Assembly (NCBI GenBank): GCA_006503475.1
Contig: RSEH01000201.1
Coordinates: forward strand, 24,701-88,700
Reading direction: 5' to 3'
DNA length: 64,000 bases
DNA from: Stentor roeselii
Lineage: Eukaryota > Ciliophora > Heterotrichea > Heterotrichida > Stentoridae
Shown: positions 1 to 64,000 of the stretch, piece by piece
How positions within the stretch are numbered: position 1 is the first letter of the stretch
Layout of the letters: each line of letters begins with the position of its first letter
Program-made: the position numbers and the translations under genes
The notes under the pieces: model-generated
Database searches by the model: none
What the model saw: the letters and a program-made list of their open reading frames with translations, nothing else
Told to the model about the DNA's origin: nothing

Positions 1-69
1 ATTGATTATTCTTTAGAAACAACCATCTAATCTTCGATAAACCTAATATTATACTTTGGCTTATAATAA

Positions 70-3000
70 ATGGAAAAGAATTTAATAAGAATTCTTTACA
101 CCTCTGTAAGGTACTTGTGCATGAGTTGTAATGAAGAAGTTTCATCACCTGATCTCAGATTTCACCTGATTTCATGTGAAAAAATCTCTGATTCATTAGT
201 TCCTCTATTCAAACCAGATTCCAATACTGAATCTCTAATATTTAATACTTTAGATAGATGCACGAATAAAATAAGACTATCCCTTAATAGTCTTATTAAG
301 AATGTTCCCACTTTTGGTCAAGAATCCTTTCAATATTGTCTCTGCCAATTACAAAAAAAATTAGAAAAATTCTTAAAATTGAAAAAAATTTCAGAATTTT
401 CACCAAAGCAACTAGCTTATCTAGAAAAACTAACATTTTTCAGTAGGTTTACCATAAATAAAGAAGGGGAGATCGAAAATATCTACCAATTTAAATTTAT
501 TGAAGAAACTTTAGAAGATTATGCATGGAATGATTGCATCGGAATAAGATTTAAAATTTTTTATGATCTTCGGAATTGTTATCTGGACAAATATGGCAGA
601 TTAGCTTCTGATGGTAAATTGATTGCTTATAGCAACTCTTTACAAGTTTCAGTCTATGATGTATCGAACAATTTCATCATTTTTTCTATAAATTTTAAAA
701 AAATTATTTTCCTAGAAATCATAGAATCAACCAAATCTCTTTTATTCAATAATCAGCAGTTAAGCATAAAAATTATTAATTTTGAATTGGATTGCGAAGT
801 GTTCAGTCTTGTTTTTGAAGAAAAAATTCTTTCAGGTTTTGTATTATCAGAAGATAAAAGATTAATTTTTGCAAGATTTGATGATTGTTTAGTGAAATTC
901 GATCTGGGTAATGATCTAAAGCAAGTAGTTTCAACATATCAAGAAAAGCATAGAGAGTTTGTTTACTTTCTTCTAAGTTCTAAAAATGATTTTTTAATAC
1001 ATTTTCATAAAGGATTTTTTGTGGATTATTTAAAGGAACAAGAGAAAAATTATGAAATCAGATTTAATAAGGAAATATATCTATTAAGTCTCATAAAGGA
1101 CGATACTAAAATTGTTTGTTCTACAGAAACTCATATAAAATGCTTCTCTATATTTGATAAAAGTAAATTATTTTCCATCAAATTCTCGAAATTCTTTATC
1201 GATGCATCAGGAGATAAAATTTATTTTAAATCAGGAAGAGTTTATGATATAAATCGATGTGAAGAAACTAAAGATTATAAGAATATAATCAATACTAAAA
1301 TAATGGACGTAAATTCTCCAAAATTGTTATCAATTCATTTTTTAAACAGTCGAAAGATTATTAGAGATAATAAAATATACAAAATATCAGAATGTGGTTT
1401 AATAATAAAGCCTTTTTACTCAAGTGAATTTAAAGTTCCTAATAATACCTTTGATGATATAGAAAATATTAAATATTTTAAAGTTGGTGATACTAAAGTG
1501 CTTATAGGTTTTTGTAGTAATTCTTATTCTAAATTTGAAATTGAAACTTTGGAAGATACAAAAAATAAACCATTTATTAGAATTATATCTAATTGTCCTC
1601 ATAATTTAGCTTTGAGTATGGATCTCAAGTACTTATATGTGAATTATTTTGATTATATAAGAGTCTTTGATATTTTAAAAAAAAAATACATTGAAGAATA
1701 TTATTTGAACTTCGGGCATTTAGAAAAATATGATAGATTAAAAAGCTGCAATTTTCAAATTACAGATTCAAAAAAATACATAATTTTTATAGAATCAAAA
1801 AATATAATTACCTATAGATTTACATCTCAACATAAAATGGGCTTTCATACTATTAAAACTATGAAATTCTATAAAGATGAAAAAGATTTTATTCTGATAA
1901 TCAGAGAATATTTAATGCAGGTGTATTGTTTAACAGATCAAAAAATTATCTCAAGTCAGACTATTGAAATTTTATATCCTATAAAACTGATGAGTTTAGA
2001 AGATCATATTCTTGTAGAATCGATGTTTAAAGTCTTTTTCTTTAATAAAAGTACTTTTAATATTGACAAAGAATTAGACTTTGAAAATTCGTCAATTTTA
2101 GGAATAAAATTTTCGTCTTGTAGTTTCTTTTTTGTTATAATCACCAGATATACAGTTCACATTTATCATCGAGATAATCATAATCAACCCAAAACGATTT
2201 CAAATCCCGTTATTAACTCAAAAAATCAAATTGAATTCTCATCAGATAATCTAAAAATATTAATAGCAACTTCCGAAGTTTGTTTTATTTACGAACTAGA
2301 AACATGCAATCTTATAGGAACTATCAGTTATTATTTTCACCACTTTGGATTTCCTAAAATTTATTGCTTCGAAAATTCACAATTTTGCATTATTCGATTA
2401 TCAAAATGGAGAACTCCACGAAATATTAGAGGTTGTGGACAATTACATAGGACCTCCATGAGTAATTTTATTTTTTGTATTATTAATGAACATACAATGA
2501 AATTTTATGAAAAACTTGATTTTGAAAATGACTATAATATAGATGCCGAATTTGATAAGAAAAGCAATTTTCTAAAAATTTTTAATTCTAAACTACTCCT
2601 TCTTATTGAAATATCTGATATGTTTAAAACTAAGTTAATTTCAGTAAAATTCCCAGACAGAACAGAAATTTTCTCTCACTTTAATACAATAGATGCTCTT
2701 AACTTTCTTGAAGAATTTTTATTTGTTACTAAGCAGTCATTCGTTGATCTTAATCAAATAGATGTAACTCAAGATAGTTCAAAAATGTTGATAAGAAGTA
2801 AAGGATCAATTAGTTTTGTTGAGAAAGGATCGAATCAGTTGAATATCCAGAAATATGAAAATGTTATAATTGAAAAATTTTATATCTTAAAAGAGAAATA
2901 CATTTTTTTAATGTCATCTGAAGGAAATGTAATAATAACACATTTTGATCAAGAATTTCGTTCAATTCAAAATTTAGAAATCATGAAGTACTATAAATTT

Positions 3001-3483
3001 AAAGTCATATGTTTGAATTCATACAAAATTTTTATAATGCACGAGACCATTCATTTTTATGATAATGATGAAGCAAAACCTAGGAAAAGTATTAAATTGA
3101 AGAAACTTAAATCAAATTATAAAAAAGAATATAATTTACTGATTGATCAATCGAGAAGATACTTGCTTGCTGTGTTCATTTCGAAATTATTGATTTTAGA
3201 TTTAATCGAAGGCACTCTCAACTTTAAATTTCGTTTCGATTTTAAGTTAAAGAGAAAATTAACCCCAAGATGTTATATTTCGAGAAATACTCGTTTTTTT
3301 GTGTTAATGCATAATTATAATAGCGTATTGATGATTAATGCAATAGAAAGAACTAGCAAAGTTTTAAAAAAGTGTTCGGGAAACAAGATTTTACAACTTT
3401 CTGATGATGGAGATTGTTTAATTTTAGATTCTCAGAATAACATTTTACGTTACCTGAAATATGATTTTATTCTTGAAAATTAG
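70..3483 (+). CDS. Large beta-propeller-like protein with N-terminal C2HC finger-like motif
   Basis: An 1137-residue protein with no introns, starting at an ATG in the AATAAATGG context shared by many genes here and ending at TAG. Near the N terminus (about residues 17-36) a CxxC followed by H-x4-C could form a small zinc finger. A short helical stretch follows. From about residue 150 to the end, the chain is an almost unbroken run of short beta-strand-like segments (aliphatic/aromatic clusters separated by polar turns and repeating D/N-rich loops). This is how highly diverged WD40 or similar propellers look in ciliates. I see no canonical WD or GH dipeptides, so the propeller call is structural inference. 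Codon use is very AT-rich, like the rest of the first 16 kb. Function unknown. Confidence 0.75.
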   Translation: MEKNLIRILYTSVRYLCMSCNEEVSSPDLRFHLISCEKISDSLVPLFKPDSNTESLIFNTLDRCTNKIRLSLNSLIKNVPTFGQESFQYCLCQLQKKLEKFLKLKKISEFSPKQLAYLEKLTFFSRFTINKEGEIENIYQFKFIEETLEDYAWNDCIGIRFKIFYDLRNCYLDKYGRLASDGKLIAYSNSLQVSVYDVSNNFIIFSINFKKIIFLEIIESTKSLLFNNQQLSIKIINFELDCEVFSLVFEEKILSGFVLSEDKRLIFARFDDCLVKFDLGNDLKQVVSTYQEKHREFVYFLLSSKNDFLIHFHKGFFVDYLKEQEKNYEIRFNKEIYLLSLIKDDTKIVCSTETHIKCFSIFDKSKLFSIKFSKFFIDASGDKIYFKSGRVYDINRCEETKDYKNIINTKIMDVNSPKLLSIHFLNSRKIIRDNKIYKISECGLIIKPFYSSEFKVPNNTFDDIENIKYFKVGDTKVLIGFCSNSYSKFEIETLEDTKNKPFIRIISNCPHNLALSMDLKYLYVNYFDYIRVFDILKKKYIEEYYLNFGHLEKYDRLKSCNFQITDSKKYIIFIESKNIITYRFTSQHKMGFHTIKTMKFYKDEKDFILIIREYLMQVYCLTDQKIISSQTIEILYPIKLMSLEDHILVESMFKVFFFNKSTFNIDKELDFENSSILGIKFSSCSFFFVIITRYTVHIYHRDNHNQPKTISNPVINSKNQIEFSSDNLKILIATSEVCFIYELETCNLIGTISYYFHHFGFPKIYCFENSQFCIIRLSKWRTPRNIRGCGQLHRTSMSNFIFCIINEHTMKFYEKLDFENDYNIDAEFDKKSNFLKIFNSKLLLLIEISDMFKTKLISVKFPDRTEIFSHFNTIDALNFLEEFLFVTKQSFVDLNQIDVTQDSSKMLIRSKGSISFVEKGSNQLNIQKYENVIIEKFYILKEKYIFLMSSEGNVIITHFDQEFRSIQNLEIMKYYKFKVICLNSYKIFIMHETIHFYDNDEAKPRKSIKLKKLKSNYKKEYNLLIDQSRRYLLAVFISKLLILDLIEGTLNFKFRFDFKLKRKLTPRCYISRNTRFFVLMHNYNSVLMINAIERTSKVLKKCSGNKILQLSDDGDCLILDSQNNILRYLKYDFILEN

Positions 3484-4610
3484 TTTAGAATATATAATCG
3501 TAGTTTATATTAAATTTACAGACCATAAGCAATCAGTGCAAAAGTTAAATACTTACTTGATTCTAAATAATAATCCTTAAATTGTTTCCGAGTGCAAAAT
3601 ATTGATGTAATTCTTATTGAATTGATGAAGGCGAAAGGAAATTTGTTCTCATTTATTTTCATAGATTATTTGATTACGATTAAACTTAGCAGATATTTGA
3701 TTATCTTATATCTTTTATATTTAACATTGTATATATCTCCGTAGCAGGATATAGGCCATTTAAATAATTATAACCAAATATACAATATATAATGACATAA
3801 ATGAAGTATTCGTGATTCAAGTATTGTGCCTTTCTTTTAAGTTTCTTAATATTTTTTCGGATTTTGAAGAAAAATCAATAAATCTCTCTAATTACCTTTT
3901 CTATCTTTCATTTTGGGCTAATTGGATCTCCTTGATTATCCAAATTCTAATTTATAAAATAAATCATTCTTTAAACATGAAAGAGATCTCGTTTGCTCGG
4001 CAATGCCAGATATATCAATATATAATTATTTTTTAAATTGCTGAAACAATCATTTTCTTAGTTACCTGAGAAACTGTTAAGGATTTCGTTATCTCTGATG
4101 ATTAAATTTATAGAGGGCAAAGTTTTATTAAAAAGCTAATAAAATTTTGCCTCAAACATTTAAATCATAGTAAGATAGCTACGATTGTTATTTGATATTA
4201 AGTTATTAGATTAAGCTGCAGATACTATTTAATTTCTGTAAATTATATATTTTCATGTTGTCTACAATATAACCTTGTCTACAACTAATTTGAAAAAAAA
4301 ATGGCTGACCATCTACTTACACCTATAGCTACTTCAATCAATGAACCAATCTTAAAATATTATTTGATCTTTGAGAGATTATCTAAAGAACTAAGTTAAC
4401 CATGTATCACCAACAATTTATATTTTACTCTATGTGATATTCCTTTAAACTATAATAAGAAAATTATGAACTTCTAAACCATTTTAAATAAATTCTTAGA
4501 AACCTTCGACCTTTATCACATAAATTTCCAAGAGACTTATAATTATTCTAAACTTCTTCATGCAATCAATTTACTATCATCATAATCCGAAGTAATCTTA
4601 AATATAAAAA
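3484..4610. other. Intergenic region, AT-rich, with a possible decayed ORF at 4301-4609
   Basis: Mostly AT-rich sequence with stops in every frame. From the ATG at 4301 a plus-strand frame reads about 100 codons with only three stops, all TAA, where random sequence of this composition should have more. It starts MADHLLTPIATSINEP and looks coding-like. It could be a gene fragment that acquired CAA-to-TAA changes, or chance. No 15/16-nt intron removes the stops. An open stretch at 3812-4036 lacks an ATG start and other support, so it is not called. Confidence 0.3.
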
Positions 4611-6974
4611 ATGAAAGACGAGATTCAACCTTCAGTAAGAACTGAACAAATGATAGAAATTGAAGATCTCATCTTTGATTCTGTAGACTACTCAAACCCA
4701 GAAGCCGCAGCAAAGAAAGCAAGCTTAGAAGAGGCGAAATTATACAGAAGCTCAACTTGTTTCATGAGGAAAATCGATGGTAAATATGAAAATTACCCAA
4801 TATGGGGTACTAGTTTAGAAGAAATCGGAGTTTATGGAGTTGGTCTTGAACTTTACTTTAAGTTGATCAAGTATCTTTGTATGTGTTTCGCTGTTATTTC
4901 TATTATTTCATTATGGCCAATAGCAGTAAACTCGAAAGGTGATGGCCTTGAATACTCGGATACTGACAATGGGCTTGACTTGTGCTCTGTCGCCAGGACT
5001 CATGATATGTATTGGGATGAAGAATCGGATATCAAAGAGAAAGGATTAACAGAAAATAAAGATACCTTGACTCAGCTTTATGTAGCTGATGCTCTATATA
5101 CTATTTTCTTTCTTATTTTCATCATATTTCTCCAGATAAAATCTTACTTTGTGGCGAAAAGCAACCTTAAAAAGAATTTAACAATAGCTGATTTTTCAGT
5201 TGAAGTTAAAGGACTTCCTGAAAATGATTGCCAACCAGAAGCTGTAAAAAGACACTTCGAGCAGTTTGGACCAGTTCATGAAGTCTATCTTGCCAGAAAA
5301 TACAACAATTTACTAAAAATTTACAAAGATAGGGCTGAAATATATCGTGAGCTTGCTTTTATCAATCTTCAGAAGGCTTACGGCCAAAATGTTGAACATA
5401 AAATTGAAAAACTTAAGAAAAAGATTGAATATTTAGATGAAAAAATAAAAAATTCACAAGAATTATCAAAAAAGTCTCATGATGAGTTAAGTGTTACTCG
5501 AGGTTTTGTCGTTTTTAAAAACATTGAATCGAAGAAATTATGTTTAGCGGCTTATCCTAAATATAAACTCTTGTGTCGAAGGGTAAAATTTAACTATGAT
5601 GAATACAAATTCGAAAATAGTCATGTTTTGGATGTTTCAAGAGTAAATGCGCCTTTGGGAATACTATATGAGAACTTAGAAGTTACAAAAAAAGAAGCAA
5701 TTGTGAGAAGGCTTATTTCTTTTGCTATTGTTTGTGTTGTTATTTCATTCACTGTCAGTATTTTGATATCTTTGAAATCAATTCAAAATTCGAAGTCTGG
5801 ATTTGAAGATTGCTCTGAAGTTGATGCAAGAATATCATTTGATTCAGCTAATCGTGAATATGATGATGACGATGAAATATATTGTTACTGTCAGCAGAAA
5901 CCTTTAGGCGATATATTGAAAAATAAAGCTTTTAGATCTTATTGTAAAGATTTTTTACGTGATTTACCAGGTAGAACCGCACTTCGAGTTTTTGCAATGT
6001 TTGGAGTTTTGATGATGAACTTTTTCATAGTTTTAACCTTCAAATTCTTAGCGAAGTTCGAAAGACATTCAAGCAAATCCGAAGAGCAAAGAAAGCTGAT
6101 GATAAACGTATTCGTTTTAACTTTCATTAACACTGCTTTGATAATCCTGATTGTGAACAACGGCTCTGACGGATACGATGATTTCACCCGAAGTTGGTAC
6201 ATTGATGTGGGATCAACAATAACAAAAACAATGATAGTTTCAATATTTTCCCCTCATTGTTTCAACTTGCTAGTCTTTTACCCTTTAGGCATCTTTCGAC
6301 GATATCGATGCAAGAAACAGAATCTTAGTCAAAGTGAAGCAAATTTAAAATACGATGGGACTGAATTTTTCTTGGCAATTAAAAATTCTTTTGTCTTGAC
6401 TTTCGTCTTTACTTGTTTTTTGTATTCAGGAGGAATGCCGATATTGAACATTGTCTGCTTCTTCGGACTTTTATGTCTTTACTGGATTGACAAGTTCCTC
6501 ATTTTAAGACATTATAAAAAACCTCCGAGATATGATCATAAGTTAAACGATGCAGCTTTGAAACTTTTGCCGATTGCTGTTGCTTTGCATTGTTCTTTTT
6601 CTCTTTATATGTATGGAGCTTCTGAGATCTTTCCTATTGATGCTTCTGCTTATGATGTTTATTATGGAAAAACTGAAAATTCACTTGGAAAGAGAATTGG
6701 TTGTGATGCTGGGAAAGTTAATCTTGTCCTTATCATTTTTTCAATAATTTCTATGACTTTTGTTTTCTTTTTATCCAAATTTCTTACTAAGAGAGCGAAA
6801 AGGAAATCTATGAAAAAGGATAATGTGGAAATTGAACCTGAACTTGAGGGATTTAGAAGTAATGGACTTGATTCTTATGATGTTAGAAATCATCCGGATT
6901 ATAAAAGGTTTATTAAATCGATGGAATCTGCAGTTCGGAAGTTTAGGAGGAGTGAAGCTAGTATTTTAACTTAG
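4611..6974 (+). CDS. OSCA/CSC1/TMEM63-like mechanosensitive channel-type membrane protein
   Basis: A 787-residue multi-pass protein. Hydrophobic spans lie at about residues 84-106 and 157-180. A cytosolic RRM-like segment follows (about 193-330), with the typical opening VEVKGLPEND, a helix HFEQFG, and a long charged coiled-coil hairpin. Next come ENLEVTKKEAIVRRL leading into a span at about 365-388, and five or more further spans between about 455 and 755. This order (a few TMs, a cytosolic RRM fold split by a coiled coil, an amphipathic lead-in, then the pore bundle) is that of the OSCA/CSC1/TMEM63 family, known as stretch- or osmotically gated cation channels. A luminal acidic, Cys-rich loop (DCSEVDARISF, YCYCQQKP) is unusual. 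The ATG start follows an A-rich leader. The exact subfamily is uncertain. Confidence 0.7.
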   Translation: MKDEIQPSVRTEQMIEIEDLIFDSVDYSNPEAAAKKASLEEAKLYRSSTCFMRKIDGKYENYPIWGTSLEEIGVYGVGLELYFKLIKYLCMCFAVISIISLWPIAVNSKGDGLEYSDTDNGLDLCSVARTHDMYWDEESDIKEKGLTENKDTLTQLYVADALYTIFFLIFIIFLQIKSYFVAKSNLKKNLTIADFSVEVKGLPENDCQPEAVKRHFEQFGPVHEVYLARKYNNLLKIYKDRAEIYRELAFINLQKAYGQNVEHKIEKLKKKIEYLDEKIKNSQELSKKSHDELSVTRGFVVFKNIESKKLCLAAYPKYKLLCRRVKFNYDEYKFENSHVLDVSRVNAPLGILYENLEVTKKEAIVRRLISFAIVCVVISFTVSILISLKSIQNSKSGFEDCSEVDARISFDSANREYDDDDEIYCYCQQKPLGDILKNKAFRSYCKDFLRDLPGRTALRVFAMFGVLMMNFFIVLTFKFLAKFERHSSKSEEQRKLMINVFVLTFINTALIILIVNNGSDGYDDFTRSWYIDVGSTITKTMIVSIFSPHCFNLLVFYPLGIFRRYRCKKQNLSQSEANLKYDGTEFFLAIKNSFVLTFVFTCFLYSGGMPILNIVCFFGLLCLYWIDKFLILRHYKKPPRYDHKLNDAALKLLPIAVALHCSFSLYMYGASEIFPIDASAYDVYYGKTENSLGKRIGCDAGKVNLVLIIFSIISMTFVFFLSKFLTKRAKRKSMKKDNVEIEPELEGFRSNGLDSYDVRNHPDYKRFIKSMESAVRKFRRSEASILT

Positions 6975-8532
6975 ATATTATTGATTTTATTTACTATCTT
7001 TTATAATATATTGATGGAGTAGTGATTTGGAGGTTACTAATAGTGCATAGTTTATTAAAAAATTATTCTATAATCTAATATTATGGTATTAAATATATAA
7101 GGTAACAAAGTAGATCTTAATCCTTGAATAGATAAAATAAATTGTATAGTTTTCTTAATAATAAATGTGATATTCTTATTTAAACTATTAAGTTCGAAAT
7201 CTGGTCTCAAGAAAATGAAGAAAGATTAAGTTTATATGAAAGATTCACCTGTTATTATTTTTCTAGTTATGGAGATATTTACTTTTTTAAACTAACTCAA
7301 AATTTTGAATTAATAAATTTCTTCTATTTATAAATGAATGTGAAGTTTTTGGAATAAATGTGAAAGACTATTCAAAATTTCAACCAGCGAATCAAAATGG
7401 TTGAGAAGGAGGTTCAAAGTAAACTTAAAAAAGAGAAAGTTTCTTTTTTCAGAAGGTTGAATGGAGGAGGTGTTAGCATGAGTAGAATGTCATAATGTTT
7501 AAATCTTTTGAATGAAAATCAAATAGAAATTATACATAGAGAAGAAACATAGTTCAAACCCTTGAAAATTTCCTGATATGGTTCACATTCTCTAAAACTA
7601 ACTTTTTTCGTTAAAATCTTCATATTTTTTATTTTAAATATTCTAACAATATTTTAGCCGATTTAATCAACATGACTTATAAAGAATAAAACCGTGAACT
7701 CATAGTAGACTGCCCAAAAAACCAAAATTACCTTCATCAATAGATTCCTGACGATTAGGTCATAAGTACTTTTTGAGAATAAAAGATCAAACCATGAGAA
7801 TAATTTGAAACTCAATATCATAATTGGTAATTTAATAAAAGCCGCTTTTCCCAATCGTCATTCTATAATTGAATATTTTTCAAGAACCTCAAATGATCAT
7901 TGTCAAACAATTATGAACTATTAATTTTGATATCAAAACGAATACCTTGAACAAGATAAGTTCATTTTCGTGTCTTTTTTGCATGAATTATGCAATCTTT
8001 TCAGAATTTATTAATTAAAATCACGAAGAGATTTACTCAAATACCATAGCTACACAGCTTTTATTATAAAATGATCCTTTTATCATGGATTTTTTTAATA
8101 ATTAAAGATTCTTTATTATCTTAAAGGCTCATTAATCAAGAAACAGTTTTTGATTATTAGCGAATTGTGGAATATGCTAAACTTGAGGTTTGGTTGGCTA
8201 TCGAGCCCTAATCAGATGGTAAGGTGATAAAACAATTGACTGAATCAAGTTGAAGGGAAAAATTAAAATCTTACGGAGTCAATGATATAATTCTTGATAT
8301 TTTCAATAAGCCTGGGTTTTTGAAGTAGATTTTTGACTTAGCATTTTTCATCTGTTCCTTTAACTAATTATAAAAAGATATATAGCATGCATATTTATCT
8401 AGTGTATAAATAAATATCATCTTTCAAAGCTTTAATTAATATTTTCAGATTACCTTCACTTGTTAAGAGATGAAGTAATTGCTATATAAACAATAAAAAA
8501 AATCACATAGGCTCAGGTTTAATAATACCTAA
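6975..8532. other. Intergenic region with no supported gene
   Basis: About 1.5 kb of AT-rich sequence. A minus-strand open frame at 7663-7854 encodes 63 hydrophobic residues with two possible membrane spans, and a plus-strand frame from about 7398 encodes about 32 residues. Neither has homology I recognise or a neighbour it could be spliced to. They may be decayed gene fragments like the HIT pseudogene next door. Confidence 0.4.
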
Positions 8533-8970
8533 TATTGAGCTGTAATATCACTTCTCCAATAGTAGATTAATAAAAGAATTAAAAAACTCCTAATCAAAAG
8601 AATGAGAAAATACTTTTCATATGACATGCAGATGAGGGTCCAAGATCCTGTTGAAAGCTGGTTTATGAAAGATTTTCTCAAATTCTTTATTTCTGACCTT
8701 TTTTTTTTCAGATCAAAAACTATATTCTTCATGTGAAGCAATAAATCCAAGTCACTATTTAGCTTGCATACTTTTTAGTGTCTTATTGGAATGAATAGAA
8801 AGTGAGGGGTAGCGTAAGGAATGATGTCATGAAAAACGAGAACTGACAATCCTTGTATATTTTTGTGTTCATTTCTTTAACAAAGCTTCAAAATAAGCAA
8901 CCATTTACACCTACTACTCTTTCAGATAGATAGTGTTTGTTGTACTTTGATGGTGCCCAGAGAATAAAGG
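8533..8970 (-). pseudogene. Decayed copy of the HIT-family hydrolase gene
   Basis: On the minus strand this stretch follows the intact HIT gene at 12789-13316 almost segment by segment. Shared blocks include the equivalents of DLELLVHMKN, the region before the HIT motif, the HDIS and TPHLLI region, and the MNTKVYEDD region. It is broken by frameshifts and stops. Only fragments of 70 or so codons stay open, and the first His of the HIT motif region reads as Asp. The 5' end of the gene (the membrane segment) is not recognisable. It lies upstream of a B-box/coiled-coil gene just as the intact HIT gene does, so it is one half of a duplicated block. Confidence 0.85.
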
Positions 8971-9466
8971 TGATATCAAGTATTCAATTGTGTTCCAAGT
9001 GATAATATACTTTAAATTTCCCTCTAACGTCCTAGAAATATTTACGAAATTGAAATTGACCTAAAAAACTGGAAAATCTATAACTTTGTTTCTAAAGTTT
9101 ACCAAATGCCGCTACTTTATGATTATAGATATGCTTATTGTATAATCACATTGAAAAGGTTGTTTTCACTCAAACTTCCAAGAATTTCGCATAGATTATA
9201 TTAAATATTTCAGCTGGAAAACAATATTTTATAAATTTATTGGTTTATGAGTTTTTTTATAATAATTCAAGCCAAAAATAAGAGAAGCTAATGAAGGAAA
9301 TATAATTATATCTACACACTTTATAGAATAATATCCAAAATATCAATTTAAAATGAGAATAATCTTGAAATTGAATTGAATCTAAAAAGGGTCTGAAAGA
9401 TAATACATAAAATCAATCTTTGAGTATAAAATATAAATCGCTTCTCTTTAGTAAAAATCTATAAAT
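8971..9466. other. Intergenic region upstream of the first B-box/coiled-coil gene
   Basis: No ORF of note. The stretch from about 9240 to the start codon resembles 13945-14169, upstream of the paralogous gene, including a TTTATGAGTTTTTTT-type run and an ATAAAT run just before the start. The duplication therefore includes the 5' flank, and shared promoter elements probably lie here. Confidence 0.5.
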
Positions 9467-10868
9467 ATGTCCTGCCAGATTCCAGATTGTAAAGGGAATA
9501 TCAAATTCAGGTGTTTGACTTGCAAATATAAGCAGTTACTTTGTAAAGATCATAATGATTCCCATAGGGATCAAGGTCACGAAACAAAAGAAATCGCAGA
9601 TGATCTTGTCAAAATCTTGAATGAGAAAAAACTTCAGATTCGATCAGATAATATTCATAATAAAATCAAAGAAGAAGGATTAAAATTGATCGGTCTTGTT
9701 AAAAATATCCTGATTCCTTCTATCAAATCTTCAACAGATGCTCAAGTGATAGAAAATCTTGAAAATTTTTATAATCACGATACAAGAAATCTTTATTTGC
9801 AAGAAACAATTGAAAATTTAACGAAAGACTTAGAAATATGCTTCAATAATACTCTTGAAAAGTTAGACTCTGAAGTTGTGCAAAATTCAAGGAAATTAAA
9901 AGATGTAAAAATCAAAGAACTCACTGAGAAGCAGGATAAGATTGAAAAAGAATTACAAGAAAAAGATATAAAAATTAAACAACATACTCAAGAGATTCAT
10001 AAGAAAGATGAAGATTTTGAACTTATAATAAATGAATCTAAAAAACAAATCAATAGTTATATGGTGAAATCTCAAGAATCCGAAAGAGAATCTGATAAAT
10101 ATAAAATAAATATCAAAGTTTTGGAAAAAGAAATTCAAGAAAGAGAAAGTAAGATTGGTATTCTAACAACTAAAAATGAGAAGCTACAAAATGAAATTAA
10201 TATCCAGATTCAAAATTCAGGAAATGATGATAAGAATCACTTAAAATATTTTTCAATGTATCAACAGAGTGAAACCGAGATTATTCGTCTAACAAAAAAA
10301 AATCTAGAACTAGAAAATTCACTTACCAATGAAATTCAAAAGTCAGAAGAAAATTACCAGAATTACTTAAAACAAATTTCAATTAATCAAAAAAATACAT
10401 CAAAACTTATCAAAATATATGAAGAAAAGAATAAAGAAGTAAACAATTTACTTAAAACTTCTTCAATAAATTTAAATAGCAACTGTAAGGTTTATCCAGT
10501 TTTTAATAGTCTAGATATTGAAAAAAAAAGAAAATTTGTTAGAGAAAACTGGAGCTTTATCACTGTCTATGGTCAAGAATACAAAATGACAAATAATTGC
10601 TCTTATTTGTTTATATGTATTGATCATTCAGGTAGAAATAAAGCAGATTGTAGAAATTATTCAAGGGGGTAAATTTATTGAAGAAGGTACAAGATAATAA
10701 GATTCAGCAGCTTTAAAATATAATAACCGCAAGTTTCATTTAGACAGTCTGAATTATTCAGGGAATTGTATTCAACATGCAGTAGAGATCTGGAACCTTC
10801 AAAGCAAGAAGTTGGAGGAGTTCTACCTTGATGACACTGAATGCATATTAGCAGATTGGGAAAGTTAA
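9467..10868 (+). CDS. B-box-like zinc finger plus coiled-coil protein (copy A), three introns
   Basis: The uninterrupted frame stops at 10672, but three tiny introns (10617-10631, 10650-10665, 10687-10701) restore a frame to TAA at 10866-10868, giving 451 residues. The exon junctions read ICRNKADWGKFIEED. Copy B at 14170-15184 has all three introns at matching places, with conserved coding on both sides. The N terminus (residues 3-45) is a Cys/His module resembling a B-box (C..C, CLTC, CKDHN, H..H). Residues about 50-340 are mostly coiled coil. The C-terminal ~110 residues (from CKVYPVFNSLDIE to the end) form a conserved domain I do not recognise, including VRENWSFITVYGQ and HAVEIWNLQ. A TRIM-like architecture without a RING; function unknown. 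Confidence 0.85.
10617..10631 (+). other. 15-nt intron 1 of copy A
   Basis: GTATTGATCATTCAG, with A at position 10. It splits a TGT codon after its first base. The equivalent intron in copy B contains a TAA that would otherwise truncate that gene, which is strong support. Confidence 0.85.
10650..10665 (+). other. 16-nt intron 2 of copy A
   Basis: GTAGAAATTATTCAAG, with A at position 10. Its length of 16 provides the +1 shift needed to join the upstream and downstream frames; splicing creates a TGG codon. Confidence 0.85.
10687..10701 (+). other. 15-nt intron 3 of copy A
   Basis: GTACAAGATAATAAG, with A at position 10. It removes an in-frame TAA and joins GAA-G to AT-TCA, giving EEDSAAL. Confidence 0.85.
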
Positions 10869-11309
10869 TAGATATTAGATTAGATTTAAACAACTGCCTT
10901 AAAGGATATTTTCTGTCAATGCTAAATCGATTCTATTCTTTGAATATAATCATTGGTTAAACTTGAATTTATTTAACTGAAAATAAAGTGACTTTTATTA
11001 TTTGAAGAAAGAATATAGTTCATTTAATATAATTAACAGAGTAGATATTTTTCATATTTTTGATTTAAAGAAATTCAAGAAAAATCTGAAGTTTTATCAG
11101 AAATGAAGAAGGTTTTTATGAAATTTTTAGAAAAATTAAAAATAAGAAATAAATGAATAGTCGCTTGCGATGAAATCACTTTGACAACAGGCTCTTAGCT
11201 AGTTTCTAGGTAAAAAAAATAACGCTACTTCTTTTGTGATTTTCATCATCTGGATGCGAGGAATACTTATTTCCGCATCATCAGCTTTATCGGTACTACA
11301 TCCATCTGA
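10869..11309. other. Intergenic region, no gene seen
   Basis: About 440 nt of AT-rich sequence with stops in all frames. No repeats or paralogous blocks recognised. Confidence 0.5.
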
Positions 11310-11720
11310 TCCGTCACGTGATAATTGATATAATTCCATTTATCACTTTTTTCTTTTACTCAACAATTGCTTTTAGTTTGATTTTATTTAAATTATCAGA
11401 AACCAAGCACTCTTACACTTATGTCCTGGCAAAGACCTGGGAAATGAACCTGACTTCCTTTGAAGGAGAAGATTATTTTGGGTATGTTTATTTGGCTTTT
11501 GCTTTTATATGATTTTCAATCCTATTATCATGCTTACTCTGCTTGTGTCGATCATGAGTCATACTTTTGATCGACTCATGATAGGGTGGGTATGACTTGT
11601 GTAAAATGATCATTGAAGTTGAACTTCTTTGCTTTTGGAAAAGAAATATTAAGAAAAAATGCATTTGCATGTGTGTAGACGTGATGATACGGAATTTGAA
11701 AGTGATAATTTTCTTGAGTT
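11310..11720 (+). pseudogene. Fragment of a polycystin/TRP-like ion-transport protein, broken
   Basis: A frame reads a hydrophobic span, then YVLAKTWEMNLTSFEGED, then YFGYVYLAFAFI, followed by TGA. Downstream, after a frame change, it reads MIIEVELLCFWKRN. This order (a pore-like region, a last membrane helix, then a helix rich in E and aromatics) is typical of the C-terminal part of ion-transport domains in large ciliate WD40/ion-channel proteins. At least one stop and one frameshift interrupt it, and no 15/16-nt intron repairs them. Identification is by eye and tentative. Confidence 0.4.
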
Positions 11721-12788
11721 GATGATAGGGTAAAAAATGTTCAGAAAGATGTCAATAGTCTTGATGAAATTTAAAGCTGAGTATTGAAAATTTGAATTTT
11801 CAGATGAAAATATTCGAAAAGTTGAGTTATGAACATATGAAATCATTATTACGCAAGAACCAAGTTTATAGGAATAGTTAATTTAGGTGTTTAGAGTTTT
11901 TAAATGGATTAAAGAAGAGTAATTAGTCAAAATTGGAATTATTTATTGATTCCTAATAAATAATGAATTGATTTACTTATGAAGAGTAATGATATCAAGG
12001 CTACATAACCTTTATATGTTACAAACCTAATTCTGTGATAATTTAAATACTTTGAGATATTTGACTTAATTAAATTTTAAATCATCCTTTTAATTCTAAC
12101 CTTCAAATTTGTTTGATTGAATAATGAGCCAGAACCGAGTTGAGATAAATGATTTCCAATTTTTGAAAAAATGTAAGACTCTAGGTCTTGTTAGTTGTTA
12201 AGCGCTAATTTGACAGCCAGGTCTTTAAAAGCATTTAATAAATGAGGTTATACGAAAGGAAGTAATTAGATAGAAAGTCAATAATCACTTCTTGATCTTT
12301 AGATAATCCCTACTTTTTTAAATAGTGAAAGGAGAATTATCAATTAGAATGAAGTCAATAATGAACCTGGTATATGAATATATATATATTCTATATATTT
12401 GGATAGAAATACTAAATCAAATATCAAAAGAAATGAGGATAATAGAGCGTGATATATTTGAACAGTTTTAAAAAACTACTTTTTCATTTCGAGATTTTCT
12501 AGTCTAAACATTTAAAGTCGCTACTCTAACTCGAAAATAATGAAAAAAGCTAAAAAGCAGCTATCTTAAGTACTCTATTGATTAACAAAATGCCTCAATT
12601 TTTAACAGGTAATTTCAAGATGAGTTTCTCTTGTTGAGAAATGAATTACTTTCATCAAATCAAAAAATTTAACGATAATCACTCAAAAATTAACTAAAGC
12701 TAGAATTAATTTTTAAATAAGTTCAAAACCTTCTAATTCTAAAACAATCCTCCCAAAAAATCCATTCAAATATCAATCTATTCTAAAT
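11721..12788. other. Intergenic region, no supported gene
   Basis: About 1.07 kb, AT-rich. An ATG at 12124 opens a 26-codon frame (MSQNRVEINDFQFLKK...) that resembles the start of an AGC-type kinase domain but stops at once and is not continued by a small intron. A simple TA-rich run lies near 12376-12400. Nothing else seen. Confidence 0.4.
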
Positions 12789-13316
12789 TTAATGATGCTT
12801 AATCTTGAGCTGCGATATAACTTCATCAACAGTAGATGAAAAGAAAGAATTAAAAACAATTCTTCTAAAAAAAGGACGAGTCAATGGTTTGACCATGACA
12901 TGCAAATGAAGATGCAAGATGCTGTTGAAAGCTGGCTTATGAAAGATCATATCACATCCTTGATCCCCAAACTGATTTGACAGGTTCAAAGCGACATTCT
13001 TCATATGAACTAATAATTCCAAGTCACTATTTTTCAAAGCATTCAAATTTTTAATGTGTCTTTTAGGAATTATTAGAAGATGAGGAGTAGCGTAAGGACT
13101 GATGTCATGAAAAGCGATAACCTGATCGTCCTCGTAAACTTTTGTGTTCATTTCTTTCACAAACCAGCAAAATAAACAACCATCTACACCTGCTACTTCT
13201 CCTGGCTTGTCGTACTTATTGAACTTTGATGGTCCCCAGAGTTTATAAGCGGTTTTAGCTAGGACTGCTGAGCAGAAGATTCCTAATGAATAGCCGAGTA
13301 TCTCTAGGTACTTCAT
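12789..13316 (-). CDS. Membrane-anchored HIT/HINT-family hydrolase
   Basis: 175 residues. A hydrophobic segment at about 5-27 (ILGYSLGIFCSAVLAKTAY) probably anchors the protein. The HIT domain follows: a CLFC pair, VYEDDQVIAFHDISPYATPH, LLIIPKRHI, and the catalytic HIT motif HLHLHVMV at about 136-143 (His-x-His-x-His). HINT-type proteins hydrolyse nucleoside phosphoramidates and similar nucleotidyl substrates; here that is a family inference. The CLFC near the domain start is common in HINT proteins, where it can bind zinc. It starts at ATG and stops at TAA. It is the intact partner of the pseudogene at 8533-8970, and both lie upstream of a B-box/coiled-coil paralogue on the opposite strand. 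Confidence 0.9.
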   Translation of the reverse strand: MKYLEILGYSLGIFCSAVLAKTAYKLWGPSKFNKYDKPGEVAGVDGCLFCWFVKEMNTKVYEDDQVIAFHDISPYATPHLLIIPKRHIKNLNALKNSDLELLVHMKNVALNLSNQFGDQGCDMIFHKPAFNSILHLHLHVMVKPLTRPFFRRIVFNSFFSSTVDEVISQLKIKHH

Positions 13317-14169
13317 ATTGAATTATAGAAAATATAGTGAATATGATGGTGGTTTTAAGAAATCTGAATCTAATTATTTACTCTGTTGCAGATGATACTT
13401 CTTTCATATGATCGAAATGGTGTAAGAAAGATATTTGTTTGGAAAAGATCTTATTATTAAAAGAATCATTTATCATATAATTAAAGACCTTCTTCTCAGA
13501 GTTCTCAGTGATTTAGACACATTTATATATTTCAAATGAGTTTCAAGTGATAGTCTATTGAATTTGATCTCAAACATCGTAGATACATTTCAGTTGATTA
13601 AAAATCCTGAAAAATCTCTTAATTCGCCTTTAGATTTCCCGAATCCAACTCTAAGTGTTGGTAATTTAATCTTTGATAAATAATAATATAGCTTAATTCT
13701 GTGTATTGGGTTTTGTAATATATTAGATATAATTCGAATATAGTTTAGATCATTAGAGAATCTGTAAATAGAGTTTTTACATGAAAATTGATGTCTTTAA
13801 ATAAAATCTCTTTATGATTACACAATTCGCTTATTGATCCAGATCTCAATGGAAGACATAATTTCCACTTTAAAATTCCTACAATTTAGATCTATTCAAT
13901 CAAAATTTCTAAATTGCAAGAACAAAAAGATTTAAAGATACTGATTTATGAGTTTTTTTTAAAATTATCAAAGCCAAAAACATAATGAAGCTTGATTAAT
14001 GAAATGCATAAATATATGTCAAATACTATAAAAAATGCATCTAATAGATTTCAAGATTATAAACTTTAAATTGCTTAGAATTCTTGAGACCAGGAAATAA
14101 TATAAGGTATATGATCAATCATTAGACTTAAAAGTATAAATAGTTCTTCTAAAATAATTATCTATAAAT
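13317..14169. other. Divergent intergenic region between HIT gene and coiled-coil copy B
   Basis: 850 nt, no ORF. The right half (from about 13945) resembles the flank of copy A at 9240-9466. The promoters of both divergent genes must lie here. Confidence 0.5.
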
Positions 14170-15184
14170 ATGTCTTGCCAGTTTGATAATTGTGAAGGGA
14201 ATATCGAATTCAAGTGCTTGAACTGTGAAAATAATCGGTTCATCTGTTATGAACATGCAGAATCCCATCGGGTTAATAGTCATCAAATTGAACAAATCAC
14301 AGAAGATCATATAAAAATAATGATTGATGAAATTCATAACAAAATCAAAGAAGAAGCATTACAATTGATTATAGATATTAAAGAAATCCTCATACCTTCT
14401 ATAACATATTCAGAAGATCTTTTAAATATTCAAGTTGTAAAAAATCTTGAAAATTTCTATAAAAACGAGATAAGAAATAATTATTTGAAAGAAAAAATTC
14501 AAATTTTCAAGAAAGATTTAAAGATATGCTTCAATAATAATCTCCAAAATTTACACTCTGAGGTTGAAAAAAGTCGAGAAAAAGATATAAAAATTAATGA
14601 GACTGAAGCAAAAGTTCTGATAAAAGATGAAAATATTAAAAAACTTTGCGATCAAATCGATTACCAGAATTACTTTACAGCCATTTCAATTAATCAAGAA
14701 AATATATCAAAACTTATTCAAATCTATGAAGAAAAGAATAAAGAAATAAACAATTTACTTCAAAGACCTTTAATAAATTTAAATAGCAAATGTAAGGTTT
14801 ATCCAGTTTTTAATAGTCTAGATATTGAAACAAAAAGAAAATTTGTTAGAGAAAACTGGAGCTTTATCACTGTCTATGGTCAAAAATACAAAATGACAAA
14901 TAATTGCTCTTATTTATTTATATGTATTGATTATTAAGGTAGAAATGAAGCAGATTGTATATTTTATTCAAGGGAGTAAATTTATTGAAGAAGGTACAAG
15001 ATAATAAGATTCACCAGCTTTAAACAATGATAACCGTAAGTCTTATTTAGAAAGTTTGAATCATATAGAGAAATGTATACACCATGCAGTAGAGATCTGG
15101 AACCTTCAAACCAAAAAATTAGAGAAATTTTATCTCAATCATAATGAATGCAACTTTTCATATTGGGAAAGTAATAAAATTTAG
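14170..15184 (+). CDS. B-box-like zinc finger plus coiled-coil protein (copy B), three introns
   Basis: A paralogue of 9467-10868. Unspliced, it would end at a TAA at 14935-14937. That TAA lies inside a 15-nt intron (14924-14938), and with introns 14957-14972 and 14994-15008 also removed the frame runs to TAG at 15182-15184, giving 322 residues. The N-terminal Cys/His module (CQFDNCEGNIEFKCLNCE) and the C-terminal domain (CKVYPVFNSLDIE, VRENWSFITVYGQ, ICRNEADWSKFIEED, HAVEIWNLQ) match copy A closely, including near-identical DNA around 14780-15010. The central coiled coil is about 130 residues shorter than in copy A. Function unknown. Confidence 0.85.
14924..14938 (+). other. 15-nt intron 1 of copy B
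   Basis: GTATTGATTATTAAG, with A at position 10. It carries an in-frame TAA and aligns with intron 1 of copy A. Confidence 0.85.
14957..14972 (+). other. 16-nt intron 2 of copy B
   Basis: GTATATTTTATTCAAG, with A at position 10. It has diverged more from copy A than the flanking exons, as expected for an intron. Confidence 0.85.
14994..15008 (+). other. 15-nt intron 3 of copy B
   Basis: GTACAAGATAATAAG, identical to intron 3 of copy A, with A at position 10. Confidence 0.85.
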
Positions 15185-16127
15185 TTTAGATTAAAATTAC
15201 CTTTATGAACTATTCTGGCACTCTTGATATCCTCTTGGATCAAAGCAGTTCAGAAATACAATGATACGAGTAATAAATTGTTTCTTAGAGTATAATTATT
15301 AAAATATGTTAATATCTTATCTTTATAGCATATTACAAACCCATGTTCTATGTAAATAGAGAAAATCCTATTCTAAGTTTTAAATTTTGATGAAAATTAA
15401 AGAAAATGAACAATTGTGAAATCGATCTCGGAAACTTGGAGTCATTGAGTATCAAAAGAAAATAGTTGCAAAATAATCATAAAGTAATTTATTGAATGGC
15501 CCATCTTGAAGCAATAATCACGAATAGGAATTAATCGATCATATGAAATTTGAGTAGCAAGTTTCAATTAACATAGACAACAGTATACCTTAACACTTAA
15601 TGTTTAGTGCTCTTTTGAAAACTTTGAGTTTATTTAACTTTTAATTGCAGACATCTTCTAAGCACATTAGGCAATTAGGAATTATTTCTTTGCATTTTTC
15701 ATTAATAATGCAATAAAGAAATGCCAGTCCAAATGATTATTTACTAATTAATTATGATTTTAGTTCGAATGAAAATATCCTGAATTATAAATTGAAAATT
15801 AATTAGTATATGTTGAAATTTTTCATATTAAACTGATTCAATTTAATACAAATCAATGTAATTAAAGTTTTAAAAAACTATTATTTAGCTAATTTTAAAA
15901 TAACCCTCTTAAAATATTACGAATCCATATTATCCTTATGCTAAAACTATAAAAACCTGAAACCATCAATCATCCCAAATTTGCTAAATTTTTAGTTATC
16001 ACCAATCATTACCCTCAAAAATCCTATCATTTAAATAACTTTCTTAAATAACCCAATTCTTCTAATCCAATTCAAATGAAATATTTTACTACAGCTTTTA
16101 ATTACTAATCCCTTAACATTCAATCCA
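15185..16127. other. Intergenic region, no gene seen
   Basis: About 940 nt of AT-rich sequence between the convergent copy B and the first RING-PHR gene. Stops in all frames and no repeats recognised. Confidence 0.5.
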
Positions 16128-18026
16128 TTAGAGGGCTAGAGAATAAAGAATCCCAAGTATCGGCCCCTTGAGATCACAATGATTCCCAGTACGATCAAGG
16201 AATTCAAAAGTAACCTGGTCCTTTACAACCTTATTATCTCCTTGACAAAGAGCTTTTCCACAATAAAAATACCCGTCTTTATAAAAACTAACAAAAATCC
16301 TAAAATTCTTCCCATTCAATTGTTTAGAAAACGAAAGAAAGCTAAATTTTCCCCTAGTAACCTGCCCTTCTTCCAAGAGTATCTGATTATTTTCATTATA
16401 AACTCTAATATAAACCTGCATCTCATTCTGTGAAATAAAAAAATCTTTTTCCTTAACCGCCCCAGCAAAAATAATTCCAAAAAATTTGATAACCAGACTT
16501 GTCCTCATTTCTACAAAAGCATGTGAATTTCTGCTAGCATGAAATTTTCTTTTATCTTCCTGATTAACAGGGAATATCATATCAAATCGATACAATTCTC
16601 TAACTTCATAATCAAAACTAGTCTCATTTCGAAAAATAGGACTTTCCGAGTACATCGAAATGATTGTCAACTTTTTCCTCAAAGAATGCCCAGGATCTCC
16701 AATAAACGACCCAAACCTTTCAAACAAGGTCCTATCAAATTCAGCAGTGCAGTTAATCCTCAAAATACTAGCAAGATTTCTGAAATTTCCAAGAAGCATC
16801 AAACAATTATAACAAAGTACAGAACAATAATCAACAACGACATAAAACGCGTATTCAATTCTGCAATTTGAGCACTCTATATGAAAATTCAAGTACTTTA
16901 TAGTGTTTAAGGCTGTTTCATGTACAACAAGTGAAGCTTCACTTGTCACAGCAGGATATTTGAGACTATCACAGCAGCCTTGGCTCTGAGAGACACATGC
17001 TTGGCAGATGATGCAAGCGCAAAGGTTCTGATAAGGGAGATTCTCTGGTCCCATATCCCAAGAGTTGCAAATCTTGCACTTTGGGTAGTTGTAAAGACTT
17101 TCGTCGAAGTAAGGAACAGAGTCTCTGCAAAGACTTCCGTCAATTGGGCATCTTTGTTCTACAGATGTGCAAGTCTTGCATAGAAGATGACCGCAAGGCA
17201 ACTTATAAGGCATTCCTCGGCCTACTTGAAAAGGCTTCAAGCAAGTCATGCATGATCGAGTGTTTAAAGATTTGGAATGTTTTTGAAGGATTAAAAAGGC
17301 TTCCACTTGTTCTCTCACTGTTATGCTATAATCTTGTAAAGTGCAGATCCGGAAAGAACACCCAGTCACTTCTGACTTCGGATATAAAGGGCTTAATAAT
17401 GTTGACCTCAACTCTTTTATTACATCGATTAAAAGAATTGAATTCTCTGGATTGCAATTTTCACATTTTAAAGAAAAATCTCGAAGTGATAGTCTTGATG
17501 ATGATCTTGAATGAACTCTACAGATGTGAGTTTGGGATGAATGGATTGAAAGGATGTTGAAGCGTTTGATGATTTCGAGAAGAGATGATTCTGGATCTTG
17601 AGTGATGAAAATTTTGGTTTCATAACTGAGACATGAACGTGATTTTACTAGTAAATTGTAAAACTTTATTTTGAAGAAGGTTCTTAGGTCCTTGCTCCAT
17701 ACCTCGGATTCTCCTCCGATGTGACAAGTTTCGCAAAGGGTTTCAAAGTTTGATATGTTTACATATGAAGCAGTGTCTTTTAAGCATCTTGAACAGTCTA
17801 CATGGTAATAATTTAACTTGTTTAGAATTGCAGGATCTTCTTGATAATCATCGATATCTTCATATGATAACTCAAACTCTTTGGGGCAGGTTATTGTTTC
17901 ACCATTTGTGTTGTATAAGTATAATGCACATTCTTTACAGCATTTATGACGATTTTTACACTTCAAGATGATTGGCCTTCTTTCGAAAAGATTGAAAATC
18001 TGAGCACATATGCAACATTCTTCCAT
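16128..18026 (-). CDS. RING-RING-PHR-like protein 1, putative E3 ubiquitin ligase
   Basis: 632 residues. A RING-like module at about 4-55 starts with CCICAQIF and has KCKNRHKCCKEC. A second one at about 259-300 reads CMTCLKPF, then CGHLLCKTC and CPIDG. Further CxxC pairs lie between and after them (for example CKIC, CIICQAC, CSNC). The last ~150 residues resemble the PHR beta-sandwich of PAM/Highwire and BTBD1/2: VIKFFGIIFAG, VYNENNQILLEEGQ, YFYCGKAL, VTFEFLDRTGN and a terminal GPILGILYS. PHR domains bind substrates or receptors in E3 complexes, so a RING plus PHR protein is a plausible ubiquitin ligase. The double RING with a C-terminal PHR is inferred from motifs. Paralogues lie at 18205 and 24023. 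Start ATG in a TATAAATGG context, stop TAG. Confidence 0.7.
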   Translation of the reverse strand: MEECCICAQIFNLFERRPIILKCKNRHKCCKECALYLYNTNGETITCPKEFELSYEDIDDYQEDPAILNKLNYYHVDCSRCLKDTASYVNISNFETLCETCHIGGESEVWSKDLRTFFKIKFYNLLVKSRSCLSYETKIFITQDPESSLLEIIKRFNILSIHSSQTHICRVHSRSSSRLSLRDFSLKCENCNPENSILLIDVIKELRSTLLSPLYPKSEVTGCSFRICTLQDYSITVREQVEAFLILQKHSKSLNTRSCMTCLKPFQVGRGMPYKLPCGHLLCKTCTSVEQRCPIDGSLCRDSVPYFDESLYNYPKCKICNSWDMGPENLPYQNLCACIICQACVSQSQGCCDSLKYPAVTSEASLVVHETALNTIKYLNFHIECSNCRIEYAFYVVVDYCSVLCYNCLMLLGNFRNLASILRINCTAEFDRTLFERFGSFIGDPGHSLRKKLTIISMYSESPIFRNETSFDYEVRELYRFDMIFPVNQEDKRKFHASRNSHAFVEMRTSLVIKFFGIIFAGAVKEKDFFISQNEMQVYIRVYNENNQILLEEGQVTRGKFSFLSFSKQLNGKNFRIFVSFYKDGYFYCGKALCQGDNKVVKDQVTFEFLDRTGNHCDLKGPILGILYSLAL

Positions 18027-18204
18027 TTATAGACAATAAATCACACCTATAATGCATGTATATAATTAGAAATATTTTATGAATTATCACTTGTAAGAAT
18101 TGTTGGGATCACTTAAAATTCATATTCTTTAATATTATCAGTATAATAAATCTTGTAACCTACTCTCAAAATAATAATTCCCTAAATCTAATCTAATTAA
18201 ATCC

Positions 18205-20073
18205 CTAAACAGAATATAAAATACTCAAAATAGGTCCCTTCAAATGTTGATTCTCATTACCACTATCAGAGAACTCAAAAGTGATTCCATCAGTAACAAC
18301 TCTACTCCTATCATTACTTAAAGCTTTTCCACAATAAAATCTTCCAGGTTGGTAAAACAATATCTCGATTTTATAATAATTAACTTCAAGTGGTGCTTGA
18401 AATAAGCAGTAGTTCATTTTCCCTTTAGTTTCAAAATCAAATTGATTAACAAGATTTTGTCTATTATGAATTCTCAGCATTATCTGCTTATTCCCATCAA
18501 GACTTCCCGCAACAATCAATCCACAGAATTTGACAGGCTTGTTAACCAATAACTCTAAAACATAAGATTTTTGCTGACTAGCTAAATAGCTTCTTCTATC
18601 TTCTCTGCTTAAAGGGTAAATCTTATCAAATCTTTTTACTTCTTTGAAATTTAGAGTAGATTGAACACTATACCCAGGAAGATGATACTGCCGAGATGCC
18701 AAAACAATTTTATAAATTTTTGTAACAATTGGATCACTGGGTAATTTGCTATCATTTAGAAAATAAATGCTGAAGTCATATAAAGCTTTATCACAGTTCA
18801 CAGTACTTTCAATCTTTAATGCATTTTCACCTGGCTTAACACAACTTGAGCAAATAGGCAAATATTGATCATATGAAAAGTATTCTGAATTATTTCTATG
18901 ACAAAGAGAGCACCTCAGATCAACTTTAAAGTACCTTATTTTATTCAAAGACCTTTTATGCACTTTCAGTCGAGTTTCTCCTGCATTGCAAACGCCATCC
19001 AAGCACTTAGTGCAAAAAGGTATTCTTAAACTGCAATTATCACAGATGATGCAATCACAGAAATAATGATAAGGTAAATATTCAAAACTGAAATCCATTC
19101 TAAGACACGAGCGACATTGAGGGTAGGTGTAAAGACTTTGGTCATAAAAAGGTTGAGCTCCATTCGGATTCCCCCTGTCTAAAGGACAGTAAACTCCTGC
19201 ATTGATACAAACTGCGCATAAAAAATGACCACATATTAACTTGTAAGGCATTCTTAACCCTAGGCTGTACCCTTTACCACAGCCCATGCATGATTTTTGA
19301 TGAAGAGACTGAAGTGGCTGGGTTCTTGCAAGGAAGGCCTCCATCACTGGAGAGATAAGAAAAGGACTCCAATTCAAAAAGTTCTTCAGTACTGATCCTG
19401 GAAGTTCAAAGTTCGTCATCAGATTTTCACCGAGTTCTCTGCAAAAGTCGTAGTAAAGGGTTGGTAGAGTTAAATCTATCCCTGACTTTGAACAACCTTC
19501 GCAGTAAAGGGCAAAGTCTGAAGTACTTAGTTTTGAACAGGCCTGGTTTGGATGAATTGAACAGTTTGAGTTCAGGGTTTTGTAGTTTCTTAGGATTTGG
19601 ACTAGGTTCATTTGGTCTTGAAGGTCGCCTTCGTAGGATTGGAGGATGTAGTATTTCATTTCGTAGCTTAATTCTTTTTTATTTTCTGAGTAAAGGCGGT
19701 GTAGACCTTGCTTTAAGATTCTTGGGATGTCTTTGCTGAATTTCTTTTGATCTTTATTTAGTTTACTGCATGCTTCACAAAATGATTGGAATGTTATCTG
19801 GTCTATGAATAAGGACTGCTCCATTTCATTATTATGATCTCCTGAGCACTGAATAAAGAACCTTTTCAATTTTCTTTCCAAAACTAAATCCACATTAAAG
19901 TCTTTAAGATCACTATAAAACAATTCAGAGCACGAAGGGCATTTTACGACTTCACCATTTGTATCATAGATATATTTCAAACAACTGTACCCGATTTTAT
20001 GTAAGCATCCTAAGATCATAGGCTTGTGCATTGAAATGTCGTACATCTCTTGGCAAACAATGCAGGGTTCCAT
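18205..20073 (-). CDS. RING-RING-PHR-like protein 2, putative E3 ubiquitin ligase
   Basis: 622 residues, same strand and 178 nt upstream of protein 1, with the same layout. RING-like module 1 (about 4-50) starts CIVCQEMYDISMHKPMILG. Module 2 (about 261-302) reads CMGCGKGYSLGLRMPYKLI, then CGHFLCAVC and CPLDRG. A Cys-rich stretch follows (CRSC, CDCIICDNC, CTKC, CSLCHR). The C-terminal PHR-like part (about 470-622) contains FDKIYPLSREDRRSY, VKFCGLIVAGS, FYCGKALS, ITFEFSDSGNE and ends GPILSILYS. The first RING is poorly canonical: the usual His-Cys pair is unclear, so zinc binding there is not certain. Tandem duplication is the likely origin. Start ATG, stop TAG. Confidence 0.7.
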   Translation of the reverse strand: MEPCIVCQEMYDISMHKPMILGCLHKIGYSCLKYIYDTNGEVVKCPSCSELFYSDLKDFNVDLVLERKLKRFFIQCSGDHNNEMEQSLFIDQITFQSFCEACSKLNKDQKKFSKDIPRILKQGLHRLYSENKKELSYEMKYYILQSYEGDLQDQMNLVQILRNYKTLNSNCSIHPNQACSKLSTSDFALYCEGCSKSGIDLTLPTLYYDFCRELGENLMTNFELPGSVLKNFLNWSPFLISPVMEAFLARTQPLQSLHQKSCMGCGKGYSLGLRMPYKLICGHFLCAVCINAGVYCPLDRGNPNGAQPFYDQSLYTYPQCRSCLRMDFSFEYLPYHYFCDCIICDNCSLRIPFCTKCLDGVCNAGETRLKVHKRSLNKIRYFKVDLRCSLCHRNNSEYFSYDQYLPICSSCVKPGENALKIESTVNCDKALYDFSIYFLNDSKLPSDPIVTKIYKIVLASRQYHLPGYSVQSTLNFKEVKRFDKIYPLSREDRRSYLASQQKSYVLELLVNKPVKFCGLIVAGSLDGNKQIMLRIHNRQNLVNQFDFETKGKMNYCLFQAPLEVNYYKIEILFYQPGRFYCGKALSNDRSRVVTDGITFEFSDSGNENQHLKGPILSILYSV

Positions 20074-20535
20074 TTATAATTATAAATAATATAGCTTATA
20101 TATTTTACATTTTCAGAGACAAATCTTTCATCTAAATATCAAAGATAACAAATGAAATTATAGCTAAAAAGTATATTGGTTTTATAATTTGATAATTTAT
20201 TATAGGTATATGGACTGTATGAATGGAGTTGAAAAGGAATAGGAAGCTTTAAAAACACAAAGGAAAGTGAGGAATATAAGTAATGGAAAGAGGTATTAGA
20301 GGATAACTTAGCAGAATGTAATATACGATGCAATATATAGTTCGAATCTGAAATTATCATATTATAGATAATTTCGAGAGTGAAATTAAGTTAAATAATA
20401 TATTATGAAGAAAACCTATGGTAAATTTCAGTATACCATGAAAATTGGTCTATTTTTCTTTACAACATTGAACAGAGAGATTCAAAAACTATTTCCAATA
20501 CTTTACTCCAACTATAAATTTCATATAATAATCTA
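20074..20535. other. Intergenic region, no gene seen
   Basis: 460 nt. A minus-strand open frame at 20139-20360 (73 codons) is low-complexity and unlike any family I know, so it is not called. The promoter of RING-PHR protein 2 should lie at the left end. Confidence 0.5.
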
Positions 20536-21279
20536 TCAAACAATAAGAAAAATTTCATTTCCAGCTCTAAAGTAACTCTCTGCTAAGCCTCTCCGATACT
20601 CCTTATTCTCAGCTTCAAACAATTCCTTAATTTTCTTAAAAACCCTCCCTTCCTCAATCTGAAAAAAGCAGATTCCATTAACCAATTCAAAACAAAACTT
20701 AGTATTTTTCATTCTTTTCGAAGTTCTATAATCCAAATTCTGTACTTGATTAAAAATCTGAACAACAAGACAATTATTTCTAATATCCAAAACTTTCAAA
20801 ACACTATCTTCAATCAAAAACTCGTCTTGAACATGAACAGGATCTCTTCTGACCTCGACACTAAACATATGAGGATGCGCGCTATACTCGTAAAGTACGA
20901 TTTGATTATTTTGATTATAAACAAAGCCAAAAGAAAGACCTTGAGAATGACCCATCAGCTCTTCTGCCATAATCCAATTATTCAGATCAAGAACAAATCT
21001 GAAACCTGTTCTCAAGTTAATAATTTCTTTAGGAACTTTAAAGTTTTCTAGAAAATCTTCGATATTTTCAAGGTTTTTTCCTTTTTTTAAGAATTTTTTG
21101 CAGAGTAAGGCGAGTTTTTGAAAAGTCATTTGAAATTTTGTGTTTTCACTTTGAAGTGCTGTGAGTTGAGAGAGGTTGTAAAGCTGGTTGATTACGATTT
21201 GAAGGGATTCAGTCTTTGAACTGTCTCTGCAGGTTCTGATGATTGACTTGTATGTAGAAATGAAGTTGATGTCAGTCAT
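20536..21279 (-). CDS. Unknown 247-residue protein next to the USP-like gene
   Basis: I do not recognise this protein. The N-terminal ~90 residues look helical. From about residue 85 (INLRTGFRFVLDLNNWIMAEEL) it becomes a beta-rich segment with alternating hydrophobic residues. The end (RRGLAESYFRAGNEIFLIV) is short and hydrophobic. The start lies 31 nt downstream of the stop of the USP-like gene on the same strand, the tight spacing seen throughout this window. The stop is TGA followed directly by TAG, a double stop. A role together with the USP-like protein is possible but only suggested by position. Confidence 0.65.
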   Translation of the reverse strand: MTDINFISTYKSIIRTCRDSSKTESLQIVINQLYNLSQLTALQSENTKFQMTFQKLALLCKKFLKKGKNLENIEDFLENFKVPKEIINLRTGFRFVLDLNNWIMAEELMGHSQGLSFGFVYNQNNQIVLYEYSAHPHMFSVEVRRDPVHVQDEFLIEDSVLKVLDIRNNCLVVQIFNQVQNLDYRTSKRMKNTKFCFELVNGICFFQIEEGRVFKKIKELFEAENKEYRRGLAESYFRAGNEIFLIV

Positions 21280-21310
21280 TTTATTAAAAATTTCTACTTG
21301 AATGAACTAA

Positions 21311-22576
21311 TCATGTTTCTAATTTAACATATATTAAAACTACAGCTATTTGGTCCAAGACTTCAGCCAAACTAACTCGATTCGCGTTATTTTCTTTAAA
21401 CAAGAACCAACTTTTCCCTCTTTTCACATAAATCGTAAAAACCTCTTCATTTCTCGGGTCTTCACAAACAACAGCATTTAAAGTAAAAATTTTTCCTAAA
21501 ATTTCCATGATTTTCCGATACCTCATCTTATTCCAAACCTTATAAGTATAAGGAATGTCTCTTTTTCTAACAAGTTTAAAACAAATCACATCCCTAACCT
21601 GAACAACTTTTCTATTTCTGCATAAAAATTCTTTACAATATTCACAATTTCCTTCAATTCTTGCATCATCAAATGTTTCTTTAACAGCGATTTCCAAATT
21701 TTTATGAATTTGAAGTTCGACATTCCAAACATCAATCATTTCCAAGTCAACCTTTCCACAACTAAAACATTCAGACTTCATTTCAACCAAGACCTTAACC
21801 GACTGTGAAACTTGATCATTTTCTCCTTCCCTACAAACAACATTCAAAACATCAGTCCATTCAAAGTCTTTCTTCATTCCAACAACTTTCATCAAAGACT
21901 CAAGCGAAACAGATTTCAAAATACAAAATTTTTCATTCATCATTTTCAAGACAAGTTTATTCAAAACTTGTAAAAATCTCGAAGTTTTAGAACTTTGAAG
22001 AAAATTCTGAAAAACCTGAAGTCCCAGCAAGACATTTAAAAAAATCAAAGATTTGTTCAGTTCAGGTGAAACTGCGAAAAATCCGAAAATATTACAAAAA
22101 AAAGTAGAAGTTTCAGTAGTTTCGACTTGGTTCAGCTGAAAAGGCTTGGATTTTAATGTGCTGAGACTTTCAAGACTTGCTCTTGTGGTGCAGGGACTTG
22201 ATAGATAATGAGGAATTGACACTGAAGAAGAAACGGATTTCAGGTCAAAAGGAGATTTCAACTCGATTGGACTCTCTGAACCGTATTTCGCGTTAAAAAA
22301 AATCCATTGTTGGATGTTTAAGATTTTGTAGTCTTTCGGGTACTTTAGACCTGCCTTCAAAGAATTTCCTTGCAAAAGGCTTTTGGTTCGCATCACTCCT
22401 GGACTTTCCCCTGATGATAATGAACTCTGCCATGACTCAAACCATGAGGATTCGACTATGAAGTACTTGCTGGATTTTAATAGGCCTAAAGAATGGAATT
22501 CTGATTGTTCTTCTTTACTGGAAAATTCTAGTTTTAAGGAACTTTTTCTTCTTGCTTTTGGAATTGTTTGATGCAT
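21311..22576 (-). CDS. USP-fold deubiquitinase-like protein, probably catalytically inactive
   Basis: 421 residues. The C-terminal half has the USP layout: two zinc-type Cys pairs (CFSCG near 270 and CEYCKEFLC near 315), and then the segment that in active USPs reads (L)xAVxxHxGxxxxGHYTAYV. Here it reads LNAVVCEDPRNEEVFTIYVK followed by GKSWFLFKENNANRVS and LDQIAVVLIYV. The expected catalytic His before the YT/IY step is Phe (VFTIY). In the region where the Cys box should be (SPELNKSLIFLNVLLGLQVF) no Cys sits after the Asn. The fold therefore seems kept but the active site lost. The N-terminal ~165 residues are Ser-rich and unstructured. Stop TGA. The USP assignment is from motifs by eye. Confidence 0.65.
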   Translation of the reverse strand: MHQTIPKARRKSSLKLEFSSKEEQSEFHSLGLLKSSKYFIVESSWFESWQSSLSSGESPGVMRTKSLLQGNSLKAGLKYPKDYKILNIQQWIFFNAKYGSESPIELKSPFDLKSVSSSVSIPHYLSSPCTTRASLESLSTLKSKPFQLNQVETTETSTFFCNIFGFFAVSPELNKSLIFLNVLLGLQVFQNFLQSSKTSRFLQVLNKLVLKMMNEKFCILKSVSLESLMKVVGMKKDFEWTDVLNVVCREGENDQVSQSVKVLVEMKSECFSCGKVDLEMIDVWNVELQIHKNLEIAVKETFDDARIEGNCEYCKEFLCRNRKVVQVRDVICFKLVRKRDIPYTYKVWNKMRYRKIMEILGKIFTLNAVVCEDPRNEEVFTIYVKRGKSWFLFKENNANRVSLAEVLDQIAVVLIYVKLET

Positions 22577-22788
22577 TTATTAGGATTTTTTAGATAAATA
22601 TTTGGAAAGGTTTTTGAGAAGAGAAGTTTTGAGTTTTTTGAGGAAATTTTAAAATTTTTAATTTGAAGAAATTTTAAATTCCGTCATTTCGATAATTTTA
22701 AATTTTGGAGTAGTGATTTGGGATTGGGTCAGTTGTTTGCGGGTTTTAAAAGAATTATATTGTTCCATTCGTTATATTAAATAAACTA
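22577..22788. promoter_or_regulatory. Divergent promoter region between USP-like and FHA/RING-CH genes
   Basis: 212 nt between two divergent start codons, so both promoters must be here or within the genes. A- and T-rich runs but no recognised element. Confidence 0.4.
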
Positions 22789-24000
22789 ATGTCTGATCAC
22801 TAGTAACACCTAGGCAGCGTTTCTATAAAGATTTTGACTTGGACGAAGGAGTCTCATGGACTCTTTGATTACGAGAGCAGCAGTATCATAAAACATGAAT
22901 TTAAAGTCACTTCAGACAGTTACCTACTACAATCCGAAGACTCAATAAGACTGATATCAAAGCCGATACCCCCTGAACGCGAAGATTCAAAATACCTTCT
23001 AAGCCTTTTAAAAACTCCAAAGTCCTTCACATTAGGCTGTAACGATTTAGAGTTCAAGCCAAAATCCTTAAAATACGAGAAATCCTGGCTAGTCCTAAAG
23101 AACCAAGACAATCAAGGTTACTGTCTATCAGAAGGAGACACAGTACGTCTGGGCAAAGCAAAACTTCGAATAAAAGAAATAAAAGGTCCTCACCTTTCAC
23201 GTCCATCCAAATACATTCCTTTTTCCAAGCACATCTTCCAAGGAGGCATCGGCGAAATGATCGAGTCAGACGACGACCCTCAAATAGTTCAGACCTTCAG
23301 CAGTCAAGACGAGGGAAACCAATGCCGAGTCTGTCTTCAAGAAGAGAACTCTTCTCAAAACCCTCTTATAAAGCCCTGCAAGTGCACAGGCTCAATGGCT
23401 CTTATTCACATCGAGTGCCTTCAGAAGTGGTTCACAAGTAAACTCACAGTTCGAGAGTTCGACAATGCGACCAGCTATTGTTGGAAAAAACTTAAATGTG
23501 AACTCTGCAAATATGACTACCCTGACCGTATTGAAGTCAATGGGGAAAAGTTTGACTTGATGGTGATGAATAAGCCGAGGGATAATTTTATCACTCTTGA
23601 AACGGGACTTAAGATGAATGACTCGAAAAATATCAATGTTATTTCGATTAGGGATAAAAAAAATATTAGACTTGGAAGAGCTCATGACTCTGATATTAGA
23701 CTTTCGGATATTTCGGTATCGAGGAATCATGCTAATGTACAGATCACGGAAGCTGGACTTTTTTTGAAAGATGTAAGTTCTAAGTTTGGAACACTTGTTA
23801 GGATCAAGAAACAGATTACTTTAACTGTTGGGTTTAAGTTTTCGATTCAATGTGGAAGGAACTTGATCACTATTTGTGTCAAGAAACCCTTTCGATTGTT
23901 TGGATGCTTTAGTAAGTGTTCGAGTAAAAAAAAGAGTGAGGAGGAGAATAGCAGGTCTTTTAGAGATGCTACTGATGAAAGTTTTAGTAATCAGTTTTAA
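22789..24000 (+). CDS. FHA / RING-CH (RINGv) protein, one 15-nt intron
   Basis: The long frame has no ATG near its 5' end. A start at 22789 followed by a 15-nt intron (22803-22817) gives MSDHYVSIKILTWTKESHG and a 398-residue protein. Residues about 60-130 look like a degenerate FHA domain (FTLGCNDLEF, EGDTVRLGKAKLRIKEI). Residues about 175-245 are a RING-CH finger: CRVCLQEE, KPCKCTGSM, LIHIECLQKWF, then CELCKYDY, the C4HC3 pattern of MARCH-type ligases. A second, canonical FHA follows at about 275-350 (IRLGRAHDSDIRLSDISVSR, NHANVQI), with the phosphothreonine-binding RLGR/SRNHA signature. This FHA-RINGv pairing is a known ciliate architecture and suggests a phospho-regulated ubiquitin ligase. 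No transmembrane segments, unlike typical MARCH proteins. Confidence 0.85.
22803..22817 (+). other. 15-nt intron in the FHA/RING-CH gene
   Basis: GTAACACCTAGGCAG, with A at position 10. It removes the in-frame TAG and TAA that separate the only nearby ATG from the coding frame. Confidence 0.8.
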
Positions 24001-24022
24001 TAGGTGTATATAGTTAGAATGG

Positions 24023-25900
24023 TTATGATATAAATTTTTTAAATAATATACCTGATATTGGACCGTAGAGGAGTCCGGTATTTTCATGCCCATTAAACAC
24101 TCGAAACTCAATACCTTCACTTTTAAAGTTAGTTCGAAATTCATCCAAATTACTTCCAGAAAACATAAAATACCTATCCAAAAACATCATCTCCACAGAA
24201 AACTTATTACCAATAACTTTCTGCCCAATTTTACAAAACTCAGCAGCTCCTCCAACAGAAAACTCTTGATTAACAACATTATAATTCCAATCTGTAACAC
24301 TAAAACTTCCCTTGACAGTTTCACTTCTATCAAGATGTCCAACACATCCGAAAATAATAAACCCTTTAATCTGTACAATTTCTTCAGTTTCAATACTCAT
24401 AAAATACTTTCCTCCTTGCAAAATCTGAGTATCAAAGACTCTTCGATCATCTCGAGAAACAGGGAAGATATTTTTGTACAAATTAAGAAAACCTCTAAAA
24501 TAAGCCTGTTTTTCAGGTAAATAAGAAAAATAGTTAAATTTCCTTGAATCTATCTTTTTTATGACATGTTCTAAACAATCATTTGTTTTATTTAAATCAC
24601 CAGGCAAAGTACAAAGACACTTTTTCTTCTGATCAGCTTTAATTTCAACCTGTCCTGACAACTCTACATCTAAAGGCAGAGATTTACTTAAAATCATCAT
24701 TAAAAGTCTTTTATTCAGTCTTGGGTAAAGCCTTGTGACAAGTTTTTGACTTGCTCTGCATTTACAGCTGATGACTGGACTTCTCATGCAATGACTGCAG
24801 ATAACACAATGACAAATCAACTTAAAAGGAAGAGCTCCTGGGACTTGAATAGAATTTTTACAAGATATGCAGTTTTTATTCATTTTTTTGAAAGTCAGCG
24901 CTAACACCCTAGATGAAACTTTTCGAGGCTTTAAACAAATTCTACAAGTTTTATCTGAAAGAAAACAAGAAAAACACTTGATGTGAAAACAACTTAGAAG
25001 TAAAGGGAACCTGCCACCAGTTGAGTAAAGTTTATCACAATCGATACAAGCAAGATTTTCAATAAAATTCAATTTTTTCTTAGCAACCATGACACAAACT
25101 TCTGCTAAAAATGCGAAATTCATTTGAGAATTATTAACTCGATGCTTTAAAACACTACTCCAAATCAAGTACCTGAAATTTTTTTTTGAGTTCAGTTCTG
25201 AAAGTTTTTTTTCTGCTAGTTGACTTAAGTTTTTCCCGGAAATTTCAATTAAATGGTTTTGGTTTGTATAAGGAAGGTCTGAAGTGCATTTTTGACACAA
25301 AATATGAAAATTGTTGGAATCGAATCTTAAGGAGGACTCGGGAGATTCTGAATGAAAAGATTTGAAATCACATTCAAATGAACTTCGATTGTAAAAAGAT
25401 AGGAACTTTAAAGCACGGTATTGGCTCATTATATCTTTGTCCATCGTTAAAATGATGAATTTTCGAGATGGCTTTGTCATCAGATCTTTTGTGTCGAGGT
25501 ACTTCTTTTGAAGCATTCCGTGCATTGTTTCTTCGAGTTTATCCAGGGGGACTATATCTTTCAGGTTGTTGAAAAATTTTTCTTCTTTATTGTTAGAACA
25601 GAATTCACAGAAAACTATTTCGAGGGATTTATTGAAGTTAAAGGTTTTTCTTAAATGGATGGGGCAGAAAAGTTGTAATTCTTCGAGTTTTTCTTTAAGG
25701 ATTGGGTGAACCAAAAGTGAATCAGAAGAAGATTGACAAATATCACAAAGAATCCTGGAACTAATACTCAATTTCTCATCCCTCTCTTTATCCTTCTCAT
25801 CAGCACAAGCCCTACAAACAGTATGTCCACAAGAGTACATCATAGGACTTCTTTCCTCCAAATCAAAGAAATCATAGCATAAACTACACAAAAAATCCAT
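24023..25900 (-). CDS. RING-RING-PHR-like protein 3, putative E3 ubiquitin ligase
   Basis: 625 residues from the ATG at 25898-25900, whose product starts MDFLCSLCYDFFDLEERSPM; the frame stays open upstream but that would run into the divergent dynein light-chain gene. RING 1 (about 5-60): CSLC, CGHTVCRAC, CDICQ. RING 2-like (about 283-325): CIDCDKLY, CFHIKCFSC, CRICLK. More Cys pairs follow (CISC, CHCVICSHC, CKC). The PHR-like C-terminal part (about 475-625) reads IFPVSRDDRRVF, VQIKGFIIFG, FSVTDWNYNV, FMFSGSNL, IEFRVFNGHEN and GPISGILF. It is the most diverged of the three paralogues. It converges on the FHA/RING-CH gene with 22 nt between stops. Confidence 0.7.
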   Translation of the reverse strand: MDFLCSLCYDFFDLEERSPMMYSCGHTVCRACADEKDKERDEKLSISSRILCDICQSSSDSLLVHPILKEKLEELQLFCPIHLRKTFNFNKSLEIVFCEFCSNNKEEKFFNNLKDIVPLDKLEETMHGMLQKKYLDTKDLMTKPSRKFIILTMDKDIMSQYRALKFLSFYNRSSFECDFKSFHSESPESSLRFDSNNFHILCQKCTSDLPYTNQNHLIEISGKNLSQLAEKKLSELNSKKNFRYLIWSSVLKHRVNNSQMNFAFLAEVCVMVAKKKLNFIENLACIDCDKLYSTGGRFPLLLSCFHIKCFSCFLSDKTCRICLKPRKVSSRVLALTFKKMNKNCISCKNSIQVPGALPFKLICHCVICSHCMRSPVISCKCRASQKLVTRLYPRLNKRLLMMILSKSLPLDVELSGQVEIKADQKKKCLCTLPGDLNKTNDCLEHVIKKIDSRKFNYFSYLPEKQAYFRGFLNLYKNIFPVSRDDRRVFDTQILQGGKYFMSIETEEIVQIKGFIIFGCVGHLDRSETVKGSFSVTDWNYNVVNQEFSVGGAAEFCKIGQKVIGNKFSVEMMFLDRYFMFSGSNLDEFRTNFKSEGIEFRVFNGHENTGLLYGPISGILFKKFIS

Positions 25901-25923
25901 TCTATTCAAAAGTGTTAATAAAA
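25901..25923. promoter_or_regulatory. 23-nt divergent start-to-start spacer
   Basis: Only 23 nt separate the start codons of RING-PHR protein 3 (minus) and dynein light chain copy 1 (plus). The 5' ends or promoters of each gene must reach into the other's coding region, or the leaders are only a few nt long. Confidence 0.5.
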
Positions 25924-26253
25924 ATGCAACACGAATCCTTTGCCGCAATCAAAGAAGAAATCGCATCAAACGTGAATAAAAACGTAAATTCCTTCTTAAC
26001 CAACAAGGAATACAACCAAGACGAGGTCCAGAACTGGACTGCGCAGCTTTCTGAAGATATTGTGAAGACTCTAAAGTCAACCAGCAGTAATTTTAAGTTC
26101 TGTGTGTCTTGTGTAATTTTACAAAAGGGAGACGCGGGTATGCACATCAGTACTACTTGCTATTGGGACAGCAATGTTGATGGAAGCGTCGCTATCAAGT
26201 GTGAGAATGCCTCGATGTACTGCATAGTTAACATATTTGGAGTTGCCTTTTAA
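25924..26253 (+). CDS. Tctex-type dynein light chain, copy 1
   Basis: 109 residues from MQHESFAAIKEE. The frame extends four codons upstream without an ATG, so this ATG is chosen. The Tctex-1/DYNLT fold is clear: an N-terminal helix pair, SSNFKFCVSCVILQKGDAGM, then ISTTCYWDSNVDGSVAIKCE and the hallmark end MYCIVNIFGVAF. DYNLT chains are homodimeric subunits of cytoplasmic and axonemal dyneins that bind the intermediate chain and cargo. Almost the same protein is encoded at 33170-33499; this copy has V where the other has M in SC(V/M)ILQ. Stop TAA. Confidence 0.95.
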   Translation: MQHESFAAIKEEIASNVNKNVNSFLTNKEYNQDEVQNWTAQLSEDIVKTLKSTSSNFKFCVSCVILQKGDAGMHISTTCYWDSNVDGSVAIKCENASMYCIVNIFGVAF

Positions 26254-26780
26254 ATAGATTAGTTTAAATGAAGACTTCTAGAATAGGGTATTATTTGGAT
26301 TGTTTTTATGAGGAGGGTTTGGTGGGTTGGGGGGATATGGAAGAGGTTGATTGGAATGATGAAAGAGAGTGCCAGGCTTGAAAAGGTTCTTTTTAAACTG
26401 ATAACCTTACTGAAGATAATACTTGACATATTTTAATAGTTCTGTCTTATTCAACCTAATTAATAATATAAAACTTGTATAATTCCTCATCCAGCACGAT
26501 CTTTAAATCTTCCAAAAAAAAATTGAAAATCTTGACATTTATATTTTATTGCTCTGATCAGTAACACCCCTATAATCCTGAAAAACTCTTAAAAATACCT
26601 CCCCAATCACAAACCTAATCTCATCCACTTAAACTTTTTCCATAACTTCACTTATCTCACATCGAAACCTTCTAGAAACCTAAACAATTTACAAATTTTT
26701 CCAAAACTAACACCCTGGTTCTAAAATTCCAAATCTCCTCCGTTTAATGGTTAAAAATTTATAAAATCCTACATCAGACA
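26254..26780. other. Intergenic region, no gene seen
   Basis: 527 nt, AT-rich with a G-rich patch near 26310-26360. Stops in all frames. Confidence 0.5.
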
Positions 26781-28073
26781 ATGCCTGAACTTGTATTTGA
26801 GGACAAAGAAAGCTTTTTTATTACTTTAATGCAAGCAAGTGTCTACCTCTCATCAGATCCCCTTCTTTTTTCAAGGTGTTGCGAACTGGTTAATTCTCAG
26901 TCAGATAAGCCGATGATAATTCAGAACTCTTTCGAGAACTATAAAGAAGAACTAAAGCGATTCATAGAGTCGTTCACTTGTCTCTCTCCACAAGTATCAG
27001 ATAATTGTGACAGGATTTATATAGATGGATGCTGGGACATCATGCACAGCGGCCACTTCAACGCCATTCGCCAAGCCAAGATGCTGGGCAAGACCCTGGT
27101 CGTCGGTATTCACAACGACGAAGAAATAATGAGAAATAAAGGAATGCCAGTCATGAACAATGAAGAGCGAGTGGCGATGATAAAGGCCTGCAAGTGGGTT
27201 GATGAAGTAGTTGAAAACGCTCCTTATAGTGCAACGATGGACTGGCTGGATTCAGTCAACTGCAAGTATATAGCCCATGGCGATGATATCGCAATTAACT
27301 GCGACGGTCAAGACGCTTATGGACAGTTGAAGTCAGCAGGAAGGTTCAAAGTAATCAAAAGAACTGAAGGCATCTCAACTACAAGCATTGTTGGAAAACT
27401 GCTGCTGGAGACCAAAGAAAGTAAACAGTCAGTTTCTGAACACTTTGTCACGAATGATATTACTTTACAACCGACTTTCTTGGCAACGACTCGAAGAATC
27501 TTTGAGTTTTCGAATAAAGGAGTTAAACCGAAAGGAAGGGTGGTTTATATTGATGGGTCTTTTGATCTTTTTCATGTTGGACATGTGGAGACTTTGAAGA
27601 AAGCGAAAGCTTTGGGAGACTTCTTGATTGTTGGGGTTCATGATGATCAGACCGTCAACTTCCATAAAGGGTCCAACTACCCCATCATGAACTTATATGA
27701 AAGGGTTCTAAATGTCTTGGCTGTTAAATATGTCGATGAAGTCGTCATCGCTTCGCCTTGGGTCGTCACTGAAGACCTGTTGAAAAGTCTTAATATCAGC
27801 TTAGTTGTTCAGGGAACTATCAATAAACTTGACTTGGAAGTCGTCAAAACCAGGAAGCAAAGTTTGGATTATAATGATAACCAGGATCCTTATGAACTTC
27901 CGAAAAGACTTAGTATTTATCAGGAAGTACCTAGTGAAAGGAATATTGAAACTCAGCATATTATACAGAGGATTATTGATAATCGATTGAGACATCTCAA
28001 TAAGTTTAAGAGAAGTTCTAAAAAGGAGGAAAACTATTATGCGAATACTAAGACTTATATTGAAGAAATCTAG
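26781..28073 (+). CDS. PCYT2: CTP:phosphoethanolamine cytidylyltransferase
   Basis: 430 residues with two cytidylyltransferase domains, the hallmark of the ethanolamine-phosphate enzyme (choline-phosphate enzymes have one). Domain 1, from about residue 76: IYIDGCWDIMHSGHFNAIRQ with the HSGH motif, VGIHNDEEIMRNKG, HGDD and RTEGISTTSIVGK. Domain 2, from about residue 253: VVYIDGSFDLFHVGHVETLK with HVGH, VGVHDDQTVN, YPIMNLYERVL. It makes CDP-ethanolamine from CTP and phosphoethanolamine in the Kennedy pathway to phosphatidylethanolamine. The second domain ends without an RTxGxSTT motif, as is usual for the C-terminal half. A 5' extension of about 75 residues is longer than in most family members. 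A decayed copy of its 3' part lies at about 30430-30890. Stop TAG. Confidence 0.95.
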   Translation: MPELVFEDKESFFITLMQASVYLSSDPLLFSRCCELVNSQSDKPMIIQNSFENYKEELKRFIESFTCLSPQVSDNCDRIYIDGCWDIMHSGHFNAIRQAKMLGKTLVVGIHNDEEIMRNKGMPVMNNEERVAMIKACKWVDEVVENAPYSATMDWLDSVNCKYIAHGDDIAINCDGQDAYGQLKSAGRFKVIKRTEGISTTSIVGKLLLETKESKQSVSEHFVTNDITLQPTFLATTRRIFEFSNKGVKPKGRVVYIDGSFDLFHVGHVETLKKAKALGDFLIVGVHDDQTVNFHKGSNYPIMNLYERVLNVLAVKYVDEVVIASPWVVTEDLLKSLNISLVVQGTINKLDLEVVKTRKQSLDYNDNQDPYELPKRLSIYQEVPSERNIETQHIIQRIIDNRLRHLNKFKRSSKKEENYYANTKTYIEEI

Positions 28074-28631
28074 AGATATTTAAGGATTTGATTTAAATGG
28101 GTTTGGGAATTAAATTTTTGAAGTTTTATGAGATTTTATATTTTTTAGAAGTATTTGAACTTTAGATTATTATTTGTAGTTAAATTGAGAATAATTATTG
28201 AGTCTTTTAGGGAGATATGAATCTAGATATTATAAAATCTCATAAAAACTATGGAAATCAACTAGTTGATTCAAATTCATATCAATTTTCACATACTAAA
28301 GTTAAATTATTAATTTAAACAATTAGACTTTATTGTGAAAAGTGATCAAACTCTCAAGAAAATATTAAAACAGTCATTTCAGATGTATATTTTAATCTTA
28401 GAAATATATCCTCATTATTAGAGGAGAAAACACTCTCAAGAAAAATTATTACGTTTTGTTAAATTATATATTTTAACTGAGTTTTCACTTTCTAGATATC
28501 GAATTTCTGTTTAAGCGTGATCTCTATCATTCAAATCTTGATCCCTCATATTTTTCCCTATTATCTCAAAAACAATTGAATCGATATCCTATTCAAAAGA
28601 GATAAAATTCTGATTTTCCATTTAATTCGCC
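28074..28631. other. Intergenic region, part of the duplicated block
   Basis: No ORF. Its right end (about 28541-28631) resembles 31270-31364 upstream of the second carboxypeptidase, and its left end resembles the sequence after the PCYT2 pseudogene, so the duplication covered this spacer. Confidence 0.6.
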
Positions 28632-29954
28632 ATGCTAATAATGTTCCAACAGGTGGTTTTCCTGATACATTTCTCAAGTGTATTTTCACAAACCTCTGAA
28701 AATCCTGCATCAAGTCGATTAAAAGATACAGACGATTCTTGGAACTATCTCGGAGTAACAGGCTATGCAGGTCTAATAACAATGAACCCATTGACAGGTT
28801 CTTCCTTATTCTACTGGCTATTTGAGTCAATTGACAGTAACATAACTACTGACTCACGTCCATTGATAATATGGTTAGAAGGAGGTCCAGGATGCACAGG
28901 AACTTTTAATATGATCTGGGAAGGTATATCTCCAATCCTGGTAAACAACAACACCCAGCCATTCAGAACCAATACCAACTACACCTGGTCAACAAGTTAC
29001 CATTTAATGTCAGTCGATTTCCCATACGGAACTGGTTATTCTTTCGCAAATTCCGCAACAGACGAGAAAAACACGACAATTGAATCAACTTATTATTTAT
29101 ACAGATTTTTATTCAAACTTGGCCAAAAGTACCCTCCCTGGTTCAATAGAGATATTTATATTTTAGGACACAGCGTCGCAGGACATTGGGTCACTGGACT
29201 AGGCTGGAACGTCTTACAACAAAACGGGAAAAACACTGGATTTAACATCAACTTGAAAGGAATCGGAGTAGGAGGAGCTTCTATTGATCCTTACAATCAA
29301 TGCCAGACTTATGCGAGCTATGCAGTTGCGAATTCACTTGTCAATGCAGACCAGGGTAAAATAATGAAGTACTACCAAGACCTTATGAGAACTCAAATAA
29401 ATCAAGGACTACTGGAACAAGCGAGTTATAATTTTGATAATATTGTTCAAGCCTTTGCTCAATTTAGTGATGGAGTGAATACTGAAAATGTTAGAATTTA
29501 TACAGATTATGATGAAAGTTTTTTTGATAACTGGATCACTTCTACAGCAATAAGGGAAATGCTGCATGTTGGAAGAACTTCGTGGGTTGGATGCAATGAT
29601 TCTATTCCTGAATACTTTGCAGGTGATGGTGCTAATTCAACTGCACCTTTATTGGAGTATATATTGAATAGCGGGGTTAAAGTGCTGCTTTACTCGGGAC
29701 AAGATGATTTTATTGGCAACTCGCCGAGTGTCGCTACAATGATCAGTGCGCTTAACTGGTCTGGTGTTTCCAGCTTTGAAAGTGCTCAGAAAAAAGTGTG
29801 GATGATTGATCAGAAGGTGGCTGGCTATGTTCAGTCAAATCAAAACCTTACCTTTGCCTTGGTTATTAAAGCTGGACACCTGACTTCTTATGACCAGCCT
29901 GCTGCTGTTAAAAACCTAGTAGAAAGATTTATAAATGGAACAGGATGGGATTAG
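28632..29954 (+). CDS. Secreted/lysosomal serine carboxypeptidase (S10), copy 1
   Basis: 440 residues with a signal peptide (VVFLIHFSSVFSQ, cleaved near 20). S10 landmarks: LIIWLEGGPGCTGTF (oxyanion region), VDFPYGTGYSFAN, the nucleophile Ser in GHSVAGHW, the catalytic Asp in LLYSGQDDFIGN and the catalytic His in KAGHLTSYDQP. Many N-x-S/T sites fit a secreted glycoprotein. The nucleophile box is GHSVAG where the family usually has GESYAG; copy 2 keeps the Tyr (GYSYAG). Substrate preference could therefore differ. It acts in the lysosome, phagosome or outside the cell by family. Copy 2 lies at 31365, 2.7 kb downstream. Confidence 0.93.
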   Translation: MLIMFQQVVFLIHFSSVFSQTSENPASSRLKDTDDSWNYLGVTGYAGLITMNPLTGSSLFYWLFESIDSNITTDSRPLIIWLEGGPGCTGTFNMIWEGISPILVNNNTQPFRTNTNYTWSTSYHLMSVDFPYGTGYSFANSATDEKNTTIESTYYLYRFLFKLGQKYPPWFNRDIYILGHSVAGHWVTGLGWNVLQQNGKNTGFNINLKGIGVGGASIDPYNQCQTYASYAVANSLVNADQGKIMKYYQDLMRTQINQGLLEQASYNFDNIVQAFAQFSDGVNTENVRIYTDYDESFFDNWITSTAIREMLHVGRTSWVGCNDSIPEYFAGDGANSTAPLLEYILNSGVKVLLYSGQDDFIGNSPSVATMISALNWSGVSSFESAQKKVWMIDQKVAGYVQSNQNLTFALVIKAGHLTSYDQPAAVKNLVERFINGTGWD

Positions 29955-30429
29955 GATTAACTAATGATTAGAAGAATAATTTTGTTAAATAAGGTTTACT
30001 ATAGAATTATTTATGTTTGGTGAATTTTTTTGCATCTCTATTTTGTGATTGATCTTATATGAAGTTGTTTATTTATAGCAGAGATAAAATTCATGTTCAC
30101 AGTTCTTTCATTCAAGGCATCATTAACTAAAAAATTATCAAGATTTAAATACTTTTTAATTTTTCTTACCTTTAAATTTTTTCAATATAAAATAAAATTT
30201 TAATGTTCAACTTTATATTGAATTCAAAACCTCAAAATTCTGTTTACTCAAGGCGCAATCAAATAAACCACATTGTATCATTTACATTCCAACCTCAAAA
30301 TGAAAAATTTTTTAATAAAATGTGAAATTCTTCTATTCAAAAAGGGTTATGTTACTATATTACTACCCCTATTATATATAATCAAGCCTTAACTTGTTCC
30401 AAATTCGTAACATGGAAACCTTTAGAAAT
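29955..30429. other. Intergenic region, no gene seen
   Basis: 475 nt, AT-rich, with no ORF and no recognised repeats. Confidence 0.5.
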
Positions 30430-30895
30430 CTAAAGACCTAAAGACTTTTTGTCAGAATTCATGAAGATAAGACCATCAAATCAATAAAGATCCAACCACT
30501 TCATCATGGACTTTTATGCAAGGGTTCTCAATATCTTGGCAATAATTATGTCCATAATGTCTAATTTTTCTCCTTGGATTATCACTGAAAACTTTGTTGA
30601 AAAGTCTTGTTAGCATCTTAAACATTCAGTGAATATGAATAAACTTGACTCGTAAGATGTCACATCAGGAAGAAGAGTTTGGATTATTATGATAATCAAG
30701 ATCCTTATAAACTTCCTAAATAACTTAGTATTTATAAGAAATCTCAGTGAAAGGAATTTTGAAAATTAGTATATTTTCAAAAATTTTGATAATCGATTAA
30801 GAATTCAATAAGTTTCAGAAAAGTTTAAATGGGAGAAAATTAATATGTGAATATTAAGACGTATATTCAGATATTTAAAGTAATTAAGGTTTGAT
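30430..30895 (+). pseudogene. Decayed copy of the 3' part of the PCYT2 gene
   Basis: This stretch follows the intact gene from about 27640 to past its stop codon, in order and on the same strand: the block before and after CCATCATGAAC, the AAAGGGTTCTAAATGTCTTGG region, GAAAAGTCTTAATATCAGC, AAGTTTGGATTATAATGATA and the CTTAGTATTTATCAGGAA region. It carries many substitutions, indels and stops. The 5' half of the gene is absent. It lies upstream of carboxypeptidase copy 2 exactly as PCYT2 lies upstream of copy 1. Confidence 0.85.
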
Positions 30896-31364
30896 TTAAA
30901 TTGTGGGTCTATGGTTTATAGATATAAAATGGAAGTTTTGAAGATTTTTAAGATTATTTTAAAGTAATTGAACTTTTCAATATACAATTTTAGCAAATTG
31001 CAAAAAAATAATCAGTGTTTGGATTATATGAACCTAGATATATAAACAATCAAAATACATTTAAAATTGATCAGATGTCTCAATTTATATCAATTAGTTA
31101 TAAATTATTGGTCATAATAAACAAAATCATAATTTTTTAAAATTGCTCTGCATTCTGAGCCGAGAAAGCACTATCAAACAATAAATTTTCCACCTTATTA
31201 AAGTTGAACCTATAAAAACTGAATTTCCTTTTTGAATTGTATCTTTGATTCGAAATTCTAAATATTTCATATTTTTCCTATCATCTCAAAAAGCCAAACA
31301 ACTCGAGTGTAATTTTTAAAAAGATAAATTCCTGATTTTCCATATTAAATTCACCAAGCTAATA
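30896..31364. other. Intergenic region, duplicated spacer
   Basis: 470 nt without ORF. It partly resembles 28074-28631, most clearly in the last ~95 nt before the start codon, so both carboxypeptidases may share promoter elements. Confidence 0.5.
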
Positions 31365-32678
31365 ATGCTTCAACAGGTAGTTTTTCTGCTACATTTATCA
31401 ATATCATTTTCAAAAGCATCTGAAAATCTCTCATCAAATCCACTTAAAGACACAGATGATTCTTGGAACTACCTCGGATTGACAGGGTATGCAGGTCAAG
31501 TAACAATGAACGCATTGACCGGTTCTTCCTTATTCTACTGGTTATTTGAGTCAATCGACGGGAACATAACAACAGACTCCCGTCCATTGATAATCTGGTT
31601 AGAAGGAGGTCCAGGGTGTTCCGGTAGCTTCACAATGATCTGGCAGGGTGTATCTCCAATCCTGGTGAACAACAACACCCAGCCATTCAGAACCAATACC
31701 AACTACACCTGGGCAACAAGTTACCATTTAATGTCAGTCGATTTCCCATACGGAACTGGTTATTCTTTCGCAAATTCTGCAACAGATGAGAAAAATACGA
31801 CAATTGAATCAACTTATTATTTATACAGATTTTTATACAAACTTGGCCAAAAGTACCCTTCCTGGTTCAATAGAGATGTTTATATTTTCGGATATAGCTA
31901 TGCAGGACATTGGGCCACTGGACTAGGCTGGAACATTTTACAACAAAACGAGAAAAACACTGGATTTAACATCAACTTGAAAGGAATCGGAATTGGAGGG
32001 GCTTATGTTGATCCTTATAATCAATGCCAGACTTATGCGAGCTATGCTTTGGCGAATTCACTTGTCAATGCAGACCAGGGTAAAATAATGAAGTATTACC
32101 AAGACCTTATGAGAACTCAAATAAATCAAGGACTACTGCAACAAGCGAGTTCTCAATTTGATAATATTGTTCAAACCTTTGTTCAATTTAGTAACGGAGC
32201 GAGCATTGATAATATTAGAATTTATTCAGATTACGATGAAACTATTTTTGATAACTGGATCACTTCTACAGCGATAAGAGAAATGTTGCATGTTGGGAGA
32301 ACTTCTTGGGTTGATTGCAATATTTCTGTTTATAATCATTATGCGGGGGACATTGCCAATTCAACTGCGCCTTTACTGGATTACATTTTGAATAGCGGGA
32401 TTAAAGTGTTGCTTTACGCTGGTCAAAATGATTTTATCGTGAATTCCCCTGGTATTGCTACAATGATCAGTGCACTTAACTGGTCTGGTGTTTCCAGCTT
32501 TGAAAGTGCTCAGAGAAAAGTGTGGATGGTTGATCAAAAGGTAGCTGGATATATTCAGTCTAATCAAAATCTTACCTTTACTTTGATTGTTGATGCTGGA
32601 CATATGGCTCCTTATGACCAGCCTGTTGCTACTAAGAACCTAGTTGAAAGGTTTATCAATGGAACAGGGTGGGATTAG
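31365..32678 (+). CDS. Secreted/lysosomal serine carboxypeptidase (S10), copy 2
   Basis: 437 residues, very similar to copy 1 along the whole length. Signal peptide VVFLLHLSISFSKAS. Catalytic landmarks: EGGPGCSGSF, nucleophile GYSYAGHW, Asp in LLYAGQNDFIVN, His in DAGHMAPYDQP. These are closer to the family consensus than copy 1 (GCSGS, SYAG, GHMxPYDQP), so copy 2 probably keeps the ancestral active site. Differences from copy 1 are concentrated near the active site and around residues 255-320. Stop TAG. Confidence 0.93.
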   Translation: MLQQVVFLLHLSISFSKASENLSSNPLKDTDDSWNYLGLTGYAGQVTMNALTGSSLFYWLFESIDGNITTDSRPLIIWLEGGPGCSGSFTMIWQGVSPILVNNNTQPFRTNTNYTWATSYHLMSVDFPYGTGYSFANSATDEKNTTIESTYYLYRFLYKLGQKYPSWFNRDVYIFGYSYAGHWATGLGWNILQQNEKNTGFNINLKGIGIGGAYVDPYNQCQTYASYALANSLVNADQGKIMKYYQDLMRTQINQGLLQQASSQFDNIVQTFVQFSNGASIDNIRIYSDYDETIFDNWITSTAIREMLHVGRTSWVDCNISVYNHYAGDIANSTAPLLDYILNSGIKVLLYAGQNDFIVNSPGIATMISALNWSGVSSFESAQRKVWMVDQKVAGYIQSNQNLTFTLIVDAGHMAPYDQPVATKNLVERFINGTGWD

Positions 32679-33157
32679 AATTTAAGTAATTATTAGGAAG
32701 AGTATTGTTATTTCCTTGAAAAATAGACAAATTTACCTGTTGATTAAATTTTTTTATTTCTTGTAAGTTTTGATAAGGTCCTTACTAGATTACAGAAATA
32801 AACTTCATTCCAATTTTTTAATGATTTACAACTTAAACCAAGAATATTATCATCAATATATTAAAGATTTTTATAACTTGTTTACTTTCTCATTTAAACC
32901 AACCATATAAAAAAGAAAATCTTTGTACATATAACTAACAATCCTATTTCTTCCCATAGAAATTCTATACTTGACTAAATGAATCTCAAAATAAATCCAA
33001 TAATCCCTAATCCAAATTCAACCCCAAATCAAAATAATTTCCTATCTCTAAAAGATTCAAACCTCACGAGCCTCCTTCAATCCTTCCCAATCCTCTTAAA
33101 TCCAATTCTCTTAAATCTTAAATTTCTCAGCCTTTTTCTAATCTACCCTCCATACGA
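32679..33157. other. Intergenic region, no gene seen
   Basis: 480 nt. A plus-strand frame at 32979-33164 is Asn/Pro/Leu-rich and low-complexity, and is not called. Confidence 0.5.
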
Positions 33158-33169
33158 ATGGTAATAAAA

Positions 33170-33499
33170 ATGCAACACGAGTCCTTTGCCGCTATCAAAG
33201 AAGAAATCGCATCAAACGTGAACAAAAACGTGAATTCTTTCCTAACCAACAAGGAATACAACCAAGACGAGGTCCAGAACTGGACAGCCCAGCTATCGGA
33301 AGACATTGTGAAGACCCTGAAGTCAACCAGCAGTAATTTTAAGTTCTGCGTGTCTTGCATGATTTTACAAAAGGGAGACGCTGGGATGCACATCAGCACT
33401 ACTTGCTATTGGGACAGCAATGTCGATGGAAGCGTTGCTATCAAGTGTGAGAATGCCTCGATGTACTGCATAGTTAACATATTTGGAGTTGCCTTTTAA
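33170..33499 (+). CDS. Tctex-type dynein light chain, copy 2
   Basis: 109 residues from MQHESFAAIKEE; an in-frame ATG at 33158 would add MVIK. The protein is the same as copy 1 at 25924 except for M in SCMILQ, while the DNA differs at a scatter of mainly third-position sites. This means either purifying selection or past gene conversion. The hallmark C-terminal IVNIFGVAF is present. Stop TAA. Converges on the CDPK gene with 178 nt between stops. Confidence 0.93.
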   Translation: MQHESFAAIKEEIASNVNKNVNSFLTNKEYNQDEVQNWTAQLSEDIVKTLKSTSSNFKFCVSCMILQKGDAGMHISTTCYWDSNVDGSVAIKCENASMYCIVNIFGVAF

Positions 33500-33677
33500 C
33501 CAGATTAGTTACATATAGAATTCTAGAATGATTATTGGAAAGGGAACATGGTTAGACTGGATGTTTTGAGTAATGGTTTAATATTTTTTGAACTGTGGAT
33601 AGAAGTATAATCGCATTTGACGATCTTTGATGTTTAACTTGTGGTTTCAGTGGAAGGTTGAATAGACTATTAAGTAT

Positions 33678-35207
33678 TTACACCTCGGGTGAAATTGGAT
33701 CGAAACTAGACCCTGACCTAGAAACTTGTTCTAAAAGTAAAGACTCAAATTCTTGCAAGTCGATTTTACCGTCTCCGTTTTTATCAGCCTGTTTCATGAT
33801 GTCCTCTAGTAGTTCCTTAGTGATTTCAAATCCTGATGTTAAACATTCTTTAAGTTCATCAATTTCAATAGTTCCGTTTCCGTCTTTATCGAGATGTTTA
33901 AAAGCTCTGAGCATGGTTTCTTCATTCAGGACTTTGGTTTTTTTTACTGTTGCTTTGAGGAACTCAGAATAATCGATGAAGCCGTTGTGGTCAGTGTCGA
34001 CTTGTTCGAAAATCAGGTCAGTGTACATTATTGCCTCTTCTGTGGGGACTGATTCACTTACTATTGCTTCTGTCAGTTCTTCTTTGGATATTATTCCGTC
34101 TTTATTTGTGTCTATTGATTGGAAAACTTCTTTTTCTTCTAAAAACTCGCTGGAGTCGATTATCTTGGAGACTATAAATGTGTGGATCGCTTCTTTTAAC
34201 TTTGACTTTTGCTTATATCTTCTTATTCCGTTTAATGCTCTGCTCATGCTTTCTTTTGATGCGGTTTTGCTGTAGTGAGTTATCCATGGATGGATGCAAG
34301 CTTCTGATGCTGAGATTCGCTCTGCTGGGTTACTAGTTAGTAATTTTTGAAGAAGGTCTTTCGCACTTTCACTCATATTCCCAATCTCCATTCTCTCCAA
34401 CCTAATATCCACATTTTTAAGTATCTGAAAGATCTCTTCATCACTCCCATCAAAAGGCAAGCATCCTGTAAGCAATACAAACATAACAATCCCACAGCTC
34501 CAAAGGTCACACTTTTCATTATACTTCCCCTTCACGACTTCAGGAGCCATATAATTCACAGTTCCAAACTTCTGATTATTTTTCTGTGCAGCAAAAAGCG
34601 TTGCAGTATCAAAGTCAATCAATTTAATCATCAAGCTCTCCTGATTATCAAGTAAAATATTTTCAGGTTTGATATCTCTATGAAAAACTCCTTTCGAATG
34701 CAAATAATTAACTCCAGCAAGCAACTGCGACATGATTTCCGCAGCTTGAGCCTCTTGAAAATTTTTCATTTTAATGATTCTGTCAAACAAGTCTCCCCCC
34801 TTGCAGTACTCAAGAACTATGAAGTAATGAGTAGGGTCTTCGAAGAACTCATAAACTCTTGGCAGGTTCGGATGGTCAAGGTTTTTCAAGATATTCACTT
34901 CTTCGAATACTTCATCTGAACTGAGAGAGTTCCCAAAGGCAGCTTTTGAGATTATCTTAACGACTCGTTCTACTTTAGACTTTTTATGCTTACAAATACG
35001 CACCTCGCCTCGAGCACCTGACCCGAGGGGAAAACGGTCAAGTGAGTAGACTTTATAGAACTCAGCTTTGTTTTGCTTTACGAAAGAAGCTGGCGAAATC
35101 ACGATGTCCTGCTCTTTAGTCACTAAGATTGAAGAGAGGTCTCCTAGCTGTAAAATCGGCTTCTTTGATAGGGTAGAAGAACTGGAAGTACTGCATAAAC
35201 ATCCCAT
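33678..35207 (-). CDS. Calcium-dependent protein kinase (CDPK)
   Basis: 509 residues. The N terminus MGCLCSTSS is a good N-myristoylation plus palmitoylation signal, so membrane attachment is likely. Kinase domain about 56-310: GSGARGEVRICKHK, VVKIIS, HRDIKPENILLD, YMAPEVVKGKYNEKCDLWSC. The usual DFG is DFD here (KLIDFDTATLF). A junction segment (SRALNGIRRYKQKSKLKEA) leads to four EF-hands at about 355-500: DTNKDGIISKEEL, DTDHNGFIDYSEF, DKDGNGTIEIDEL and DKNGDGKIDLQEF, all with good Ca2+ loops. CDPKs are activated by Ca2+ binding and control motility, secretion and ciliary responses in ciliates and apicomplexans. Stop TAA. Confidence 0.95.
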   Translation of the reverse strand: MGCLCSTSSSSTLSKKPILQLGDLSSILVTKEQDIVISPASFVKQNKAEFYKVYSLDRFPLGSGARGEVRICKHKKSKVERVVKIISKAAFGNSLSSDEVFEEVNILKNLDHPNLPRVYEFFEDPTHYFIVLEYCKGGDLFDRIIKMKNFQEAQAAEIMSQLLAGVNYLHSKGVFHRDIKPENILLDNQESLMIKLIDFDTATLFAAQKNNQKFGTVNYMAPEVVKGKYNEKCDLWSCGIVMFVLLTGCLPFDGSDEEIFQILKNVDIRLERMEIGNMSESAKDLLQKLLTSNPAERISASEACIHPWITHYSKTASKESMSRALNGIRRYKQKSKLKEAIHTFIVSKIIDSSEFLEEKEVFQSIDTNKDGIISKEELTEAIVSESVPTEEAIMYTDLIFEQVDTDHNGFIDYSEFLKATVKKTKVLNEETMLRAFKHLDKDGNGTIEIDELKECLTSGFEITKELLEDIMKQADKNGDGKIDLQEFESLLLEQVSRSGSSFDPISPEV

Positions 35208-35367
35208 TTTCTATTTATTATTGAGAAAAAGTTTTAATCAGCTTGAATTTAATGACTTATAATAAAAATCCTCACTTTTCTTCAATAAAAGACTTGAAAT
35301 TTTTACATGAAAAAGTGTTTCAATTTCCTAATTTTTTCTATTAAACAATAGAATTTCTTAAGTTCTA
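35208..35367. promoter_or_regulatory. Divergent promoter region, CDPK and Aurora-like kinase
   Basis: 160 AT-rich nt between two divergent kinase genes. No recognised element. Confidence 0.4.
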
Positions 35368-37407
35368 ATGAAAAAACTTCCCAAGAAGTTGCTGTTCCAG
35401 GCTCCTCCCTTAGAAGGCGAAAAAGACCAGTCAAAGCAAGATTTCAGCTTCGAGCAAAAACTTGGAGACGGGGCTTTTGGACAAGTCTGGAGAGTCAGAC
35501 ATAAGAAATCAGGGAAAGTCTTCGCCTGCAAACAAGTCGCTAAAGAAAAAGTCGTCAAAATGTTGGAACAGTTCAGAAGAGAAGTCCTGATCATGTACGA
35601 CTTAAGCCATCCTAACATCATTCAGATCTTTTATCATTTTGAAGACCAGAAGTACTTTTATCTTATCATGGAAATCGCGGAAGGAGGAAATTTATTCCAA
35701 AAACTTGTTTCTGAAAAATGTTTTAATGAACGGAAAGCTTTTGATTATTTCTTGCAGGTCTTGAGTGCTGTGGAATACCTTCATTGTCACAACCCGGCTA
35801 TTATTCATCGAGATATTAAGCCGGAAAATATCTTGATTGACAAGACTGGGACTTTAAAACTGACTGATTTCGGTTGGTCCAACTTCTATTCCCAAGAAGA
35901 AGGAACCCAAAGATACACAATGTGCGGTACTTACGAGTACCTAGCTCCAGAGATGGTAAAAGAAACAGGTCATTCACCAGCAGTAGATATCTGGTGCCTC
36001 GGGATCCTTCTCTACGAGATGCTCTGCGGATTCACTCCATTTCGAGCAGAAGGCAATGAAAGTGTCGTCGACAACATCGCCAAGAAAAAGCTCAGGTTCC
36101 CTAAAAACTTGCCAAGTCTCGCAAAAGACCTAATTTCCAAAATATTAGAAAAAAACCCAGCAAAGCGAATTCAAATCGTAAAGATAAAAAAACATGACTG
36201 GTTCAAAGCAATGACCAAAACAACTGAAAAAGACATAAAAAATAACCAGGAATCTTCAAAAAAACCAAAAAAATCAAAAATCAAAATCAACGGAGAAGCT
36301 TTACGAGTAAGTCTTTCAAGAATTAAACAAGATATTTTAAACTACTCAGTTGAAGCGAAAGACTTGAGAGAAAAAATGATAGCGGTTAATAAAAACATCA
36401 GAGAAACTGCGAGGACTGTCAAAGTTCTAGAACAGAAAATTTTAAAGAAAAAGATTGAAAGTTTAGATATTGACCATAATATCTCGGAATTGAAGGAATA
36501 TCTCCAGGATGCTGATTCACTTATTTCGAAGCTTAACATTCAGAATCACTCAGTTGAAATTTCGCAAAATGTTGCTTTTTTGAAATTTAAACTGGAAAAT
36601 AAGGGAAATGAAGTGAAAATTGAACAGGATCGAGCTCGTGATCTTGTTAATGAATTGCAATTGGCGAATGAACATTTTTTGGATAGAGAAAGATATGTCT
36701 CTCAACTTACACAGTATGGAAAAAGACTTAAAAATAAAGGCTCTGGACTTCATCGAAGCAAAATTTCGCAAGTCTCTAGTCTTCAGGCTTCTAGAGACTT
36801 TTTAGTCAGTCAGATCACTGAACATGAAAAAATCGTTGAAATGATGGAAAGTAATGAATCACGTACTATTAGAGAATTGCTTAAGTTTGTCAAAAGTTCT
36901 TCTGAAACTGTAAATGCTAACTTTATTATTGAAGAAAAAATCAAAGGACTTGAAGATCTTATTTATTTAAAGGAAATGGAAATTGAAAAGTTGAAGACTG
37001 GTTTCGCTCTTCAAAAAACATCAATAACCAAATCATCTCGACAACAAAAAGAAAAACTTCTGCGACAATCAGTCGAAGTCGGAATTCTCCAAGACCAAAA
37101 AAACAAAAAAATCCTAGAATCAAAAGAATCACTAAGAAAAGCTCTTTCATCATCAAGATCCATAGAAAAGCAATACATGTTAAAAACAATCGACCTAGAA
37201 GACCTTCGCAAGACCCTCGAGGTAATTTTTAAAAAGTCTCTAAAGTTTTTCCAGTTCCAAACCGAAGAAAAAATTCTAAAAACTCGAGAATCAAACAAAG
37301 TCCTTCACACAAAAATCACCCAAAGAAAGCTTCAAATCGAGCAGATCGAGATGGAACTAGGCACGATCAAGGCGAGTATCTTAAGAATAGACTGTATTAA
37401 TTTATAA
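35368..37407 (+). CDS. Aurora-like kinase with long C-terminal coiled coil
   Basis: 679 residues. Kinase domain about 28-285: KLGDGAFGQVWRVRHKKSGK, ACKQVAKEK, HRDIKPENILI, LTDFGWSNFYS, MCGTYEYLAPEMV, DIWCLGILLYEMLCGFTPF. The DFGWS sequence is typical of Aurora kinases; the T-loop MCGTYEYLAPE and the length fit the broader Aurora/PLK-related group. From about 310 to the end there is a ~370-residue charged coiled coil, unlike the ~50-residue tail of ordinary Auroras, so it may dimerise and dock on a filament or basal-body structure. KTI12 follows only 3 nt after the stop, in the same frame. Stop TAA. Confidence 0.88.
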   Translation: MKKLPKKLLFQAPPLEGEKDQSKQDFSFEQKLGDGAFGQVWRVRHKKSGKVFACKQVAKEKVVKMLEQFRREVLIMYDLSHPNIIQIFYHFEDQKYFYLIMEIAEGGNLFQKLVSEKCFNERKAFDYFLQVLSAVEYLHCHNPAIIHRDIKPENILIDKTGTLKLTDFGWSNFYSQEEGTQRYTMCGTYEYLAPEMVKETGHSPAVDIWCLGILLYEMLCGFTPFRAEGNESVVDNIAKKKLRFPKNLPSLAKDLISKILEKNPAKRIQIVKIKKHDWFKAMTKTTEKDIKNNQESSKKPKKSKIKINGEALRVSLSRIKQDILNYSVEAKDLREKMIAVNKNIRETARTVKVLEQKILKKKIESLDIDHNISELKEYLQDADSLISKLNIQNHSVEISQNVAFLKFKLENKGNEVKIEQDRARDLVNELQLANEHFLDRERYVSQLTQYGKRLKNKGSGLHRSKISQVSSLQASRDFLVSQITEHEKIVEMMESNESRTIRELLKFVKSSSETVNANFIIEEKIKGLEDLIYLKEMEIEKLKTGFALQKTSITKSSRQQKEKLLRQSVEVGILQDQKNKKILESKESLRKALSSSRSIEKQYMLKTIDLEDLRKTLEVIFKKSLKFFQFQTEEKILKTRESNKVLHTKITQRKLQIEQIEMELGTIKASILRIDCINL

Positions 37408-37410
37408 ATA

Positions 37411-38214
37411 ATGCCTCTCATCATTCTAGTCGGCATTCCTTGTTCAGGCAAAACGCGAGTAAGCTCGATATTAAAAGATTTCTTTGAAACTCGTGGCATA
37501 GTCGTCGATCTGATCAACGAGGAGTCCCTTCAAATAGAAAAATCATTTTCTTATTCCAACAACTTCGAAGAAAAGAACTTACGAGCAGCTTTAAAGTCAG
37601 CAGTTGAAAGAAGCTTAACTCCTGAGAAAGTCGTGATTTTAGACTCGATGAACTACATAAAAGGTTATCGATACGAACTTTTTTGCATTGTTCGGCAAGT
37701 CAAGACCAGCCAATGTGTGATTTTCATGGACGTGAGTAAAGAACAAGCTGAGGAAAACAACTCGCTTTACCCTTCTGAACTTTTTCAAGACCTGGCAAGT
37801 CGCATGGAGGTTCCAAATCAGAAAAACAAATGGGACTCTCCTTTGGTTATTCTAAGACCTGGTGAAGATGTACCTTGTGAAAGGGTTTTCGATGTGGTCA
37901 TCAACGGTCGCAACCTGACTGAAAACATGGCAACTGTCAAGGCTCAGCCACTTGTTCAGGACTATCTTTATCAAGTCGACCAGGCAGTGCAGAAATGTAT
38001 AGAATTCATAGTCAAAGCTCAAGAAGAATACGTTGAAGGCGCTTTTATTCCAGTCCCTGAAACACAGACGACTTATTTTTTCATGAAGAAACTTGGAATG
38101 CTACAACTGAAGAAAAATAAGCAGCAATTTTTAAAAATCAATAAAATGAGCCCTTGTGAGGTTCAGAGATGTGGGGATTCGTTTATTGAGTACTTGAATT
38201 CAACTCTTGCTTAG
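37411..38214 (+). CDS. KTI12: KTI12 family protein, Elongator-associated P-loop ATPase
   Basis: 267 residues. P-loop at about 7-14: VGIPCSGKTR. Next come DLINEESLQ, LDSMNYIKGYRYELFC, MDVSKEQAEENNS, RMEVPNQKNKWDSPLVILR and a C-terminal helical region: the order of KTI12 and the related PSTK group. KTI12 binds tRNA and regulates Elongator, which modifies wobble uridines. The start is 3 nt after the TAA of the upstream kinase, so the two could be co-transcribed or the leader could lie inside the kinase ORF. Stop TAG. Confidence 0.9.
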   Translation: MPLIILVGIPCSGKTRVSSILKDFFETRGIVVDLINEESLQIEKSFSYSNNFEEKNLRAALKSAVERSLTPEKVVILDSMNYIKGYRYELFCIVRQVKTSQCVIFMDVSKEQAEENNSLYPSELFQDLASRMEVPNQKNKWDSPLVILRPGEDVPCERVFDVVINGRNLTENMATVKAQPLVQDYLYQVDQAVQKCIEFIVKAQEEYVEGAFIPVPETQTTYFFMKKLGMLQLKKNKQQFLKINKMSPCEVQRCGDSFIEYLNSTLA

Positions 38215-38404
38215 ATTGTTTAGTAGGTGGGTTATTATGATTAGCCTTTTAATGGGAGAATATGGAATGGATGGCTTGGAATCAAGAAGCCTTTTAAGAA
38301 CAAATTCACTTTTGACTCAGTGAAGGTCTTTACAATAGAAGAATAAACCACTATGATCTCTTGATAATAGTCTTATATAACCCCAATGGCTTTCTTTAAA
38401 ATAA

Positions 38405-40939
38405 ATGGACGACAATCTCATTCGAATTCCTCCTTTCCACTATGTGCATGTGATGGACAGAAACACGAACCTGACAACAGTAGTTGAAGGTCCCTTGTCT
38501 TACATCATAAGAGACCATATGAAGTTAGTGAGTGGTAAGTCTCCTCTTCCCATGATCCAAATTCCTCCCAGGTCATATTGTGTCATCAAAAACCCTGTCA
38601 TCGTGAAAGACGGCGCAATTGTTGAAGACTCTTTTGGAATGGCGAAAGTTCGCTATGGGAATAAAGAAGTTAGAACTGCTGAGTCTCACCCCAGGCCTTT
38701 TCCTCTTTTTCCCTTTGAACAGCTGGAGATGGACTTGACGAAAATTCCTGTGATTAAACCGAATCATGCTTATTTGTTGAGGGCATTGCGTAACTTCAAA
38801 GATACTGAAGGACAGAGTCGTAATGCTGGTGATGAGTGGCTTTATTATGGACCTGGATCTTATATTCCTAGAGTTGAGTGTGAAGTGGTGAAAGAGGTAC
38901 TGCCGTTCACAGTTCGTCCTAATTGTGCCATTAAGATTAGAGCTTTGAGAGCGACTAAGGACTTTGAAGATAATGTACGTAAAGCTGGGGAAGAGTGGCT
39001 TATACGTCAACCCGGAGACTATTTATGCGGTGTAGATGAAGAAATAGTAGAAGAAGTGAACGCCTACATCCTAACCGAGAAGAAATCTCTCCACATCCGT
39101 GCAATAAAAGAGTTCAAAGACATATACGGCAAACCCAGAAAAGCAGGAGAAGAATGGCTTCTAACTCTTGAAAACACCGACACGCACATCCCAGACGTCT
39201 ACGAAGTCATAGTCGGAACAGTGAACGCAGTAGTCCTAAACTCTCGTCAATACTGCTACATCCTCGACCCTGCCGACAAAGAAGGCAAAAACCGTTTCGG
39301 CGAAAAGAAGCTGATTCAAGGCGAATGCACTTTTTTCTTACGTCCTTTCGAGTCCTTAGAAAAAGGCATCCAAGACATAATAATCCTTGCAGACGACGAG
39401 GCTTTGCTATTAAAGGCCATCGACGAGTTAGAAGAACCAAAAACCGGAAAAAAACATCTTCCAGGCGAAAAGTGGATGATTTACGGCCCTCGAGACTACA
39501 TCCCGCCCATCCAAGTGCAGATCCTCGAAAGACGCAAGCTGATCCCCTTAGACGAAAACGAAGGCATCTACGTCCGAGACACGAGAACAGGCGAGGTGAA
39601 GGCTCATTCAGGCAAAAGTTACATGCTAAAGCCAGAAGAAGTCCTTTGGGAACTGAACCTTCCACCTGAAGTAGAAGACTTAGTCTCTCGGCAGGTAACA
39701 GGAGAGACTTTCCAAGTAGCTGTAAAAGAAGGAAACGAGTTGAAGTACAAGTCAACAGGACATGCTTTCGTGAGAGATAAAACAAAAGTAGTCGCTTTTC
39801 GAGTCCCTCATAACTCAGCTGTGCAGGTCTATGACTATAAAACTAAAATCAGCCGTGTTGTCTTCGGACCTGATCGCATCATGCTGCAGCCTGACGAGCA
39901 GTTCACCGTCATCTCGCTTAGTGGAGGGCTTCCGAAACGTGAAAACGTCATCACCAACCTCGCCATGATGCTCGGCCCGGACTTCATGTCAGATGTTGTC
40001 GTGGTTGAAACCAGTGACCATGCAAGTCTCGCTTTGACCCTTTCTTATAACTGGAGGTTCAAAATTGATAAGTCCAACCCCGCAGAAGCCAATCAGATCT
40101 TCCAGGTTAGGGACTTCGTTGGAGACGCTTGTAAAACTATTGCAAGTCGAGTTAGAGGCACTGTCTCTGCTTTTAGTTTTGAGGACTTCCATCAACGGTC
40201 CTCTGATATTATTAAAGCTGCTGTCTTTGGCAAGAAAGGTGATGAAATAAAACCTGAACTTTACTTCTCTGCTAATCGACTCGTTGTTACTAATGTTGAT
40301 ATTCAGAGTGTTGAACCCACTGACGAGAAGACCAAAGCGAGTTTAAAGAAATCTGTCAATCAAGCTATTGAAATCACCACTGAAGCCAATAAGGCAAGAG
40401 CCCAACATGAGACCTTGAAAAACGAGCAGTACTCTAAAGGCACTTTGGAACTGCAAAAAGTCAGAGATTTAATTGAAAGTGAAAAAGAACAGATCAAGGT
40501 TATTCAACTGAAAGCGAAAAACTTAGAAGTCCAATTAACCGGCAAAGCCATCGGAGAAGCAGTCGCTGAGTCCAAGTCAAAAAAGATTTACTATGAAAGT
40601 CTTCTTCAACAGACAGAACTTGAAGAAGAAGCCAGAAAAATTGAATTTGAAACTGAACTTCAACTACTGAAAGAAAGAAACTCTGCTGATATTGAACATC
40701 AACGAGAACTTGACCAGCTGGAAATCAGGAAAGCTCAGGAGTTAATGAGGATTGAAACGGAAAAGTTCAAGCAAGTCGTTGACTGCATCGGAAAAGAAAC
40801 AATAGTCTCAATGGCCCGAGCAGGACCCGAGTTCCAAGCGAAGCTGCTCAGTGGTCTTGGACTGAAAGGTTTCATGTTGATGAACTCGAAGAATCCAATC
40901 AACTTGCTAGGCACTGCTGCAGGGTTTATTCCAAAATAG
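38405..40939 (+). CDS. MVP: Major vault protein
   Basis: 844 residues, close to the ~870 usual for the family. It starts with IRIPPFHYVHVMDRNTNLT and carries the MVP repeats (YCVIKNPV, NHAYLLRALRNFKD, GDEWLYYGPGSYIPR, CAIKIRALRATKDF, GEEWLI). A shoulder domain at about 520-655 contains TSDHASLALTLSYNWRF and FVGDACKTIASRVRG. A long cap helix at about 650-800 (ELQKVRDLIESEK... ELDQLEIRKAQELMRI) and a short tail follow. 78 copies form the vault shell, a huge cytoplasmic ribonucleoprotein whose role is still debated. Starts in the AATAAATGG context. The next gene converges with 21 nt between stops. Confidence 0.97.
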   Translation: MDDNLIRIPPFHYVHVMDRNTNLTTVVEGPLSYIIRDHMKLVSGKSPLPMIQIPPRSYCVIKNPVIVKDGAIVEDSFGMAKVRYGNKEVRTAESHPRPFPLFPFEQLEMDLTKIPVIKPNHAYLLRALRNFKDTEGQSRNAGDEWLYYGPGSYIPRVECEVVKEVLPFTVRPNCAIKIRALRATKDFEDNVRKAGEEWLIRQPGDYLCGVDEEIVEEVNAYILTEKKSLHIRAIKEFKDIYGKPRKAGEEWLLTLENTDTHIPDVYEVIVGTVNAVVLNSRQYCYILDPADKEGKNRFGEKKLIQGECTFFLRPFESLEKGIQDIIILADDEALLLKAIDELEEPKTGKKHLPGEKWMIYGPRDYIPPIQVQILERRKLIPLDENEGIYVRDTRTGEVKAHSGKSYMLKPEEVLWELNLPPEVEDLVSRQVTGETFQVAVKEGNELKYKSTGHAFVRDKTKVVAFRVPHNSAVQVYDYKTKISRVVFGPDRIMLQPDEQFTVISLSGGLPKRENVITNLAMMLGPDFMSDVVVVETSDHASLALTLSYNWRFKIDKSNPAEANQIFQVRDFVGDACKTIASRVRGTVSAFSFEDFHQRSSDIIKAAVFGKKGDEIKPELYFSANRLVVTNVDIQSVEPTDEKTKASLKKSVNQAIEITTEANKARAQHETLKNEQYSKGTLELQKVRDLIESEKEQIKVIQLKAKNLEVQLTGKAIGEAVAESKSKKIYYESLLQQTELEEEARKIEFETELQLLKERNSADIEHQRELDQLEIRKAQELMRIETEKFKQVVDCIGKETIVSMARAGPEFQAKLLSGLGLKGFMLMNSKNPINLLGTAAGFIPK

Positions 40940-40960
40940 TTAGAATTAAAAAGACTTATT

Positions 40961-41833
40961 TCAGAAGTTTTCATAGTCAGTCCCGTTGATTATGTTGAAA
41001 TTTCGCTGGCCTCTCCAGATGTTCTTAAGTCGCTCTGAACGTTCAGGTGACACGGTGTTAATAGAAGGGGTGAATAGGACTTCATGAGTGTCGTGATAGT
41101 GAATTGGAAGGTTTTCTACTTTTTTTATTCCACAGGGCTTCTCAACTGGCACTTCCGTGTTTTTTTCGTTGAAGAACTGGATTTGACTACTTGCTGTTGT
41201 TTTATTCATGATGTACATCGCTCGAGAAATTCGACTTGCTGCAAGACTTTTGCTTAACTTTTCATTTTCTCGCTGAATTTTGTAGTAATAAGGACTGACT
41301 TCAGGTCTTTGTGGGGAATCAACTCCTAAAATCCCTTCAGGGTACCCGATTGTAACAATTCTGCTATTTTTCACTTCTTCTAGTCTTGCTTTCTTGAGTT
41401 CTGAGTACTTTTTCAGTCTTTCTTTTTCAGCTTCGAAAAGTTGTTTTCTCTTTGAAGGACTGAGAAGTTTAGAGTAGTTTGACTCAGCTTTTTTCTGTTC
41501 TTTTTCGATTTCTTTCATTTTTGATGAGATTTCTGATAAATTTGCTCGTGTTGGAGATTTGCTTTTACTTGACCAGGTCACCAAAGGACTGCCTTGAGGC
41601 TTGTCGATTGTACTGGCCACTTTACGGTCCCGAGGCTCTGACATGAAAGTCGCACTTGGTCGAATTGAACTCTGAAGGAAAGGCGATGAGGGCAAGGCCA
41701 ATGAAGGGTCGTCGAATTTTTTGTGGTTGTAAAGCTTTTCGCCCCATTCAGAATTGAGGAACTTGTCGAGATGCTTGGCGTCCCAGGTCTTTCCGCTGAG
41801 GGTCATGCCTGGCTTGTTGTTGACATTTGACAT
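40961..41833 (-). CDS. Unknown 290-residue protein with coiled coil
   Basis: I do not recognise this protein. N-terminal part basic, Ser/Pro-rich, probably disordered. A charged coiled coil at about 100-155 (EISSKMKEIEKEQKKAES) follows, then KKARLEEVKNSRIVTIGYPE and more low-complexity sequence, ending LKNIWRGQRNFNIINGTDYE. It lies between MVP and CFAP52 and diverges from the latter. A ciliary or cortical role is only a guess. Stop TGA. Confidence 0.7.
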   Translation of the reverse strand: MSNVNNKPGMTLSGKTWDAKHLDKFLNSEWGEKLYNHKKFDDPSLALPSSPFLQSSIRPSATFMSEPRDRKVASTIDKPQGSPLVTWSSKSKSPTRANLSEISSKMKEIEKEQKKAESNYSKLLSPSKRKQLFEAEKERLKKYSELKKARLEEVKNSRIVTIGYPEGILGVDSPQRPEVSPYYYKIQRENEKLSKSLAASRISRAMYIMNKTTASSQIQFFNEKNTEVPVEKPCGIKKVENLPIHYHDTHEVLFTPSINTVSPERSERLKNIWRGQRNFNIINGTDYENF

Positions 41834-42038
41834 AGTTTATTAACTGACTCATCAGGTCTAAGTTGTAAAATAATGAAAAATCTTAACCTCAAGAAAAATT
41901 TCAGAAGAAATGTTAAATTATGATCAAATAATAAAAAGAAAAGATTTTTCTTAAAATTCTAAGAAAAAGGCAGTTTTTCCCTTTTTCGCTGATATTTTAT
42001 TCAATTTCTCCAGTTCAAATCCTCATCTATTTAAATAA
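41834..42038. promoter_or_regulatory. Divergent promoter region upstream of CFAP52
   Basis: 205 nt between the unknown coiled-coil gene and CFAP52. AT-rich, no recognised element. Confidence 0.35.
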
Positions 42039-43856
42039 ATGGAGCTAGAACTAGGCGCAGTGATAGGATTTACAGGTCAAGTAATCCAAGGTTTAATCCT
42101 TCATCCAGACAACGAGCATTTAATCTACCCTCTGGGTTCAACAATCGTGATTCGTCACGTCGTCTCACGAGTTCAGTCATTTTTGCGCGGGCATGACCAG
42201 CGAGTGTCCTGCATAACCGTCTCACGTTCAGGTAACTATTTGGCGAGCGGGCAGCAAACTCACATGGGCTTTCAAGCAGAGATCATTATCTGGGAGTTCG
42301 CTTCTCGATCCCCGGTCCACCGCATGAAACTTCATAAAGTTCTCATTCAGTCTCTCAGCTTCTCATGTGACGAGAACTATTTAGCTTCGCTTGGCGGGCA
42401 AGATGATAACATGTTGATCATCTGGGAAGTAAGCACTGGAAAAGGCTTCTGCAGTACAAGTATCGGACATGACCCTGGATTTGATGTCAAGTTTTTGAAT
42501 AACTCGAATAATAAACTTGTCACTGTTCAGCATCTTTTAGTTAAAATCTGGGAAGCGAATTATGTGGCGAAGAAAGTTAATTTTACACTTGTTAACTTGG
42601 GAAATTTGAAAAGAACGATTTTAAATTTGGTGATTGACCCAACGGATTCATTTGCTTATTGTGGGACTAGAACAGGTGATTTACTTGAAATTAACTTGGA
42701 AAGGGCGAGTTACACCCGGTCAGGACCTGCTCGGAAGTTATTTTCTCAGGGTGTTCAATGTATTGCATTGATGAACAACGGTGATCTTCTAGTGGGTGCT
42801 GGTGACGGGACTATTGCGAAACTAGGAAGTCAAAGTCTTCAAGTGAAAGGACAGTCACAAGTGTTAGGAGGAGTGACTTCTCTTACACTGACTCAAGACA
42901 ACACCCACTTCTTCCTCGGCACCAACCAGTCCAACATGTACCTGCTCGACACTGACCAGCTGAAGGCAGAGCTTCGTAACACCTGTCATTACGAAAAAAT
43001 AAATGACATCGCATTTCCATTTAACTACTCAGAAGTCTTCGCAACTTGTTCTATAAACGACATTCGTGTTTGGAACTCTCGTAACCGTCAAGAGCTTCTT
43101 CGTATTCAGGTCCCAAATCTTGAATGTTTTTCAGTTTGCTTCTCAGTAGACGGAAAAAGTATCTTAAGTGGCTGGAATGATGGAAAACTTCGAGCTTTCT
43201 TGCCACAGACTGGAAAATTGATGTATGTTATCAATGATGCTCATCGACATGGAGTCACTGCACTCATTGGAACTGCTGATTCTAATAAAATCGTCTCTGG
43301 AGGCATGGAAGGCGAGGTGAGGGTCTGGAAGATTGGAAAACAGACACAAATTATGGAAACTTCCATGAAAGAGCATCGTGGAAGGGTCTGGGCCATTCAG
43401 CTTAACAGGTCGAATGACTTGGCGGTCAGTGCTAGTTCTGATGGAAGCTGCATTGTTTGGGATCTTAAGACCTTTACTAGACTTACTTGTTTATTTGAAA
43501 GTACCATGTTCAAGCAGGTGTTGTATCATCCTGATGAAAGTCAGCTTATTACTACTGGCTCTGATAGGAAAATCACTTATTGGGATACTTTTGATGGACA
43601 GGCTATCAGGATGTTAGACGGATCAGAAGAAGGGGAAGTCAATACTCTTGCAATAAATAAAGAAGGAAATCATTTCGCTTCAGGAGGAGAGGACCAGCTG
43701 GTAAAAGTCTGGAGTTACGATGAAGGAGTTGTTCTTTATGAAGGGATCGGACATTCGGCTTCTATTCAAAAAATAGTCTTTACTCCTGACCAGCAGAATT
43801 TGATAAGTATTGGTTCAGAAGGGGCGATTTTTATATGGAACCTAAGTAATTCCTAA
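42039..43856 (+). CDS. CFAP52: CFAP52 (WDR16), ciliary WD40 protein
   Basis: 605 residues, as usual for CFAP52. It opens LELGAVIGFTGQVIQGLILH, followed by VSRSGNYLASGQQTHMGF and then WD40 repeats through two propellers, with GGVTSLTL, FPFNYSEVFATC, RELLRIQVPNLEC, VSGGMEGEVRVW, ASSDGSCIVWDL and DRKITYWDTFDGQ. CFAP52 is a microtubule inner protein of axonemal doublets (with CFAP45/CFAP20), important for motile cilia. The neighbouring EF-hand-like gene converges with only 8 nt between stop codons. Stop TAA. Confidence 0.97.
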   Translation: MELELGAVIGFTGQVIQGLILHPDNEHLIYPLGSTIVIRHVVSRVQSFLRGHDQRVSCITVSRSGNYLASGQQTHMGFQAEIIIWEFASRSPVHRMKLHKVLIQSLSFSCDENYLASLGGQDDNMLIIWEVSTGKGFCSTSIGHDPGFDVKFLNNSNNKLVTVQHLLVKIWEANYVAKKVNFTLVNLGNLKRTILNLVIDPTDSFAYCGTRTGDLLEINLERASYTRSGPARKLFSQGVQCIALMNNGDLLVGAGDGTIAKLGSQSLQVKGQSQVLGGVTSLTLTQDNTHFFLGTNQSNMYLLDTDQLKAELRNTCHYEKINDIAFPFNYSEVFATCSINDIRVWNSRNRQELLRIQVPNLECFSVCFSVDGKSILSGWNDGKLRAFLPQTGKLMYVINDAHRHGVTALIGTADSNKIVSGGMEGEVRVWKIGKQTQIMETSMKEHRGRVWAIQLNRSNDLAVSASSDGSCIVWDLKTFTRLTCLFESTMFKQVLYHPDESQLITTGSDRKITYWDTFDGQAIRMLDGSEEGEVNTLAINKEGNHFASGGEDQLVKVWSYDEGVVLYEGIGHSASIQKIVFTPDQQNLISIGSEGAIFIWNLSNS

Positions 43857-43864
43857 GCTTAGAA

Positions 43865-45814
43865 TTAAGATAACGGCACCAAGAACGCCAAGTCCTGGAA
43901 AGTTGGTCTTCTATGCTCTGAGTGGTCGAGGATATCAGGGTACCGAGCCTTGAGCAAAGCAAGCATATCGGGTCCATCACCGGAAGTGGTCCTGTTATGT
44001 CCGAGTTTTTTCAACACTTTTTCAGGTCCATCACTTTGACTGAGTCTTTCCACAAACCAGCAGATTTTCGCAACAGGTCCAGGGAAAGGGTCTTCATAGC
44101 TTATTTCCGCTGAAACCAAAGCAAGGACCTCAACAAACAACTTATCATCAATCACGTCTTCATTCATCGGAATATTATCATCTAACGAGGAATACGACTG
44201 AATACTCACATCAGGGTTCTCAATAGTTCCAGCCAAAGTCTTAAAGATTCTCAAAAGGCGAGTCTTGCTTAAAATATCAGGAAATATTTCAAAGTCCTTG
44301 CAAAACCTGATAAAATCCTGAAAATTCATCTGCAAGTTCACATTAGCATAAGCTTTATAGTAATAAAACACTGACCGATGCACAAGAGTCAGTGCTTCGA
44401 TCACATCTTCAGCTTTAAACTCTTCCATAGTTTCTTGTATCGCTCTTGAATTAGTTGCGCGTTCTTCACTGAGTTGTGATTCAAGTTTCATGATATACTC
44501 TTCCAGTAGTTTATTCATTCCTTCTTGCAACGGCAGTTCAGGGAATATTTTTCGACAGATAAGTTCAAGTGTTTTAAGAAATTGCTGAAATTCAATAGAC
44601 GCTGTGATTTTCTTACTTTTGCTTATTTGCTTCTTGATCCCTGTGAGCCTAGAGAAGATAAGGTCGACTTCAACAGGTGTGATAAGTGGAGATTCTCTTG
44701 ATTTCTTACAGACCGAGTTGTCTAGACTAGAAGAAGACCGAGTTTCACCCAAGACTCCAGCATTTTTAAGAAGTTTCAGCAAGTTACTTGATTTCATCCG
44801 TTTGATGTTCAGCGGGTCGCCATAAGCGCAGTAGACCTGAAAGATGCTTTGAAGCTTGGGCAAGTAACGGTCAGCCACCAAAGCGCCTTCTTGGTCCAAA
44901 CTGATGCTGGACATGTTGTCGTCGTCCATGTCGATGGAAGCTTCAGAAGGCTCATGTTCGATAAGGATTTGAATCACTTCGCTTGGAGGTAATAAAGAAG
45001 TCGCGATGCTGATTGGGTCAGTTCTTGAAAGTTCGATTCTTTCAAGAAGAGTTAAAAGTTTTTCAGAAGTCGATGAAGACATTGATTGCGAGTCTTGATA
45101 TCCGACAACTGAGGAAAGGTAAATGATTAGAATGAACTTGCTTAGGGTCAAGACTACTCCTCGGTCACTTATTCCTTCTGGAAGAACGAATAAAGCAGGG
45201 GCGAATTTACTGTCTTGCATCACGACTACGTCGCGCCAGATTGCTTGGATTTTACCTTTTGTTACTAAAGCTGGGTAGATGTCGAACTCACGGAGAAGAA
45301 GCTCAAGACCTTTTTGGGATTGAGTTGCCACGTCTTCTGACTCTTTTAGTTCCCAGGGAAAGTTACGCGTGTAAATGTGACGGAGACCTTTGAATACGCT
45401 GTGGAGGATCAGACGGCAGTCGTCTGAGACTATTAGCATGTCGTCTGTGATCTCTTCTCGCTTTTCTTGTAGCAGACCTGCAAGAGGAAGGAAGTGCTGG
45501 GTGATCAGTTGAGTGTATACTTCAACTGGACTTTTTCGGAATCCTTGAGGATCTTTCACCTCAGCCAATCTAAGAGTGACTTCTAAAAACGTTGGGAAAG
45601 TCATATTGGGGTTCCTGTTGTTGACTGATCTGAAAAGCAGGTCAAGACTTTGAGGAGTGATCTTAGAGTCAATGAGTCCAGCGTCGACACACATTGAAAT
45701 AAACTTCTGAACCCGGAGGTAGTTCATGTTTTGGCGTGACCCGAAGAACGAATAGTTCATGAAAACCTTGAAGAGGATTTTTTCCAACTCACTCTTGTCT
45801 CGTTTGATTGACAT
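43865..45814 (-). CDS. Conserved protein with p25-alpha/EF-hand-like modules
   Basis: 649 residues. It starts KRDKSELEKILFKVFMNYSF; then RQNMNYLRVQKFISMCVDA, ITPQSLDLLFRSV, NNRNPNMTFPTFLEVTLRLA. That pattern recurs later (PKLQSIFQVYCAYGDPLNI, MKSSNLLKLLKNAGVLGE, VDLIFSRLTG, IEFQQFLKTLELI) and again (LVHRSVFYYYKAYANVN, MNFQDFIRFCKDFEI). Each unit is a pair of EF-hand-like helix-loop-helix elements without good Ca2+ loops, as in p25-alpha/TPPP-type modules, so three or more modules are present. TPPP proteins act on microtubules. It is convergent with a ciliary gene, which fits an axonemal or basal-body role but does not prove it. Start ATG, stop TAA. Confidence 0.7.
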   Translation of the reverse strand: MSIKRDKSELEKILFKVFMNYSFFGSRQNMNYLRVQKFISMCVDAGLIDSKITPQSLDLLFRSVNNRNPNMTFPTFLEVTLRLAEVKDPQGFRKSPVEVYTQLITQHFLPLAGLLQEKREEITDDMLIVSDDCRLILHSVFKGLRHIYTRNFPWELKESEDVATQSQKGLELLLREFDIYPALVTKGKIQAIWRDVVVMQDSKFAPALFVLPEGISDRGVVLTLSKFILIIYLSSVVGYQDSQSMSSSTSEKLLTLLERIELSRTDPISIATSLLPPSEVIQILIEHEPSEASIDMDDDNMSSISLDQEGALVADRYLPKLQSIFQVYCAYGDPLNIKRMKSSNLLKLLKNAGVLGETRSSSSLDNSVCKKSRESPLITPVEVDLIFSRLTGIKKQISKSKKITASIEFQQFLKTLELICRKIFPELPLQEGMNKLLEEYIMKLESQLSEERATNSRAIQETMEEFKAEDVIEALTLVHRSVFYYYKAYANVNLQMNFQDFIRFCKDFEIFPDILSKTRLLRIFKTLAGTIENPDVSIQSYSSLDDNIPMNEDVIDDKLFVEVLALVSAEISYEDPFPGPVAKICWFVERLSQSDGPEKVLKKLGHNRTTSGDGPDMLALLKARYPDILDHSEHRRPTFQDLAFLVPLS

Positions 45815-46248
45815 TTATTACCTGAGAATTGTGGTTTTGATCAAGAGATTATTTTAAGCAGAATTTTTAATTTTCTCATCTTTCTTTGCCTTTTTACATC
45901 AGCCAGTCAGCTCAAGATAGACTTGGTCAACCCTTACATCTTGAGTTAAACAATATTTTGATAAAATTAAACAAGATTGATAAAACAAAACTGATTCTTC
46001 ATGAAATCCTTCCCTGAATAAAAGATATTTAAGCAAGTTTCTAAAAATAAGTAAAATAAATAAAACTCTCTTTCTAAAATACCAAATTAATACAAACCCT
46101 TCTCCAAAGACAAAAAAATAAAACTCTCTTTCTAAAATACCAAATTAATACAAACCCTTCTCCAAAGAAAAAAAAATCATTAGCTTTATAATCTCTCAAA
46201 AACAAACCTTCACATTTACCTAACCCATAAACCAAAATCTAATAATAA
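45815..46248. promoter_or_regulatory. Divergent intergenic region carrying a 58-bp duplication
   Basis: 434 nt between start codons, poor in G near the right side. It contains two direct copies of a 58-bp unit at about 46061-46118 and 46119-46176. Likely the promoter of both genes. Confidence 0.45.
46061..46176. repeat. Tandem 58-bp direct duplication (2 copies)
   Basis: Starting TAAAACTCTCTTTCTAAAAT at 46061, the same ~50-nt sequence recurs from 46119 with a period of 58 nt. The copies differ mainly at the A-rich end. Nearly identical, so recent. Confidence 0.9.
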
Positions 46249-46608
46249 ATGGTAAGCCAGCACATCAAAAAGATGATAAAATTCACAGCATTATTCACAA
46301 CAGGAACAGTCGCATTAGGATTCTTTTCAATCTCAGGTTTCGTTAATTCATTCAAAGAAAACTCTCATCAAGACCTCAAACTAAAATCCGAGCAAAGCAA
46401 AGTGATTGAAGAAGCCCATCGATTCGTTCTAGAATCACGAGAACAAAAAGACTCAATCTCAGCAGCCTTAAAATCCCAAGAAAAAGCTTTCTTAGAATCC
46501 TTCGACCGTAAGTCCGAAGAAATGCCAGAACTTCTCGAAAACATTCTCAACATTCTAGACGGTAAATCCTCTGACTCTCCATTAGACCTAATTCAAAAGA
46601 CTAATTAA
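46249..46608 (+). CDS. Small single-pass membrane protein, unknown
   Basis: 119 residues. A hydrophobic segment at about 10-32 (IKFTALFTTGTVALGFFSIS) could be a signal anchor or mitochondrial inner-membrane span. The rest is a charged helix rich in E, K, S and Q (HRFVLESREQKDSISAALKS). I recognise no family. Its stop codon lies inside the end of the convergent gene: the two coding regions overlap by 8 nt. Start in the AATAAATGG context, stop TAA. Confidence 0.65.
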   Translation: MVSQHIKKMIKFTALFTTGTVALGFFSISGFVNSFKENSHQDLKLKSEQSKVIEEAHRFVLESREQKDSISAALKSQEKAFLESFDRKSEEMPELLENILNILDGKSSDSPLDLIQKTN

Positions 46609-47392
46609 GTTTAAGTAAAACTTCGAAGCAAGCAGGACACATGAAGCTTTTAGCTTTAATATTCCAGTTGCTGCAACAACAAAAAAGTAAGTCGACAAGA
46701 CTTTTATCTTTTTCCGGTTTCATTACACAGACTGTTTCCTTTTTGCATTTATGACAAAATGCAAACAGATTTCCATCAGTCAAGGAGCTTTTCAGGTCCT
46801 TTTCGTATTCATATTGGACCTTTTCTCCGAAGATCTCATGATTAGTCTCGCCGTCAAGGTTGCTTAAAGTATGCATGCTGCCGATAGTGGTCGAAGTCAC
46901 TTTTCCTGCCCTTTTTTGATACTCTTTCGAAGCCCTGCAGTCTTTTAAGTCTTTTTGGTCTTTTTGGTCTTTAAAGTCTTTCAAATCTTTCAAGTCTTTA
47001 AAATCATTAAAATCTTTCTGGTCTTTCAAGTCCTTTCTGCCTTTCGCTTCTTCCAGAAACGACTCATTCGTTGCAGCCACGTTAAAAGAGTTCTCAAGGA
47101 AAAGTTTTGAAGGAGAAGTCGTGTTTTTCTTGTAAAAGACTGGAAGTAGCATTTTTTTCACTTTAGATGAACCGGGTGTCACTTGTGTCACGTTTATCAA
47201 CTTGCTGCAGGGCCGAGACTGCCGAGATGGGTCGTTTTCGAAGTTTAAAACAAGGGAACTTGAAAAACCTTGGCCGTTTCGAGTGCTTCGCGATGTGTCT
47301 GACTGTTGGTCTTGGCTTGAGCTGAACTCTGCTTGGGATATTGAAAGGCTTTCAACTTCGGGGAAGGTTAGATCGGGCGAATGGAAAGACAT
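46601..47392 (-). CDS. KDx-repeat protein with C-terminal LITAF-like Cys motif
   Basis: 263 residues. The first ~110 are Ser/Thr-rich and disordered. About 118-151 is a tandem run of KD-L/Q/F tripeptides (11 or more in a row, for example KDLKDQKDF, KDQKDQKDL), which appears at the DNA level as a 9-nt repeat. The last ~50 residues contain FCHKCKKETVCVM, a hydrophobic stretch VDLLFCCCSNW and MCPACFEVLL: two CxxC knuckles flanking a short hydrophobic segment, as in LITAF domains of endo-lysosomal membrane proteins. The hydrophobic part is shorter than usual, so LITAF-like is tentative. It overlaps the convergent gene by 8 nt. Stop TAG. Confidence 0.65.
   Translation of the reverse strand: MSFHSPDLTFPEVESLSISQAEFSSSQDQQSDTSRSTRNGQGFSSSLVLNFENDPSRQSRPCSKLINVTQVTPGSSKVKKMLLPVFYKKNTTSPSKLFLENSFNVAATNESFLEEAKGRKDLKDQKDFNDFKDLKDLKDFKDQKDQKDLKDCRASKEYQKRAGKVTSTTIGSMHTLSNLDGETNHEIFGEKVQYEYEKDLKSSLTDGNLFAFCHKCKKETVCVMKPEKDKSLVDLLFCCCSNWNIKAKSFMCPACFEVLLKLN
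46935..47040. repeat. 9-nt period tandem repeat inside the KDx-repeat gene
   Basis: On the plus strand GTCTTTnnn recurs about every 9 nt for roughly 100 nt, with interruptions. It encodes the KDx tripeptide repeats of the minus-strand gene. Confidence 0.8.
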
Positions 47393-49093
47393 TAGATTTA
47401 AATATTAAACATCCCGCTTTATTTCGCTTTTCATAAAAAGGTGGGTTTGGCTTTTGAGGAGAGTTTGGATTTTTTGGAGATTTTTAGGGTTTGGAAGAAA
47501 AGTTGGTTTTTGGGATTTTTTTAGTTTTTGGTTGGGTAAGTGGGAAGGTTATTAGTTTTAATATGGTTTAGATTATTTTTACAGGATTTTGGATTTAATG
47601 CAGGTATATGATGGATTTTTTAGGTTTATCATCGGGAATACTTTTAATTTATATTTTTACTCGCTGAAGTTTTGAATTTGTTGTTACAATGATGCTATTA
47701 GAGTATCTAGTTTTGCAGAAAAAAGTTGGATGCATCTCACTAGTAACTAGTTCTTATGTAATCGATGAAGACATAAGAATGTTCAACTTTACAGATTATA
47801 TGAATAGTGCTATTCAAAAGAAATTTATGAGTTAGATTAAAATTAGATTATGAAAGGTTTTCTTGAATCTTTCTAAGGTTAATCTTCAACTTTTGGTTAA
47901 CAATTGAGAATTTTTTATGAAATGATTTTCCCTAGCTTGAAATCTATTCTTTGAGTAAAATGTATAATACAAAGATTTGCGCTTTGATATATTGTATTTT
48001 TGGTAATAGTTTCAAGTGAAAATCATGTTTAAATATTGGTTAAGAGTGAATGGGTTCGGAAATTAATGGATAAAAATTTTAATAATTGATATAATATAGA
48101 TCAACTTGATTTAGAATTTTTTGATATCAAGTTTTCACTCATGCATATTTGGGTAATAAATTTTTGAATTTGTTTTATAATTGAACCATATGTTACTTAG
48201 TTTTTAAACTTAATGATCTAATTTTTTAAACATAATGATCTAGTTTTGAAAATATATATATTAAAACACTTAGCTAATCTAAGAAATGATTGATGAAAGA
48301 GACTGAATAGTGAAATCTTTATAAATTTCATAAATTATCTCATCATAAATGATTCAATCAAGATATATGATAAATTTCTTCTTGTATTTAAACTTGAAAC
48401 TTAAATCTTATCTTTTAGTTTAAATTTATATTTTATTCTTTGAATGCTTGAATGATTCTTTCAACATATTCATTGTTTTCTGAAATTGTTTATATCTAAG
48501 TAAAATTTAAAAATTATTGAATGTCTATACTTTTAAATAAATATTATTTTACTCTGATACCAAATATATTAAAAACTACCGTTTTTAAAACAGTAGACAA
48601 ATTTCCTCACCTCCATTAAAATTTTATATAATTTTAGATATTTAAGCTGCGATTTATAGAACACAGATATTCTCATATTCTATCAAATCCCAATAATTAT
48701 ATTGATCATTTAAACTATAATTTCATCAAAATCCAAAAATACTAAAAACTCCAAAGTTACAAAAACTATATTGAGAACCTTCCCAAATTATTATAAAATG
48801 TAACCAACTATCAATGACCTAAAAACCCATCTATTCATCCTTTAAAATCCTATCTAAATAACTAAAAAGTATAACTAAAAATTCTCAATATTCAAACACC
48901 TCACAAACTATATCCTATAAATCCAACAAATATTCCAATCTAGAATCTCAAACCCAATAATCCCAACTCTTCGAAATCCAAACTCAAAACCCATCCAATC
49001 AACCCTTCAAAAACCATCCTACCCCGAAACCCTCCAAAACCCTCCAACCCTAAAAGCCCTCTTCACGCAATCCAAAAACGCTTAATAAAAGTA
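47393..49093. other. Long intergenic region without a gene
   Basis: 1.7 kb, the largest gap in the gene-dense half. Strong strand asymmetry: T/G-rich on the left (47400-48100), C/A-rich on the right (48700-49090). No ORF, tRNA or repeat recognised. Both flanking genes point outwards, so it contains their promoters. Confidence 0.5.
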
Positions 49094-50140
49094 ATGTCAA
49101 AAAACTTCAAACCCCTCTCATACGACAAGAGAAACGTAGGCAAGCACATAAAATCAACAAAAAAACGATACCTCTGGAAGTTCGAGCTTGACAACAAGGA
49201 CTACGAAGTGACCCTCTACATCTCCAAATTAACCGGAAAGCGTAAAATCCTTCTGAACGGTGACATCCACACGACAGCAAAGAGATCCTCGACAGTCTTC
49301 GGAAGTTACCCGATCCGTATCGGGGCTCACAGCCTTCTAGTCTACGAGGTAGACGACAACAAATTCGACCTTCGCATAAACAACATGAGTTTCGAGGCGA
49401 CATTCAACTCCCAAAAGATGAATTCCGGTTTCAGCTTCGGCGCCTCAAACGAGCCTAACTTTCCCAGTTCCTTCGACGACCCTTTCAAGCCAAGTGCAAA
49501 GCGAGACTCTCCAGAAGTGCCGAAAGCGGCGATCCGAAGACAGTCCCCCGAGTACCATCGACGCGAGTCACCTGAACCTGTGCCTCGAAGCGTGCCGAGC
49601 AAGACAGTCTACAAGAGACCTGAGCAAAGCCCTCCTCGGGCTAAGGTGGAAGTCAAGGCAAAAGCGCCTGAACCTACACCTTTGGACTTGTTTGATATGC
49701 CGGCAAGGCCGGTGGTGACCAGTTTGCCAGAGGACTTGTTTTCAATGCCTTTGAGTTCTTCAGGTTTTCATGAAGAACGGGAAAGTTTCAACCCTTTCGA
49801 AGAAAGCAAACCGAAACCACCTCCTCAGGTCTTTGAACATCGTGAACAGAAAAAAGAAGTTGAGTTCGGGTTGTTTGACTTGGACCTCAGCAAGCCTTCA
49901 CCTGCTGATGCGAAAAAGTACCAGGAAATGAATAAACCTGTTAGTATTGGAGGCGATGTTCCGAATGTCCCTATGCATGTACTTCAGGGACAGAACCCTG
50001 GAAGTAACAATGGAATGATGACTGGCATGCCTGGAATGATGCCTGGAATGATGCCGGGAATGATGGTTAATCCGATGATGATGTATAATCCTTTTATGAC
50101 TGGAATGATGCCGAATCCTTGGATGCAGAACCCGAAGTAG
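49094..50140 (+). CDS. FAIM-like beta-domain protein with Met-rich C terminus
   Basis: 348 residues. Residues about 27-105 resemble FAIM1: YLWKFELDNKDYEVTLYISK, TGKRKILLNGD, VFGSYPIRIGAHSLLVYEVD, FDLRINNMSFEA, i.e. two beta repeats of W-x-F/Y followed by a G-rich turn. The middle (about 110-290) is Pro/Ser-rich with DPF-, FNPF- and SMP-type short motifs reminiscent of endocytic adaptors. The C terminus (about 305-348) is a Met/Gly/Pro low-complexity tail (GMPGMMPGMMPGMM) ending NPWMQNPK. FAIM domains bind and protect misfolded proteins in animals; the combination with a long tail is unusual. GC-richer than its neighbours. Stop TAG. Confidence 0.75.
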   Translation: MSKNFKPLSYDKRNVGKHIKSTKKRYLWKFELDNKDYEVTLYISKLTGKRKILLNGDIHTTAKRSSTVFGSYPIRIGAHSLLVYEVDDNKFDLRINNMSFEATFNSQKMNSGFSFGASNEPNFPSSFDDPFKPSAKRDSPEVPKAAIRRQSPEYHRRESPEPVPRSVPSKTVYKRPEQSPPRAKVEVKAKAPEPTPLDLFDMPARPVVTSLPEDLFSMPLSSSGFHEERESFNPFEESKPKPPPQVFEHREQKKEVEFGLFDLDLSKPSPADAKKYQEMNKPVSIGGDVPNVPMHVLQGQNPGSNNGMMTGMPGMMPGMMPGMMVNPMMMYNPFMTGMMPNPWMQNPK

Positions 50141-50170
50141 ATAGTTAAGAATAGATTTCAATGAGATTAG

Positions 50171-50524
50171 TTATTTAGATGAGTATTTTTGCTTTATTTT
50201 TTGAATTGCTTCTGACATGTTGGTTGTACCTGTTGAACCTAGAAGTGAGTCTTCTTCTGAGTTACCGGCTTTTAGAAGTTTTTGGTAAATTTCTTTGTTT
50301 ATTTTTACTAGACTTTCTGGCTGGTTTAATATTTTGATGTAGGCTTTGATCTTTTCGTCTATTGGGCTTGGATTGGATTTATGATTTATGGTCACTCGGC
50401 AGGGAGGATGAAGTTCGATGAACTCGTGGAGGACTCTTTGAGCATTTCGCTCGTCTTTTGTGGAGATGTAATAGTTTAGCTCGGATATTTTGGAAGAAAT
50501 AATTTGTTGAGATTGTGAGTCCAT
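50171..50524 (-). CDS. Small unknown helical protein
   Basis: 117 residues; I recognise no family. It looks all-helical (SSKISELNYYISTKDERNAQ, AYIKILNQPESLVKINKEIY) with a lysine-rich end (AIQKIKQKYSSK). It converges on the FAIM-like gene, 30 nt between stops. ATG start and TAA stop. Confidence 0.6.
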   Translation of the reverse strand: MDSQSQQIISSKISELNYYISTKDERNAQRVLHEFIELHPPCRVTINHKSNPSPIDEKIKAYIKILNQPESLVKINKEIYQKLLKAGNSEEDSLLGSTGTTNMSEAIQKIKQKYSSK

Positions 50525-51012
50525 TATATAGAATATTGGAATTATGTGAAAAGGTTGATTATGAGTATTTGAGTATTCGATTGAAGAATGATTTGATTTC
50601 TTTATTTATTGTCTTTTGAGTTAATGAATTTAATAATTATTTAGTTCAAGGAATTTTAGTAACTAGGTTTAGAGTCTAATTATAAAAAAATTATAGGTTA
50701 AATTTTTTATTGATATAACACTAAAGAAACCTGGAATTTCTAACAAAAATCCAATTACTACCAATCTTCCTAATTTTCAATCAGTGCTTCATAAAATCTT
50801 CCTTTAAATTTTTCAATTCGACAATTTACCTTTTCTTTAATATTTATCACAAATAACAAAAATCTTAAGAATCAATCTTAAAATACCAAATTTCCCAGTT
50901 GTCAAAATCTCCATCTAAAAAAAACCCCATAAAAATTCTCTATATCCCGTAAAAAAAATACAGTAAATCCTGAGTAAATCTTAATCCATTCTTAAAAAAG
51001 ATAAAAATTAAC
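50525..51012. other. Divergent intergenic region, no gene seen
   Basis: 488 nt, AT-rich with A-runs near the right end. Probably promoters of the small helical gene and the RCC1-RasGAP gene. Confidence 0.5.
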
Positions 51013-54000
51013 ATGGAAGAATTATTTAAAAAGGATTGTGCAGCAGTGTCCTGTTCAAACAACCACGCAGTAGCGGTAGGAACCCACGGACACCTATACG
51101 TATGGGGTTCCTCAGCAGGTAACTACCAAGCCCTTTACAATGAAGACAACTCCTCAGAGAGTTCCGATCAAAGCTTAATAAACATCGAAGAGTTCTGCGG
51201 GAAACTAGGCTTTTCCGACACAACAATAAAGACAATAAAAAAGCCAGCATTTTACAGTCTTCGTCATCCAGTCTACGAAATCCGAACAAGCCAAGTCTCA
51301 TGTGGTTTGAACTTCACAGCAGTAGTCGCAACAGAGAAGATGAACAACTGGGACTCATTAAACCAGCAGTCTGAAAACTACTTCACAAGAGAAATCGAAG
51401 AGTTTCTTCCCGAACTTCCTCCGAAGTCTTACAATATCCCAGATGAGGACTACTTAAAAATAGTGACAGCTAACAAATTACGTAAAGAAATCGAAAATTA
51501 TCTGAAAAAAAATAGTTTGACGTTCATGGACCTCTTCAAATCAAAGACTATAAAACTTTCAAGTTTTTTAAACATCATGCAAAACATCATCCAGTCAGTG
51601 ATTCCTTCAGAAGACCTGAAAGAGTTCATCAAGTTCAAAAAAATGAAGCTACCAGGAGATGGTATTTCTTTAAAGCCACTTTACGAACTAATAGTCAAAT
51701 GTCACCAAGGCCGAGGGGTACTTTACATGATGGGTCGAAAAGACGAGATCCTTCCGAAACACGGTGACAAGTTGCAATACAACCCAATAAAACACGACAC
51801 TTTACTGTACTACTTAATCGACCTTCCTGAATCAGTCAGCGTCTCAAAAGTCTCATGTGGAGAAAACTTCGTAATAATTCTAAGTCATTCAGGAAATGTT
51901 TACTCCTGGGGCAGTGTCTGTTCTCCAGCTCTTGGAAAGAACCGAACAATGACTTTCCTTCAAATCAAGCCGATTTCTGAACTAGGTCATGACTCAGTTA
52001 AAATCATCGACATCGCCTGTGGAAGCTTTCATTGTCTCGCTCTTAACACCTGTGGAGTGGTCTACACCTGGGGAGATGGAACTTGTGGAAAACTCGGCAA
52101 CGGTCGACAAGAAAGTTCTTTCAAGCCAGAGCCGATATGTGTCGATAACGCGGACATAGTTTACATCAACGCAGGGCACAACAGTTCTTTTTGCAAGGCG
52201 CGATCAGCAGGTTTTTACGCCTGGGGAGATATTTCGAATCATCGATTTGGGATCATTTCTTACAACTCCACTGACAAGCCGATGTATTTTAACTACCCGT
52301 TTGAAATAGTTGATGTCGCAATTGGACTGTCTAAATGCGCATATGTCACAACTTCAGGAAACCTTCACATGAGTGAGGAAAATGAAGAGGTCCCTGTGTG
52401 TTTAAATCGAAAACATAAAGCTTTAGAAGGAGTTCAATTTTATCAAGTTTCTTGCTTCGGTGATAACTTCTTCGCAGTCAGTACTCGAGGGTCGATGTTC
52501 TCTTGGACCACTTCAGATACAAGTGAAATTTTAGCTCGATATGGGGAAAAAAATATTCCAGGGGAAATTGTTTCTTGTTCTCAACATTTTGTGAATAAAG
52601 ATGTTGAAGAACTTGTGAAGGTTGAGGAGAATATTGTCTTGGAACCTTCTAGAATAGTCACAATGGTCTCTTGTACTGAAGAAAGCACTTTGTTGATCAC
52701 TGATAAAGGAGAAGGAATCGCTACTGGAGCAAATGCTTTAGGACAACTTGGATTGGTTTATGGAGATGTTGATGATTTGGGCGAAGATCAGGAAGAAATT
52801 CATCAGTTTTTAGCGATTCCGAGACTTGGAAGAAGTTTTAAGGTTTGTTTGAAGCAAGTTAGTTGTGGAGCTTTTCATGTTTTAGCTGTTAATGAAGAGC
52901 AGAAAGTACTTAGTTGGGGAGCGAATAGCTTTGGACAACTTGGAAAAGGAAGTTTTTCTAATTGTGAGAAGTACCCGGAAGTTATTCAGGATTTGAAGGG
53001 TGAAGATGTTATTGAAGTTGCTGCTGGGTTTAATCATTCGCTGGTTTTAACTGATGGTGGAGAAGTTTTTACTTTTGGATGTGCGGAGCATGGGAAACTG
53101 GGACTGGGTAAAATAAACTCTTCAATCAACTATGCATCTCCAGCTAAGATCAAGTCATTGAAAGAAATAAAGCAGATCAGTTGCGGGCTGAACCATTCGG
53201 CAGTAATAAACAATGAAAAAGTGATAATAGTATGGGGCTTTGGGTGGAATGGTCAACTTGGATGCGGCTCTAAAGAGACGCTTTTTACACCGACATCAAT
53301 TCTAATCCAAGTGGATTGGAAAGATGTAAAATGTGGGCACAAGCACACAGTAGCAGTCTCTGAGGACGGATTGACTTACCACTGGGGAGAAGTCAGCCTC
53401 GACAAAGAAGAGCCCGAATTGCTAACCCCATCAAAAGTAAAAGGCTTAGAAGACATAAAAATAAAAAAAGTTCTAGCAAGCGACAGCTACTCAGCCGCCG
53501 TAGTCGAGATGGGAACACAAATTTACATGTGGGGTCGTCAAGTCTACCGAAGAATCGCTTCAGAAAAGCAATCAGAAGAAATATTATCAAAAGTTCAAGG
53601 TATTCCAATTCCCCTGAATGAAAAAGTGCAAGACATCTCAATCGGTAGGTACCACGGCTGTCTCGTCACTGACCAAGGCAAGGTCTACACTTGGGGCTAT
53701 TCTTATAACGGAAGAGTCGGCGACCCTCTTTACATGCAAGATGAATATCAAAAGCCTTTCGACTACAAACCTCTGAACCTGGCTCGCTTTCTTCAACAGG
53801 AAAATTTGAAAGGAGAAACTTTGAAGCAAGACCTTCAAAAACTACTGGAAGAGGAGTCACAACAGTCAAAAGAAGCAAATTTAAGAGAAGTTGACCAACA
53901 GATCCTAACGAAATTCAATGAGTGCATTGATATGTTCCTGGATATCACAGATAAGGACCATGATCAGCAGGTTTTTTTTAGTAAATGCGAACACAAACAA

Positions 54001-56421
54001 CTTACCCGTCTTCAGCAAGAACCTTTTAAATGTAATCTTGTGCTTAATAACCCCTGGGGCGAAGAGGTCAGTAAAAGACTCTCAGGCTGGGGAGCGTTGA
54101 TCACGACTTATCAAATCCACTGTTGTTTTTTATTTAAACTTTTATCACTTACGTTGAAAGATGAGAGAAAACTCGAGTTTTTGAATATGATTTACTGTGA
54201 TATGGAAGGCGACAAGCGAATGATTTACACAGCTGTTTATTTGTCAAGGCTTTTACTGAAAAAAACTTTAAATAATCCTGATTTGACCTACCCGCAGTTC
54301 GTGGATGGCAACGAGTGTAAGATTTACAGAGAACTCATCTTGAAGATCTTGATTTCGAGCACTGAAGATATGATGATATTCAGCAAGATTGCATATGAGA
54401 CCATTCATCAACTGGGCACTCTTGTTAATAACGACGAGTTCGGAATCGACCAGGACCCAACACATGGAGCTTTGAAACTTCAGTCAAACATCAAAATCAC
54501 AGCTTATCAGTCAAACCGCAACATAGTAGACCGAAGAATGAGCAAACTTAAAAGTGTTATGATTTCTTTCACTGAGATTCTCAAGAAATTCATCAGAGAA
54601 TCCAGCAATTTTTCAAACATCACTTACTTCATCACTAAAGACTTCCTGGGAATCACTTCAAATTTCTTCGATGTAAACTGTAATAATTTTCAGAATTTAA
54701 ACGATAATGCAATAAGTACTATTAATACTGTTCTCAAAATCATTATTAAACCACTTTGGCTCGCTTTAGAAGACCCTGACAGGTTTTACGTGTTGAAAGA
54801 CGTTCAGTTTTTAAACCCTGAGAATAACTTCAAGTCTTTAGCTGTCACAGTCGAGAAGTTCTTTGATGGGACTGAACTTGGACAGCCTGGGGAAAGATGG
54901 CTCACTGACATTAACTTATTTTTGAAGCATACTGAAAACATGGAGATAAAAAAGAACTTATTAGAAAAAATCCTTATGATTGGAGGGGAACTAGAAGAAG
55001 AGTACCTCCAGGCATTGTTTATTAACTCACTTGAACCTTTCGATAAAGACATCACCGTAAACGGCGCCAGTTTACTGGCGCTTAACAGGATCACTGAGAA
55101 AAATATTGAGAAACTTCGAGTGAACAACCCCAGCTATGACCCACTTGGAATGATTATCAAGGAAATCAGTCCTGTACCCACCAGTCGACTCTTCGGAAGA
55201 GGTGAAAATGTGAATCTTACACTTTTCACCAGGTCCCTTCGGCAGGACCAGTCCCTTGCCCGATGCCCTGCATGTGAAATGCTCGTTTCACGTGACATGG
55301 CTCCAAGTAACTACAAGCAAGTTATCGACATCTTCGACCCGATGCCTCCTAATTCCTCTGAAGCCATCTTAACAACTATCCTAGCGACAGGTCCTCAAAA
55401 GCAAAAAAAAGGAAAAATTTCTGATTATATTAAAGATTATCAAGAGAACTACTCAGTTTACTTAAAGGATTTTACAGTTATTGAAAAAGTCTTGAATTTG
55501 ATTTCAAATGTCGATACTTTAAGTTCTGCTACTATTGGGATCATGGTCGATAATATTGAAATGATTGACCAGAACACTTTAGAAGCTGATAGAGAAAAAA
55601 TGTTGTTGAAAGTAGAGGAAAATTGCGCCTTTGAGTATCATAGGAGGATTAAACATAGCAAGTTGCAGGCGAAGATATCGAGAGCTCTTGATGCTTTACA
55701 TTCAGTCATGCAGAAAAAATTAGGAGAGAGTCGGTTGAATGATGAAGACCTGAAGACCCTTCTATTTAACCTGGACTACGGAGCAAGTAATTTGGAACTT
55801 GAAAGATTTTCAGATTCTGTCATGTTTTCTATTTTTCTGAATAAAGTCCGGGAATACACTAATAAAAAAGACATGAGTCTTAGTTTATTTGAAAACTTGA
55901 CTCATGAAATGAAAGACGCACTTCGAGGCTTTATGAAAAGGTCTTTGAATGAATTGATTAAAAAAAAAGTTTTTATTGATTACACCTTGCAGAGTCCTTA
56001 TCAGGCAAGAAACATCGTCTTTTCATTTGAAATCGATTCAGGATTTTTAGTCATCATCGCAACTAACTCGCCTAGCAAGTTAAACATCTGTGGAAGAGAC
56101 GAGTTCCGAGAAGAAGAAATCCTTTTATATGAAAAAATGCCTGATCAAGTCATCACTGAAATGCGAGAAGAGCTGAAAACTGCAGAAGAGCCGAAAGAAT
56201 TGAAGTAAAGTTCATTTAGATTCTACCTTCCAGAGAAAGAAGGACCGCTTAAGATTGAAATCTCGACTTTTGAGCTTATTCAACTTATTGGAGAAATGGA
56301 AGACAGGATCTCGGCTTATGTGCAGAACATGAAACTTAGTGAAAAGACTGTTGTTTATAAACCTGTTATTAATGAGAAAGACGATGAAGGTAAAGGACTT
56401 GAAACAAAAGACAGGAATTAA
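51013..56421 (+). CDS. RCC1-repeat / RasGAP / IQGAP-C-like giant protein, one 15-nt intron
   Basis: The open frame stops at 56208, but a 15-nt intron (56205-56219) continues it to TAA at 56419-56421, giving 1797 residues. The spliced C terminus (ELKFYLPEKEGPLKIEISTF) extends the domain rather than ending it mid-fold. Residues about 10-900: RCC1-type blades, such as VSCGENFVIILSHSGNVYSW, IACGSFHCLALNTCGVVYTW, VSCGAFHVLAVNEEQKVLSW, VAAGFNHSLVLTDGGEVFTF and IGRYHGCLVTDQGKVYTW, probably in two propellers. About 1010-1400: a helical region with the RasGAP/IQGAP GRD look (TAVYLSRLLLKKTLN, LGTLVNNDEFG). It lacks a clear FLR arginine-finger loop, so activity is uncertain. The rest is an IQGAP/RasGAP C-terminal-like part. 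Possible role: GTPase regulation at the cortex. Confidence 0.85.
56205..56219 (+). other. 15-nt intron in the RCC1-RasGAP gene
   Basis: GTAAAGTTCATTTAG, with A at position 10. It splits an AAA codon after the second base and bypasses the TAA at 56206-56208. About 67 further codons stay open behind it. Confidence 0.85.
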
Positions 56422-56439
56422 TTGTTTATATTAATAGAT

Positions 56440-57048
56440 ATGGAACCTGCACGTTCTCAACTTAGGATCAATGGAATCGCGAATATTGTTTGTTTAATGC
56501 TCATGGCTTTCACACTTTGCTTGAAACAATGGGCGGAAGTTCATGATTATAGGTTTTCTTTGAGAGAAGTTTATATTGATGAATTTGGTGGGTGGACTGA
56601 AATGGGAGCTTTTAAGAAAATGTGCACCAAGAACAATATTGATAAGTATTCGGATATACGTGAAGACTGTAAAGTTATCAAAAATTATGAAATGGGAGGG
56701 ATTTTGGTAAGGGTTAATCAGTACATCTTATTCGCTGTCTTCGCAATGAGTATTCAAGTCTACAACAGTATCTCATCCTTCGCTACATCATTTCATCTAG
56801 ATCTAGATATAATGGAACTTGAAGTAACACTTACCTAGTTTCCACATCTTCTCGCACCAATCGCTCATTCTTTCGCAATAATCCTTTACCTTGTCACAAT
56901 AGATGCAGCTTTCACACAGTTTACCCCAAGTAGTGCCTTCTGGCTTGCAATTCTAAACATTTTAGCAAATTACATCCTATCTCTTCACTACAAACTAAAC
57001 AAAAACAAAATCGACCGGGATTCGTCATTACTTGAAATCGAAATTTAG
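56440..57048 (+). CDS. Four-transmembrane protein, unknown, one 15-nt intron
   Basis: 197 residues after removing the intron 56824-56838. The start MEPARSQLRINGIANIVCLM lies 18 nt after the stop of the RCC1-RasGAP gene. Hydrophobic spans at about 12-30, 91-113, 132-153 and 160-178, with a luminal/extracellular loop between spans 1 and 2 that holds two Cys (MCTKNN and EDCKV). This is the claudin/PMP22/tetraspan layout, but I do not recognise the family. Without the intron the protein would stop after MELEVTLT and lose the last two spans. Stop TAG. Confidence 0.75.
56824..56838 (+). other. 15-nt intron in the four-TM protein gene
   Basis: GTAACACTTACCTAG, with A at position 10, phase 0. It ends in the TAG that would otherwise stop the frame. 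Downstream coding adds two clear membrane spans. Confidence 0.85.
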
Positions 57049-57087
57049 TCCTTAACTCATTTATCTATTTATACGAAACCTAATTAA

Positions 57088-58575
57088 TTATGTGACAGTT
57101 TCAACCCTCAATCTCGAGTCATACCTGCTCTTAGTAGTACTTGAAAAAGAACTCCTCATTCTCTGTATCTCAAAATTATCAATTCTCTTCTTCCGTGCCA
57201 ATTCGAATTTTTGTGTTTTAATCTCTTCCGCAAGATTCGATATCTTTTGATGCCTGTCAATGACTTTCAACCTGAACTGTGCCTGGCTTTCCAAAGCTCT
57301 TGAATATTGGATTCCGTGATTTTCATATCTTGAAGAATTTTTTTGTTTCTTTTCGCGAATGGCGACTTCGAACTTGTTTTTCAACTCATTAAAAATTTTT
57401 GCTTTGTTTGAGACACGATTTTCGATGTTTTTGATTCTTTGAATTTCGACTTCGCTGAGGCCTTCAAGACCTCTGCTGTTTCTCATGAAGCTCTTTTGGA
57501 CTGAGGCTTTCATGTCGTTGGCGTATTTGGAGTATTGTTCTTGTTTCTTGCAACGTTTTTCTTCGCCGACTAAGGACTTTCTTATTGCTTTTACTAACTT
57601 TTCCTCGCTTTTTTTGTGGTAGTCTGAGAGAGATTTTGAAAATATTCTTTCAACGTGATGGTTTTTTTCTCGGGCGTTGGATATTCTTTGTTTAACGTTT
57701 GATTCGTAACTTCTTAGACGAGAGTTTATTCTTTGGTCGAGCTCTTCCATTGATTTTTCGATTTCTTTTGCTTGGAGTTTTAATTGGACTTCGTCTTGAA
57801 TCACTTTAGAGTAGTCTGAGTGGATTCTTGACTTCATCTTTTGGAATTGCTTTTCGACTAGTTCTTTGAGTTTTTTCTGATGAGCTATACTTAACTTTTG
57901 CATTCTTTTATTGAGATTATTCCCATATGCCTGAAAATCTCTATCAAGTTGACTAACAATCTCTTTTTTTTTCTGTAAAATTTTCTGCCGATATTCAACA
58001 GTGCTAAGAGTTTGTTTACTATGTTCAAAACTTCTCTTACTAAATTCTTCCCTCAATTTTTTATCCCTTTCTTCACTTTTCCTAACTTTGCTCTCAGCTC
58101 TTTTCTTTTCATCAGCCCGAATGCTTTCAAGTTTTCTAATAACCTCAACACTTTTATTAAACTTTTGCCTAGCTCTTTCAATATTATACTGCATAACATC
58201 TGCAGGTTTTTTGAATATCGAAGAATATTCCATAACAGAAGAATTGTGACTACTTCTCGCATCATTCACAATGAGTTGATTTAAAGAGTTGCAAAGTTGT
58301 GAGAAACTTGCAGAAACTATTTAAAATTTACCATTAACGACTTGACGTATCTGATTAGCGACTGAAAGAATGCGATTGATCCTTACCTCTTCTCCTTGCA
58401 TATAACGATAGCTAGGGCTTCTTTCAGTATTACTCAGATTTTTTTGCATGAGTTCATTTAAGTCGATTTTCAAGTCATTACTGATTGACTCTGCTTCTTG
58501 ATGATGTTGAAAAATGAGTTTTTCAATGAGTTTATCCGCTAAGACCTTCTTAGTGATATTTTTGCTTGAGTTCAT
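57088..58575 (-). CDS. Coiled-coil protein, one 15-nt intron
   Basis: Two adjacent minus-strand frames, 58321-58575 (ATG start) and 57088-58269 (no ATG at its 5' end), are joined by a 15-nt intron (58317-58331). The junction reads QIRQVVNVSASFSQLCNS and the product is 490 residues. N terminus: MNSSKNITKKVLADKLIEK. Most of the rest (about 110-480) is a highly charged coiled coil rich in K/R/E (RKSEERDKKLREEFSKRS, KKRIDNFEIQRMRSSF). Likely a structural cytoskeletal or ciliary protein; no family recognised. The start is 17 nt from that of COX15. Stop TAA. Confidence 0.8.
58317..58331 (-). other. 15-nt intron in the coiled-coil gene
   Basis: On the minus strand GTAAATTTTAAATAG, with A at position 10. 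It removes an in-frame TAA and joins two frames, the second of which lacks its own ATG. Confidence 0.85.
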
Positions 58576-58592
58576 TAATTATGACGATATAA
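58576..58592. promoter_or_regulatory. 17-nt divergent start-to-start spacer
   Basis: Only 17 nt separate the start codons of the coiled-coil gene and COX15, so both promoters or leaders must overlap the opposite gene, or leaders are nearly absent. Confidence 0.5.
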
Positions 58593-59669
58593 ATGCAGTC
58601 AAAGTTATGTGGCGCTTGGCTTTTGTCCACGTCAGTCGGAGTCTTAGGACTTATATCTTACGGTGGGTACACCCGACTGAAAAAGGCAGGACTTTCAATG
58701 GTCGAATGGAAGCCACTCAACGTTGCTTACCCTTCAAATGACGAGGCCTGGGAAAAAGAGTACTCTTTATACAAGCAGTACCCGGAGTACAAGCAAAACG
58801 AGATCACACTTCAAGAGTTTAAATCAATTTACGCAATCGAGTATAATCACCGACTTTACGCCAGAGCCATGGGACTCTACCTGGTGGTCCCGATGTCAGT
58901 CTTTTGGTATAAAGGCCTCATTCCTCAGGCGCTGAAGCCGAGACTTCTGGGAATCACTTTTTTCTTCGGCCTTCAAGGCGCTATTGGGTGGATCATGGTA
59001 AAGTCAGGAATGCAACACAAACAATACGACGGAAGGGTAAAAGTAGAACCTATCAACTTAGCAACTCATTTAATCTGCGGAGTCGGGTTGTATTCTTTAA
59101 TCTTCTCTACTGCTTTGACATGCCTCAGGACTCCACCTGAAAAACTGATAAAATCATCAGCTGAGTACTTTTCAAGAGTTAAAAGCAGGAAACTCTATAT
59201 GGGACTTTTTCATTTATCACTTGCAACTGTCTTCTCAGGAGCCCTTGTCGCTGGAAGCGACGCGGGGAAAATTTTAAATAATTGGCCTTGGTACGGCGAT
59301 AACTATTTCTACCCCAGTGAGTCTTTAACACAGAAGCCGGTATATCTGAACTTTATTGAAAATCGAGAAACTATTCAGTTCGTTCATAGGAATCTCGCTT
59401 ATTTGACTTACTTCTGGGCTGGCAACTTGTTAAGACATTTTGTGAGAGCTGAGAATAAATTGCCTGGGACTGTTAATGCTTATGTCACTTTCGGTTTTGC
59501 TACTTTGCAGGTGTTGCTTGGAATTCATGCTTTGTATGGCGGAGCTGGTTTTGAAGAGTCACTTTTGCATCAGGCGAATGGTTTGTTGTATTTGACTTCG
59601 ATTTTGTATGGGCTGAATACTTTGAGGAAGCCTAATAAAGCTTTTGTTGCAAAGATTTTAGGTAATTAA
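58593..59669 (+). CDS. COX15: Heme A synthase COX15
   Basis: 358 residues. It begins KLCGAWLLSTSVGVLGLISY, then GGYTRLKKAGLSMVEWKPL, IYAIEYNHRLYARAMGLYLV, FGLQGAIGWIMVKSGM, LATHLICGVGLY, ATVFSGALVAGSDAGKILN, WPWYGDNYFYP, QFVHRNLAYLTYFWAGNLL and LHQANGLLYLTSILYGLN. The heme-ligating His residues (YNHRLYAR, ATHL, VHRN, LHQANG) are all present, with eight spans. It converts heme O to heme A in the mitochondrial inner membrane. No long targeting peptide is seen; the first span is close to the start. Stop TAA; the kelch gene starts 1 nt later. Confidence 0.96.
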   Translation: MQSKLCGAWLLSTSVGVLGLISYGGYTRLKKAGLSMVEWKPLNVAYPSNDEAWEKEYSLYKQYPEYKQNEITLQEFKSIYAIEYNHRLYARAMGLYLVVPMSVFWYKGLIPQALKPRLLGITFFFGLQGAIGWIMVKSGMQHKQYDGRVKVEPINLATHLICGVGLYSLIFSTALTCLRTPPEKLIKSSAEYFSRVKSRKLYMGLFHLSLATVFSGALVAGSDAGKILNNWPWYGDNYFYPSESLTQKPVYLNFIENRETIQFVHRNLAYLTYFWAGNLLRHFVRAENKLPGTVNAYVTFGFATLQVLLGIHALYGGAGFEESLLHQANGLLYLTSILYGLNTLRKPNKAFVAKILGN

Positions 59670-59670
59670 T

Positions 59671-60945
59671 ATGGAGGAGAATAAGGGGATCGACTCTCAG
59701 CAGATTAGTCTTCATGTTAACACGAACTCGAGTTATAATGATACTGTTAAGCATATCTGGGAAGAGGTTAGAACTGCGAATAATCATCCTAGTCGAAGGA
59801 GCTATCATTCTGCTGTCATGTGGAAGGAAAAAATGGTCATTTTCGGAGGACAGGACCTTAGGGAAGGACCCCAGGCTGGGCTTTGGACTCTTGAAATTAG
59901 TCAGTTCGACCAGGGAGAATGGGAAGAGTCTGGAATTGTTACTGAACCACTCTGCAGACATTCTGCTGTCATTAAAAATGACCTCATGTATGTTTTTGGA
60001 GGAACTGATGGGAATAATGAGTATAACACTACTATTGTTATTAATTTGAGTACCTCATCGGTCAGAAAAATCATTCCTGATAATAAATCGACTCCTCCTC
60101 CTTTGGATTCACACTCAGCAGTGCTATACGAAGACGGTACCGCATGTTGGATGATAGTCTTCGGTGGTTTCGCCGTAGGCCAACGAGTAAGCAGTGTATA
60201 TTCCCTGAACCTAAACAACGAAAAATGGAAATTAGCTCATACAACATCAGGGCCCAGGTCACGTTCAAACCATTCAGCAGTAGTGTACAAAGAGCACATG
60301 TTTACCTTCGGAGGGACAAACGACGAAGGTGAAAAAATGAACGACATGTGGAAACTGGACCTAAGGACCTACGCATGGGAAGAACTTCGCACTTCAGGCG
60401 ACGTGCCTTCAAGTCGTTCAGGCCACAGCGCCGTGATGTTCAACGACCTGATGATAGTCTTCGGTGGGATGAAAGACATCACGAAAGAAACCAACGACAT
60501 GTACACATTCAACATCGAGTCCAACACTTGGGTCTTGTGTCAATTCGAGCATCAAATCAGGGACCCGGTTTCAAACGAGCAACTTGAAGAGTTCAAAAAA
60601 AGCCGAATCTCGCCGAATAAGTTAAAAGTCGACCCTTCAAATCGCAGTCCGTCACGAAAAAGTACGAATGAGGTGAGTCCTAATAAAATCTTGAAGAAAA
60701 GTGAAAATAATTCACCTGATGCGGTTTCAGGCCCGAAAAAGAGAAAAACTTTGTATGACGGACCTGCCAGTCCTGTCACTGGCAGGATCAGGACACATCC
60801 TCCTCACCCCCGTGATGGGCACTCAGCTGTGATTTCGAATAGCACGATGATTATCTTTGGAGGTGATAGACATCAGATGCCATTCAATGATACTTATGTT
60901 TACTTCCTCATTGACCAAACGCTGAGAACACCAGTAAGACAGTAG
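59671..60945 (+). CDS. Kelch-repeat protein with an insert before the last repeat
   Basis: 424 residues with six kelch motifs at about residues 41-70, 89-112, 130-165, 182-210, 234-262 and 366-395 (for example SRRSYHSAVMWKEKMVIFGG, RSNHSAVVYKEHMFTFGG, SRSGHSAVMFNDLMIVFGG, RDGHSAVISNSTMIIFGG). Each has the GG dipeptide and the conserved Tyr/Trp. A ~90-residue basic, Ser-rich insert (RISPNKLKVDPSNRSPSRKS...) separates repeat 5 from repeat 6, so the propeller would be closed by a repeat far away in sequence. The ATG lies 1 nt after the COX15 stop. Likely a scaffold; partner unknown. Stop TAG. Confidence 0.88.
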   Translation: MEENKGIDSQQISLHVNTNSSYNDTVKHIWEEVRTANNHPSRRSYHSAVMWKEKMVIFGGQDLREGPQAGLWTLEISQFDQGEWEESGIVTEPLCRHSAVIKNDLMYVFGGTDGNNEYNTTIVINLSTSSVRKIIPDNKSTPPPLDSHSAVLYEDGTACWMIVFGGFAVGQRVSSVYSLNLNNEKWKLAHTTSGPRSRSNHSAVVYKEHMFTFGGTNDEGEKMNDMWKLDLRTYAWEELRTSGDVPSSRSGHSAVMFNDLMIVFGGMKDITKETNDMYTFNIESNTWVLCQFEHQIRDPVSNEQLEEFKKSRISPNKLKVDPSNRSPSRKSTNEVSPNKILKKSENNSPDAVSGPKKRKTLYDGPASPVTGRIRTHPPHPRDGHSAVISNSTMIIFGGDRHQMPFNDTYVYFLIDQTLRTPVRQ

Positions 60946-60976
60946 ATAAAACGTTATTTATTCTTAATTAAAACAT

Positions 60977-61516
60977 TCAGCTGAATATTGAACGCTTTTT
61001 TAACTGCCCGCTGAACAACCATGGAGAAACTGGCCTGTTAAGTCGGGCTTCTTGTTGTTTTTTTAGATATTCTTGCAGAAATTCACTTTCCATATCTTTT
61101 CCTCGACCTGATCGTTTCCAGTAACTTTTTTGAAGTTTTATCCGGGAATGACCTTTTAATGGCGTTTTTGAGAAGGCTCCTGTTAGTTCATCGAAAGGAG
61201 GAGATTCTATTGAAGAGACTAGTTTTGTTTTTAATTTTGGGGAGATTAAAGCTTCTGCGAAGGAAAACTTTGGAATGTCTTTGAATAACTTGTCGGTGAA
61301 ATCGGAAACTTTTAAGGGACTCTTTGATTGAAGTGTTTTTAGTCTTGCTAGGTTTGCATGGTTTGTTGAGGGTTTTGTTGGATGGTCTTTTTTAGAGGGT
61401 TCTTCTTTTTCTACTTTTATTGTTGGAACTCGGATTAGATTATTGGTTTCGCTTGTGTTTCGCGGTTTCTTTGATCGGAAATCGTGAAGGGTGTATTGAG
61501 TTGTTTCGAAAATCAT
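60977..61516 (-). CDS. Unknown basic 179-residue protein
   Basis: No recognised family. Lys/Ser/Pro-rich and probably disordered; short motifs include TPLKGHSRIKLQKSYWK and RPVSPWLFSG near the end. It is convergent with the kelch gene (31 nt between stops). Start ATG, stop TGA. Confidence 0.65.
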   Translation of the reverse strand: MIFETTQYTLHDFRSKKPRNTSETNNLIRVPTIKVEKEEPSKKDHPTKPSTNHANLARLKTLQSKSPLKVSDFTDKLFKDIPKFSFAEALISPKLKTKLVSSIESPPFDELTGAFSKTPLKGHSRIKLQKSYWKRSGRGKDMESEFLQEYLKKQQEARLNRPVSPWLFSGQLKKRSIFS

Positions 61517-62373
61517 TTAATTTTATTGGTGATGATTTTGATGAATATTGATTGAGACTTGGAATGAGGAAGGATTAGGGTTGTTAGAAGAGGCGGGTTT
61601 TATGAGAATGAGAAAATTAGGAATGAAATTTAGGGAATGTTGGAAGTTTTGGATTTTTAATGCAGAAATAAAATATTATTGCCATTGGAAAAGGCTGTTT
61701 GGAGGGTAAACGTCTTTAATTTAAGAATATCTTTAGAGTAATGGCTGATTGTTTCTAAAGTTAATAGATACTGAACTATGTTTTGAGCAGATAGTTTGAG
61801 AAGTTGGATTATTATGTGATTCATGTTGAATATTACTAAAATATTTTGAAGAGAGATTACGGTTTAAATAAAGAATGTTAAAACAACTTCAAACAATAGA
61901 ACAAATCTTTTATTATTTATCAAGCATCGAACCATTATAAGAAATAAAGACTAAATGAAAGGAGTTCAAATAATATAGTTCTTATAATTTTCTTATAATT
62001 CTAACTCAACATACATAAAATAAAACAAATACCTAATAAGCTGAAAATTTTGTAATGCTCACAATTTATTTTTAAATATTCTTCTGTTGACTTACTAACT
62101 TAATTTCTATTAACCAAATTATTCAACAAGAAATATTTTCAAATTTTTAAGTGTTAAACGTTAATAGATATCTTCAATTGTCCTAATATATATCATGCTT
62201 AAAAACCACAAAACCTGCCCCATTTACATCATCCCAATAAACTTCAATCAATTCTTAAAAAATGAAAACAATTTAAAAATCTTCTTCTAACCAAAAAAAT
62301 CCTTCCAATCCTCAGATCTCAGCAAAACCCAAACCCAATTCTTAATTCGAATAAATCCAAATAAATCCAAAGG
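61517..62373. other. Divergent intergenic region, no gene seen
   Basis: 857 nt, AT-rich, with A/C-rich sequence before the kinase start. Stops in all frames. Confidence 0.5.
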
Positions 62374-63825
62374 ATGGAAGAAAAGATAAGACCGAAGTCC
62401 TCTAAAACAGCTAAACGAACGATTTCCAAGCCAGTGAGCAAAGTAAACCAATCATCCAAGTCCTCAAAATGCAGTCCATCAGGTGTAAAAGCCAAAATAT
62501 CATCATTATCATTAAAAGAGTCCCACAGTAAAATCCCGATAACCTCAGAGTTAAATTCGAAAAACAGTTCAATCGCCCCTCAGCACCGTCGAGCGAAGTC
62601 CGACCCGATCCCAAACTCGCCTTACACAAGTCAGAAAAAGCCAGTGAAAGCTTTACACACAGTGAAAAAACCTGGAAACCCTTCTTCAAAGGCAGGATCG
62701 ACATCAGCAAAATCACATCGAAGAACCCACTCAGAAGGTGAAAACTTGAAAAAAGTCCCATCAGGGTCAATTCAAGTGCAAGTCTCAGACGAGCAGGAAA
62801 AGTCAGAACTAATAAACCTCATCAAGTCCTCCTTCTCCAAAGGTCTCAACTTCAGCACTTCTCTCGAGTTTTACAAGTTAGGAAAACCCTTAGGCAAGGG
62901 TGCCTTTGGAAAGGTTTATTTAGGAGTCCACAAATTGACAGGGCTTAAAGTCGCGATTAAAACCATTGAGAAAACTTTTATGCAAGATGAAAGAACTAGA
63001 AAAAAAGTGTTTCAAGAAGTTTATATTATGAATAAAGTGCATGATAAGAATGTTATTCGCCTTTTAGAGCTTTTTGAATCTCCAAAGCATCTTATGATTG
63101 TTTTGGAATATGCTGGAGGTGGTGACTTGCTTCAGTTGTTAAGAACTCGTGGAAAATTGCATGAGTCTGAAGCTCGTCCGATATTTAAGCAAGTGATTGA
63201 TGCGGTGCAGGCTTGTCATCGAGAGGACATTATTCACAGAGATATTAAATTGGATAATATTCTGCTTAATGAAGAACTCACGCTTATTAAACTTTGTGAC
63301 TTTGGAGTCAGTCGAGTTGCGAAAAGAGGCTCGAAACTCACTGAACAATGTGGAACTCCGGCTTATTTAGCACCTGAAATTATTGTTAATGAAGGATATG
63401 AACCGTTTTTTGTCGATGTTTGGAGTATGGGCATCTTGTTGTATGCACTTATGAGCGCTACTGTACCGTTTAAGGCAAAAACTGTTCCTGAACTTCATAA
63501 GATTATTTTGAGGGGGAAGTATGAGTTTCCTGAGTACTTTTCTGAAGTTAGTAAGAGTTTTATTGCGGAAATGCTTAACCCTGTACCTCATTTAAGGATT
63601 AAACTAGAAGATTTGAAGAAACATGAGTGGTTTTTTGGTGAAAGCATGGAAAGCTCGTTTCATTCTACTAGTGATTCGGTAAATCCTAATAAACAGCAGG
63701 TCATATTAAAAGACCTTGAAAATTTTGGATTTCCTCGAGACTTTATAGAAACCAGTTTGAAAAACCGAGAAATTAACCACGCAACTGCGACCTATAATCT
63801 ATTAGATATAAATATGTTAGATTGA
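62374..63825 (+). CDS. SNF1/MARK-like serine/threonine kinase with UBA-like segment
   Basis: 483 residues. About 165 disordered, Ser/Lys/Pro-rich residues precede the kinase domain (about 165-430): LGKGAFGKVYLGVHKLTG, AIKTIEKT, EYAGGGDLLQLL, HRDIKLDNIL, LCDFGVSRV, CGTPAYLAPEII, VDVWSMGILLYALM, LRIKLEDLKKHEWF. The CAMKL group (SNF1/AMPK, MARK) often carries a UBA-like domain after the kinase, and a similar segment is seen here (ILKDLENFGFPRDFIETSL, NHATATYNLL). The unusual DIKLDN loop suits this group (usually DLKPEN or DIKLEN). Stop TGA, 4 nt from the stop of the convergent gene. Confidence 0.9.
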   Translation: MEEKIRPKSSKTAKRTISKPVSKVNQSSKSSKCSPSGVKAKISSLSLKESHSKIPITSELNSKNSSIAPQHRRAKSDPIPNSPYTSQKKPVKALHTVKKPGNPSSKAGSTSAKSHRRTHSEGENLKKVPSGSIQVQVSDEQEKSELINLIKSSFSKGLNFSTSLEFYKLGKPLGKGAFGKVYLGVHKLTGLKVAIKTIEKTFMQDERTRKKVFQEVYIMNKVHDKNVIRLLELFESPKHLMIVLEYAGGGDLLQLLRTRGKLHESEARPIFKQVIDAVQACHREDIIHRDIKLDNILLNEELTLIKLCDFGVSRVAKRGSKLTEQCGTPAYLAPEIIVNEGYEPFFVDVWSMGILLYALMSATVPFKAKTVPELHKIILRGKYEFPEYFSEVSKSFIAEMLNPVPHLRIKLEDLKKHEWFFGESMESSFHSTSDSVNPNKQQVILKDLENFGFPRDFIETSLKNREINHATATYNLLDINMLD

Positions 63826-63829
63826 ACAT

Positions 63830-64000
63830 CTAATTCTTATTACCTTCAGATCTCTTAATGTGTTTTTTCGATTTTTCCTGATTTTTCGATTCCTTATCCA
63901 GATTTTTCGATTCCTTATCCAGATTTTTCGATTCCTTATCCAGCTTTTTCGATTCCTTATCCAGCTTTTTCGATTCCTTATCCAGATAATTTTTTTTCCT
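63830..64000 (-). CDS. C-terminal end of a heptad-repeat protein (5' part beyond the window)
   Basis: A minus-strand frame is open from the right edge to TAG at 63830-63832. It encodes five copies of the heptad LDKESK(K/N), followed by QEKSKKHIKRSEGNKN. This accounts for the 21-bp tandem repeat seen in the DNA. The product's end is a highly charged helix, probably coiled coil or single alpha-helix. The start is outside the window. Only the terminal 56 codons are seen, so the identity is unknown. Confidence 0.7.
   Translation of the reverse strand, partial: RKKNYLDKESKKLDKESKKLDKESKNLDKESKNLDKESKNQEKSKKHIKRSEGNKN
63881..63985. repeat. 21-bp tandem repeat, five copies
   Basis: CGATTCCTTATCCAG recurs at 63887, 63908, 63929, 63950 and 63971, exactly 21 nt apart, with A or C variation in the T-rich link. 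An imperfect partial copy precedes it. It encodes the heptad repeats of the minus-strand gene. Confidence 0.95.

Follow-up and report, generated by a model that had tools for sequence, protein, structure and literature searches.

Six neighbouring genes of Stentor roeselii, within the 64,000-nucleotide stretch of contig RSEH01000201.1 analysed here (the window), raise the question of whether they form one ubiquitin system, as the initial annotation suggested, or whether only three of them, which look alike, belong together, and what these three might do.

The triple-RING family

The genes and a nearby remnant are arranged as follows.

G1, 16128..18026, minus strand: 632 aa, with RING1, half-B-box fingers a and b, RING2, RING3, finger c and PHR (open frame, alignment and ligand scan)
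G2, 18205..20073, minus strand: 622 aa, laid out like G1 (open frame, alignment and ligand scan)
G3, 20536..21279, minus strand: orphan of 247 aa
G4, 21311..22576, minus strand: 421 aa, DUSP followed by a USP-like region that lacks the catalytic Cys and His
G5, 22789..24000, plus strand: FHA-RINGv protein, ATG at 22789
G6, 24023..25900, minus strand: 625 aa, layout of G1 and G2 with fewer half fingers; the most diverged of the three window copies
15493..15712, minus strand: degraded G2-like scrap downstream of G1 (tblastn: 51% over 37 and 33% over 36 residues)

The open frames of G1, G2 and G6 comprise 632, 622 and 641 codons, respectively. That of G6 opens with TTG, and its start is likely the second Met at 25900, because on the opposite strand a frame for Tctex-1 starts near 25912. 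The three are paralogues, as had been supposed: G1 and G2 are 31% identical over 647 alignment columns (E 8e-95), G2 and G6 23% over 668 columns (E 2e-18), while the alignment of G1 with G6 falls into two segments (E 2e-7 and 6e-4).

A tree of nine rows (leaving out C202a and C202b, which have a partial layout, other PHR proteins and degraded copies) places C288b, encoded on another contig, between G6 and G1+G2. In this tree the three copies in the window therefore do not form a single clade, although the support of the fork is only 88/88 and long branches are flagged (G6, C288b, C273a and G1). Four proteins from the same genome (C273a, C273b, C161 and C502) and one from the protein database (P0003) have the same layout, with the N-terminal RING damaged in C273a, and form a branch separate from the window family (100/100).

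Searching 5.8 billion proteins with G2 returned a single match, P0001 (99% identical over 379 aa). A four-row alignment (A1) gave no match in the protein database, P0001 having probably been removed by a length filter. A C273-type alignment retrieved P0002 (100%, a piece of C273b for which PF08005 is precomputed), P0003 (31%, 721 aa, triple-RING-PHR layout) and the TRIM-like P0004 (E 7.5e-3). NCBIfam has no match for G1-G4 or G6. The arrangement had been thought not to be known, and we found no record of a protein with three RINGs and a PHR domain in the open-licence literature.

RING-like modules and the C-terminal domain

Where two RING-like modules per paralogue had initially been counted, alignment, ligand scan and shuffling reveal three, together with half-B-box fingers of the form C-x2-[HC]-x14-18-C-x2-C in G1, G2 and G6. 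The observed number of RING cores was reached in none of 5000 shuffles for each of the seven proteins shuffled.

17877..18017, minus strand: G1 RING1, residues 4-50; seven of eight ligands, the last being E rather than C/H (sequence)
17130..17252, minus strand: G1 RING2, residues 259-299; last ligand D (CPID); zf-RING_5 20.5 bits, below the cut-off of 27.9
16971..17078, minus strand: G1 RING3, residues 317-352; all-Cys type, last pair irregular (adjacent Cys)
16131..16619, minus strand: G1 PHR, residues 470-632 (profile-profile; row of the folded alignment)
19927..20064, minus strand: G2 RING1, residues 4-49; fifth ligand G, not C
19177..19290, minus strand: G2 RING2, residues 262-299; last ligand D (ligand scan)
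19003..19116, minus strand: G2 RING3, residues 320-357; eight Cys (ligand scan)
18208..18645, minus strand: G2 PHR, residues 477-622 (AlphaFold2 model, Foldseek, VIA)
25736..25888, minus strand: G6 RING1, residues 5-55; eight of eight ligands; zf-RING_UBOX 30.1 bits, above the cut-off of 25.2
24929..25048, minus strand: G6 RING2 (ligand scan)
24749..24871, minus strand: G6 RING3, last pair irregular (C-x-C; ligand scan)
24026..24553, minus strand: G6 PHR (profile-profile alignment; row of the folded alignment)

All eight ligands in cross-brace spacing are present in RING1 of G6 and C288b and in RING3 of G2 and C288b; RING1 of G1 and of G2 each lack one, and RING3 of G1 and G6 ends in an irregular pair. 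Apart from RING1 of G6, most window RINGs fall below Pfam cut-offs, and the zf-RING_UBOX score of G2 RING1 is 26.2 bits in the genome scan vs 18.4 in the whole-protein scan. Elsewhere in the family, RING families exceed their cut-offs with RING1 as the best stretch in C273b, C161 and C502 (where the final ligand of RING1 is not clearly readable) and exactly equal the cut-off in C288b; C273b and C161 each carry three zf-RING_5 stretches. The zinc-binding RING geometry assumed in the initial annotation therefore stands as far as ligand spacing and Pfam (RING1 of G6; zf-RING_5 in C273b and C161) are concerned, but lacks structural support because the full-length AlphaFold model is poor (mean pLDDT 43). 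With regard to RBR ligases, which have a RING1-IBR-RING2 order and a catalytic Cys, the RING2-RING3 tandem is poorly modelled, and Pfam finds no IBR in G1, G2 or G6 at E <= 1; likewise, no B-box or coiled-coil family matches these three at that threshold, leaving half fingers only.

For the C-terminus, the evidence for PHR kinship from single sequences is weak (HMMER). Since a PHR profile derived from the genome was too weak in HMMER for G1, G2 and G6, profile-profile comparison was used, and this gave 96.5% against PHR (PF08005), vs at most 4.5% in 60 shuffles; the value falls to 42.5% without the triple-RING relatives. The kinship also follows from a chain of homology leading from the window paralogues to relatives with Pfam PHR, which is found in all five proteins of the second branch at E <= 0.013 and over the cut-off in C273b. 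A non-PHR fold would have spoken against the PHR-like sandwich that had been proposed, but when the AlphaFold2 model of G2 was compared with the PDB (Foldseek, VIA), PHR entries took the first three places. A PHR fold is thus supported, G2 being the protein modelled. Because none of G1, G2 and G6 reaches the curated PF08005 cut-off, we name it a divergent PHR-fold domain rather than a Pfam-grade member. PDB sequence searches returned no PHR. The viral fold library gave a single match under E 0.001, rejected at a TM of 0.18.

Comparison with known ligases and likely function

The PAM/Highwire/RPM-1 ligases (MYCBP2) also combine PHR and RING within one chain, but they are giant proteins, whereas the window family has 620-640 aa with the RINGs first and a single PHR last. 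MYCBP2 has two PHR domains according to the titles of PDB entries matched by Foldseek. As listed in parts of PMC4806438, PAM/Highwire/RPM-1 further contains an RCC1-like domain, parts binding RAE-1, FSN-1 and Myc, and a RING-H2; Pfam finds no RCC1 in G1, G2 or G6, and their RINGs are N-terminal, unlike the C-terminal RING-H2 that follows the PHR domains in PAM/Highwire/RPM-1. BTB-BACK-PHR proteins (BTBD1/2/3/6) share the C-terminal position of the PHR, proposed in a section of PMC1257465 to be a ligase substrate module. These are expected to act through cullin complexes by their BTB, whereas the window family carries RINGs in the same chain and has no BTB or BACK match at E <= 1 (Pfam). As in TRIM proteins, a RING comes first, then B-box-like fingers and a C-terminal beta sandwich, but with three RINGs, half B-boxes only and no Pfam coiled coil we do not class the family as TRIM. 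Nearer to TRIM in the same genome are C15 (RING, B-box just under the cut-off, PHR), and C499 and C83, in which a RING is found with three and four PHR domains, respectively.

The triple-RING-PHR proteins are, judging from their sequences, probably ubiquitin ligases, and we lean towards regarding G1, G2 and G6 as a family of TRIM-like, ligase-type proteins in a heterotrich-like ciliate that work in the following way. Along the chain, RING1 with the B-box-like half fingers is followed by the RING2-RING3 tandem and the PHR beta sandwich. RING1, which alone among the RINGs has the hydrophobic E2-contact residue in all four close copies, would recruit E2 loaded with ubiquitin, the half fingers together with RING2-RING3 would hold the scaffold, and the PHR domain would pick the substrate, by analogy with the proposal for BTB-BACK-PHR proteins. 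The likely active ligases would be G6 and C288b, with their complete RING1, while G1 and G2, having lost a RING1 zinc ligand, may rather be weak or non-catalytic partners.

A less probable alternative, although one to be taken seriously, is that all members are non-catalytic: descended from ligases but no longer able to transfer ubiquitin, they would serve as scaffolds made of zinc fingers, or as adaptors, with PHR for binding. The RING1 ligand losses and the mostly sub-threshold RING scores of G1 and G2 would fit this, as would the hydrophobic E2-contact residue, which is mostly missing from RING2 and RING3 (ligand scan) and is absent from RING1 in three of the four second-branch proteins in which RING1 was read (C161, C502 and P0003). 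However, RING1 of G6 is complete and over the cut-off, and the four further RING1-best matches at or over it argue in the same direction.

If the family is indeed one of ligases, a more speculative extension is that it represents a ciliate-specific class with three RINGs in one chain and PHR as the reader. One genome would keep both active (G6, C288b) and RING1-damaged (G1, G2) paralogues, the damaged ones regulating by competing for PHR-bound substrates or by pairing with the active ones; we regard this as possible but rather unlikely.

It is improbable that G1 and G2 are decaying copies in a duplication-prone family. Both have lost ligands, and degraded copies with stops do occur, on C288 (7672-9623, G1-like 65-92% and G2-like 48-81%), C339, C98, C39 and C363 as well as in the window scrap. 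Those on the five other contigs lie less than 10 kb from contig starts, a position that may also stem from the assembly; the scrap lies about 40 kb from its contig start. Against decay, both genes have full-length open frames of more than 620 codons, and the near-identity of P0001 means that 379 residues of the G2 frame are open in another dataset as well. None of six telomere repeat patterns occurred in the contig pieces examined, and we therefore do not describe the degraded copies as subtelomeric. A further short match is located at C453:27641-27790 (40% over 58 residues).

The cited PHR papers, in the sections concerned, treat animal proteins (MYCBP2/Highwire/RPM-1, PMC4806438; BTBD, PMC1257465). 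As the Stentor genome joins PHR to RINGs in several ways (RING-B-box-like-PHR, RING with three or four PHR, triple-RING-PHR) and also to a PH domain, the data suggest that recognition by PHR is general and extends well beyond animals. The triple-RING layout offers a way to test how several RINGs cooperate within one chain, and the RING1-damaged copies give a view on the change from ligase to pseudo-ligase.

The neighbouring genes

G3 has no family over cut-off (Pfam, NCBIfam) and no second copy in the genome. Features of the other two neighbours are:

22256..22471, minus strand: G4 DUSP (Pfam, 48.9 bits)
22803..22817, plus strand: G5 intron of 15 bases, GT...AG
23323..23508, plus strand: G5 RINGv (47.0 bits, Pfam cut-off 21.6)
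23665..23838, plus strand: G5 FHA (Pfam, 44.4 bits)

G4 resembles DUSP-USP deubiquitinases in having a DUSP followed by a USP-like region, but differs from them in that the catalytic Cys and His boxes are absent when it is aligned beside two intact relatives. Its reading as a dead USP is thereby upheld, with one reservation: it is missed by UCH profiles in the protein scan and is not among the 92 UCH matches of the genome. Its USP-type kinship rests on C410 and C446, matched over almost the whole length, and C70, matched over residues 101-418 (E 1.7e-4 to 2.8e-4), all of which have UCH matches.

That all six genes constitute one system, with triple-RING ligases, a pseudo-deubiquitinase guarding substrates and an FHA-RINGv protein that reads phosphorylation, is very improbable, even though they are adjacent and, at C172, another DUSP gene whose USP part is dead adjoins an FHA-RINGv gene. 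In the genome, 31 relatives of G5 align with it across RINGv and FHA. Only one of them lies within 3 kb of a UCH match, vs 0.38 expected (lists compared by eye), and on the contigs of the three nearest (C161, C138 and C257) neither UCH nor DUSP is matched. With G3, G4 and G5 as queries, there was no match near C288b, C273, C161 or C202, the G5 relative on C161 being 90 kb away. Three ubiquitin-type genes among four neighbours would be expected 0.29 times if such genes make up 1.5% of all genes and 2.27 times at 3%. These figures assume about 21,500 genes, a number extrapolated from the 31 ORFs of at least 150 aa in the window, including some shadow frames, and the share of about 1.5% or more comes from 79 RINGv, 146 zf-RING_UBOX (from 150 of 332 candidates scored) and 92 UCH matches, with overlaps and several matches per gene still counted. 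Since G1, G2 and G6 make up a single family, the family of G5 is large and that of G4 widespread, the genes lie on two strands and the ubiquitin theme is within chance for this genome, the reading of the cluster as a system is not supported, and most likely G3, G4 and G5 are ordinary neighbours rather than parts of the triple-RING machine.

The domains ascribed to G5, FHA and RING-CH, were both recovered by Pfam; NCBIfam gave FHA-type models only, far under their cut-offs, and a PDB sequence search found no second, N-terminal FHA. Its relative on C161 has an equally long intron at the same place, as read by eye from the sequence.

Domain anatomy of the three paralogues

Three of six neighbouring genes in the window (C117 24701-88700, in an assembly of 44.4 Mb and 522 contigs), G1, G2 and G6, encode what we read from the sequence as a real family of divergent, multi-RING, PHR-tailed, ligase-like proteins. 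The seven genes checked are open under the standard code, with TAA, TAG or TGA as stops.

Gene models (window positions)
16128-18026, minus strand: G1, paralogue, open frame
18205-20073, minus strand: G2, paralogue, open frame
20536-21279, minus strand: G3, orphan, open frame
21311-22576, minus strand: G4, DUSP and USP-like protein, open frame
22789-24000, plus strand: G5, FHA-RINGv protein, gene model with a 15-base intron
24023-25900, minus strand: G6, paralogue, open frame

The G5 intron (GT...AG, 22803-22817), of a length that is a mark of heterotrich ciliates, points to a member of that group such as Stentor, and an intron of the same length is readable at the same place in the C161 relative.

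The PHR domain called in the initial annotation stands, while its count of two RING modules was too low, as each protein has three RING-like modules, with zinc ligands in the same columns across four close copies.

Modules of G1 (residues)
4-50: RING1, from the ligand scan
78-101 and 169-191: C-x2-[HC]-x15-16-C-x2-C fingers, between RING1 and RING2
259-299: RING2, in tandem with RING3
317-352: RING3, in tandem with RING2
385-408: third finger of the same kind, after RING3 and before the C-terminal domain

The fingers, fewer in G6 and in C288b (L025:3203-5110, the closest intact relative outside the window) than in G1, would be half B-boxes, since their spacing equals that of B-box ligands 1, 2, 5 and 6. 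For each of seven proteins, the observed number of RING cores was reached in none of 5000 shuffles; that of half fingers was reached in three of 5000 for G6 and in none for the other six. The strict pattern counts only two RING cores in G2, where the fifth ligand of RING1 is replaced by Gly. G1 RING1 has also lost a ligand, ending in C-x2-E, and the module is complete in G6 and C288b. In RING3, G1 and G6 have an irregular last pair (CC and C-x-C, respectively). Pfam backs the three-RING anatomy in part: G6 RING1 scores 30.1 bits (cut-off 25.2) and zf-RING_5 matches three stretches in C273b and likewise in C161, with most other window RINGs below cut-off.

A protein on C179 (L010) combines a PH domain with a C-terminal PHR domain (Pfam), an arrangement we know of from nowhere else; C59 (L014) resembles it in length and PHR position.

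The family is apparently lineage-specific, as searches of the protein database, which may be thin in eukaryotes, gave only near-identical pieces, P0003 and the TRIM-like P0004. A titles-level search of open-licence papers found no triple-RING-PHR protein. Excerpts of PMC1257465 name BTB-BACK-PHR proteins and expect PHR to be a substrate module; an excerpt of PMC4806438 gives the layout of MYCBP2-type proteins.

Family history and broken copies

End-to-end matches join G1 to G2 (E 8e-95) and G2 to G6 (2e-18); that between G1 and G6 is split in two parts (2e-7 and 6e-4). G2 matches C288b at E 4e-38. A tree of nine rows separates two branches (100/100), the second comprising the tandem C273a and C273b, C161, C502 and P0003. 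Within the first, G1 and G2 are sisters (96/97), C288b comes next (88/88) and G6 is outermost. As C288b thus lies between G1+G2 and G6, a single local burst is an unlikely origin for all three window genes, though it may be that of G1 and G2. Possibly a still more distant branch is found on C202 (L027), where at least two tandem genes, of 629 and 510 aa, have half-B-box fingers and a single RING; the first terminates in GPIVGLG, which resembles the end of PHR.

Broken copies lie near the starts of five contigs, and a scrap lies in the window.

Broken family copies
C288:7672-9623: G2-like (residues 363-621 only) then G1-like, the order seen in the window
C339:4230-4955: G2-like
C98:1237-2045: G2-like
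C39 and C363: pieces
Window 15493-15712: scrap

The starts of C339 (2.5-5 kb) and C98 (1-2 kb; L029, L033) carry the same transporter-like scrap, as judged by eye, beside a degraded G2-like C-terminal part, and are probably a common duplicated segment.

The neighbours and the question of one system

G4 has a DUSP domain (48.9 bits, Pfam) and a USP-like remainder related to C410 and C446 over nearly the full length and to C70 over the USP part (E 1.7e-4 to 2.8e-4). An alignment with two intact enzymes, C310 and C247, shows that G4 has neither the Cys box nor the His box, both of which C410 has lost as well. G4 is absent from the 92 UCH matches of a genome-wide profile search. G5 aligns across RINGv and FHA with 31 other loci, in a genome with 79 RINGv matches. 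G3 has no family and no relative elsewhere in the genome, with weak matches only (E 0.14 or worse).

That the cluster forms one system, as initially proposed, is unproven, and its ubiquitin theme is unremarkable by a chance estimate. Counting the paralogues as a single family leaves four kinds of gene side by side, of which three are ubiquitin-type; if ~1.5% of some 21,500 genes are of this type, a figure taken as a floor, 0.29 such stretches are expected in the genome, a mildly lucky find, and at 3% the expectation is 2.27.

On C172 (32784-35234, L062), an FHA-RINGv gene directly adjoins a DUSP and USP-like gene, which has also lost its catalytic Cys (read by eye). The C172 pair is on one strand; G4 and G5 are divergent. 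A UCH match within 3 kb occurs at only this one of the 31 other FHA-RINGv loci, against 0.38 expected, so the pair does not carry the reading as a system, but it deserves to be kept in mind, since the two gene kinds are the same in both pairs. In a single case, the next open frame of at least 150 aa downstream of C273b encodes Rpn11, the proteasome deubiquitinase.

Elsewhere in the window, G+C per kb is 22-33% over 1-15900 and rises to 29-41% between 16 and 30 kb. Two genes of the former part (9467-10672 and 14170-14937), in no family by Pfam scan, are related and, by eye, share a C-terminal part and have a B-box-like stretch at the start. Serine-carboxypeptidase-like genes, so judged from their translations by eye, stand in tandem at 28632-29954 and 31365-32678.
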